This document shows, piece after piece, positions 1 through 35,889 of a stretch of 35,889 bases of DNA (its first letter is position 1; the number at the start of each line of letters is the position of its first letter). Position numbers and translations under genes: made by a program. Below the pieces are notes generated by a model, which saw only the letters and a list, made by a program, of their open reading frames with translations, made no database searches and was not told the DNA's origin. The stretch comes from Fidelibacterota bacterium. Its GTDB lineage: Bacteria > Pseudomonadota > Alphaproteobacteria > Rhodospirillales > Rhodospirillaceae. The stretch lies in NCBI GenBank assembly GCA_947476065.1, contig CANJPG010000030.1:1-35889 (forward strand), given 5' to 3'.

Positions 1-312
1 CGCGCCGAAGGTGCGGTTGGGCCTCGATCCGGACCCACAGGCGAGCAGCGCGCCGTGGGGAAAATCGTCGAAGGCCGGCACGAAGGCCAGGCTCTCGAAG
101 TCGGGTTTTTCGGCTTTGCGTTCTTTCGCATCCTCGGCAAGCGTGCCCGGCTCATTTCCCTGAAACACCGCAAGGCTCAACTCGTCGTCGGCGATGACAT
201 ATATAAAGCCGCCCCGGCAAACGAGCCCGCTGGCCGCGCTTATATAGGCCGGCCGCCCCGGCGCCGACGGCCTGCGCAGTGTGAGCGCGCGGATTTTGCT
301 GAGCGCTATCAA
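1..312 (-). CDS. Unknown protein, N-terminal part (runs off the left edge)
   Basis: The reverse strand is open from a TTG at 312 to the window edge, giving 104 residues. An AAGGGA ribosome-binding sequence lies seven bases before the TTG, and the frame is closed upstream by TAG, so this is the likely start. The visible part has a beta-rich pattern (YISAASGLV, FIYVIADDELSLAVF) like the first blades of a beta-propeller; DUF6929-type proteins look similar, but I cannot confirm the family from this fragment. It is divergent from the MmgE/PrpD gene. No signal peptide is visible. Confidence 0.6.
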   Translation of the reverse strand, partial: MIALSKIRALTLRRPSAPGRPAYISAASGLVCRGGFIYVIADDELSLAVFQGNEPGTLAEDAKERKAEKPDFESLAFVPAFDDFPHGALLACGSGSRPNRTFGA

Positions 313-419
313 TTCCCGGTCCCTTGCATCATTCGCTCCAGCCTATGCGCTTTACGCATTTATAAGAACACTTTTGCCGATAGGCTGCGGGCGAATTCCA
401 CACCTATACTCGCCCATCA

Positions 420-1729
420 TGACGGCCAGCGACATTCTCTCGACGGCGGCGGCGGCGACGCGCTGGCCCACACTCCCGGACGCCGTGAAGGCGCAGATCG
501 CCGATCTGTTCCTGGATACCTTGGCCGTCACCTATGCGGGCACACGGCACCCCAGCTTCCAGCCCTGGGCCACGGCTTCAGCCGCCCTCGGCAAAGGCCC
601 GTTGGTCGACGCGCTGATCGAGGGTGGTGCGACCACCGTGCACCAGCTGCAGGACATCTACCGCCTGGGCCGTGGTCATCCCGCCAGCCACATCGTTCCG
701 GCGGTCTTCGCGCTCGGCGTCCAACGTAACGCCACGGCAGCCGATTTGTTCGCGGCTTTTGCGGCGGGCTACGAATGCGCCGCGCGTATCGGTGCGGCGC
801 TCGGCGGCCTCCAGGATCTGCTGCACGACGCCGGCACCTGGGCCACCATCGGGGCTGCCGTCAGCGCCGCGCATCTGCTAGGCGCCGATCAAACCCAGAT
901 CGCCCAGAGCATCGACGGCGCCGCCGCCGTCACGCTGTTTCCCTACCGCGCCACGCCCATGGCTGGGGCTACCATCCATCACTTATATATAGGCCTGGGC
1001 GCGGCCATTGGCCTCGCGGCGGCGCAAAGCGTCATGGCGGGCCTTACTGCGATCCCCGGCACGCTGGAGGATTTCTTCGGCCCCCGCGCCGGTTTTGCTT
1101 TTAGCCCTGCCAAACTCACGGCGGGCATCAGCAATGGCACCTGGGCGCAGTACGAGATGCTCAACGCCCATATAAAGGTGCGCCCGGTCTGCGCCCATAT
1201 CGCCACGGTCATGGACACGGTGACGGATTTCGTCGCCCGGCACGGCATCACCGGCGCCGATGTGGCCGAGGGCGATGTCGGCATTTATGCGACGGCGCTT
1301 CAGTATCACAGCGCCGTGCCCGCCGGTGATCTGGCCGCGCGCTTTTCCATCGACACCATGATCGCGCTGATGCTGATCAAAGGCATCACGCTGGAGCAGG
1401 ACATTTCGCCGGCCGACCTCAACGACCCGAATGTGCGCGACCTAGCCCGGCGCATTCTCGTCCATCACGACCCCGCCCTCGATGCCGACTATCCCGCCGG
1501 GCGGCCGTCCATCGTCACCCTCACGCTGAAGGACGGCCGGGTGCTGACGCAGCGCGCGACCTATCCCAAAGGCGACGTCACCAATCCCATTGACCGCAGC
1601 GAACGCCGCGCCAAAGCCGGTGCCTTGTTCGGCGCCAACGCCGCCGCCATCCTGTTCGCTTTCGATACTTTCGTCGCCGGCGGAGCCATCGCCCCACTCG
1701 CTGAAGCCCTCAGGAGCCAACATGCATAA
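420..1729 (+). CDS. MmgE/PrpD family protein
   Basis: The product has 436 residues. Its N-terminus (SDILSTAAAATRWPTLPDAV, then LFLDTLAVTYAGT) matches the start of the MmgE/PrpD family, whose members include 2-methylcitrate dehydratase and cis-aconitate decarboxylase. The substrate of this member cannot be read from sequence. The frame stays open upstream to 281, but family alignment favours ATG 420. A TATACT hexamer at 405-410 would put transcription start almost on the ATG, though no good -35 was found. The stop overlaps the ATG of the next gene (ATGCATAA), and the operon continues into an ActP-like permease, which suggests uptake and breakdown of a small carboxylate. Confidence 0.85.
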
Positions 1730-1952
1730 AGTGATTCCCTGGATCGCCGCGGCGGTCTTCATCGCCATGTACTTCGGCCTGATGCTGGGGGCCGCCACCA
1801 ACAAGGCCCTGTTTACGGAACCGGCCTTCGACGGTGGCGTAGTCTCGGTGGGCCTGTTGCTGGGTGTAGCCATGAACGTGGGCACATTGCTGCTGGTCGG
1901 CGGCTACATCGTCTATCTCAACCACCGCTCGGCCGCGCAGGATGGCCTGTGA
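1722..1952 (+). CDS. Small two-helix membrane protein (DUF485/YjcH-like)
   Basis: This 76-residue protein has two hydrophobic segments, about residues 5-25 and 40-65, and a short polar tail. AGGAG lies just upstream, and its ATG overlaps the stop of the MmgE/PrpD gene. Its stop overlaps the ATG of the symporter gene (TGATG). A small DUF485 membrane protein (YjcH) directly before actP is a known arrangement, and size, topology and position all fit. The sequence match to DUF485 is loose, so the name rests mainly on context. It may help assemble or tune the symporter; that is inference. Confidence 0.75.
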   Translation: MHKVIPWIAAAVFIAMYFGLMLGAATNKALFTEPAFDGGVVSVGLLLGVAMNVGTLLLVGGYIVYLNHRSAAQDGL

Positions 1953-3433
1953 TGAACACCTCCGTCGTCCTCATCTTTGTCGCCTTCATCGCGGCCACCC
2001 TTGGCATCACCGCCTGGGCCTCGCGCCGCAGCCAGTCGCGCAAGGCCTATTACACCGCCGGCGGACAGATCACCGGCACGCAAAATGGTTTGGCCCTGGC
2101 CGGCGACTTCCTCTCCGCCGCCGCGTTCCTCGGCGTGCCGGGCCTCTACTTCGCCGCCGGCTTCGATGGCTTCATCTATGGCCTGGGCACGTTCGTCGGC
2201 TGGCCCATCATGCTGTTCCTGACCGCCGGCAAGCTGCGCTCGCTGGGCCGCTACACGCTGACGGATGTCTTGGCCGTGCGTCTCAAGGAAACGCCCATCC
2301 GCATCTTCGCCGCCAGCGCCAACCTCATCGTGCTGCTGTTCTACATGGTGGCACAAATGGTTGGCGGCGGTGCGCTGCTCAAACTGCTGCTGGGCCTCGA
2401 CTTCACCTATGCCGCCATGCTCGTGGGTGTGTTGATGATCGTCTACGTCGTTTTTGGCGGCATGTTGGCCACCACCTGGGTGCAGATCGTCAAGGCGACG
2501 CTGCTGATTTCCACCGCCCTCACCCTGGCCGGCCTCGTGCTCATCGCCTTTGACTTTAATCTCGGCGCCTTATTCCAAGCCGCCATCGACAAACATCCGG
2601 CGGGGGCCGCCATCATGGGCCCCGGCAACTTGATCACCAGTCCGCTGGGTGCGTTCTCCCTGGCGCTGACTTCGGCGCTAGGTACGACGGGATTGCCCCA
2701 CGTGATGATGCGCTTCTTCACCGTGCCCAATGCCAAGGAGGCCAACTATTCGGCCTTCATCGCGACGGCCTTGGGTGGTGGCTTTTGTCTGGTGATGATC
2801 ATCGTCGGCTTCGGCACAATCGCGCTGCTCAGCGGCAACCCCGACTACACCACCGGCCCCGCGCAGCTCAAGGGCGGCGGCAACCTGGCGTCGCTGTATC
2901 TTGCCGACGCCCTGGGCGGAAACCTGTTCCTCGGCTTTGTCGCCGCCGTAGCCTTCAGCACCATCCTCGCGGTGGTCTCGGGCCTGACGCTCGCCGCCGC
3001 CGCGACGGTCTCCCACGACCTCTACGCCAGCGTCATCAAGAAGGGCGCGCAAACCGAACGCGAAGAACTGTGGATCAGCCGCAGCGCCGCCGCGGTCTTC
3101 GGCGTCTGCGGGGTGGGATTGAGCCTGGTGTTCCAGCATTTGAACGTGAACATCCTGGCACTCTTCGCCACATCAGTCGCCGCGAGCGCCCTGTTCCCGC
3201 TGTTGATCCTGGCGCTCTACTGGAAACCCTTGTCCACCGCGGGTGCGCTGGCCGGCGGCGGCACGGGATTGGTGGGTGCCATCACCTGCCTGATCCTCGG
3301 CCCCGATGTATGGGTGGCATTGCTGGGCCACGCCGCGCCGATCTTCCCGGTGCAATACCCGACGGTGCTGGCAATGCCGTTCGCGTTTGTAATGGCCTTC
3401 GCGGTGTCGCTGGCCGTGCCGGATAAGAAGTGA
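1952..3433 (+). CDS. actP: Sodium:solute symporter, ActP-like (acetate/monocarboxylate uptake)
   Basis: A 493-residue inner-membrane transporter of the SSS family with about 13 hydrophobic segments. The run AGDFLSAAAFLG, the segment DGFIYGLGTFVGWPIMLF, LGRYTLTDVLAVRLK and VFGGMLATTWVQIVKA closely follow the Na+/acetate symporter ActP. It is shorter than E. coli ActP (549 residues), mostly in loops and at the C-terminus. An in-frame GTG sits one codon earlier at 1949; ATG 1952, overlapping the previous stop, is the conventional choice. As third gene of the operon it probably imports the acid handled by the MmgE/PrpD protein. Substrate may be acetate, propionate or another short acid. Confidence 0.85.
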   Translation: MNTSVVLIFVAFIAATLGITAWASRRSQSRKAYYTAGGQITGTQNGLALAGDFLSAAAFLGVPGLYFAAGFDGFIYGLGTFVGWPIMLFLTAGKLRSLGRYTLTDVLAVRLKETPIRIFAASANLIVLLFYMVAQMVGGGALLKLLLGLDFTYAAMLVGVLMIVYVVFGGMLATTWVQIVKATLLISTALTLAGLVLIAFDFNLGALFQAAIDKHPAGAAIMGPGNLITSPLGAFSLALTSALGTTGLPHVMMRFFTVPNAKEANYSAFIATALGGGFCLVMIIVGFGTIALLSGNPDYTTGPAQLKGGGNLASLYLADALGGNLFLGFVAAVAFSTILAVVSGLTLAAAATVSHDLYASVIKKGAQTEREELWISRSAAAVFGVCGVGLSLVFQHLNVNILALFATSVAASALFPLLILALYWKPLSTAGALAGGGTGLVGAITCLILGPDVWVALLGHAAPIFPVQYPTVLAMPFAFVMAFAVSLAVPDKK

Positions 3434-3443
3434 GCGCCGAAAG

Positions 3444-3719
3444 TTAGTCCGCCGCATCGCGTTTCAGGGCTGCGTCCAACGCCTGCGGATCGACCCAAAC
3501 GCGTTCGCTGGAACCCAGCGGCGCGCTGGGATCGGTGAGATCGATCCAGGCGGCGGTGCGGCGGTAGGCGAGGAACGAGAGCTCCTCGACCGGTTGTTCA
3601 TCGAACTCGACCGAATAGCTGCCGGCCGGCTGGGGCTCGCTGATGCCCGGCAGCCGGAACGGTTTGCGGAATTCCACTTGGGTACGCGTCGTGCGCGGAA
3701 TGATCGATGAGGTATTCAT
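3444..3719 (-). CDS. Conserved hypothetical protein, 91 residues
   Basis: The product is soluble and mixed in charge, with no signal peptide. The pattern VEFRKPFRLPG, PAGSYSVEFDEQ, LSFLAYRRTAAWIDL looks like small uncharacterised alphaproteobacterial proteins predicted to be beta-rich, but I know of no function. It is the last gene of a leftward four-gene cluster and starts four bases after the stop of the gene before it. It converges with the symporter gene, ten bases away. Confidence 0.7.
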   Translation of the reverse strand: MNTSSIIPRTTRTQVEFRKPFRLPGISEPQPAGSYSVEFDEQPVEELSFLAYRRTAAWIDLTDPSAPLGSSERVWVDPQALDAALKRDAAD

Positions 3720-3723
3720 GCGC

Positions 3724-4461
3724 TCAATCGATCTTGATGCGCGGATGGGTGGCGCAGCCGGTGGCGGCGTTCCACGCGTCGGCGTCGTTACCCAGCGCCG
3801 GCACGGCGAAGGCCAGCTGGAAGCCGTCGCGGGTGCCCTCGAACGTGATCGTCAGGCCCGAAGCGGCATCGATCACCTGAGGCTTGGCGTCGGCGTGGAT
3901 GGTGACTTTGAACTTGGCCGACAGATCGGCGATCAGCGCCGTTTCCGACTTCGAGCCCGGCGTCACCTTGAAGGCGCGGGTGATGCGCGCCACGCCCAAA
4001 TGCGGCGGTCCATACACGGCAACTGCGGCGAAGGTGACCGAGGTCAGGTGGCCGCTTTCCGAGGTGAATAGCGCGCCCAGTGGCCCGACGGCGGCGCAGA
4101 CTTTACCGGCGGCCAGCAGGATTGGCAGCGTGTGTGCATCGAGCAGCAGCGCGCCGTCGGCGGCAGCGTAGGCGGCGAGCGTGGCGCGGGCCTCGGGCGA
4201 CAGGTCGGGCAGAGCGGCTTCGAGCTGGGCGATGTCGGCCTTGGTAGGCGCGCGCTTGGGTGCGGCGACCCGCGACAGATCGCGCAGCACGACATTGGCG
4301 AGGACCGACGGCGGATCGCCGGGGCAGATGTCGGAGAAACAATAAAGCCGTGCGGGCGGGGCCTCGTTTGCCAAAGTGTGCGCGGCAAAAGCAGCGCTCA
4401 GGCTAAGGCCGGCCAGAGCCAGCGCATATGCCGCGAGGCGGGTGCGGCCCGCTGGCGTCAT
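3724..4461 (-). CDS. Hypothetical exported or membrane-anchored protein
   Basis: A 245-residue protein with an N-terminal hydrophobic segment (about residues 9-28) followed by AAHTLANEAPPA, fitting a signal peptide or anchor. Two cysteines follow in YCFSDICPGDPP near residue 40, and two more occur at about 120 and 236. The rest is an Ala-rich alpha/beta sequence that I do not recognise. Its start overlaps the stop of the upstream gene by four bases, so the two are translationally coupled. Confidence 0.7.
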   Translation of the reverse strand: MTPAGRTRLAAYALALAGLSLSAAFAAHTLANEAPPARLYCFSDICPGDPPSVLANVVLRDLSRVAAPKRAPTKADIAQLEAALPDLSPEARATLAAYAAADGALLLDAHTLPILLAAGKVCAAVGPLGALFTSESGHLTSVTFAAVAVYGPPHLGVARITRAFKVTPGSKSETALIADLSAKFKVTIHADAKPQVIDAASGLTITFEGTRDGFQLAFAVPALGNDADAWNAATGCATHPRIKID

Positions 4462-4685
4462 ACGGTGCGGGTTTCGTTGGTCAGATCGCGCAGCACGTTG
4501 TGGATGCGCTCGGCGGCCTTGGCATGGCGTTCGCCGCCGTAGCCGTCCAACGCCAATTCGATCTCGCGCAGCCAGTGCAGGCGGTTGCCTTCCGGCTGGT
4601 CGAGCATCGAGGTCCGCATCAAGACGGCGAGGTCTGCCTCGTCGCTGGTGTCGGCGGCCGTCAAGAAATCGCGGGTGGTTTTCAT
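4458..4685 (-). CDS. Hypothetical small acidic protein, 75 residues
   Basis: The start is set at ATG 4685 because GGAG lies just upstream; the open frame extends further but without a better signal. The product is helical and charged (RTSMLDQPEGNRLHWLREIELALDG is typical in composition), with no membrane segment. I recognise no domain. It overlaps the following exported-protein gene by four bases and lies 38 bases after the zinc-ribbon-like gene, so it belongs to the same unknown operon. Confidence 0.65.
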   Translation of the reverse strand: MKTTRDFLTAADTSDEADLAVLMRTSMLDQPEGNRLHWLREIELALDGYGGERHAKAAERIHNVLRDLTNETRTV

Positions 4686-4723
4686 GGTGACTCCGTTGGA
4701 CGGGTAAAGGCGGCGCCGCAGGC

Positions 4724-5047
4724 TCAGCGGGCCTGGCGCCATCCCGGGCGCGACAGATCGGTGGAGTTGATCATCGTGATCCCGCAGGTTTTGCAGACGA
4801 ATGAGGTATCGGCGGTGCCGCGGCTGCTGTCGCGTCCGCTAACCTGCGCGACGGCATTGGCGACAAGGGCTGCATGGGGACGCTCGCCGCGCCCCTTGCA
4901 CAGCTGCAGCTGGCAGGCCTTGCAGCGCACGCCGCTCTGCAGCGCGCTCACGGGTACCGTGCTGATCGCGGTGTCGGGTACGGGCAGGGCCATCTCGAGC
5001 GCCTTATCCAGATTGGTCTTCTCAACCAGGGCAATTGTCCGGCGCAT
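4724..5047 (-). CDS. Hypothetical protein with two CxxC-type motifs
   Basis: The product has 107 residues. It contains CKACQLQLC near the middle and CKTCG near the C-terminus, giving a possible zinc-ribbon or other metal site. ATG 5047 is preferred over ATG 5059 because GGGAG is well spaced only for the inner one. First gene of the leftward four-gene cluster (5047 to 3444). No annotated family recognised. Metal binding is inferred only from cysteine spacing. Confidence 0.65.
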   Translation of the reverse strand: MRRTIALVEKTNLDKALEMALPVPDTAISTVPVSALQSGVRCKACQLQLCKGRGERPHAALVANAVAQVSGRDSSRGTADTSFVCKTCGITMINSTDLSRPGWRQAR

Positions 5048-5166
5048 TCTGTCTCCCATAGCAGCGTGTCACAAAAAAAACGGCGCTCGCTCCGCGGGGA
5101 AGCAAACTGGCGTTGGTGGCTTGGTGGAATGCGCCGGATAAGCAGCGCGGCAGCGTCGTCGCGGGC

Positions 5167-5217
5167 GCTAGGTCTTGGCGAAAGCTAGGTCGTGGCGAAG
5201 GCTACTTCTTAGCGAAT
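5167..5217. repeat. Three tandem copies of a 17-bp unit
   Basis: Copies at 5167-5183, 5184-5200 and 5201-5217 follow the pattern GCTAGGTCTTGGCGAA plus one base. Copies 1 and 2 differ at two positions; copy 3 is more diverged. Copy 3 contains the last codons and the stop of the small Lys-rich gene on the reverse strand. Since 17 is not a multiple of three, extra copies beyond the stop do not continue the reading frame. Confidence 0.85.
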
Positions 5218-5336
5218 GGCTGTGCGGTGCTTTTGCCGGTCATGCTCTTGGCGTATTCGGATTGTCCGCCGCCGGCCGTCTTGGCCTGCTTGGGCTTTTT
5301 TTTCTCGCGCCCTTTCTTTTCCTGGCCTTTGGCCAT
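5202..5336 (-). CDS. Small Lys-rich basic protein, 44 residues
   Basis: ATG 5336 is preceded by AGGAG at good spacing. The product is very basic and low in complexity (MAKGQEKKGREKKKPKQAK, then a Gly/Ser-rich tail ending in PFAKK), so it is probably unstructured in isolation. Short Lys-rich proteins of this sort are common in alphaproteobacteria and have no assigned role; nucleic-acid binding is a guess. The stop codon lies inside the third copy of a 17-bp tandem repeat. Confidence 0.6.
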   Translation of the reverse strand: MAKGQEKKGREKKKPKQAKTAGGGQSEYAKSMTGKSTAQPFAKK

Positions 5337-5553
5337 CGGCGTCTCCTGATAAGAGGGGCTGCGTGCGACGATGCGTCGCGCCACGCTGGATGCGGCATCC
5401 ACTAGGCGCTCTTTCACCCCCTAAGTCCAGGGTATTCGCCCTCTGCGATCGGTCTGGCGGCGCGGTTTCGGGCAGCGTGCCGTGCACACCGTCTTCGCCG
5501 CGTCACGTCTACGTATAAATCCGGACCAGCTACGAATTTCTACCCGCGAGTTT

Positions 5554-7710
5554 CTATCCCCTGATGACCTTCACGATCGCCGTGGCCAACGATTTGCCGT
5601 CGTAGGGTTTGCGCACCACGGGCACGGCTGCCAGGGCCTTGGGGATCATCGTGCTATCGCCGTAGCCGGTGGCGAAGATGAACGGAATGCGCCGGCTGAG
5701 CAGTTCCTGGGCAACGGGCAGCGAGTTTTCCGCACCCAGGTTGACGTCGAGCACAGCCACATCGGGCGCGAACTTTTCCAGCTCGCGCAGGGCCTCGGCG
5801 CAGGTGGCGGTGGATTCAACGCGCGCCACGCCCTCGGCGGCCAGCATCTGTTCGACGTCGATCGCGATCAGCAGCTGATCCTCGAGCAGGAGCACGGTCA
5901 GGCCGGCCAGATGCTGCATGTCAGGGGCGGCGCGCATCGCCTGTTCGGCGGCCTGGTCGGTGTGCGGCGTGGAATGGCGCACGAAGCGCGGCGGGATGAC
6001 AAAATGCGCCGTCACGCCCGTGGGCGAAAAAGCGACGCTGCTTTCGCCGCCCAGGTCGAAGCGCACGCTGCGCGCCACCAGAACCGAACCGAAGCCCTTG
6101 CGCACCGGCTCCACCACCGTCGGCCCGCCGTTCTCCTGCCAGTCGATCTCGCAGCCCAGCTCGGGCGAGTACTGCCAACGCACGCTCAGATGCGCCGCCG
6201 ACACCGAAAGCGCGCCGTACTTGGCGGCATTGGTGACCAGCTCGTGCAGCACCAGAGCCATCACCGAATAGGCGCGGGCATCTAGCGTCAGCGTCGGGCC
6301 TTCCAGCGTGATGATTGCATTGGCGCCGCGATAGGGCGACAGCTCGGCGTTGAGCAGGTCCAAAAGCGAGCCGCCGCCGTCGCCGCGCGTCACCTGGTCG
6401 TGGGCGAAGGCCAAAGCCTGGATGCGGCCCGTGAGTGTGTTGCCGTAGTCTTCCAGCGAGCGGTCCGCGTCCACCGGATGGCTGACCAGCGACTTGATCA
6501 AGGACAGGATGTTCTTGACGCGGTGATTGAGCTCTTCATTGAGCATCTTCTGGCGCAGCTCGCCCTTGCTGCGCTCATCAGCCAGCACTTCGTTGTGGCG
6601 CAGCACCACCTCGACCAGCGTGGTCTTGGCGGCGGCGGCGATGTCGTGGTCCACCGCGGTCCAGGGGTTCGACTGGCGTTCGACCTCCTGCTTCCACAGG
6701 GCAAAGCTTTTACGCGGCGTCAGCCGGTCGCCGTGGGCGCCGACGTCGTAGGACTTGTCGGGATTGCCCGCCCACGCCACCGTCTGCACCACCTCGCGGC
6801 GGAAGAACAACAGATAGTCGCGCGGCGCATGCGACAGCGGTATGGCCAGCACGCCGGCGGCGTCGGCACGATATTGCTCGGCGCCCGCCAGCGCTTCGGA
6901 CAACGTATGCGTCGACCAGATGTCGCCCCGGCCGCCTTGGCTGCGCGCGTGGAGCTTGATCATGGCGACCAGCGCTGGGATCGCCTTGGTCGGCGGCACC
7001 GCGCCGTGCGACATCCAAGCGCCGTTCAGCCAGATTCCTATGCCGTCGCAGGGCATCAGCGCGGCGAAAGCCTGAATGTTCTCGCGCAGCAGCATGCCGA
7101 TATCGGTATAAGCGGCGGCGTTGCGCAGCATGGTGTCCAAGGCATTGCGCGCTTTGGTGGCGGATTCCAGTTTGCGCTGATGCTGCAGCGATTCCAGGTG
7201 CAGCGAGAAAAACTCGCCGAACATCTCCGCCGCCACGCGCTGGGACATGCTCAGCGCTTTCGGCACATAGTGATGGCACGCGACCAGGCCCCACAATTTA
7301 CCGCCGACGATGATCGAGATCGACATGGAAGCGGCGACGCCCATGTTGCGCAGGTATTCACAGTGGATCGGCGAAACGCTGCGCAAATGCGCAAACGACA
7401 GATCCAGCGGCTTGCCGCCCGCGCCCAGTTCCGGCTGCAAGGCCACACGCGCGCCGCCGCTGTCGGAAATCACTCGGATGGTATTTTTGAGATACAACAG
7501 CCGCGCCTGCTGCGGAATGTCGCTGGCCGGAAAGTGCAGGCCGAAAAAGGTCTCGAGGTCCGGGCGGCGGCTTTCGGACACCACTTGGCCTGCGCCATCG
7601 GCGTCGAACTGATAGATCATGACCCGATCATATGCGAAGGCGCCGCGCAGGATGCGTGCGCCCTCGTCCATCAGCTTCTGTTCCTCGGTCACTTTGGTAA
7701 TGCGCGACAC
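5554..7710 (-). CDS. bphP: Bacteriophytochrome, GAF-PHY-HWE kinase-receiver part (3' section of a split bphP)
   Basis: These 718 residues hold the GAF domain with YDRVMIYQFD, the PASDIP motif (61-66) and the HCEYLRNMGV helix (116-125), the PHY domain with the PRKSF tongue motif (332-336), an HWE/HisKA_2 kinase with phospho-acceptor His396 in ELNHRVKN, its ATPase domain, and a C-terminal receiver with VLDVNLG and KPY. The reading frame is continuous with the upstream PAS segment except for one TAG at 7720-7722. The GTG at 7710, twelve bases after that TAG, is the first plausible restart but has no clear ribosome-binding site. Without the PAS domain this part lacks the biliverdin cysteine. Apart from the TAG, the gene looks intact. 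Confidence 0.9.
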   Translation of the reverse strand: MSRITKVTEEQKLMDEGARILRGAFAYDRVMIYQFDADGAGQVVSESRRPDLETFFGLHFPASDIPQQARLLYLKNTIRVISDSGGARVALQPELGAGGKPLDLSFAHLRSVSPIHCEYLRNMGVAASMSISIIVGGKLWGLVACHHYVPKALSMSQRVAAEMFGEFFSLHLESLQHQRKLESATKARNALDTMLRNAAAYTDIGMLLRENIQAFAALMPCDGIGIWLNGAWMSHGAVPPTKAIPALVAMIKLHARSQGGRGDIWSTHTLSEALAGAEQYRADAAGVLAIPLSHAPRDYLLFFRREVVQTVAWAGNPDKSYDVGAHGDRLTPRKSFALWKQEVERQSNPWTAVDHDIAAAAKTTLVEVVLRHNEVLADERSKGELRQKMLNEELNHRVKNILSLIKSLVSHPVDADRSLEDYGNTLTGRIQALAFAHDQVTRGDGGGSLLDLLNAELSPYRGANAIITLEGPTLTLDARAYSVMALVLHELVTNAAKYGALSVSAAHLSVRWQYSPELGCEIDWQENGGPTVVEPVRKGFGSVLVARSVRFDLGGESSVAFSPTGVTAHFVIPPRFVRHSTPHTDQAAEQAMRAAPDMQHLAGLTVLLLEDQLLIAIDVEQMLAAEGVARVESTATCAEALRELEKFAPDVAVLDVNLGAENSLPVAQELLSRRIPFIFATGYGDSTMIPKALAAVPVVRKPYDGKSLATAIVKVIRG

Positions 7711-7719
7711 CAGGAAGCG

Positions 7720-8112
7720 CTAAATCTCCATCGGCGTCTGTGCGCTGGCCATGCTTGGCTCGAACTCGAGGATGGTGCTGTCCTGATATTGATGCACGGC
7801 GACGTCGAAGGCCCGCCCGCCCGCGAGCGTCAGGCCCAGGATCAGGCCGGGCCTTGCCGGGTCGGTGGCGCGGAACAGGGCGTTGCGGATGTCGTGCACC
7901 GCGGTGCGGCCCAGGGTGTCGTCGAGGGTGTCGCCGGCCTGGACCGGCCTGCCCAGCAGTTCGGTCGCGTTGGCCGAACAGCGCGACACGGTGTCGAGTT
8001 TGGGGGCTGTCTCTATCAGCCAACCGTGCGCCTGAATGCTGCCGGGGATGTGAATCGGTTCGCGGTCGCAGTTGGTAAGATCGACGGCGGCGTGAATGGG
8101 GACTTCGGCCAT
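7720..8112 (-). CDS. bphP: Bacteriophytochrome PAS domain (5' section of bphP, ended by in-frame TAG)
   Basis: The 130-residue product is the N-terminal PAS domain of a biliverdin phytochrome. Cys15 in TNCDREPIHIPGSIQAHG is the expected chromophore-attachment residue. Translation stops at TAG 7720-7722, in the linker where the GAF domain should follow. The next codons continue in the same frame into GAF, so codon 131 of an 852-residue phytochrome has become a stop. It could be a recent nonsense mutation, a sequencing error or a read-through site. The gene begins ten bases after the bphO stop, an operon typical of phytochrome and chromophore supply. Confidence 0.9.
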   Translation of the reverse strand: MAEVPIHAAVDLTNCDREPIHIPGSIQAHGWLIETAPKLDTVSRCSANATELLGRPVQAGDTLDDTLGRTAVHDIRNALFRATDPARPGLILGLTLAGGRAFDVAVHQYQDSTILEFEPSMASAQTPMEI

Positions 8113-8122
8113 TAAGCGTGCG

Positions 8123-8764
8123 CTACTCCGCTGCGAGGCGCGGCGCGGCCCAGGTCACGCTGGATGGGTTGTGCGCGGCCGGCACGCGATCAGCTTCCAC
8201 GCGGTCACCCTCCACGCGGGCCATGGCGTATTCGGCTGCATACAACACCGTATTGCAGACGCGGATGGTGCGTTCGATATCCGCCCCTTCGGCGTCTTGC
8301 GCGTCTTCGAGGATCTCGGTCAGGCGTTTCCAGTTGCGAAGCGCCGCCACCTGTTCCAGCAAGTGCCGCGCGCCGCTGCTGCCGGAAAGTCCTAAGGGTT
8401 GCACGCTGCGGACCAGCACCTGCGCCTCGAGGGTCGCGCCTTCCAGCACATAGGCCACGCCCAGGAAGTCGGCGGTGGTCTGCAAGCGGGGCGGCTGATC
8501 GTCGTACATGCATGGCGACAGGCCAAGCTCGGCTAGATCGGCGGCGATGTGATGGCACAGAAAGGTCGGACGCCATGCGCCAAACAGCTTGGGCCATGTG
8601 GCGCCGCGCAGCGCACTCTCGACGGGCGCGCGGAAGGCGAACAGCCCCTGCAAGTAGCGCCCGTAGCTCGCACGGCATGCGACGGCGCCGACAGCGGCCT
8701 CCAGCGACGTATGCGCTTCGGCGGTTCGGCTTCTAAGCAGAAGGCGCAGACTGAGGTGATTCAT
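8123..8764 (-). CDS. bphO: Biliverdin-producing heme oxygenase
   Basis: This 213-residue protein has the bacterial heme oxygenase pattern: RSRTAEAHTSLE near the N-terminus, with His18 as probable proximal heme ligand, FLCHHIAADLAELG in the middle and YVLEGATLEAQVL, matching the conserved YVLEGS-type helix. It opens heme to biliverdin, CO and iron, supplying the chromophore for the adjacent phytochrome. Unusually, no Shine-Dalgarno sequence precedes ATG 8764; a run of nine C residues on the coding strand lies there instead. The frame has no other start before an upstream stop. Confidence 0.9.
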   Translation of the reverse strand: MNHLSLRLLLRSRTAEAHTSLEAAVGAVACRASYGRYLQGLFAFRAPVESALRGATWPKLFGAWRPTFLCHHIAADLAELGLSPCMYDDQPPRLQTTADFLGVAYVLEGATLEAQVLVRSVQPLGLSGSSGARHLLEQVAALRNWKRLTEILEDAQDAEGADIERTIRVCNTVLYAAEYAMARVEGDRVEADRVPAAHNPSSVTWAAPRLAAE

Positions 8765-8766
8765 GC

Positions 8767-8784
8767 GGGGGGGGGTATGGGGGG
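8767..8784. repeat. G9 and G6 homopolymer tracts before bphO
   Basis: Nine G at 8767-8775 and six G at 8779-8784 on the top strand, which read as C tracts in the bphO leader two bases from its ATG. The tract occupies the place where the ribosome-binding site would be. Length change by slippage could alter leader structure but not the reading frame. Confidence 0.6.
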
Positions 8785-8835
8785 CTCGCCAAAGGTCGGG
8801 GAAGGTAATGGGACCGCGTTACAGCCTCTACGTCC

Positions 8836-8855
8836 AGCAAGAAACTTGCTTTTTT
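8836..8855 (+). terminator. Small hairpin with T tract
   Basis: AGCAAG-AAA-CTTGCT followed by a run of six T, reading on the top strand. The stem is short. No rightward gene ends just upstream, so what it would stop is unclear; it may insulate the promoter motif at 8860. Confidence 0.45.
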
Positions 8856-8859
8856 GTCG

Positions 8860-8884
8860 GGAACAAAATCGCCGGGGCGCCGTT
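8860..8884 (+). promoter_or_regulatory. EcfG-type (general stress sigma) promoter motif
   Basis: GGAAC at 8860-8864, a 16-base spacer and CGTT at 8881-8884 match the alphaproteobacterial EcfG consensus exactly. It points right, while all nearby protein genes point left. The expected transcript starts near 8891 and meets the hairpin at 8920-8964. Confidence 0.55.
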
Positions 8885-8890
8885 TACACC

Positions 8891-8968
8891 GCCCCCATTG
8901 CCTTCATGCGCTCCACCAAAAAGCGGCCAGGCGTCAGTGCCCAAAGCACTGTCCTGGCCGCTTTGTTG
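8891..8968 (+). ncRNA. Candidate stress-induced small RNA
   Basis: Position is inferred from an exact EcfG-type promoter motif upstream and a strong hairpin at 8920-8964. The predicted RNA is about 75-80 bases with a C-rich, probably single-stranded 5' part (ACCGCCCCCATTG), followed by the terminator-like stem. No open reading frame of note lies in it. GsrN of Caulobacter is a known EcfG-class-controlled small RNA with a C-rich loop, but I claim no homology. The T tract after the hairpin is weak in this direction. Confidence 0.35.
8918..8968. terminator. Strong two-part hairpin, probable terminator of the leftward gene
   Basis: A 12-bp outer stem (AAAGCGGCCAGG at 8920-8931 with CCTGGCCGCTTT at 8953-8964), a small bulge and a 6-bp inner stem (CAGTGC/GCACTG). 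On the reverse strand it is followed by TTTTTGG and lies 12 bases past the stop of the gene at 8981-9334, so it fits a factor-independent terminator. Rightward it could also end the candidate small RNA. Confidence 0.8.
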
Positions 8969-8980
8969 TGGTCTTAAGGC

Positions 8981-9334
8981 CTAGTTGCGGTAGGGGTTGT
9001 TCGGACGGCTATCGAAGCGGTTGGGAACGCCGTCGCCGTCACGGTCGCGGTCGTAGCGGTCCGGGGTGCCGTCGCGGTCTTCATCGCGGTACATGCCGCG
9101 GTAGCGGTCGCGATAACGTTCACGGAACATGCGGGCCTCGCGGGCGCTGCGCCATGAATGCCAGTAGCCGCGATGATCGTAGTAGCCGTCGCGATAGCCC
9201 ATGCGCACGTTGCCGCTATCGAAGCTGAAGGCGAAGCTCTGCGCCATAGCCGGCGCGCTCGGCACTGTGACAATCGGAACCGCGACGATCGCGCCGATCA
9301 ACGCAGCAGCCGCCAGTAGGTATTGTTTTTTCAT
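8981..9334 (-). CDS. Secreted Asp/Arg-rich protein with calcium-type repeats
   Basis: A 117-residue protein with a clear signal peptide (residues 1 to about 31, ending PAMAQS). The mature part is Tyr/Arg-rich, then DEDRDGTPDRYDRDRDGDGV, like thrombospondin type-3 or EF-hand-like calcium loops, ending in NPYRN. AAAGGAG lies well placed before ATG 9334. A strong terminator follows the stop. Calcium binding outside the cytoplasm is inferred from the Asp pattern only; the function is unknown. Confidence 0.75.
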   Translation of the reverse strand: MKKQYLLAAAALIGAIVAVPIVTVPSAPAMAQSFAFSFDSGNVRMGYRDGYYDHRGYWHSWRSAREARMFRERYRDRYRGMYRDEDRDGTPDRYDRDRDGDGVPNRFDSRPNNPYRN

Positions 9335-9530
9335 GACTACACTCCTTTGCTTGTTAGGCAGTCTGTAGTCATTAAACGGCGCGTACTGGGATTTGTTCTT
9401 GACGGTTTTTGATTCTTATGAGCCGCCGCCACAATCCCGCCGCGATGTTTTTATGCTTTGTTTATGCGGCTAACTCGCACAAGGCGGCGTGCGCCGCACT
9501 GTGCACGCTGGGGGAATGAGGCCGGGCGGG

Positions 9531-9899
9531 CTACGGCTCAGCTATAACTTTCGCCCGCCACTGGGCCCGCTTCCATTCCATAAGCCGGCACAATCCTGTG
9601 CGCAGCTTTTCCATGTGGCGCAGGTTGAGGCGCTGGTAGACCGCCGCAATGATCACAGCGTCGAGCACGGCGCGTTCCTTGGCGAGGTAAGCGCTGGCGG
9701 ATTTCAGGTTGGCTTCGGCGGCTTCCGTGTCCACCGCGGTGGAAGCTCCGGGCATGAAGCGCCCGAGCGTGCCTTGCGTGAAGGTCTTGGGATGCACCAG
9801 TACCCACCAGCCGGCGAACATGATGCCGGCATCGTGCATGCGTTTGGCCTGGGTGTAGTCGCCGTGCAGATAGCCCTGCCACAGCAGCACGCCAAGCAC
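9531..9899 (-). CDS. Hypothetical protein, possibly truncated at its N-terminus
   Basis: Open from GTG 9899, 122 residues. There is no ATG and no convincing ribosome-binding site, and protein-like sequence (GWPEPDLAATAT) continues in frame upstream until a TGA at 9948-9950. It contains weakly hydrophobic stretches (VLGVLLW, AGIMFAGWWVLV) and a basic helical C-terminus. It may be the remnant of a longer gene, or a real gene with a weak start. No family recognised. Confidence 0.4.
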   Translation of the reverse strand: MLGVLLWQGYLHGDYTQAKRMHDAGIMFAGWWVLVHPKTFTQGTLGRFMPGASTAVDTEAAEANLKSASAYLAKERAVLDAVIIAAVYQRLNLRHMEKLRTGLCRLMEWKRAQWRAKVIAEP

Positions 9900-10055
9900 A
9901 GTTGCCGTGGCGGCGAGATCGGGCTCCGGCCAGCCGGCCTCGGGCCTTCAGGATTGTTTCACCGAGGGCTTCCACGCCGCCGAGAGCACGGTGAAGGACG
10001 CAGGCGGCGAGCCCGTCACCCGCCGCCGGGAACTGCCCTCAGGGGCGTCGGCGCC

Positions 10056-10601
10056 TTAGCCCGCGAGACCGCCGCCGAAGATAACGTCTGCGTCCGCGAA
10101 CTCTTTGTCGGGCAGGTTGATCAGCTCGGTTTTGCGCGCCAGCAGTTGCTTGCCGAGGACCGAGAGGTCAAAGCCCGCCTCGCGTACCTTGGTAAACAGG
10201 GACCGCTCTTCGTCGGCGATGTGATGACGCACATATTCGCCCAGCACCTTGACGTCGGCGTCGTATTCGATGCTGCCCGGCATGCCGGTCTCGATGTCGG
10301 CGATCAGCACCTTCAGCACGTTCTGCTCGACGCGCGCTTCGGCCACCAGGGACAGCGCATCGGCGATGCGGTCCTCGATGGCGGGGTAGAAGATTTCCTC
10401 TTCCATGATGGCGTGGGTCTTGAGAGCTCGGCACAAAATTTCGGCCAGTTCCTGCTTACGCCCCGGCAGGAAACGGTCACGGCCGAACTCATAAAGCTTA
10501 AACAGCGCCTCCAGCTCCTTGTGCTCGTTGTGCAGGAGCTCGAGGGCATCGGGCACTCTGTCGGCGGCCGTGTCAGGGGTTGGCGACGTTTGCGTGTGCA
10601 T
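10056..10601 (-). CDS. Hemerythrin-domain protein (copy 1)
   Basis: The 181-residue product carries the His/Glu ligands of a hemerythrin HHE fold: LLHNEHKELEALF, HAIMEEEIFYPAI, VEQNVLKVLI and HHIADEERSLF. Such proteins hold a di-iron centre and bind oxygen or act in oxygen, NO or iron sensing and repair. ATG 10601 has AAGGGAG just upstream. The C-terminus ends DVIFGGGLAG, nearly the same as the second copy at 12808-13347. A perfect FNR/FixK-type palindrome lies 54-67 bases upstream of the ATG, suggesting control by low oxygen. Confidence 0.85.
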   Translation of the reverse strand: MHTQTSPTPDTAADRVPDALELLHNEHKELEALFKLYEFGRDRFLPGRKQELAEILCRALKTHAIMEEEIFYPAIEDRIADALSLVAEARVEQNVLKVLIADIETGMPGSIEYDADVKVLGEYVRHHIADEERSLFTKVREAGFDLSVLGKQLLARKTELINLPDKEFADADVIFGGGLAG

Positions 10602-10654
10602 GGTGGTCTCCCTTATTGGCGGCCAAAAAGGTTGCATGCGGCCGGGGCCCGGCA

Positions 10655-10668
10655 TTGACGCCGGTCAA
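10655..10668 (-). promoter_or_regulatory. FNR/FixK-type palindrome upstream of hemerythrin 1
   Basis: TTGAC-GCCG-GTCAA is a perfect 14-bp palindrome matching the CRP/FNR superfamily core TTGA-N6-TCAA. Its centre is about 60 bases before the hemerythrin start codon, which allows a class-II position at -41.5 if transcription starts near 10620. Confidence 0.6.
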
Positions 10669-10761
10669 GGCACGGCAGGCGGGCCCAGCGCAATTAAACC
10701 GCGACAAGGCTTCAGCTTTAGGCCAGGGTGGCCGTCTTGCCTTCGTCCGGCACTATTTCGC

Positions 10762-10786
10762 CGAACAATTCCCCCGCCAGAACGTT
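10762..10786 (+). promoter_or_regulatory. Near-consensus EcfG-type promoter for the receiver/kinase operon
   Basis: CGAAC at 10762-10766, 16 bases, then CGTT at 10783-10786. It differs from GGAAC-N16-CGTT at one base. It lies 85 bases before the response regulator ATG and points the same way, so it may place the operon under general stress control. Confidence 0.4.
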
Positions 10787-10870
10787 GGAGGGAGAGAGCT
10801 ATACCGCCCCGCGCGCCCCTTCCCCTTGATACAACAGCTAAATCGCCGCGCTCCGGCAAAAAGTAGCCCC

Positions 10871-11236
10871 ATGGCCATCATTCTGATCGTCGAAGACGAC
10901 ATTTTCATCCGCGGCCTCGCGGAGATGATGATCCAGGATTGGGGGCACCAGACGCTGCTCGCCAGCGATGTTGACGAGGCCCTCGTGCTGCTGCGGAGTC
11001 CCGTCAAGATCGATGGGCTGTTCACCGACATCTACCTGAAGGCCGCGGTACTTGGGGGATGCGATGTCGCCCGCGCCGCCGTAGCGCTGCGCCCAGGACT
11101 GCGCGTACTTTATACCACCGGCAACACCGTCACCGAGAATATGAAATCGCTGTTTGTTGACGGCAAACACGTCCTGCGCAAACCGTACACGGAAACTCAG
11201 CTTCAGCATTCTGTTGAAAGCATGCTCGCCGCGTAG
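10871..11236 (+). CDS. Single-domain response regulator
   Basis: A stand-alone receiver of 121 residues: acidic pair Glu8/Asp9-Asp10, phospho-acceptor Asp53 in LFTDIYL, Thr in YTTGN and Lys in LRKPY. There is no output domain, so it probably relays phosphate or binds a partner. ATG 10871 is chosen because the receiver fold starts there; the frame is open further left without family support. It lies 11 bases before the HWE kinase gene, its probable partner. Confidence 0.85.
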   Translation: MAIILIVEDDIFIRGLAEMMIQDWGHQTLLASDVDEALVLLRSPVKIDGLFTDIYLKAAVLGGCDVARAAVALRPGLRVLYTTGNTVTENMKSLFVDGKHVLRKPYTETQLQHSVESMLAA

Positions 11237-11247
11237 GGAAAGTTGCC

Positions 11248-12642
11248 ATGTCCATCGTGATTGCCAGTGAGATCGTCGAAACGGTGCCGAGCGCCCTGAT
11301 CATTCTCGACCGCGCGCTGAACATCACCTCGGCCAACCGCGCCTTCTACCAGATCTTCCGCACCAGCCCGGCCGAGACCGTCGGCTGCAACATCTTCGAG
11401 CTGGGCAACCGGCAGTGGGACATTCCGGCGCTGCGCACGCTGCTCGAGCGCGTGATCCCGGAAAAAAACGCCGTCGAGCGCTTCGAGATGGAGCACAACT
11501 TCCCCAACATCGGCCGGCGCACCATGCTGGTGAACGCGCGCAAGATCCTGCGCCCCGGCGAGCTTGACGGCGGCATCGTGCTGGCCATCGAGGACGTCAG
11601 CATCGAACGCGCCGCCCAGGCCGAGAGCGAGCGCGCCTGGCAGCTGACGCAAAGCATCGTCGACACCATCCGCGATCCCCTGGTGGTGCTCGAGCACGAC
11701 ATGACCATAGTCATGGCCAGCAGGGCCTTCCTGACGATCTTCGGCATCACCGAGGCCGCCGCGCGCGGGCGGCACCTGTCGGAGCTGGGCCAGCATCAAT
11801 GGGACGTGCCGGCCTTGCGCTTTTTGATGGAAAAGGTGCTGCCCGAGAACAAGCCCATCGAGAGCTTCGAGATCGAGGACGATTTTTCCGGTTTAGGCAG
11901 ACGCGTGTTCAACTTGAACGCCCGTAAGATCTCGCAGCCCGGCAACCACGTACATCGCATGCTGCTGGTGTTCGAGGACATCACCGACCGCAAGCAGCGC
12001 GAGCGCGACGCCGAGATGCTGACCAACGAGATTTCTCACCGCATCAAGAACAACCTGCAGATCATCGTCGGCCTCATCGGCTTTGAAGCCAAAACAGCCG
12101 CAGAAACCGGCACGCAAGGCTACAAGGCCATGCAGGCGCGCATCAGCGCCATCGCCGAGCTTTACGACCTGATCTCCCACTCGAAACGCGGCGGCACCAT
12201 CACCGCCGACACCTATCTCAAGGGCATCGCCAAGACCATGTCGGCGACGCTGCTGGGCAGCGAGTCCGGGATTGCCATCGACGTCGATGCCGAACCCATA
12301 GACATCGATCCCAACCGAGCTGTGCCCTTGGGCCTGCTGATCAACGAGCTGGCCACCAACGCCATCAAACACGCCTTCCCCGGCGGCCGGGGGCGCGTCG
12401 TGCTCAGCCTCAAGCAGGACGGTGTGGATATCGTGCTCACCGTCACCGACAACGGTATCGGGATAAGGGATCAGGACGCCGCAAAACTGCCCGAACGGCG
12501 CGGCTTCAACTACGTCACCATCTTCGCCCGTCAGTTGGGGGGCACCATCATTCCGCAGCCCGTCGGCGACAAAGGCACGACTGTGAAAGTCCTGCTGCCG
12601 CACCTGGCCGCCCCCACCGGAATCGTGCGCTCGGCGGCGTAA
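11248..12642 (+). CDS. PAS-PAS-HWE/HisKA_2 sensor histidine kinase
   Basis: The 464-residue cytosolic kinase has two PAS domains (about 5-118 and 132-248) that resemble each other closely: ELGNRQWDIPALRTLLERV in the first matches ELGQHQWDVPALRFLMEKV in the second. The phospho-acceptor is His264 in EISHRIKNNLQ, and the ATPase domain has NELATNAIKHAFPGG and DNGIGI. No membrane segment, so it senses an internal signal. This kinase type often feeds the alphaproteobacterial general stress pathway. Paired with the receiver just upstream and flanked by two hemerythrin genes. Confidence 0.9.
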   Translation: MSIVIASEIVETVPSALIILDRALNITSANRAFYQIFRTSPAETVGCNIFELGNRQWDIPALRTLLERVIPEKNAVERFEMEHNFPNIGRRTMLVNARKILRPGELDGGIVLAIEDVSIERAAQAESERAWQLTQSIVDTIRDPLVVLEHDMTIVMASRAFLTIFGITEAAARGRHLSELGQHQWDVPALRFLMEKVLPENKPIESFEIEDDFSGLGRRVFNLNARKISQPGNHVHRMLLVFEDITDRKQRERDAEMLTNEISHRIKNNLQIIVGLIGFEAKTAAETGTQGYKAMQARISAIAELYDLISHSKRGGTITADTYLKGIAKTMSATLLGSESGIAIDVDAEPIDIDPNRAVPLGLLINELATNAIKHAFPGGRGRVVLSLKQDGVDIVLTVTDNGIGIRDQDAAKLPERRGFNYVTIFARQLGGTIIPQPVGDKGTTVKVLLPHLAAPTGIVRSAA

Positions 12643-12807
12643 GCCCTTAATCGGCGTTTGCGGTCGCCTTAGCCCCTGGCTGCGCACCCACGCGGCACCG
12701 GGACTGTCCGATATCCCTCTCCCCGCCTATCTATTGCAGGGTATCCAATGGGTCGGAGGGGGTGCGTTGTGACGGCATCCTTGCCTTTGGCGATGCGCGA
12801 CCGTGGT

Positions 12808-13347
12808 TTACCCCGCCAGGGCACCGCCGAAGATCATGTCCGCCTTATCATTCTTCCGCGCGAGCATCTCGGCGCCAAGTGACTTCAGGTCCATGCCGGA
12901 CTTGCGCACCTTGGGAAACAGCTCGGTTTCTTCTTCGTCCACATGGTGGCTGATGTATTCGCCCAGCACCTTGACGTTTGCGTCATATTCATCGCTGCCC
13001 GGCGAACCGCCTGTGACATCGTCGATCAGGCGCTTGCAGGAATTGTGCTCGACCTTGGCTTCGGCCAACAGGTCTTCGGCGCCGTCGACCTCTTCGGCCA
13101 CCGCCGGATAGAACAGTTCTTCCTCGATTTTCATATGCACCGTGAGGGCATCGCAGATGTCGCCGGCGATCTTGGTCTTGCGGGCGTCGCTCAGCTTGTC
13201 CTTGCCGGCTTCATACTGGCGGAACATGGCGGTGGCCTCTTTGTGATCGGTCTTCAACAGCGTGATGGCGTCGGTGCTGGATTTGCTCTGGGCGCGTTTG
13301 GCCGGCGCGGATTTGGCTTTGGATGCGGATTTCGGTTTGGTTTTCAT
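12808..13347 (-). CDS. Hemerythrin-domain protein with Lys/Ala-rich N-terminal tail (copy 2)
   Basis: A 179-residue protein. Residues 1 to about 26 form a basic Lys/Ala/Ser tail like a histone H1 tail; the rest is a hemerythrin domain with LLKTDHKEATAMF, HMKIEEELFYPAV and HHVDEEETELF. It ends DMIFGGALAG, matching copy 1. ATG 13347 has AGGA upstream; an in-frame start at 13368 is possible. The tail may bind DNA or RNA, which would be unusual for a hemerythrin; this is inference. It converges with the PAS-PAS kinase gene. Confidence 0.85.
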   Translation of the reverse strand: MKTKPKSASKAKSAPAKRAQSKSSTDAITLLKTDHKEATAMFRQYEAGKDKLSDARKTKIAGDICDALTVHMKIEEELFYPAVAEEVDGAEDLLAEAKVEHNSCKRLIDDVTGGSPGSDEYDANVKVLGEYISHHVDEEETELFPKVRKSGMDLKSLGAEMLARKNDKADMIFGGALAG

Positions 13348-13431
13348 CGGGACATTCCTGGTGCGCACGTGAAGAGAGCACCGCTCCCTCCGCCTCGCGG
13401 CAGAGAGAGCGATACGCGGGGCGTCGAGCAG

Positions 13432-13785
13432 TTACGACTGCTGCTTATTATTGGCAGTCTTGTCGCTGCTTTTATCGCCGCTCTTGTCGGCAGTCTTGTC
13501 GCGAGCGCCCGAGGCGTCGGCCGGACGCGTGCCGTGCTGGGCCTGATCATTCTGGCCTTTCTGGCTCTGCTGGTCGTTGTCCTGGCTGTTGCCTAATTGG
13601 CCGGCCTTGCCGTTCTGCTGATCGGCATGCTGATCAGAACCGGTCTTCGGTGCAGACTGGGACTGCTGGCCGGATTTGTCCTGGCCGGCCTTGTCGGATT
13701 GGATGTTCTGCTGGCCGGGTTTGGACTTGTTCAGGTCGTGGCCCGAGGTGTCAGCACCGGTTTTGTTTTGAGTTTTCTCGTTCAT
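13432..13785 (-). CDS. Hydrophilic, probably disordered Gln/Lys/Asp-rich protein
   Basis: The product has 117 residues made mainly of Gln, Lys, Asp, Ser, Gly, Asn and Thr, with repeated patterns such as SDKAGQDKSGQQ, DQQSQKGQND and DKSGDKSSDKT. No hydrophobic core is visible. AGGAG lies before ATG 13785. Composition resembles hydrophilins and desiccation or stress proteins, but no family signature was recognised. It lies 84 bases upstream of hemerythrin copy 2 on the same strand and may be co-transcribed. Confidence 0.7.
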   Translation of the reverse strand: MNEKTQNKTGADTSGHDLNKSKPGQQNIQSDKAGQDKSGQQSQSAPKTGSDQHADQQNGKAGQLGNSQDNDQQSQKGQNDQAQHGTRPADASGARDKTADKSGDKSSDKTANNKQQS

Positions 13786-14023
13786 AACATCTCTCCTATT
13801 GGTGAAATGATGCAGCGCCCGAAAGCCCTGCGAGGCAATGTGCCCACCTGTCCAACGCGAAAAATCCAAAATGGTTAGATTGCGAAGCCGTCATGATCGG
13901 TTTTATTTGGGCTTTATCAGATACGTGCGATCAGCTAGGTGCGCTGAACCTTTCGAACGCATCCAACCCGCGCGCGAGGCGCGCATTGAGATCATGAACA
14001 GCGCGGAAAGCGCGTATTCTGCG

Positions 14024-14056
14024 TTGACGGCATTTCTATTTCTATTATTCTAGAAA
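14024..14056 (+). promoter_or_regulatory. arsR promoter and probable ArsR operator
   Basis: TTGACG (14024-14029), a 16-base spacer and TATTCT (14046-14051) make a sigma-70-like promoter whose start would fall at or next to the arsR ATG at 14058, implying a leaderless mRNA. TTTCTA-TTATTC-TAGAAA (14039-14056) is an inverted repeat covering the -10, a usual place for an ArsR site. Confidence 0.5.
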
Positions 14057-14057
14057 C

Positions 14058-14390
14058 ATGCAAATCATACATGCGGCTGCCGCGCTGTCTGCCCTGGGCC
14101 ACGAGGGGCGTCTGCACATCTATCGCCTGCTGGTGGTCGCGGGGCCGCGCGGGCTGACCGTGGGCGCCATTGCCAAGCGCGTGAAGATGCCGGGGGCGAC
14201 GTTGTCGTTTCATCTGGCGCAGCTGCAGCACGCGGGCCTGGTGACCGTGCGCCGCGAAGGCCAGCGCCTGGTCCAGACCGCCGACTTCGCCCGCATGAAC
14301 GCCCTTGTCGGCTATCTCACCGAGAACTGTTGCGGTAACGACAAAGCCTGCGCGCCGGCCTGCTTACCCAAAAAACGGAAGGCGTCATGA
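14058..14390 (+). CDS. arsR: ArsR family repressor of the arsenic cassette
   Basis: A 110-residue winged-helix regulator: ALGHEGRLHIYRLLVVAGP, then MPGATLSFHLAQLQHAGLV as the recognition helix and wing. The cysteines in ENCCGNDKACAPAC at the C-terminus are the likely As(III) site; C-terminal placement fits the ArsR variants with their own cysteine arrangement. It begins the operon arsR-aqpS-arsC and overlaps aqpS by four bases (ATGA). An inverted repeat over the promoter fits autoregulation. Confidence 0.9.
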   Translation: MQIIHAAAALSALGHEGRLHIYRLLVVAGPRGLTVGAIAKRVKMPGATLSFHLAQLQHAGLVTVRREGQRLVQTADFARMNALVGYLTENCCGNDKACAPACLPKKRKAS

Positions 14391-15040
14391 AAGCCGCCAC
14401 TGCGGAATTCGCCGCCACGGCTTTCCTGCTGATCGCGGTGGTGGGCTCAGGCATCGCCGCGGAGCGGCTGAGCGGCGGCAACGCCGCGCTGGCGCTCCTG
14501 GTCAACGCCATCGTCACCGGCTGCGCGCTGGTGCCCTTGATCCTCAGCTTCGCGCCGCTCTCGGGCGCGCACATGAACCCGGTGGTCACCCTCGCCGCCG
14601 CCGCGACCCATCAGCTGCCGTGGCGCGCCGTGCCCGGCTACATCGCAGCCCAGGTCGGCGGCGGCATTGCCGGAGTCTGGCTCGCCCATGTGATGTTTGA
14701 GCTCGATGTCATCCAAGTTAGTCGTCACGCACGCAGCGGCCCCGCCCAATGGACGGCCGAGATCATCGCCACGGTCGGGCTGTTGGGCACCATCCTGCGC
14801 TGCCGGTCCTACGGCATTCCCATCACCGCTGCCGCCGTCGCCGCCTATATCACCGGCGCCTATTGGTTCACGGCCTCCACATCCTTTGCCAACCCGGCCG
14901 TGACCATCGCCCGCACGCTGAGCGACACCTTCGCCGGCATCAGACCCGCCGATGCGCCTGGCTTCATCGCCGCCCAGCTTGTCGGCCTAGGCCTTGTGCT
15001 GCTGACCCTGCGCCTGACAAGCAGCAAGGAGGCCACATGA
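14387..15040 (+). CDS. aqpS: Aquaglyceroporin (AqpS-like) for arsenite efflux
   Basis: A 217-residue membrane channel of the MIP family with six hydrophobic helices. The two pore motifs are NPV at 64-66 (AHMNPVVT) and NPA at 169-171 (FANPAVTIART), the asymmetric pair seen in arsenic-linked aquaporins. Between arsR and arsC it replaces the usual ArsB or Acr3 pump: arsenate reduced by ArsC leaves as As(OH)3 down its gradient, as established for the Sinorhizobium meliloti ars operon. Overlaps both neighbours by four bases. Confidence 0.88.
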   Translation: MKAATAEFAATAFLLIAVVGSGIAAERLSGGNAALALLVNAIVTGCALVPLILSFAPLSGAHMNPVVTLAAAATHQLPWRAVPGYIAAQVGGGIAGVWLAHVMFELDVIQVSRHARSGPAQWTAEIIATVGLLGTILRCRSYGIPITAAAVAAYITGAYWFTASTSFANPAVTIARTLSDTFAGIRPADAPGFIAAQLVGLGLVLLTLRLTSSKEAT

Positions 15041-15465
15041 ACATCGTCATTCACCACAACCCCGACTGCGGCACCTCGCGCAATGTCGTCGAGATTGTCA
15101 GGGCCGCCGGCTACGACCCGGTCATCATCGAATATTTGAAAGAGGGCTGGACGCGTGGCCAGCTGCTGGGCCTGTTCGCGGCCGCCAGCCTGACGCCGCG
15201 CGCGGCCTTGCGCGAAAGCAAATCACCGGCGCGGGAGTTGGGGCTGCTGGAGCCGGGCGTCAGCGATGAACGCATTCTCGCGGCCATGTGCGCTGTGCCG
15301 ATTTTGGTGAACCGGCCCATCGTCTGCAGCGCGCGCGGCGTGCGCCTGTGCCGGCCCAGTGAAACGGTGTTGGACCTTTTGGATCGCCTGCCGCCGGGGC
15401 CCTTCGCCAAGGAAGACGGGGCGCTGCTGATCGACGCCAATGGACAGCGCGTGATGGGTGACTAG
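15037..15465 (+). CDS. arsC: Arsenate reductase, glutaredoxin type
   Basis: The 142-residue product starts with HHNPDCGTSRN, where Cys11 is the catalytic cysteine of the ArsC/Spx family, and has LLVNRPIV-type sequence (PILVNRPIVCSARGVRLCRP) forming the oxyanion site. It reduces arsenate to arsenite with glutathione and glutaredoxin. AAGGAGG lies just upstream. Its TAG stop lies in a CTAG that also provides the TAG of the convergent kinase gene. Confidence 0.92.
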   Translation: MNIVIHHNPDCGTSRNVVEIVRAAGYDPVIIEYLKEGWTRGQLLGLFAAASLTPRAALRESKSPARELGLLEPGVSDERILAAMCAVPILVNRPIVCSARGVRLCRPSETVLDLLDRLPPGPFAKEDGALLIDANGQRVMGD

Positions 15466-15776
15466 AGTCCGAGGGCCGCGGCGGCGCCCGGTGTTCCCGG
15501 AACCCGGATGGTCCAGACGGTGCCGTGCTTCGCGTCGACCGTCAGCGTGCCGCGCACCTGCTGGATGAGGCGGCGTACGAGGCCAAGCCCCCGCCGTTTG
15601 GTTTCGATCTGCGGCGCGAAGCCGATGCCGTTGTCGCTGACCACGATGGTCGCCATGTCGTCGACCCCGGCGCCCACTTTGACCGAGACGTTGGTAGAAC
15701 CCTTGCCGTCGGGAAAGGCATGGTCGAAGCTGTTGGTCACCAGCTCGGCGACGACAATGCCCAGCGCGGTCACCAC
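15462..15776 (-). CDS. GAF-HWE kinase, ATPase-domain part (3' section of a split gene)
   Basis: Open from GTG 15776, this 104-residue segment holds the HATPase_c domain: ALGIVVAELVTNSFDHAFPDG (N-box), DNGIGF (G1) and RRGLGLVRRLIQQVRG. It is in the same frame as the upstream GAF and dimerisation part; only a TAG at 15816-15818 separates them. There is no clear ribosome-binding site for the GTG. Alone it could bind ATP but not sense a signal. It most likely belongs to one 394-residue kinase. Confidence 0.85.
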   Translation of the reverse strand: MVTALGIVVAELVTNSFDHAFPDGKGSTNVSVKVGAGVDDMATIVVSDNGIGFAPQIETKRRGLGLVRRLIQQVRGTLTVDAKHGTVWTIRVPGTPGAAAALGL

Positions 15777-15815
15777 ATCCAGATCCAGCAGAACCTCCTC
15801 GCTGTCGCAGGTCAG

Positions 15816-16646
15816 CTAAAGGCCGGGCGACGTTTCGATCTCGGACAGGCTGCGGCAAAGCGACTGCACATAGCCGCCAAAATCGGTGATGCGTGTCATT
15901 TCGCTGCCGAGCAGGTGGTCATAGACGTCGGCCACGTTACGCACACGGCGGACGATGGCTTTGATGCCGCGCATGGCGGCCTCGTCCTGGGTATCGTGCA
16001 GCTGCTGGTTCAACATCGATGAGACCAGCTGGAGGTTGTTGCGCACGCGGTGCTGCAGCTCCTCGGCCAGGATTTTCTTCTGCTCCAGCAGCTTGTCCTT
16101 TTCGTCGACCGCTTTTTCCAGAAGCGCCACGCGCTCGGATGTGGCGACGGCTTCGGCCAGAACGTTGGCGAAGCTGGTGAGGAAGTTGACGTCGTGTTCG
16201 TCGTAGTTGCGCTGCGTATCGTTGTCGATTTCCAGCACACCGTAAGGATTGCCGTTGCCTTTGATCAGCACGTCTATGGTCGAGATAATGCCGTGAGCGG
16301 CGTAGAAGGCCGGCAACTCGAACTCGGTATCCGTGCGCAGGTCATTGCAGATCGAGGGTTTGCCGGTGGCGAAGGCGCGGCCCTGGGGCGAACTGTCGTC
16401 GGCGCGGACGACCTGGCCGATGACGCCCGCGCGCCAGCCGTAGCCGGCTTCGATGACCAGGTCATTATCGGCCTCGCGATAGCGGCAGATTTTGGAAAAC
16501 GGCACACCGAGGCCCTGGGCGCAAACCTTGGCCGCTTCGGTCAGGACGGTTAGAAGGTCGCCCTGGCTGAGGGCAAAACTGCCGAAGTGCGCAATGGCGC
16601 TTTGCTGGCGCAGGAGTCTCGCGACCTGGGCGGCAGCGTCATTCAT
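15816..16646 (-). CDS. GAF-HWE sensor kinase, GAF and dimerisation part (ended by in-frame TAG)
   Basis: The 276-residue product has a GAF domain (about 25-170) and a HisKA_2 dimerisation region with phospho-acceptor His199 in LQHRVRNNLQ. Translation ends at codon 277, TAG at 15816-15818, just where the ATPase domain should begin; the following codons continue in frame into that domain. The start overlaps the stop of the response regulator gene (ATGA), so the two are coupled. As read, the product lacks the ATP site and could not phosphorylate itself. Confidence 0.88.
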   Translation of the reverse strand: MNDAAAQVARLLRQQSAIAHFGSFALSQGDLLTVLTEAAKVCAQGLGVPFSKICRYREADNDLVIEAGYGWRAGVIGQVVRADDSSPQGRAFATGKPSICNDLRTDTEFELPAFYAAHGIISTIDVLIKGNGNPYGVLEIDNDTQRNYDEHDVNFLTSFANVLAEAVATSERVALLEKAVDEKDKLLEQKKILAEELQHRVRNNLQLVSSMLNQQLHDTQDEAAMRGIKAIVRRVRNVADVYDHLLGSEMTRITDFGGYVQSLCRSLSEIETSPGL

Positions 16647-17074
16647 GTCAGCACCGCGGGCAGCGGCGCGGCGAGAACCTTGAAGCCTTTGGGATAGGGC
16701 GGCGTCGCATTCCCTGTGGCGACCAGTTCGGCCACGAGGTCGAGGGCGCGCAAGAGTCCGGCCTCGCTGTAAGGCTTCGAGATGCAGGCGTGGCCATCGG
16801 CAGAAGTCAGCACCACGTTGGACGCGTTGCCGGTGGCGTAGAGGATTCCGAGACCGGGCTGGTCGTGCAATTGCTTGTCGATGTCGGTGCCCAGACCACC
16901 GTCGGCGAGGCGCAAGTCGATGATCGCCAGGTCGGGCTTTTCCTTGCGCGCGAGTTCCACGGCTTCAGTGACCGTCGTGGCGATGCCGCACACGGCGTGG
17001 CCATGCGCCACTAGGGCACCCTCGATCATGTCCGCGATCATGAGGTCGTCCTCGGCGATCAAAACATTCGGCAA
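16643..17074 (-). CDS. Single-domain response regulator with TTG start
   Basis: A receiver of 143 residues with Glu8/Asp9-Asp10, phospho-acceptor Asp53 in IIDLRLA, ATGNAS and ISKPYS, plus a short C-terminal tail. The start is TTG 17074: GGAG lies eight bases upstream and no ATG fits the fold. It is the first gene of an operon with the GAF-HWE kinase and is probably its partner. No output domain. Confidence 0.82.
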   Translation of the reverse strand: MPNVLIAEDDLMIADMIEGALVAHGHAVCGIATTVTEAVELARKEKPDLAIIDLRLADGGLGTDIDKQLHDQPGLGILYATGNASNVVLTSADGHACISKPYSEAGLLRALDLVAELVATGNATPPYPKGFKVLAAPLPAVLT

Positions 17075-17165
17075 AAAATAGACTCCGTCACCCCTATCAA
17101 CTGTAGGTACGCAAGCGCACCATCAGCAAGGTCGGAATATACCGATGAATTTACACACCGACGGG

Positions 17166-17192
17166 GCAGAGCCTGATAGTTACAGGCTCTGC
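17166..17192. promoter_or_regulatory. Perfect 10-bp inverted repeat, 7-base loop
   Basis: GCAGAGCCTG, ATAGTTA, CAGGCTCTGC. There is no T tract on either strand. It lies 73 bases past the stop of the leftward transporter gene and 92 bases before the response regulator start, so it may be a transcript-end hairpin or an operator. Confidence 0.5.
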
Positions 17193-17265
17193 GATGCGTT
17201 CGTGTGTGATGCCGCGAGAGAATCGCCCAGGCGTTGCGGCTTATACTGACGTGTCGTCCGGAGTC

Positions 17266-18600
17266 CTACTCCGCCGGAGCAGCCTGCACCGCGCCCATGG
17301 GCACGCGGCCCGCGCTGATATTTTCGTAACGCTTGCCCAGCAGGTAGGCGATGGGGAACCACAGGCCGCAGAATACGATGCCGGCGACGGCAAGACCTGT
17401 GACACCAAACGGCAGCACGGCCGCACTCAGCCAGGCCGAGGTCACGTCACCGAACCGATACACCACGGTGTCGATGACGTTTTTGGCTTTGTACTTGCTC
17501 TCCTGATCCACCACGGTGAACAGCATCTCGCGGCTGGGCTTGGCGATGGCGTATTCGGCGAAGCGACGCAGCACCTGGATGGAGCCCAGCACCAGCAGCA
17601 CCGGCGAGAACACGACGGCGAGGAACGCGAGCACCATGATCAGCGGGTTGAGGATCAGGCCCGCCGTCACGCCGAAGCGCTGGATGATGCGCCCGGTGCC
17701 GAACAGCTGGATGAACACGGCCAGGCTGTTGGTGGCCAGGTCGATCACCGCATAGGCCTGCGTGCGGGCTTCGCGCGAGGGGAACGACTTGGTGATGACG
17801 TCGCCGAGCTGGAAGTAGATCACCGTTGAGATGGTGGTCATCAGCAGGATGAACAGCGCGATCATCAAGAGGTAAGGCGACTTGAACAAGAGCGTGAACC
17901 CGGCGAAGGGATTGCCGCCCAGCTTGCGGTCCAGCGTGGTCTTCTGCGCGTCGCCGGCCACGGCCAGCTTGGCCTTTTCCTTCTCGAGCACATTGACCAG
18001 CAGCGCCGTCACCACAAAGCCCGCCGCCGAAATCAGCATCAGCGTATTGGTGCCGACGATGTTGACGAAAAGCGCGCCGATCGCCGGGCCGCTGATGGTG
18101 CCGACCGTGCCGCCGGCGGCGATGAAGCCGAACAGCCGCTTGGCCTGCGACGACGAGAAGGTATCGGCGAGGAAGCTCCAGAACACCGAGATGGTCAGCA
18201 GATTGAAAGTGCTGACCCAGACATAGAAGGCCGCCGCGATCCAGCGGTCCTGGTGCTGCTCGACGGTGGTGAACAGAATGAAGAACACCACCATGGTCAC
18301 GGCGATGAAGCCGTAAACCCACGGCAGGAACTTGGACAGTTTGATGCGCGAGGCGAGGAAGGCGTAAATGGGGGAGACCAGGAAGGTCACCAGGAAGGTG
18401 CCGGTGAACAATTCCTGCAAATGTTCAACGCCGTAGACCGTGCCCATGGCATCGCGCACCGGCTTGACCACGAAGTAGCCGAACATCAGGAAGAAGAAGT
18501 AGATGAACGAGATGGTGACGGCCTTGGCTTCGCGCGGCTCGACTTTGGCCAGCGTTTTAAGCAGGCGCGTGTAAGCCGTTTCTTTGACGGTGTCGGTCAT
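17266..18600 (-). CDS. NTP/NDP exchange transporter-like membrane protein (Tlc/MFS type)
   Basis: This 444-residue protein has about 12 membrane segments. The N-terminal FGYFVVKPVRDAMG and the overall layout match the ATP/ADP-translocase-like branch found in free-living bacteria. True Tlc proteins of intracellular bacteria exchange ATP for ADP; the substrate in free-living members is not established. GGGGAG lies before ATG 18600. It lies 19 bases after the Tat-exported reductase gene on the same strand, so they are probably co-transcribed. Transport role in the inner membrane is firm; substrate is open. Confidence 0.75.
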   Translation of the reverse strand: MTDTVKETAYTRLLKTLAKVEPREAKAVTISFIYFFFLMFGYFVVKPVRDAMGTVYGVEHLQELFTGTFLVTFLVSPIYAFLASRIKLSKFLPWVYGFIAVTMVVFFILFTTVEQHQDRWIAAAFYVWVSTFNLLTISVFWSFLADTFSSSQAKRLFGFIAAGGTVGTISGPAIGALFVNIVGTNTLMLISAAGFVVTALLVNVLEKEKAKLAVAGDAQKTTLDRKLGGNPFAGFTLLFKSPYLLMIALFILLMTTISTVIYFQLGDVITKSFPSREARTQAYAVIDLATNSLAVFIQLFGTGRIIQRFGVTAGLILNPLIMVLAFLAVVFSPVLLVLGSIQVLRRFAEYAIAKPSREMLFTVVDQESKYKAKNVIDTVVYRFGDVTSAWLSAAVLPFGVTGLAVAGIVFCGLWFPIAYLLGKRYENISAGRVPMGAVQAAPAE

Positions 18601-18619
18601 GATGGTCTCCCCAGGTCCC

Positions 18620-19858
18620 TTAGGCGAACTTCAGCTGCAGTTTACCGTACGGATTGTCGGTGTACTGCGAAATAATGCCCTTGGGCGCGTTCTCGAAGCC
18701 TTCGACGACATTGTTGATGGACTTGATCTGCTTATTGAGAAGCAAATGTGACAGATCATCCTCGCACTTCAGGCGGTCGTAATAGAACACGTGCACGATC
18801 CAGGCCTCGAGCTTGATGTTCTTTTCCTTGATGATCTTCTCGACGGAATCGCTCATGCCGAACAGGCGTCCGGCGTTGCGCCCCACGACCTGGGCCGGGT
18901 TTTCGTCGTAATAGGCCGCAGCGGTGCCATAGGAAAAGTAACGGCTGTTGGGGTTCATCAGCTTGGCGATGGACTCGGACAATGACCCGCCGACGCCGTC
19001 GGAATACACGTCGATGCCCTTGGGGAAAGCGGCTTTCAACTGCGCGTCCAGATCCTTGGCGCGGTAGTCGAGGCCCTTGTCGACACCCAATGTATCCACA
19101 CACCACTTCGCACGCTCGGGCCCGCCGCCGAAGCCGACGCAATAAGCGCCGCGGGCTTTCACCAATTGCGCGGCCAGCGCGCCGACGGAACCGGTCGTGC
19201 CGGCTACCGCCACCTGGTCCGTCGGCATGATCGGCCCGCATTCACGCATGCCGAAATAGGCCGTGGTGCCCGAAGTGCCGAAGACATCCATGAGAATCTC
19301 CGGCGACCACATCTTGACCATCTGCGGACGGAAAACATAGTTCCAGTGAGATTTCGTACCGTTCAGCGCGATAGTCATTTCATTGGCGGGGCCATAGCCA
19401 ATCGACTCATCTTCGCTGCTGATGACCTGATGCGTCTGCCAGCCGGCCTGACAGGCGATGATGTCGCCTTCCTTGAAGCTCTTGTCGCGCGACTTGATGA
19501 CACGCGCGCAGGCGTAGTTGCTTTTGTCGGTATCGCCTAGCTTGGTCTGGCCGCCCAGGCGGCTTCTAGTGCCGGAATGAATGTTGAGCACCTTAACCTC
19601 GATCAGGCACTTGCCTTGCGGCACGTCGGGCATCGGCTCTTCGACCATCTTGAACTGATCGAGCGTCAGTTTGTTGTCGGCCATCGGCTTCGCGTAAATC
19701 CACTTGCGATAGGTCTTGGGCGACGACGCCGCCCAGGCCACGCCGCCGACGCCGACGCCGACGCCGCGAAAGGGCGCCGTAAGGGCCGCCGCCGCGGTGA
19801 CTTTGCCGGCCGTGCGGATCAAACCGCGCCGTGAAAGCGAAGATGTGTCGATGGTCAT
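18620..19858 (-). CDS. Tat-exported MDR-family oxidoreductase, CurA-like
   Basis: The 412-residue product starts with a twin-arginine signal (SRRGLIRTAG followed by an Ala-rich hydrophobic stretch, to about residue 44). The rest is a medium-chain reductase: AVAGTTGSVGALAAQLVKARG is the nucleotide-binding Rossmann turn and FPKGIDVYSDGVGG resembles the CurA/prostaglandin-reductase branch. The zinc ligands of alcohol dehydrogenases are not apparent. Such enzymes use NADPH, which is not expected in the periplasm. It is divergent from a TetR gene whose operators lie between them. GGGGAGGA precedes the ATG. Confidence 0.8.
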   Translation of the reverse strand: MTIDTSSLSRRGLIRTAGKVTAAAALTAPFRGVGVGVGGVAWAASSPKTYRKWIYAKPMADNKLTLDQFKMVEEPMPDVPQGKCLIEVKVLNIHSGTRSRLGGQTKLGDTDKSNYACARVIKSRDKSFKEGDIIACQAGWQTHQVISSEDESIGYGPANEMTIALNGTKSHWNYVFRPQMVKMWSPEILMDVFGTSGTTAYFGMRECGPIMPTDQVAVAGTTGSVGALAAQLVKARGAYCVGFGGGPERAKWCVDTLGVDKGLDYRAKDLDAQLKAAFPKGIDVYSDGVGGSLSESIAKLMNPNSRYFSYGTAAAYYDENPAQVVGRNAGRLFGMSDSVEKIIKEKNIKLEAWIVHVFYYDRLKCEDDLSHLLLNKQIKSINNVVEGFENAPKGIISQYTDNPYGKLQLKFA

Positions 19859-19910
19859 ATGAAGTCCTCCCCTGAATGACCCAGAGGAGTCTTAGCCGGT
19901 TCGCCGTAAC

Positions 19911-19926
19911 CAATCAATAGTGATTG
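19911..19926. promoter_or_regulatory. Operator 1 of the divergent TetR/reductase pair
   Basis: CAATCA-ATAG-TGATTG, a perfect inverted repeat, preceded by AAC as in operator 2. It touches the -35 of the tetR promoter (19924-19929) and also overlaps TTGATT on the reverse strand, a possible -35 for the reductase gene. Confidence 0.75.
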
Positions 19927-19952
19927 TTTATGACACTAAAATCTAATATAAT
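19924..19952 (+). promoter_or_regulatory. tetR promoter
   Basis: TTGTTT (19924-19929), a 17-base spacer and a perfect TATAAT (19947-19952). Transcription would start near 19959, three or four bases before ATG 19963, so the message is probably leaderless. Confidence 0.7.
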
Positions 19953-19962
19953 ATGTCTCACG

Positions 19963-20610
19963 ATGTCTAAAAACCAATCAGATGTGATTGCCTTCCCGCC
20001 CCGCAGCCGTCCGAAACAGGAGCGCGGCCTGGAAACGCGCGACCAGATCCTCGACGCCGCCGTGGCGCTGATTTCCGAACAGGGCTACGCCGCCGCGAGC
20101 ACGCCCAATATCGCCGCCCGGGCCGGCGTCTCGCGCGGCGCGCTGCAGCATCACTTTCCCTCGCGCGAAGATCTCCTCATCGCGCTCAGCCAGAAACTCA
20201 CCGACCGCATGGCGCTGCAGCTTTCCACCCACGACCTCCTGGGCATGGACACCAAGACGCGCGTCTCGCATATCGTCGATCAGTATTGGGCCGTCTCCGC
20301 CAGCGTCGACAACCTGGTGATGCTGCAGGTGCGGCTGAACGAACCCGCCCCCGACACCAAGCTCCAGCGCGATCACATGACCGACCTGGTCATGCTGCGC
20401 CTGGAGCGCGAACGCGACTGGCTGCGCATCTTCGCGGACGCGGCTGCCTCCAGCGAGCAGATCATCACCGCCCGCCGCTTCACCCAGACGATGCTGCGCG
20501 GCCTAAGCCTGCACCACACCTCGCACATGTCGACGACGCCGGTGGAAGAGCTGCTGGATTTCCTGAAGGCCGCGCTGACAGAAATGTTGAAGCCGGCGGA
20601 GAAGGCGTAA
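19963..20610 (+). CDS. TetR/AcrR family repressor
   Basis: The 215-residue protein has the TetR N-terminal helix-turn-helix: RDQILDAAVALISEQGYA, then TPNIAARAGVSRGALQHHF. The ligand domain is helical and not diagnostic. ATG 19963 is preferred because the promoter at 19924-19952 puts the mRNA start just before it; an in-frame ATG at 19930 lies between the -35 and -10. Two copies of the same palindrome, one at the -35 and one inside codons 5-10, point to autoregulation and control of the divergent reductase-transporter operon. Confidence 0.85.
   Translation: MSKNQSDVIAFPPRSRPKQERGLETRDQILDAAVALISEQGYAAASTPNIAARAGVSRGALQHHFPSREDLLIALSQKLTDRMALQLSTHDLLGMDTKTRVSHIVDQYWAVSASVDNLVMLQVRLNEPAPDTKLQRDHMTDLVMLRLERERDWLRIFADAAASSEQIITARRFTQTMLRGLSLHHTSHMSTTPVEELLDFLKAALTEMLKPAEKA
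19975..19990. promoter_or_regulatory. Operator 2, inside the start of tetR
   Basis: CAATCA-GATG-TGATTG, with the same AAC before it as operator 1, so nine bases of the left half are identical. Centres are 64 bp apart, about six helical turns, which would allow looping. It lies within the first codons of tetR. Confidence 0.7.
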
Positions 20611-20613
20611 CCC

Positions 20614-22485
20614 CTACTCCGCCGCCTGGGTCTCGCCGCCGTCCTCGATTACCCGCGCGATGCTTTCGCGGGCGTGTTTGAGCGAGGTGGCCAGGGCGTC
20701 GGCGCCGGTTTCCTCGAGGGCGCCGGAATGCAGGGCGGCCTCGGCGGTCATGCTCCAGAAGCCCAGCATGATTTTGATATGCGGCGCGCGGCGGCGCAGC
20801 CGCCGGATGAGGAAGCGCGCGTTGGCGTAGCCGTCAGGCTCCAGGTACGAGATGCAGGCGACGCTGATGCCGGCGACATCGAGGGCGTCGATCTTGTCGG
20901 GGGCGATGCCATCAAAGGGCACCAGATGGGCGCCGATGCCATGCCGCTGCAACAGATGCGCCAGCAGCGACGACATGGCTTCGTCCAGCGAGCCGCGACC
21001 CGCGATACACAGCACGCGCGTGGGGCCGACGTGGGCGGGTTTGGCTTTTTCCCCCTTCGCCGCATTGGCCGGGTGCAGCTTCAGGTCCTCGATGACCTCG
21101 ATGACCGTGTTCTTAATGCGCACGCGCTCATCGTGATCGAGGCGCCCCAGGTTGACGTCGGTCTGCGCCAGCGTCAGGCCCTTGACCATGACATCGTCGT
21201 AGAAGCCCACCAGCGCGTTGGCCTTCAGAAAGACCTCGGCCTGGTTGGCGATGTCGCTGGCGTCGCTGGCCAGCAGGCGGTGATAAAGCGTCTCGGCAGG
21301 TGTTAGCGCCGGCTGATCGCCCAAGATGATGTCGAGGAATTCGAGGCGCTGCACGTGGCGGCCCAGCACCACGAGGCACAGGGTCAGCGGCATCGACAGC
21401 AGCAAGCCCACCGGCCCCCACAGCCACGTCCAGAAGGCCGCGGCAACAATGACCGCCACCGGCGACAAGCCGGTGGTGTGGCCGTAAAGCACGGGCTCGA
21501 CCACCTGACTGATGATCGGCTCGACGACCACGAACAGCACACCGGTCCACAGCAACAGCGTCCATCCCGGATCGACCGCGATGGCCAGCGCCGCCGGAAA
21601 GGCTGCCGCGATCATCGGGCCGATATAGGGCACAAAGCGCAGCAGCATGGCGAGGATGCCCCACAGCACGGGATTGGGCACGCCGATGAGCGCCAAGCCG
21701 CCGCCGATTAGCACGCCGAAGACCGCGTTGACCGCGACTTGCACCAACAGATAGCGGCTGAGCCTGCGGTTGGCGTCGTCGAGCGCGTGGGTCGTCCGCT
21801 GCAGATCGCGGGCCCCCAGCACGCGGATGAATCGGCTGCGGATATCCTCGCGCTGAAGCAGGAAGAAGATCACGAAGACGCCGACGATGCCGGCGGTGGC
21901 GATCGGCTGCAAGAGCGGCATGATCAGCGATTGCGCCACACGCAAGGGCGTTGCCGGCTGCTCGTGGATCTCCACAGCGATAGGAGCCGAGGAACTGGAC
22001 GGCTTGGTCGAAAACGGCACGCGCGAGGGCGGCTGCGGCGGCGCACTCTGGTCAATCTCGGCGCTCAGCTGGCGCAGCATGCCCGAGGCGCGGCTGACCA
22101 GACCGACGCTTTCGGCGGTGTTGCGCACGGCGCGGATTTTCTTGGTGATATTGCCTTCATAGCGCGGCAGCTGTACGGCGAGCTGTGATAACTGGTTGCC
22201 GACGAACACGCTGGTTACCGCGATCAGGCCGAAGGCCATCATCACTGTCAGCAGCACCGCCGGCAGGCGCGCGATACCCCAGCGGCGCTGGATATTGACA
22301 AGCGGAGCGAGCGCGAAGCTGAACACGATCGCAATTGCCAGGGGAACCAGCACGTCTTTGGCGAAGTACAGCGCGACCACCGCGATGGCAGCGACCACGA
22401 TGGTCTCGAACCGCGAGCGCGCACGGGCGCCGGCGCCGCTGTCGCGCGGCATTTGCGGCAAATCTCGGAGCAGGTGCTCAGGCAT
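20614..22485 (-). CDS. AI-2E family permease with cytosolic C-terminal domain
   Basis: The product has 623 residues. Residues 28 to about 400 hold the eight-helix AI-2E/PerM fold, with a periplasmic-type insertion rich in Pro/Ser near 150-180 and the hallmark LLRFVPYIGPMIAA and VVEPIISQVVEPVLYG runs. About 150 residues after the membrane part form a Rossmann-like domain (RVLCIAGRGSLDEAMSSLL, ACISYLEPDGYANARFLIRR) that resembles B12-binding domains but lacks DxHxxG. Family members export small molecules such as AI-2 or act as Na+/H+ antiporters; the substrate here is unknown. Confidence 0.8.
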   Translation of the reverse strand: MPEHLLRDLPQMPRDSGAGARARSRFETIVVAAIAVVALYFAKDVLVPLAIAIVFSFALAPLVNIQRRWGIARLPAVLLTVMMAFGLIAVTSVFVGNQLSQLAVQLPRYEGNITKKIRAVRNTAESVGLVSRASGMLRQLSAEIDQSAPPQPPSRVPFSTKPSSSSAPIAVEIHEQPATPLRVAQSLIMPLLQPIATAGIVGVFVIFFLLQREDIRSRFIRVLGARDLQRTTHALDDANRRLSRYLLVQVAVNAVFGVLIGGGLALIGVPNPVLWGILAMLLRFVPYIGPMIAAAFPAALAIAVDPGWTLLLWTGVLFVVVEPIISQVVEPVLYGHTTGLSPVAVIVAAAFWTWLWGPVGLLLSMPLTLCLVVLGRHVQRLEFLDIILGDQPALTPAETLYHRLLASDASDIANQAEVFLKANALVGFYDDVMVKGLTLAQTDVNLGRLDHDERVRIKNTVIEVIEDLKLHPANAAKGEKAKPAHVGPTRVLCIAGRGSLDEAMSSLLAHLLQRHGIGAHLVPFDGIAPDKIDALDVAGISVACISYLEPDGYANARFLIRRLRRRAPHIKIMLGFWSMTAEAALHSGALEETGADALATSLKHARESIARVIEDGGETQAAE

Positions 22486-23032
22486 CGTTGTTCCAAAGGC
22501 GTTGAGCGAAAGCGTCCAGAAGCCCTAACGCGGCCGCGCTGCGGATGATCCCGCAAGGCGCGCGATTATAGCAGGATTCGCGCCGAATTAAGGCGAAGAA
22601 CGCCCTTCACATGGTGCGGTGAAAGTTCCGCAGACGTGGGCATCCCTCTCGGCGTCCGCTCAGGTGTCGTCCTCGGACATGTTCCGAGGATCCAGGGCCG
22701 TAACGATCGACGGCTGCCAAAACCGTAAGTGTTTGCTGGGAATGCCGCGGCTTCGGCGATCAGGGCGTTTCATTTACCCTGGGTCCTGGGAATAAATCCC
22801 AGGACGACGGTAGATAATCAGGGCCGGGCACAATTACTCCCGGTTTTCATATTCATCTAACATGTCACGAAACATGCTGAACCTGTCCGGCTCAGCACCG
22901 GAGCGCTCTTGCTCGGCGTGATTCTCCACAGACGGTGCAGGAAAAGTGGCGGACATCGGATGTCATGCTCATCTCGGCGCGCTCTACCCCAGATGGGCAA
23001 CGCTAGCATTCTACCGCCGAGCCCGTAACCCG
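22486..23032. other. Non-coding stretch of 547 bp with palindromes
   Basis: No convincing gene on either strand. It holds the inverted pair of REP-like palindromes described separately (22667-22810), a weak hairpin CCGGG/CCCGG followed by TTTT (22824-22847), and CATGT-cacgaa-ACATG at 22861-22876. No tRNA or known riboswitch was recognised. Confidence 0.6.
22667..22810. repeat. Pair of inverted REP-like palindromes (REPIN-like)
   Basis: Left unit: TCCTCGGA-CATGT-TCCGAGGA (22670-22690), preceded by GTCG and followed by TCCA. Right unit: GTCCTGGG-AATAAAT-CCCAGGAC (22783-22805) followed by GACGG. The two face opposite ways, as in REPIN doublets. Related units occur at 26531, 28097 and 34852. Confidence 0.65.
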
Positions 23033-23302
23033 CTACTTACACACCATCCGCCGCTCGACCTTTTGCGTTTGCGGGTCGAGCACTTGCACGACTTCGCAGT
23101 TCTCGCGTTTGGTCATGGGCGGGGCGGCCGGCTGCGCGGAACTGCAGACGCTGGCCGGGCACGAGGGTGCCACTTCAAACACGCTGGGACATTGCGCCTT
23201 GGGTTTGCCGGCGACGCAGGCGCAGGTGCAGGCGGCTTCGGCTGAGCCTGCCGCCGTCAGCGCCGCGAGTCCTAACGCCGCAAGGAAAACGTATTTCGAC
23301 AT
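23033..23302 (-). CDS. Cys-rich exported protein, 89 residues
   Basis: ATG 23302 gives a clean signal peptide (residues 1 to about 20, ending GSAEA). The mature part has seven cysteines: ACTCACVAG, AQCPSVF, SCPASVC, a cysteine before EVVQVLDP and a C-terminal MVCK. Similar small Cys-rich exported proteins occur in Bradyrhizobium-type genomes without known function. Disulfide-bonded and periplasmic by inference. A longer in-frame start at 23428 would run into the neighbouring gene and spoil the signal peptide. It follows the TPR pair on the same strand, 68 bases on. Confidence 0.65.
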   Translation of the reverse strand: MSKYVFLAALGLAALTAAGSAEAACTCACVAGKPKAQCPSVFEVAPSCPASVCSSAQPAAPPMTKRENCEVVQVLDPQTQKVERRMVCK

Positions 23303-23370
23303 CGGGGCGGTTATAGCCGCAAACCGTGTCGGACATATGAAAAGCGCCGCGGTCCTGAAAGAAACTTGCC

Positions 23371-23982
23371 TCACTCGGCGGGCTTCTTGACCGAGAAGCG
23401 CGCGAGTTGGGTTTTGGGCAGCTCCCACGCCGGTGCGAGTTCTGAGGCCTTCATGAAGTCGTAGTAGGCGCCTTTGACGTTGCCGATGGCTTCATAGGCC
23501 AGCGCGCGGTTGTAGTAGGACTTCTCCATCTCGGCCGCGTCCATCTCGATACCTTTGGTGATCGAGACAATGCCGGCCTCCCACTTTTGCATGCCCACCA
23601 GCGCCGCGCCGCGGTTGGAGTGAGCCTCGCCCAGACTAGGACTGATGCGGATGGCGTCGTCGAAATCCTGCAGCGCCGCGTCGTACTTGGCCTGCTCGAA
23701 CTGCAGCACACCGCGGTTGACCAGGGTGCCGGCGCGGTCGTGCACATTGAGAGGTTCGGTCAGCGCCATGCTGCACAGCTCAACCGGCGAGGCCAGCGTC
23801 ACGCCGGAGACCATCGTCGTGAAATAGGCCCGGCCCTTGGTGACGGCCTCAGCGGCCTCGAAGCACTTCTTGGCCATGCCCTCGCCCATGATTGTCACCA
23901 GCGCGTGGGCCGGGCGCTGCACCAGGAGGACAACCATCAGCGCCGCGGCCAGGACGGTGCGACGGGCCATATGCGTGCGCAT
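23371..23982 (-). CDS. Exported TPR-repeat protein (paralogue A)
   Basis: A 203-residue protein with a signal peptide (ending RPAHA). The start of the mature part, TIMGEGMAKKCFEAAE, contains a cysteine matched in the neighbour. Then come TPR units: GTLVNRGVLQFEQAKYDAAL, GEAHSNRGAALVGMQKWEAG and KSYYNRALAYEAIGNVKGAY. TPRs bind partner proteins; no enzyme domain is present. It overlaps the stop of paralogue B by one base (TGATG). An alternative start at 23970 also keeps the signal. Confidence 0.75.
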   Translation of the reverse strand: MRTHMARRTVLAAALMVVLLVQRPAHALVTIMGEGMAKKCFEAAEAVTKGRAYFTTMVSGVTLASPVELCSMALTEPLNVHDRAGTLVNRGVLQFEQAKYDAALQDFDDAIRISPSLGEAHSNRGAALVGMQKWEAGIVSITKGIEMDAAEMEKSYYNRALAYEAIGNVKGAYYDFMKASELAPAWELPKTQLARFSVKKPAE

Positions 23983-24593
23983 CACTGCGCCTTACGCCGC
24001 ACGGTGAAGCGCGTCAGCTGCATTTTCGGCGCTTCCCAATCGGGTTTCAGTTCCGCGGCCTTCATGTAGTCGAGATAGGCGCCCTTGGTGTTGCCAAGCT
24101 CTTCATTGGCGATGGCGCGGTTGTAGTAGGACTTCTCCGCTTCGGCGGCCTGCATCTCGATGCCTTTGGTGATCGAGGGAATGCTGTCGGCCCAGCGCCT
24201 GAGAGCGACCAGCGCCGCGCCGCGGTTGGCATGGGCTTCGGCGACGTCGGAGTCCACGCGCAGCGCGCTATCGAAATCGGCGAGTGCGGCTTTGTGATCG
24301 CCGGCCAGGAACTGCAGCACACCGCGGTTGACGTAGGTGCCCGCCGTATCGCGCAGGTTCATGCCGCCCTGATCGAGGGCCAGGTTGCAGATGTCGATGG
24401 GCTTTAGGTCGATCTGGCTGCCGGTGAACATCGGCGGGATGTAGATCAGGCCCTTGGAGATGGCAAAGGCCGCTTCGTAGCAGTTCTGCCCCATGCCTTC
24501 GCCGAGCACGATGACCACGGCTTTGGCGCTGTGGGCCTGCAGCGCGAGGCCCAAGGCAAGACAAGCGGCGGTGGTCTTCAGAATTTTGCGCAT
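23982..24593 (-). CDS. Exported TPR-repeat protein (paralogue B)
   Basis: This is also 203 residues, with a signal peptide (ending HSAKA), VIVLGEGMGQNCYEAAFAISKG, and TPR units parallel to paralogue A: GTYVNRGVLQFLAGDHKAAL, AEAHANRGAALVALRRWADS and KSYYNRAIANEELGNTKGAY. GGGAGG precedes ATG 24593. Equal length and collinear motifs show a tandem duplication that has since diverged. Probably a periplasmic scaffold; partners unknown. Confidence 0.78.
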   Translation of the reverse strand: MRKILKTTAACLALGLALQAHSAKAVVIVLGEGMGQNCYEAAFAISKGLIYIPPMFTGSQIDLKPIDICNLALDQGGMNLRDTAGTYVNRGVLQFLAGDHKAALADFDSALRVDSDVAEAHANRGAALVALRRWADSIPSITKGIEMQAAEAEKSYYNRAIANEELGNTKGAYLDYMKAAELKPDWEAPKMQLTRFTVRRKAQ

Positions 24594-24906
24594 GATGCCC
24601 TCCCGGCAACTGCCGTCCTGGGCGCGCAGATACCGCTCCTCGAGTGGCGCGTGGCAGGATCGGCTCGGGGACATTATAGCGCTTCGCCCGGCTGATATGA
24701 AGCCCGGGCGGCTCTGGGTAAAGCCGCCCGGGGGACGGACGGTGCACCCTGGGAAGGGGGGTCGGGTATGGGTGCACCGCCAAAAACTAGCGTTTAGCCC
24801 GGTTTCGAGGATGGGTTAGAACTTGAGCCCGGTTTTCAAGAGACGGACCGGCGGCGGGTTTCCTGCGCCGCAGGAAAATAAAAGCAGGGCCGTCTCTCTA
24901 TATGAC
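24594..24906. promoter_or_regulatory. Highly structured divergent control region
   Basis: Between the leftward TPR genes and the rightward sigma gene. It contains an 11-bp perfect hairpin (CCCGGGCGGCT at 24703-24713 with AGCCGCCCGGG at 24722-24732); a 10-bp inverted repeat CGGTGCACCC/GGGTGCACCG (24740-24749, 24770-24779) whose GGTGCACC cores are 30 bp apart; a direct repeat AGCCCGGTTT at 24796 and 24826, also 30 bp apart; and a nested stem before the sigma start (AGAGACGG at 24839-24846 with CCGTCTCT at 24890-24897, enclosing the palindrome TTTCCTGCG-C-CGCAGGAAA at 24859-24877). Confidence 0.7.
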
Positions 24907-25515
24907 ATGTCGCATATGGCTCTAGACCGGATACCGCAGGACCTGACGGGCGCGGGCGCAGCGCAGGCAACTGACGCGGCGCTGATCGCGCGCAGCCGCA
25001 CGGGCGACGCCGCCGCCATTGCGCTCCTGGTCGAGCGCCATGCCGAGGACGTCTACCGCATCGCCTATCGCCTGGTCGGCCACAAGGCCCAGGCCGAGGA
25101 CATCGCCCAGGACGTGCTGATGCGCATGCTGAGCTACCGAGAAGGCTGGCTGTCGAAAACCAGCTTCCATGTCTGGCTGCGGCGCGCGGTGTATAACCGC
25201 ATGGTCGACGTCTATAGAAAGAACCGGCCCTGGCAGATGAGCGATCTGGACGCCGCCGCCGAAACCGCCGACGCCATGCCGAGCCAGGATGCAGTCATGG
25301 CGGCCGGCGAAACCGAAGCCGGCGTCGCCGCCGCCGTGCTGGCGCTACCGCTACGCCAGCGCATGGCGGTCACATTGTGCTTCTTCGAGCACATGAGCCT
25401 GGCCGAAGCGGGGGCCGTGATGAAGGTGAGTGTCGGCGCCGTGGAATCGCTTTTGCATCGCGCCAAACAGTCGTTGAAACAGAATTTGAGTCATCTTGAG
25501 GACAGAGAGCCATGA
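24907..25515 (+). CDS. ECF-type RNA polymerase sigma factor
   Basis: A 202-residue sigma-70 family protein with region 2 (YRIAYRLVGHKAQAEDIAQDVLMRM and FHVWLRRAVYNRMVDVYRK) and region 4 (LPLRQRMAVTLCFFEHMSLAEAGAVMKVSVGAVESLL). Regions 1 and 3 are absent, as in ECF sigmas. The start is uncertain: ATG 24907 and 24916 both lack a good ribosome-binding site, and the leader folds into a stem that ends ten bases before the start. It overlaps the next gene by four bases; the following two genes look like its anti-sigma and sensor. Confidence 0.85.
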   Translation: MSHMALDRIPQDLTGAGAAQATDAALIARSRTGDAAAIALLVERHAEDVYRIAYRLVGHKAQAEDIAQDVLMRMLSYREGWLSKTSFHVWLRRAVYNRMVDVYRKNRPWQMSDLDAAAETADAMPSQDAVMAAGETEAGVAAAVLALPLRQRMAVTLCFFEHMSLAEAGAVMKVSVGAVESLLHRAKQSLKQNLSHLEDREP

Positions 25516-25838
25516 GCAACACGCCCGAGATTAGCGATGCCAAGCTGAATGCGGCGATGGAAAGCTGGCGTGTGCCGGCTCCGTCGCCCTGGCTGCAGGC
25601 GCGCGCGACGCAGGGCCTTGTGCAAAGTGTGCGCGCCCAGCGCCGCACGTTGTGGCCCTTCCCGCCCATGCGGATTGCGACCTTGGCCACGGCGACCGCG
25701 ATGCTGGGCATCGTGCTGGGGGCCGCGCTTCCCACCGAAACCCAGTTTGCCGGCGCGCAGGCGCTTTCTGCACAAACCAACGACGACTACGCCGATGCGG
25801 CGGACAGCGTCGATGTGCTGCAATTGATTGGTGAATAA
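25512..25838 (+). CDS. Small single-pass membrane protein, candidate anti-sigma factor
   Basis: The 108-residue protein has a cytosolic N-terminal part of about 50 residues, one membrane helix (IATLATATAMLGIVLGAAL) and an acidic outer tail. Position between an ECF sigma gene and a Metal_resist gene, and the short cytosolic segment, match CnrY, the anti-sigma of the CnrYXH system. No sequence homology to CnrY can be shown by eye, so the role rests on topology and context. Confidence 0.6.
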   Translation: MSNTPEISDAKLNAAMESWRVPAPSPWLQARATQGLVQSVRAQRRTLWPFPPMRIATLATATAMLGIVLGAALPTETQFAGAQALSAQTNDDYADAADSVDVLQLIGE

Positions 25839-25839
25839 C

Positions 25840-26463
25840 ATGAGCGACAACGCGCCGACCCCTGAAGCCAAAAGCAACCGCACCCTGAAATGGGTGCTGC
25901 TGGCTTCGCTGCTGGCCAATGCGCTGGTAGTCGGCTTTGTCGTCGGCAATATGGGCCGCGGCGGCTTCCGCCCGATGATAGGCCAGATGATGGTGCGCGG
26001 CGAAGGCCGTGATGGCCCGGGCGGACCAAATCGCCCCGGTGATCCGGCGACGGCCCAGACGCTGCGCGAATCCTTCCAGGCCGAGCGCCCCGCCATCGAC
26101 AAGGCGCTGAAGGACCTGGCCGCCGCCCGCAAACAAAGCGCGGCGATCATTCGCGCCGAAACCCTGGATGCGGCCGCTCTCGACAAGTCCCTGGCCGACA
26201 TGCGCGCCAGCAGCGCCGAGGCCCTTGAGTCCTTCCACCGCTCCATCGCCGCGGCCGCCGCCAAACTGGACGTCCAGCACCGCGCGCCGCTGGCCCGACT
26301 GCTCGACCGCCCGCCCCAAGGCCGGGGTATGGGCGCTGGTCCCGGCCCAGGCCCGGGCCAAGGAATGGGTGGCGGCCCCCGCGGCGAACGCGAACGTATG
26401 CAAGGCCCACCGCCCGGCGACATGCCGCCGCTTGAAAATCCGCCTCCGCCCCCGCCGCAGTAA
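25840..26463 (+). CDS. Periplasmic Metal_resist/CnrX-like sensor, membrane-anchored
   Basis: The product has 207 residues: a short cytosolic N-terminus, a membrane helix (LKWVLLASLLANALVVGFVVG) and a helical periplasmic domain (about 65-150) with the RESFQAERPAIDKAL, LDAAALDKSLADMR and VQHRAPLARLL pattern of the Metal_resist (CnrX/ZraP/CpxP) fold. The C-terminus is a Gly/Pro/Arg-rich tail. Few His or Met ligands are present, so the signal may be envelope stress and not metal. ATG 25840 is one base after the previous stop. Confidence 0.72.
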   Translation: MSDNAPTPEAKSNRTLKWVLLASLLANALVVGFVVGNMGRGGFRPMIGQMMVRGEGRDGPGGPNRPGDPATAQTLRESFQAERPAIDKALKDLAAARKQSAAIIRAETLDAAALDKSLADMRASSAEALESFHRSIAAAAAKLDVQHRAPLARLLDRPPQGRGMGAGPGPGPGQGMGGGPRGERERMQGPPPGDMPPLENPPPPPPQ

Positions 26464-26530
26464 TCTCACCGCCATCGTCGGGTGCGCGCGTCCCGGGGAT
26501 TCATTTCACCATCTGCGTCGGCTGATGGTT

Positions 26531-26558
26531 GGATCCTGGGCACAAGGCCCAGGATGAC
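26531..26558. repeat. REP-like palindrome, single unit
   Basis: ATCCTGGGC-ACAAG-GCCCAGGAT (26533-26555) followed by GACGA. Nine-base perfect stem. Same family as the units at 22783, 28097 and 34852; it lies in the space between the Metal_resist gene and sthA and could also end transcription. Confidence 0.65.
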
Positions 26559-26678
26559 GAAACTTCATCCTGATCTGCCGCAAAACCTCAATATTTCCAT
26601 ACTCTTAACCAAGACCCCTGTTGACCTGTTACCCGGGACCTAGCATCGTAGGGCGGGGAACAGTGGCGCGGGGATATC

Positions 26679-28085
26679 ATGGCCGAGACCTACGATTACG
26701 ATCTGATAGTCATCGGCTCGGGCCCCGCCGGCCAGCGCGCCTCGATCCAGGCCGCCAAGCTCGGACGCCGCGTACTGGTGATCGAGCGCCAGGCCGTCGT
26801 CGGCGGCATTTGCATCAATACCGGCACCATTCCCTCCAAGACCCTGCGCGAAGCCGTGATGCACCTGTCCGGATACCGCGAGCGCGGCATTTATGGCTCG
26901 AGCTATACGGTCAAGCAGCACATCACCATGCCTGACCTGCACTTTCGCACCGACCACGTCATCCGCCACGAGATCGACGTCACGCGCCACCAGCTTCAGC
27001 GCAATAAAATCGAATTGGCCGTCGGCAATGCGAAATTCGTCGATCCGCATACCGTCTGCATGGAAGACGCAACCGGCCGCGGCACGCGCAACGTCACCGC
27101 TGGCAAGATCATCGTCGCCGTCGGCACTGTCGCCACGCGCGACAAAAGCATTCCCTTCGACGGCCAGCGCATCCTCATCAGCGACGACATCCTGACGCTA
27201 AAGGAGCTTCCGCGCACCATGACCGTGATCGGCGCCGGCGTCATCGGCCTGGAATACGCGACCATCTTCGCCGCCCTTGGCGTGCGCGTCACCGTCATCG
27301 ACAAACGCAGCCATCTGCTGCCCTTCGTCGACCGCGAGATCACCAGCCATCTGGCCCATCACATGCAGCAGAACCGCGCCACGCTCCGGCTCGGCGAAGA
27401 AGTCAGCAAGCTGGAACTCGTCGACGACGACAAGGGTGCGCGCGTCAAAGTCACGCTGGCCTCGGGCAAGCAGATCATCACCGACAAGGCGCTGTATTCG
27501 ATCGGCCGCACGGGTGCGACCGACACGCTCAACCTCGCCGCCGCCGGCATCAAAGCCGACGACCGCGGACGTCTGAAGGTCAATGCCCAGCTGCAAACCG
27601 AAGCGCCGCATATCTATGCCGTCGGCGACGTCATCGGCTTTCCGAGCCTTGCCTCCACCTCCATGGAACAGGGCCGCCTCGCCGCCTGTCACGCCTTTGG
27701 CGCGCCATCGGAATGCACCCCCAGCCTGTTCCCCTACGGCATCTACACCATCCCGGAAATCTCGACCGTCGGGCGCAACGAGGAAGAACTCACCGAAGAG
27801 GGCATCCCCTACGAAGTGGGCAAGGCCCACTACAAGGAAATCGCCCGCGGCCAGATCCTGGGCGACACCACCGGCTTGTTGAAACTGATCTTCCACCACG
27901 AAACCCGCGAGCTTCTCGGCGTGCACATCATCGGCGAAGACGCCGCCGAGCTGATCCACATCGGCCAGGCGGTGATGGCCCACAAGGGCACGATTGATTA
28001 TTTTGTAAACACGGTGTTCAACTACCCCACCCTGGCCGAGTGTTACAAAACCGCGGCTTTTGATGGCGTTAATAGGCTGGGCTAA
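26679..28085 (+). CDS. sthA: Soluble pyridine nucleotide transhydrogenase
   Basis: The 468-residue flavoprotein has the FAD motif GSGPAG at 13-18, GICINTGTIPSKTLREAV (about 43-60) and the second Rossmann motif GAGVIGLEYA. In this motif only one redox cysteine remains, as expected for SthA and unlike lipoamide dehydrogenase with its Cys pair. The C-terminal dimer domain (HHETRELLGVHIIGEDAAELIHIGQAVM) is complete. It transfers hydride between NADPH and NAD+ in the cytosol, draining surplus NADPH. Single gene, with REP-like repeats on both sides. Confidence 0.92.
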   Translation: MAETYDYDLIVIGSGPAGQRASIQAAKLGRRVLVIERQAVVGGICINTGTIPSKTLREAVMHLSGYRERGIYGSSYTVKQHITMPDLHFRTDHVIRHEIDVTRHQLQRNKIELAVGNAKFVDPHTVCMEDATGRGTRNVTAGKIIVAVGTVATRDKSIPFDGQRILISDDILTLKELPRTMTVIGAGVIGLEYATIFAALGVRVTVIDKRSHLLPFVDREITSHLAHHMQQNRATLRLGEEVSKLELVDDDKGARVKVTLASGKQIITDKALYSIGRTGATDTLNLAAAGIKADDRGRLKVNAQLQTEAPHIYAVGDVIGFPSLASTSMEQGRLAACHAFGAPSECTPSLFPYGIYTIPEISTVGRNEEELTEEGIPYEVGKAHYKEIARGQILGDTTGLLKLIFHHETRELLGVHIIGEDAAELIHIGQAVMAHKGTIDYFVNTVFNYPTLAECYKTAAFDGVNRLG

Positions 28086-28096
28086 CGCACCCGCAA

Positions 28097-28127
28097 CGTC
28101 ATCTTGGGAATAAATCTCAGGACGACA
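28097..28127. repeat. REP-like palindrome, imperfect
   Basis: GTCATCTTGGG-AATAAAT-CTCAGGACGAC shape, 12 bases past the sthA stop. The AATAAAT loop is identical to that of the unit at 22783. Two stem positions do not pair. Confidence 0.6.
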
Positions 28128-28159
28128 GCGGTATTAGGTATTCCCCCGCTCTGCCAAAA

Positions 28160-28174
28160 CTTGTCACAGACAAG
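28160..28174. promoter_or_regulatory. Short perfect inverted repeat before the methyltransferase gene
   Basis: CTTGTC-ACA-GACAAG, 76 bases before the ATG at 28250. It could be an operator; no regulator is assigned. Confidence 0.3.
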
Positions 28175-28249
28175 CCATCATCCGCCGCGTAAACTTGCGC
28201 CACTCGCCTATCCCACAAAAACAATCACAGACAAATGAGGGAGGTTTCG

Positions 28250-29023
28250 ATGCGTGCTGCTTTGAAATTCACCACTATTCTCGCCGGCGCCGCGCTGAGC
28301 TTTGCCGCGTTCACCACGTTGCAGGCCGCCGATATGGCCGTCCCAGCGGGCATCGCCGACGCCGTCTCCGACGCTGGCCGTCCCGAGGCCGACAAGGCCC
28401 GCGACGCCGACCGTCATCCGGCTGAGTCGGTTGCTTATGCCGGTATCAAGCCGGGCGACAAGGTCATCGACCTGATCCCGGGCGGCGGTTATTTCACCCG
28501 CATCTTCTCCAAAGCCGTCGGTGAAAAAGGCAAGGTCTATGCCCTCACGCCCGACGAAATGCTGAAGATGCGCGCCACCATGGCCGACGGCGTCAAGAAA
28601 ATCGCCGCCGAGCCCGGCTACGGCAACATCGAAGTCATCAGCTCGCCCATCAACGAGGTCAAGGCGCCGGAAAAAGTCGACGTGGTGTGGACCTCGCTGA
28701 ACTACCACGACATGCACAACCCGATGCTCGGACCGGCGAACATGGCCGCCTACAACAAGTCTGTGTTCAACATCCTGAAGCCGGGCGGCATCTACATCGT
28801 CATCGATCACGCGGCGGCGAAAGGATCAGGTGCGCGCGACACCGAAATCCTGCACCGCATCGACGCCGAAGCCGTCAAGGCCGAAGTCACCGGCGTCGGC
28901 TTCCAGCTGGTCGGCGAAAGCAACATCTTGGCCCACCCCGCCGACGATCACACCGGCAAAGTCTTCGACAGCGGCGTGCGCGGCAAGACCGACCAGTTCC
29001 TGCTGAAGTTCAAGAAGCCGTAA
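28250..29023 (+). CDS. Exported class I SAM-dependent methyltransferase-like protein
   Basis: A 257-residue protein with a clear Sec-type signal peptide (residues 1 to about 28, ending TLQAAD). The mature part is a Rossmann methyltransferase fold: motif I KVIDLIPGGGYFTRIFSKAVG, then KVYALTPDEM, VDVVWTSLNYHDMH and LKPGGIYIVIDH. GGGAGG stands before ATG 28250. Export is odd because S-adenosylmethionine is made in the cytosol; proteins of this build recur in alphaproteobacteria without known substrate. A strong terminator follows. Confidence 0.82.
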   Translation: MRAALKFTTILAGAALSFAAFTTLQAADMAVPAGIADAVSDAGRPEADKARDADRHPAESVAYAGIKPGDKVIDLIPGGGYFTRIFSKAVGEKGKVYALTPDEMLKMRATMADGVKKIAAEPGYGNIEVISSPINEVKAPEKVDVVWTSLNYHDMHNPMLGPANMAAYNKSVFNILKPGGIYIVIDHAAAKGSGARDTEILHRIDAEAVKAEVTGVGFQLVGESNILAHPADDHTGKVFDSGVRGKTDQFLLKFKKP

Positions 29024-29044
29024 GCGGCTTCAAGGCTTGAGATA

Positions 29045-29079
29045 AAAACGCCCGGGCGCAAGCTCGGGCGTTTTCTTTT
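29045..29079. terminator. Bidirectional factor-independent terminator
   Basis: AAAACGCCCG (29045-29054) pairs perfectly with CGGGCGTTTT (29065-29074), with a further three pairs (one G-T) around a GCAA loop. TTTTCTTTT follows on the top strand and TTTTT on the bottom strand. It serves the methyltransferase gene and the convergent DUF3309 gene. Confidence 0.9.
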
Positions 29080-29081
29080 GC

Positions 29082-29243
29082 CTAGACGCGGCTACGGCCC
29101 CTAAAGGCGACGAGCAGCAGCACGATGACGACGATGCCTAGGCCGCTGGTGGGGTAATAGCCCCAGCCCGAGCTGTAGGTCCAGATGGGCAGGCTGCCGA
29201 GCAGCATCAGGATAAGAAGAACGATCAGCACGGTACGCAGCAT
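29082..29243 (-). CDS. DUF3309 family small membrane protein, 53 residues
   Basis: Translation of the reverse strand from ATG 29243 gives MLRTVLIVLLILMLLGSLP, then WTYSSGWGYYPTSGLG and a second hydrophobic segment IVVIVLLLVAF before a basic end. This two-helix layout with the central Trp/Tyr/Gly-rich loop is the DUF3309 pattern. Function unknown. It converges on the methyltransferase gene and shares its terminator. Confidence 0.85.
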   Translation of the reverse strand: MLRTVLIVLLILMLLGSLPIWTYSSGWGYYPTSGLGIVVIVLLLVAFRGRSRV

Positions 29244-29311
29244 GGCGCAGGGTCCAGTTCAGCCGAGGTTAAGTCGAACTGGATAACGCGCGAAAATTGC
29301 GGAGGTTCCCG

Positions 29312-30319
29312 CTACTTGGCGAGCCCCGGCAATATCTCGGCGTCAAGCCAACCTTCGATGCATTCGGCCAGGTGGGCATGCAGCTTGGGGTTCGGGTGAC
29401 TGCCCTCGTTCAGCATGTATTCAGCCGGGTTGGTGCGTTCCAATCCGCTGCAGTCGTGCCACGGGAAGGGCTGGCCTTCGAAGACCGACTTCGCGGTCTG
29501 ACCACGGTCGTCGAGGATGACGGCGGCGAAGGCGACACCCTTTTTCTGGGCGAAGGTCGCGATGTCCTGCACCGCCGCGCGCGTGACCGGCAGGGCTTCG
29601 GGCGCGCTGTTGTAGACCACCGACTGGAGCCAGACATTGTGCAGCACCGTCAGCGCGGCGGAGTGTTTTTCTAAGGGCCAGAAGCCGATGGTGCGGAAAG
29701 GATGAAACGTCAACGCGTCGCCGTGCTCGCGGTAGTGGGGCGGGGCGACGTAGTTCCCTTGGGCGTCCGAGATCGAATAGACCCAGGACTGGTCCGAGAC
29801 ATTGCGCAGCAGATGCGCGTCATCAAAAGCCAGCAGGATGAGCTTGGGTTTGTCGGCGCCATAGAGCTGATCGAAGGCGCGTTCAGCGAGCAATCCGGCC
29901 TGCACCGTGGAATAGCCGCCGGTGCCGAAGTTTTCGAAGCTGAGCGTCGGATAGTGCTCCGATAGCAGCCACGGAAACGACTCATCGTCGCGCACGCCGT
30001 AAGACTGCAAATTGCTGCCGCCGATGATCATCACCTGCGCCCGGCCGTCGGCGGGCAAGGCGGCATCAGGCCGTGTCGCGCGCCGGCTCATGCTCCAGAA
30101 AGTCATGTCCACATGGTCGCCTTCGATAGCGCGCGATATGCCTTCCTTGTTGATCCATCCCAACTCGGCGTCAGGCACCGACCAGGTGGTCTCCGTGCCC
30201 GGCACGAAGAACGGATTGATGCGCACTTCGCGGGGCTTGAAGCCAGCCAGGCGCATGGCCGCCTCGGCCATCAGCAGCGAGACGACCAGGGCCGCGAGGA
30301 AGAGGAAGACGTTTTTCAT
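29312..30319 (-). CDS. SGNH/GDSL-like hydrolase domain protein, membrane-anchored
   Basis: This 335-residue protein has an N-terminal anchor or signal (residues 4-22). IIGGSN at 98-103 corresponds to the GDS block with Ser102 as candidate nucleophile, and SHPNPKLHAHLAECI near residue 308 supplies the Asp/His-type block (Asp replaced by Ser). Such proteins remove or transfer acyl groups on cell-surface polymers. The altered block leaves some doubt about catalysis. It is followed after 18 bases upstream on the same strand by cardiolipin synthase, so the two may share a transcript. Confidence 0.65.
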   Translation of the reverse strand: MKNVFLFLAALVVSLLMAEAAMRLAGFKPREVRINPFFVPGTETTWSVPDAELGWINKEGISRAIEGDHVDMTFWSMSRRATRPDAALPADGRAQVMIIGGSNLQSYGVRDDESFPWLLSEHYPTLSFENFGTGGYSTVQAGLLAERAFDQLYGADKPKLILLAFDDAHLLRNVSDQSWVYSISDAQGNYVAPPHYREHGDALTFHPFRTIGFWPLEKHSAALTVLHNVWLQSVVYNSAPEALPVTRAAVQDIATFAQKKGVAFAAVILDDRGQTAKSVFEGQPFPWHDCSGLERTNPAEYMLNEGSHPNPKLHAHLAECIEGWLDAEILPGLAK

Positions 30320-30337
30320 CGCCGCACTATAGACGAC

Positions 30338-31771
30338 CTAAAGATACGGCGTGAACAGCCGTGCCAGGTTATTGCGCAGGCGGATGCGCCGGGGCACGGC
30401 CTGGACCCGGGCCAGAGAGACCAGCTCGGCCCTGCCCTGCATGGCCTGATAGTGTGCCTCCATGGTCGCCGCGAGGTCCGCGTCGTAGCATTCGAGGTTG
30501 GCTTCGAAGTTGAGGCGTAAGGATCGCTGATCCCAGTTGCTCGAGCCCACCAGCACCCATACGTCGTCCACCACCATCAGCTTGGAGTGATCGAAGGGCT
30601 TGCCGGCGGTGTAGATCTTCACGCCGTGTTCCAGCAGATCCTGGAACTTGGCGGCCATGGCCCAATCCACCAGCCTGATGTCGGTTTTGGCCGGCACCAC
30701 CACGCGCACGTCGATGCCGCGCAGCGCCGCGACGGCCAAGGCAGACGTCAGCATGGCGTTGGGCAGGAAATAGGGCGTGAGGATGTGCACGCTCTTTTGC
30801 GCGAGCGCCAAGGCACCCAGCATGATCCACAAAGTGCGCTGAAACGGATTGTCGGGGCCGTCGGGCACAATGCGCACGTATTGGGGCAGGTTCGCATCTT
30901 CGCGCCGCGCCTTGGTGACCGGCAAGGTGATGGATTTGCCGCTGGCGAACTTCCAGTCTTCCTCGAAAATCGCGCTCATCTGCTCGAGCGCCGGGCCGGT
31001 AACGCGGAAATGCAAATCGCGCACGGGCTCGCGTGAGGCGCTGCGCGAACCGCCTTTTGCCTTGGGCCCGTAGTTCAAGCAGATGTTCATGCCGCCGATG
31101 AAGCCTACCGTACCGTCGACGATCATGATCTTGCGGTGGTTGCGCAAGTTCACCACCGGCAGGAATTTGATCTTCTGCGGGATAAAACGCGCCGTCTCGA
31201 TGCCGGCCTTGGCCAGTTCGCGGTCGGCGTCGCGCGATTTGTTGCCGCTGCCGATCTCGTCCACCAACACGTGCACGCTGACGCCGCGGGCGAAAGCCGC
31301 GGTCAGCGCCGTGATGAACTTCTCGCCGATTTCGTCGGCATCGAAGATGTAAACCGAGAGCGCGATGTTGGTCTTGGCGGCGGCGATCGCGCTCAGCATA
31401 TCGGGAAAGGCCTGGTCCGCGCCGATCAAGGGTGTGACCGTATTGCCGCCCAGGAACGGCGAGTCATGCACCGCGCTTTCGTAGTGGAACAGCTGGCGTT
31501 GCTGGCCGGTCGGCAGATCTGCGAAGGGCAGCGCCCGGTCACGGGGCTGGGGGATGTAGCGCGCCTGCCGCCCGCGGAACCGCCGCGCGCGGCGCTGCAC
31601 CCGGTTGATGCCCAGGATCCAGTAGAAGAACGCGCCCAGGAACGGCGAGCTTAGCACCAGCGCCAGCCACGGCGGCGCCGCGGTTTCGTCCTTGGTCAGC
31701 AGGATATGCACGCAGACCGGCAGCGCCACGATCAGATGCAGCAGCAGCACGAGCGTGAGCAGGGTGCTCAT
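30338..31771 (-). CDS. cls: Cardiolipin synthase
   Basis: The product has 477 residues: two N-terminal membrane helices (about 3-25 and 34-54), then two phospholipase D domains with HKD motifs NHRKIMIVDG (His212) and DHSKLMVVDD (His394). Length and layout match bacterial ClsA-type enzymes, which join two phosphatidylglycerol molecules at the inner membrane. It starts six bases after the stop of the CHASE3 kinase gene, so it may be the second gene of that transcript. Confidence 0.92.
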   Translation of the reverse strand: MSTLLTLVLLLHLIVALPVCVHILLTKDETAAPPWLALVLSSPFLGAFFYWILGINRVQRRARRFRGRQARYIPQPRDRALPFADLPTGQQRQLFHYESAVHDSPFLGGNTVTPLIGADQAFPDMLSAIAAAKTNIALSVYIFDADEIGEKFITALTAAFARGVSVHVLVDEIGSGNKSRDADRELAKAGIETARFIPQKIKFLPVVNLRNHRKIMIVDGTVGFIGGMNICLNYGPKAKGGSRSASREPVRDLHFRVTGPALEQMSAIFEEDWKFASGKSITLPVTKARREDANLPQYVRIVPDGPDNPFQRTLWIMLGALALAQKSVHILTPYFLPNAMLTSALAVAALRGIDVRVVVPAKTDIRLVDWAMAAKFQDLLEHGVKIYTAGKPFDHSKLMVVDDVWVLVGSSNWDQRSLRLNFEANLECYDADLAATMEAHYQAMQGRAELVSLARVQAVPRRIRLRNNLARLFTPYL

Positions 31772-31777
31772 TCTGGT

Positions 31778-33637
31778 TTAATCGCGCTTGCCGTCGAGCA
31801 CGTCGCGCACTGTGATGGCCATCTGCTCGAGCGTGAAGGGCTTGCCCAACAGCCGCACGCCCGGATCGAGCGTGCCGTTGTGGACGACGGCATTGCGCGT
31901 ATAGCCGGTGGTGAACAGCACCTTGAGATCCGGCCGGCGCTTTTTGGCTTCGTCCGACAGCTGCCGGCCGTTCATGTTGGGCATGACGATATCGGTGAAC
32001 AGAAGACCGATTTTGGGATGCTGATCGAGCAGCTTCAAGGCCTCGGCGCCGCTTTCGGCGGCCAGCACGCTGTAGCCCAGGTCGCGCAGGCCCTCGGCGG
32101 TCAGCGCGCGCACGGCGGCTTCATCCTCGACCACCAGGATCAGCTCCTCCGCGTGGCCCTTGGGCGAGTTGGCGTTGACGGGCTTTTCAAGCTGGGGCTC
32201 GTCGCCCTCGCCGTGATAGCGCGGCAGGTAAATTTTCACCGTCGCCCCTTGGCCGGGCTCGGAATAGATCTTCACATGCCCGCCCGACTGGCGCACGAAA
32301 CCGTAAACCTGCGACAGGCCCAGACCCGTCCCCTTGCCCGCACTCTTGGTCGTGAAAAACGGATCGAAGGCCTTGGCCCGCACCTCGGGCGGCATGCCGG
32401 TGCCCGTGTCCGAGACACACAGCAGCAAATACTGGCCGGGCGGAATATCCATGTGGCGGCCGACGTAACCTTCGTCGAGATGGGCGTTGGCGGTCTCGAT
32501 GGTCAGCCGCCCGCCGTCGGGCATGGCATCGCGTGCATTGACGACGAGGTTGAGGATGACGGTCTCCAGCTGATGGGCATCGACGTAGACCCGCCACAGG
32601 CCGCCAGACAAGATAACCTCGGTCTGGATGATCTCGCCCACCGTGCGGCGCACGAGGTCCGACATGCCCGAGACCAGCTTGTTGGCGTCCAGCGCGCGCG
32701 GCTCCAGAACCTGCTTGCGCGCGAAGGCCAATAGACGTTGTGTCAGGGCGCCGCCGCGCATGGCGCCGTCGATGGCGGCCTTCATGAACTCGCCGACGTT
32801 GGTGTCGCCCTTGGCCATGCGCCGCTGCATGATGTTGAGGGCGCCGATGACCACCGCCAGCATGTTGTTGAAGTCGTGGGCGATGCCGCCGGTCAGCTGG
32901 CCGATGGCTTCCATCTTTTGCACTTGGCGCAGCTGGTCTTCGACCTTCTCGCGCTCGCCGATTTCCGCCGACAGCTTGTCGTTGGTGGCGCGTAAGGCGG
33001 CTTGCGCGGCTTCCAGCTCGTCGCGGCGCGCACGGGCGCGGGCCAGGGCGTAAATCGCCGCGGTCAAGACGATGAACAGCGCCGCGTAGGCGCCGAGGAT
33101 GAGATAGGCACTGATACGATTGACGCTGGCCCGGCGTGCGGCCAGCAGGCGGTCTTCCTCGGTGACCATGGCGACAACGGCGTCGTGGGTCTTGGCCTGG
33201 GTCTCGGGCCCGCGCCCCAATGTGAGCGGCAGCTTGCGGTCTGGATTGAACGACGCCGCGGCGTTCTGAAACTGCTGCAGGCGTTCAGCGACCAGCGGCT
33301 TGAGCACGGCCAGCCGCTCGACCTGGGCGGGATTGTCGGCGATCAGCTTGTCGAGCAGGCTGAGGGAAATGCCGATCCGCGTGCGGGCGGCAACGTAGGG
33401 CTTCAGAATCTCCTCGTCGCCCGACAGGATGAAGCCGCGCACCGCCGTTTCGCCCTCGATCAGGGCGGTGTCGATGATGGCCAGCTCGTCCTTGACCTCC
33501 TGGGTGTGGCGCACGTCGTCCTGGAGGCTGCGCACCTGGCGGCTGACAATGGTCAGCATGGCGGCCACAACGACAAAAACGATGGCGGGCACCACAATCG
33601 GTTGCGCCCATTTCTTCCAGTTGCGCTGCTTGCTCAT
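31778..33637 (-). CDS. CHASE3 hybrid sensor histidine kinase
   Basis: The 619-residue membrane kinase has a membrane helix at about 12-32, a periplasmic CHASE3 helical domain (about 38-172), a second helix (176-198), a coiled linker, the phospho-acceptor His254 in GGIAHDFNN, an ATPase domain with [20 protein letters not shown] and GKGTGLGLS, and a C-terminal receiver (about 500-615) with [13 protein letters not shown] and GKPF. The ligand cannot be told from sequence. It is not of the HWE type, unlike the three other kinases in this window. Confidence 0.9.
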
Positions 33638-33794
33638 CTGACGCTTGATGTATCCCGGTGGCGAATGCCGGTCACTATAAAGGCGATTAGATGCAAAACA
33701 ACCATAGGGGAATGTTACCGGCTTGAAACGTGGCCGCCACGGGCGTGGCGCGACTCGGTAATACCGGTTATGACCTTTACAAACTGAACTGGCA

Positions 33795-33810
33795 TCCTCA
33801 CCTATGAGGA
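33795..33810. promoter_or_regulatory. Short perfect inverted repeat before dnaJ-like gene
   Basis: TCCTCA-CCTA-TGAGGA, in the 258-bp space between the divergent CHASE3 kinase and DnaJ-like genes. A TTGACA hexamer at 33853-33858 lies downstream, but no matching -10 was found at normal spacing. Operator role is only a possibility. Confidence 0.3.
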
Positions 33811-33895
33811 CAGATAAAACGTGTGCCGCAAAAGCTCACGGCAGAAACCGCATTGACAGCAGTGGCATAATTCAGCGCGACCATACGGACCCATA

Positions 33896-34822
33896 ATGGC
33901 CAAAGACCCCTATTCCATTCTCGGCGTCAAAAAGGACGCTAGCGATACCGACATCCAGAAGGCCTTCCGCCGCCTGGCGAAGAAGTCGCATCCCGACCTT
34001 TTCCCCGGCGACAAAAAGGCCGAGGACCGCTTCAAGGAATTGAACGCCGCCAACGATATTCTGGGCGACCCGGCCAAGCGCGCGCGCTTCGACCGTGGCG
34101 AGATCGACGCCTCGGGCGCCGAAGTGCGCCACAACCCCTTCTCCCAAGGCGCCGGGCGCGGCGGCTTTCGCGGTCAACCTGGCGGTGGGCCCCAGGGCCC
34201 CGGCGGCCAGGGTTTCGCCTTCGAAGATCTGTCCGACCTGTTCGGCGGCATGTTCCGCGGTGGGGCCGGACCGGGCGGCATGGGCGGTCGCGGCGGCAAT
34301 GCGTTCGGCCAGGACGCCCCCGAGGACACGCGCTTTTCGCTGGAAGTGGATTTCGCCGATGCGGCCACCGGCGCCAAGCGCCGCGTCACCCTGCCCGGCG
34401 GCAAGTCCCTCGACATTACGATTCCCGCCGGCATCAGCGATGGCCAGGCCATACGCCTCAAGGGCCAAGGCACCACCGGCGGCGACGCGCTGGTCGAGGT
34501 CAAGATCAAGCCAGACCCGACGTTCAAGCGCGAGGGCCGCGACATTCACGTGGAAGTGCCCATCTCCCTGGGCGAAGCCATCCTGGGCAGCAAGGTCGAG
34601 GTGCCGACGGTGCATGGGCCGGTTACCGTCACCGTGCCCCAGAACGCCAACAGCGGCACCCGCATGCGCCTCAAGGGCAAAGGTGTGGCCGCCACCAAAC
34701 GCGACCCCGCCGGCGACCAGTATGTAACGCTGAAACTCATGCTGCCCAAAACCCCCGACCCCGAGCTAGAAGAATTCGTCAAAGCCTGGGCGGCGAAAAA
34801 ACCGTATAATCCGCGCGGGTAG
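33896..34822 (+). CDS. DnaJ/CbpA-like Hsp40 co-chaperone
   Basis: The 308-residue protein has a J domain (1-70) with HPD at 32-34, a long Gly/Phe-rich linker (about 78-140) and the two beta-sandwich substrate domains of type II Hsp40 (VDFADAATGAKRRVTLPGG, then VPISLGEAILGSKVEVPT). It lacks the CxxCxGxG zinc finger of DnaJ and so resembles CbpA. It recruits DnaK and stimulates its ATPase. Single gene. Confidence 0.9.
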   Translation: MAKDPYSILGVKKDASDTDIQKAFRRLAKKSHPDLFPGDKKAEDRFKELNAANDILGDPAKRARFDRGEIDASGAEVRHNPFSQGAGRGGFRGQPGGGPQGPGGQGFAFEDLSDLFGGMFRGGAGPGGMGGRGGNAFGQDAPEDTRFSLEVDFADAATGAKRRVTLPGGKSLDITIPAGISDGQAIRLKGQGTTGGDALVEVKIKPDPTFKREGRDIHVEVPISLGEAILGSKVEVPTVHGPVTVTVPQNANSGTRMRLKGKGVAATKRDPAGDQYVTLKLMLPKTPDPELEEFVKAWAAKKPYNPRG

Positions 34823-34851
34823 TGGTCCACGCGGGTAGGTAATCCGCCGCT

Positions 34852-34935
34852 GTCATCCTGGGCGAAGGCCCAGGATCCATCTCACGGCAGATGGGATGGT
34901 GGCCGTGGATCCTGGGGACAAGCCCTAGGACGACG
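34852..34935. repeat. REPIN-like pair of inverted palindromes
   Basis: Left unit GTCATCCTGGGC-GAAG-GCCCAGGAT-CCA (34853-34879); right unit TGGATCCTGGGG-ACAAG-CCCTAGGA-CGAC in the opposite sense (34906-34934). Between them is another small stem CCATCT/AGATGG. The whole lies between the DnaJ-like and FecR-barrel genes. Confidence 0.65.
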
Positions 34936-34953
34936 GCTGAGGGGGAGATGAAA

Positions 34954-35889
34954 ATGAGATTTTTACAACGCGGGTTGACCCTCGCGCTCGCGCTCGTCGC
35001 GGGCACTGCGGCTTTCGCGCAGACCGCCGCAGTCGGCACCGTCGCGCAGCTGCAGGGTGCGGCCAGCGTTACGCGCGGCGCGGGTCCTGTGCCACTCACC
35101 ACCGGCGCGCAGATATTCTCCGACGACATTCTTGAGACCGCCGCTGACGGCAAACTCTTGGTGCAGTTCGCCGACGGCACCAAGCTGACGCTGGGCCCCA
35201 GCGCCGACGTCGTCATCGACGAATTTGTGTTCAACCCCTCAGGCGGCGCCAATAGCGCGGCCCTGCGCGTCACGGGCGGCGCGATGCGCCTGGTGGCGGG
35301 CGCCGTGGAGCGCGTCGGCGGCACGCAGGCCGTCAAAGTCAGCACACCCGTCGGCACCATCGGCGTGCGCGGCACCGACTTCTTTGTGGAGATGGAGGAC
35401 GGCGCCCATCTGGCCGTGGCATTGTTCTCGGGCTACGAGGTCGTGGTCACCAACGACGCCGGCAATACCGTGCTCAGGCCCGGCGAAGGCACCGACATCT
35501 GGGGCGGGGGCTCTGAATTTTTAAGCGGGCCTAGCCAACCCCTTTCATGGGGCACCGACCGCATCAACCGCGCCCTGGCGCTGGTGACGGTCGGCGCGAC
35601 ACAGCGCCCGCTGGCCTATGCACAACCGATTGCACAAGAGACCACCCTGGCCGGTGCACTCACCCACGGCAAGTTCAAGCTCGACGGACGTTACCGCTAT
35701 GAGTGGGTGGATCAAGCCAGCCGTCCGCAGAAAGCCTATGCCCATACGTTCCGCCTGCGCGCTGGCTACGAGACGCTGGCCTTTAACGGCTTCTATGCGG
35801 GCGTCGAAGGCGAGGTCACCCGCGATCTCGGCGCGCGGAGCAGCGATGGCGTCATCAACACGCCTGCCCTGCCCGTCATCGCCGATCCC
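34954..35889 (+). CDS. FecR-domain protein fused to a probable beta-barrel (runs off the right edge)
   Basis: Open to the window end, 312 residues visible. A signal peptide (ending TAAFAQ) is followed by a FecR domain (about 25-175): LTTGAQIFSDDILETAADGK, FADGTKLTLGPSADVVID, VSTPVGTIGVRGTDFFVE. After a linker, LDGRYRYEWVDQ, HTFRLRAGYETLAFNGFYAGVEGEVTRDLG has the alternating aromatic pattern of the first strands of an alginate-export/porin-like barrel. ATG 34954 is preferred over ATG 34948 because the GGGGG ribosome-binding run is too close to the latter. The FecR domain is outside the cytoplasm and not linked to a sigma gene here. Confidence 0.75.
   Translation, partial: MRFLQRGLTLALALVAGTAAFAQTAAVGTVAQLQGAASVTRGAGPVPLTTGAQIFSDDILETAADGKLLVQFADGTKLTLGPSADVVIDEFVFNPSGGANSAALRVTGGAMRLVAGAVERVGGTQAVKVSTPVGTIGVRGTDFFVEMEDGAHLAVALFSGYEVVVTNDAGNTVLRPGEGTDIWGGGSEFLSGPSQPLSWGTDRINRALALVTVGATQRPLAYAQPIAQETTLAGALTHGKFKLDGRYRYEWVDQASRPQKAYAHTFRLRAGYETLAFNGFYAGVEGEVTRDLGARSSDGVINTPALPVIADP

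Follow-up and report, generated by a model that had tools for sequence, protein, structure and literature searches.

The question raised by this locus is whether a single amber codon within a bacteriophytochrome gene marks a gene being lost, an error in the draft sequence, a codon that is read through, or a light sensor made in two pieces. In the window, which is the whole 35,889-nucleotide stretch of DNA that was analyzed, an in-frame TAG at 7722-7720 on the minus strand parts two stretches of one bacteriophytochrome gene frame. Upstream of this TAG lie 130 open codons that begin at ATG 8112 (7723..8112), and downstream the frame runs for 721 open codons to a final TAG at 5556-5554 (5554..7719). 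The gene comprises 852 codons when the interrupting TAG is read through, and apart from that codon the frame is open to its end.

Pfam searches with the read-through protein placed a PAS_2 domain upstream of the stop (residues 15-119) and GAF, PHY, HWE_HK, and Response_reg domains downstream, each over its Pfam cut-off. With the GAF match beginning at residue 145, amber codon 131 falls within the PAS-GAF linker. Cys15, in the PAS part, as well as PASDIP, PRKSF, the HWE histidine, and the receiver are all present; Cys15 is the bilin cysteine, and PASDIP and PRxSF are chromophore motifs of the family. An earlier sequence-only reading had described two parts in one reverse-strand frame, with TAG 7720-7722 alone between them and every one of these motifs intact. 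Translation and the domain matches bore this out, and the observation was right in every detail checked.

The best solved-structure match, 6g1y, is recorded as a bacteriophytochrome protein and aligned with residues 9-508 of the read-through protein (phmmer E 1.7e-179), its Ala129 opposite amber codon 131. We take this structure to be the photosensory module of Agp2 (AtBphP2) from Agrobacterium fabrum. The interrupted gene is an Agp2-type (HWE) bacteriophytochrome, with PAS-GAF-PHY, HWE kinase, and C-terminal receiver in one frame and, as in Agp2, a cysteine near the N-terminus. It differs from Agp2 in carrying an amber codon in place of Ala129 and in lying on a branch of its own, and under the standard code the TAG at codon 131 keeps it from being a single polypeptide as Agp2-type phytochromes are. 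PMC11021371 describes the HWE-plus-receiver layout in bathy phytochromes of Agrobacterium and Allorhizobium.

To place the stop in context, 84,980 species were scanned, which yielded 123 loci, and the best 80 of the 123 were kept. The read-through protein was 51-59% identical to these over nearly its whole length. Because it aligns near full length with the 80 loci and with Agp2 structures, the interrupted frame is more than a chance open frame. Alignment of relatives at codon 131, a check proposed in the sequence-only reading, gave a sense codon in all 80 relatives kept and a stop in none. The residue was Ala in 59, Ser in 11, Thr in 5, Met in 2, Val in 2, and Gly in 1, with Gln in none of the 80, and seven relatives have TCG, which is one substitution away from TAG. 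A conserved split was rejected, since none of the 80 loci has the break. The lone in-frame stop in a relative's alignment (locus L109) precedes the conserved protein start. As codon 131 tolerates several residues, a read-through product would probably fold.

The gene is rare among its nearest genomes. With the best three candidates scored per genome, 2 of the 317 genomes of the order had a match at E<=1e-120, as did 1 of the 19 from the genus; within the family, 1 of 73 genomes had a match at E<=1e-100. The other copy in the order (in genome G290) is 42% identical to the interrupted phytochrome. Without an E-value limit, all 19 genus members match, although outside the genome studied here (G000) these matches are partial, run from residue 350 onward, and cover mostly kinase and receiver; the longest, in G012, spans residues 350-847 at 33% identity. 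Among plasmid records, 113 matches reached E<=1e-50, each of them below 60% identity, and no near relative was found there. In a FastTree phylogeny, the interrupted phytochrome was sister to 78 of the 80 other sequences (support 0.87), with a terminal branch of 0.48, the longest among those listed. It forms its own branch, and the nearest relative among those compared is 60% identical. The gene likely originated in a rare acquisition.

We then compared conservation on the two sides of the stop, using as reference the G290 copy and 79 of the 80 loci, 80 sequences in all (L109 was left out because of the stop in its alignment), and defining near-invariant columns as those at least 97% conserved among them. 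The interrupted phytochrome was changed at 4 of 216 such columns, which ranked it 6th of 81, and the changes were distributed as 0 of 21 in PAS, 2 of 71 in GAF, 1 of 30 in PHY, 1 of 66 in the kinase part, and 0 of 28 in the receiver. Similarly isolated relatives (L038, L039, L040, L046, and L068) were changed at 3-9 of the 216 columns, and the remote G290 copy at 44. Because the changes are few, as in comparable relatives, purifying selection appears to have acted on both sides of the stop until very recently, or to be acting still. By itself, intact constraint makes no choice among a fresh lesion, a sequence error, and a functional gene, all of which it fits alike. The relaxed constraint or further lesions expected of a pseudogene are absent, which fits a pseudogene only if the loss was very recent. 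The frame-breaking lesion is private, with all 80 relatives lacking it, as is usual for young pseudogenes. Since the stop is private and both sides are constrained, the lesion, if real, would be recent.

Directly upstream of the phytochrome lies HO1 (8123..8764, minus strand), a heme oxygenase-like operon partner of 213 residues whose stop codon ends 10 nt before the phytochrome ATG. It matched Pfam Heme_oxygenase weakly (E 0.018), but in 37 of 81 loci a homologue (E<=1e-5) stands directly before the phytochrome gene. HO1 was changed at 6 of 35 near-invariant columns, the most among 38 sequences, while each of the 37 homologues was changed at 2 or fewer. One of its changes is at position 113, which is Glu in HO1 and Gly in all 37 homologues; in a motif alignment with human HO-1, this position would correspond to Gly143. 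The best identity of HO1 to its 37 homologues is about 45%, lower than many identities between homologues, and some of the surplus of changes in HO1 may reflect simple divergence or specialization. In PMC5623701, G143H is reported to abolish the activity of mouse and human HO1.

G000 also has a second heme oxygenase-phytochrome pair, on contig C34 (L156 3139-4341). The heme oxygenase of this pair is a good Pfam match (E 1e-16) and has Gly at the position equivalent to HO1 113. Its phytochrome breaks off within the PAS domain near residue 90, where the DNA enters the C-terminus of a DUF3422 gene, and this junction could be an assembly join. In the two pairs together, one phytochrome is cut, the other has a stop, and one of the two oxygenases looks impaired.

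The window contains a second amber-interrupted gene, which was absent from the sequence-only reading. A GAF-HisKA_2-HATPase sensor kinase at 15462..16646 (minus strand), identified by Pfam and by comparison with two congeners, has an in-frame TAG at 15816..15818 (codon 277), between its HisKA_2 and HATPase matches, and is otherwise open. Over the protein it is 75% identical to its counterpart in G017 and 74% to that in G015, which have Lys and Thr, respectively, at codon 277. The DNA comparison with congeners covered window bases 1-19,900. Many stretches of the compared region match congeners at 64-85% DNA identity, and a misbinned contig was rejected on this basis; the phytochrome operon had no congener match within it. 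No Rfam family matched the window at gathering thresholds.

To ask how common such interruptions are, we applied a codon-usage score to 1.775 Mb of the 3.26 Mb (54%) of G000 and, as comparison sets, to 0.46 Mb of G015 and 0.34 Mb of G017. The score picks out stops that are flanked on either side by coding signal in one frame. The first 1.247 Mb of G000 gave 65 candidates (33 TAG, 26 TAA, and 6 TGA), and the next 0.528 Mb gave 34 (15 TAA, 13 TAG, and 6 TGA). There were 25 candidates in G015 (14 TAA, 9 TAG, and 2 TGA) and 15 in G017 (8 TAA and 7 TAG). Most candidates were neighboring genes in one frame or shadow frames. In-frame neighboring gene pairs were dropped on inspection by eye, and the candidates at L164 18960, L163 8296, L183 3599, L207 7367 and 7646, L217 18149, L178 15965, L214 2178, L311 14532 and 16394, L330 2347, and window 20608 were likewise judged by eye to be ordinary gene ends or shadow frames.

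Of the 99 G000 candidates, 11 were accepted by eye as intragenic (9 TAG, 1 TAA, and 1 TGA), in ten genes. Independent support was obtained for three of them: the phytochrome TAG (window 7720, minus strand; 80 relatives), the kinase TAG (window 15816, minus strand; two congeners), and a TGA in a transposase (L251 481), which one Pfam domain spans. The other eight were called by reading alone. These comprise a TAG in an outer-membrane-like protein (L166 3510), a TAG in a small surface-antigen-like protein (L168 1792), two TAGs (2985 and 2607, with no other stop between) in a beta-propeller-like gene (L172 2433-3179, minus strand), a TAG in a hybrid kinase (L208 10733), a TAG in an FAD-oxidoreductase-like gene (L248 12580) that is truncated further downstream as well, a TAG in a UspA-like protein (L310 3071), and a TAA in a second hybrid kinase (L316 2455). 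Sensor kinases make up 4 of the 10 interrupted genes (L208, L316, window 15816, and window 7720).

Interrupted genes were also seen in congeners. A G015 glycosyltransferase (L238 11650-12447, minus strand) has TAG 12292 inside its Pfam domain, at a position that is Glu in a G000 homologue. Among the matches listed, two TonB receptors have a stop, in both cases TAG: G015:C2:196769-198079 (L302) and G005:C189:602-1945 (L301), each interrupted by a single in-frame TAG, with the rest of the examined part open. A G017 gene (L230 16478-17617, minus strand) has a TAG that is preceded in frame by a probable TAA within the gene. When stops were screened by homology with every open frame included, shadow frames dominated the output, and a cleaner repeat still returned mostly shadow-frame matches; the sites accepted from it, window 15816 and L238 12292, are both TAG.

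The second amber codon in the window, together with early surveys in which most stops were TAG, led us to pursue recoding of this codon; the larger sample then brought the TAA in L316 and the TGA in L251. Codon usage in the first 0.84 Mb sampled predicts that TAG should make up 54-60% of new nonsense codons. At that expectation, the probability of at least 9 TAG among 11 is 0.06-0.12, and of 9 among 10 without the transposase, 0.02-0.05. The congener cases, found in three genomes and gathered by different routes, number 4 TAG versus 1 TAA. Pooled with these, 13 of 16 stops are TAG (P 0.02-0.06 at 54-60% expectation and 0.009 at 0.49), or 13 of 17 when the TGA of a multiply broken G015 transposase (L197), left out of the pool, is counted. 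With its different routes and by-eye calls, the pool was not relied on, although it leans toward an excess of TAG.

TAG ends 155 of the 522 predicted genes (30%) in the first 0.84 Mb sampled, and the release factor 1 gene (prfA) is present (494 bits, over cut-off) as a 354-residue frame with GGQ. No CTA anticodon was found among the 33 typed of 34 tRNA matches in G000, a draft that lacks several expected tRNAs and in which the one untyped match is partial and at a contig end, nor among the 41 matches, all typed, of the congener G015, which is rated 100% complete. In G000, tRNA matches for Trp, Tyr, and Phe are among those missing despite a stated completeness of 99.76%. Recoding of TAG is not supported, as the codon is a common terminator, release factor 1 looks normal, and no CTA tRNA was found among those typed. 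We conclude that TAG serves as an ordinary stop in G000 and that the intragenic stops are most simply ordinary lesions or errors. The TAG count points slightly toward a weak UAG suppressor.

Which of the proposed explanations best accounts for the amber codon in the phytochrome? We consider it probable, with some reservation, that a recent nonsense mutation interrupted a rare, dispensable Agp2-type bacteriophytochrome gene, which is now being lost. The private in-frame stop, the diverged HO1, the truncated second phytochrome, and similar stops elsewhere in the genome point to loss, and it is mainly because both heme oxygenase-phytochrome pairs show damage that loss is preferred over a new arrangement. 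Against it, a phytochrome without a second stop or relaxed constraint would equally fit a functional gene. The sequence-only reading had listed recent nonsense mutation among its candidate explanations, and with the stop in 0 of 80 relatives, constraint intact, and HO1 and the second phytochrome looking degraded, it became the best supported of them. Sequencing or assembly error, in which the organism would have a sense codon at 7720-7722 and make a normal full-length phytochrome, is the less likely account and one we regard as doubtful. The genome is a 158-contig draft, the rest of the phytochrome gene is intact, and interrupted genes occur in other draft genomes of the genus as well. By our estimate, in which about 5% of substitutions create a stop, a substitution error rate near 1e-4 would be enough to account for 11 stops in ~550,000 codons, and we consider such a rate plausible for low-coverage draft sequence. 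However, random base errors leave the diverged HO1 and the cut second phytochrome unexplained, even if the latter could be an assembly join, and one beta-propeller gene has two TAGs. We infer that the bases at 7720-7722 are real and that phytochrome function has been lost.

Full-length phytochrome would still be made if the genus tolerated or partly decoded UAG, an explanation we consider improbable. It draws on the 9 TAGs among 11 intragenic stops, on the lower probability obtained without the transposase, on the further TAGs in three congeners, and on the sequence past the stops, which is still coding-like and is conserved where tested. Yet codon usage alone predicts a majority of TAG, two of the nine TAGs lie in one gene, TAG terminates many predicted genes in the presence of release factor 1, and neither G000 nor G015 yielded a CTA anticodon. 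The residues at the stop sites also differ in relatives, being Ala, Ser, Thr, and others at 7720, Lys or Thr at 15816, and Glu at the glycosyltransferase site. Read-through, which the sequence-only reading had also proposed, found little support, the TAG excess being weak at most. Still harder to credit is a two-piece phytochrome, in which termination-reinitiation would supply a GAF-PHY-kinase chain that joins a cysteine-bearing PAS chain to form a working sensor. Start codons do follow the TAG, GTG at 7708..7710 four codons on and ATG (Met148) at 7669..7671 seventeen codons on (both minus strand), which would yield products of 718 and 705 residues, respectively, and both halves look constrained. 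The stop also lies in the PAS-GAF linker, and near-infrared proteins engineered with a cut at this place still reconstitute when their halves are brought together (PMC5578081 and PMC4992171). That the break occurs in 0 of 80 relatives argues against this arrangement, as does the lack of a well-placed ribosome site at GTG 7710: the sole GGAG-like motif near it is a GGAG 15 nt upstream, a poor spacing. Judged by eye, restart would be better served by ATG 7671, which AGGA precedes by 10 nt, but this codon lies inside the GAF match, and its use would drop the first residues of that match. In the two engineering papers, each half is fused to one of two interacting partners, which join the halves; in addition, the native N-terminus threads through a loop of the GAF domain, and the partner heme oxygenase here has diverged. 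Some spontaneous assembly of the halves does occur, given the non-specific complementation background measured for split near-infrared proteins in PMC4992171. It seems just as remote that a natural split phytochrome reassembles around biliverdin made in trans by the C34 heme oxygenase. For the two-piece sensor restarting at GTG 7710 that the sequence-only reading had allowed for, we found no positive evidence.

Under the preferred explanation, recent loss, translation would end after the 130-residue PAS domain, which carries the biliverdin cysteine and lacks the bilin pocket. The GAF-PHY-kinase-receiver part would be made, if at all, by weak restart or leaky read-through, and red/far-red signaling would probably be off. 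Nonsense-interrupted bacterial genes are known in general as young pseudogenes, and the phytochrome resembles them in having one stop, a frame otherwise intact, and relatives without the stop; it differs in showing, so far, neither a second lesion nor relaxed constraint. The locus is most simply an ordinary loss of function in a genome with decaying light-sensor genes, rather than a new two-piece type of sensor, and it provides an example of phytochrome loss after rare acquisition.

The interruption also invites comparison with phytochromes divided or shortened in other ways. In PMC5578081 and PMC4992171, the chains of iSplit, IFP PCA, and miSplit are parted into PAS and GAF fragments, between the domains in iSplit and miSplit; these are engineered reporters joined by fused partners, whereas the break here is natural and private. 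Knotless phytochromes of the SynCph2 type (PMC8508867) are without PAS, as a GAF-PHY-kinase product would be, but here it is the missing PAS part that holds the bilin cysteine, and the relatives belong to the PAS-GAF-PHY class. A literature search in which most subscription journals were outside coverage listed no natural split or nonsense-broken bacteriophytochrome, and a search on premature stops in metagenome-assembled genomes returned nothing. Assembly of the two native pieces, if it took place, would provide a natural parallel to the engineered split reporters and a test of whether two chains can form the phytochrome knot. Likewise, UAG read as sense in the genus would be a case of natural amber tolerance, for which the evidence here falls short.

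Two further observations were made in passing. Comparison of G000 with two congeners turned up possible frameshifted gene pairs, namely L182/L258, L184/L176, L227/L242, L209/L222, and L307/L229. At the edge of the window, bases 1-149 are identical to G000:C84:11419-11567, and the window contig and C84 probably adjoin or share a repeat.
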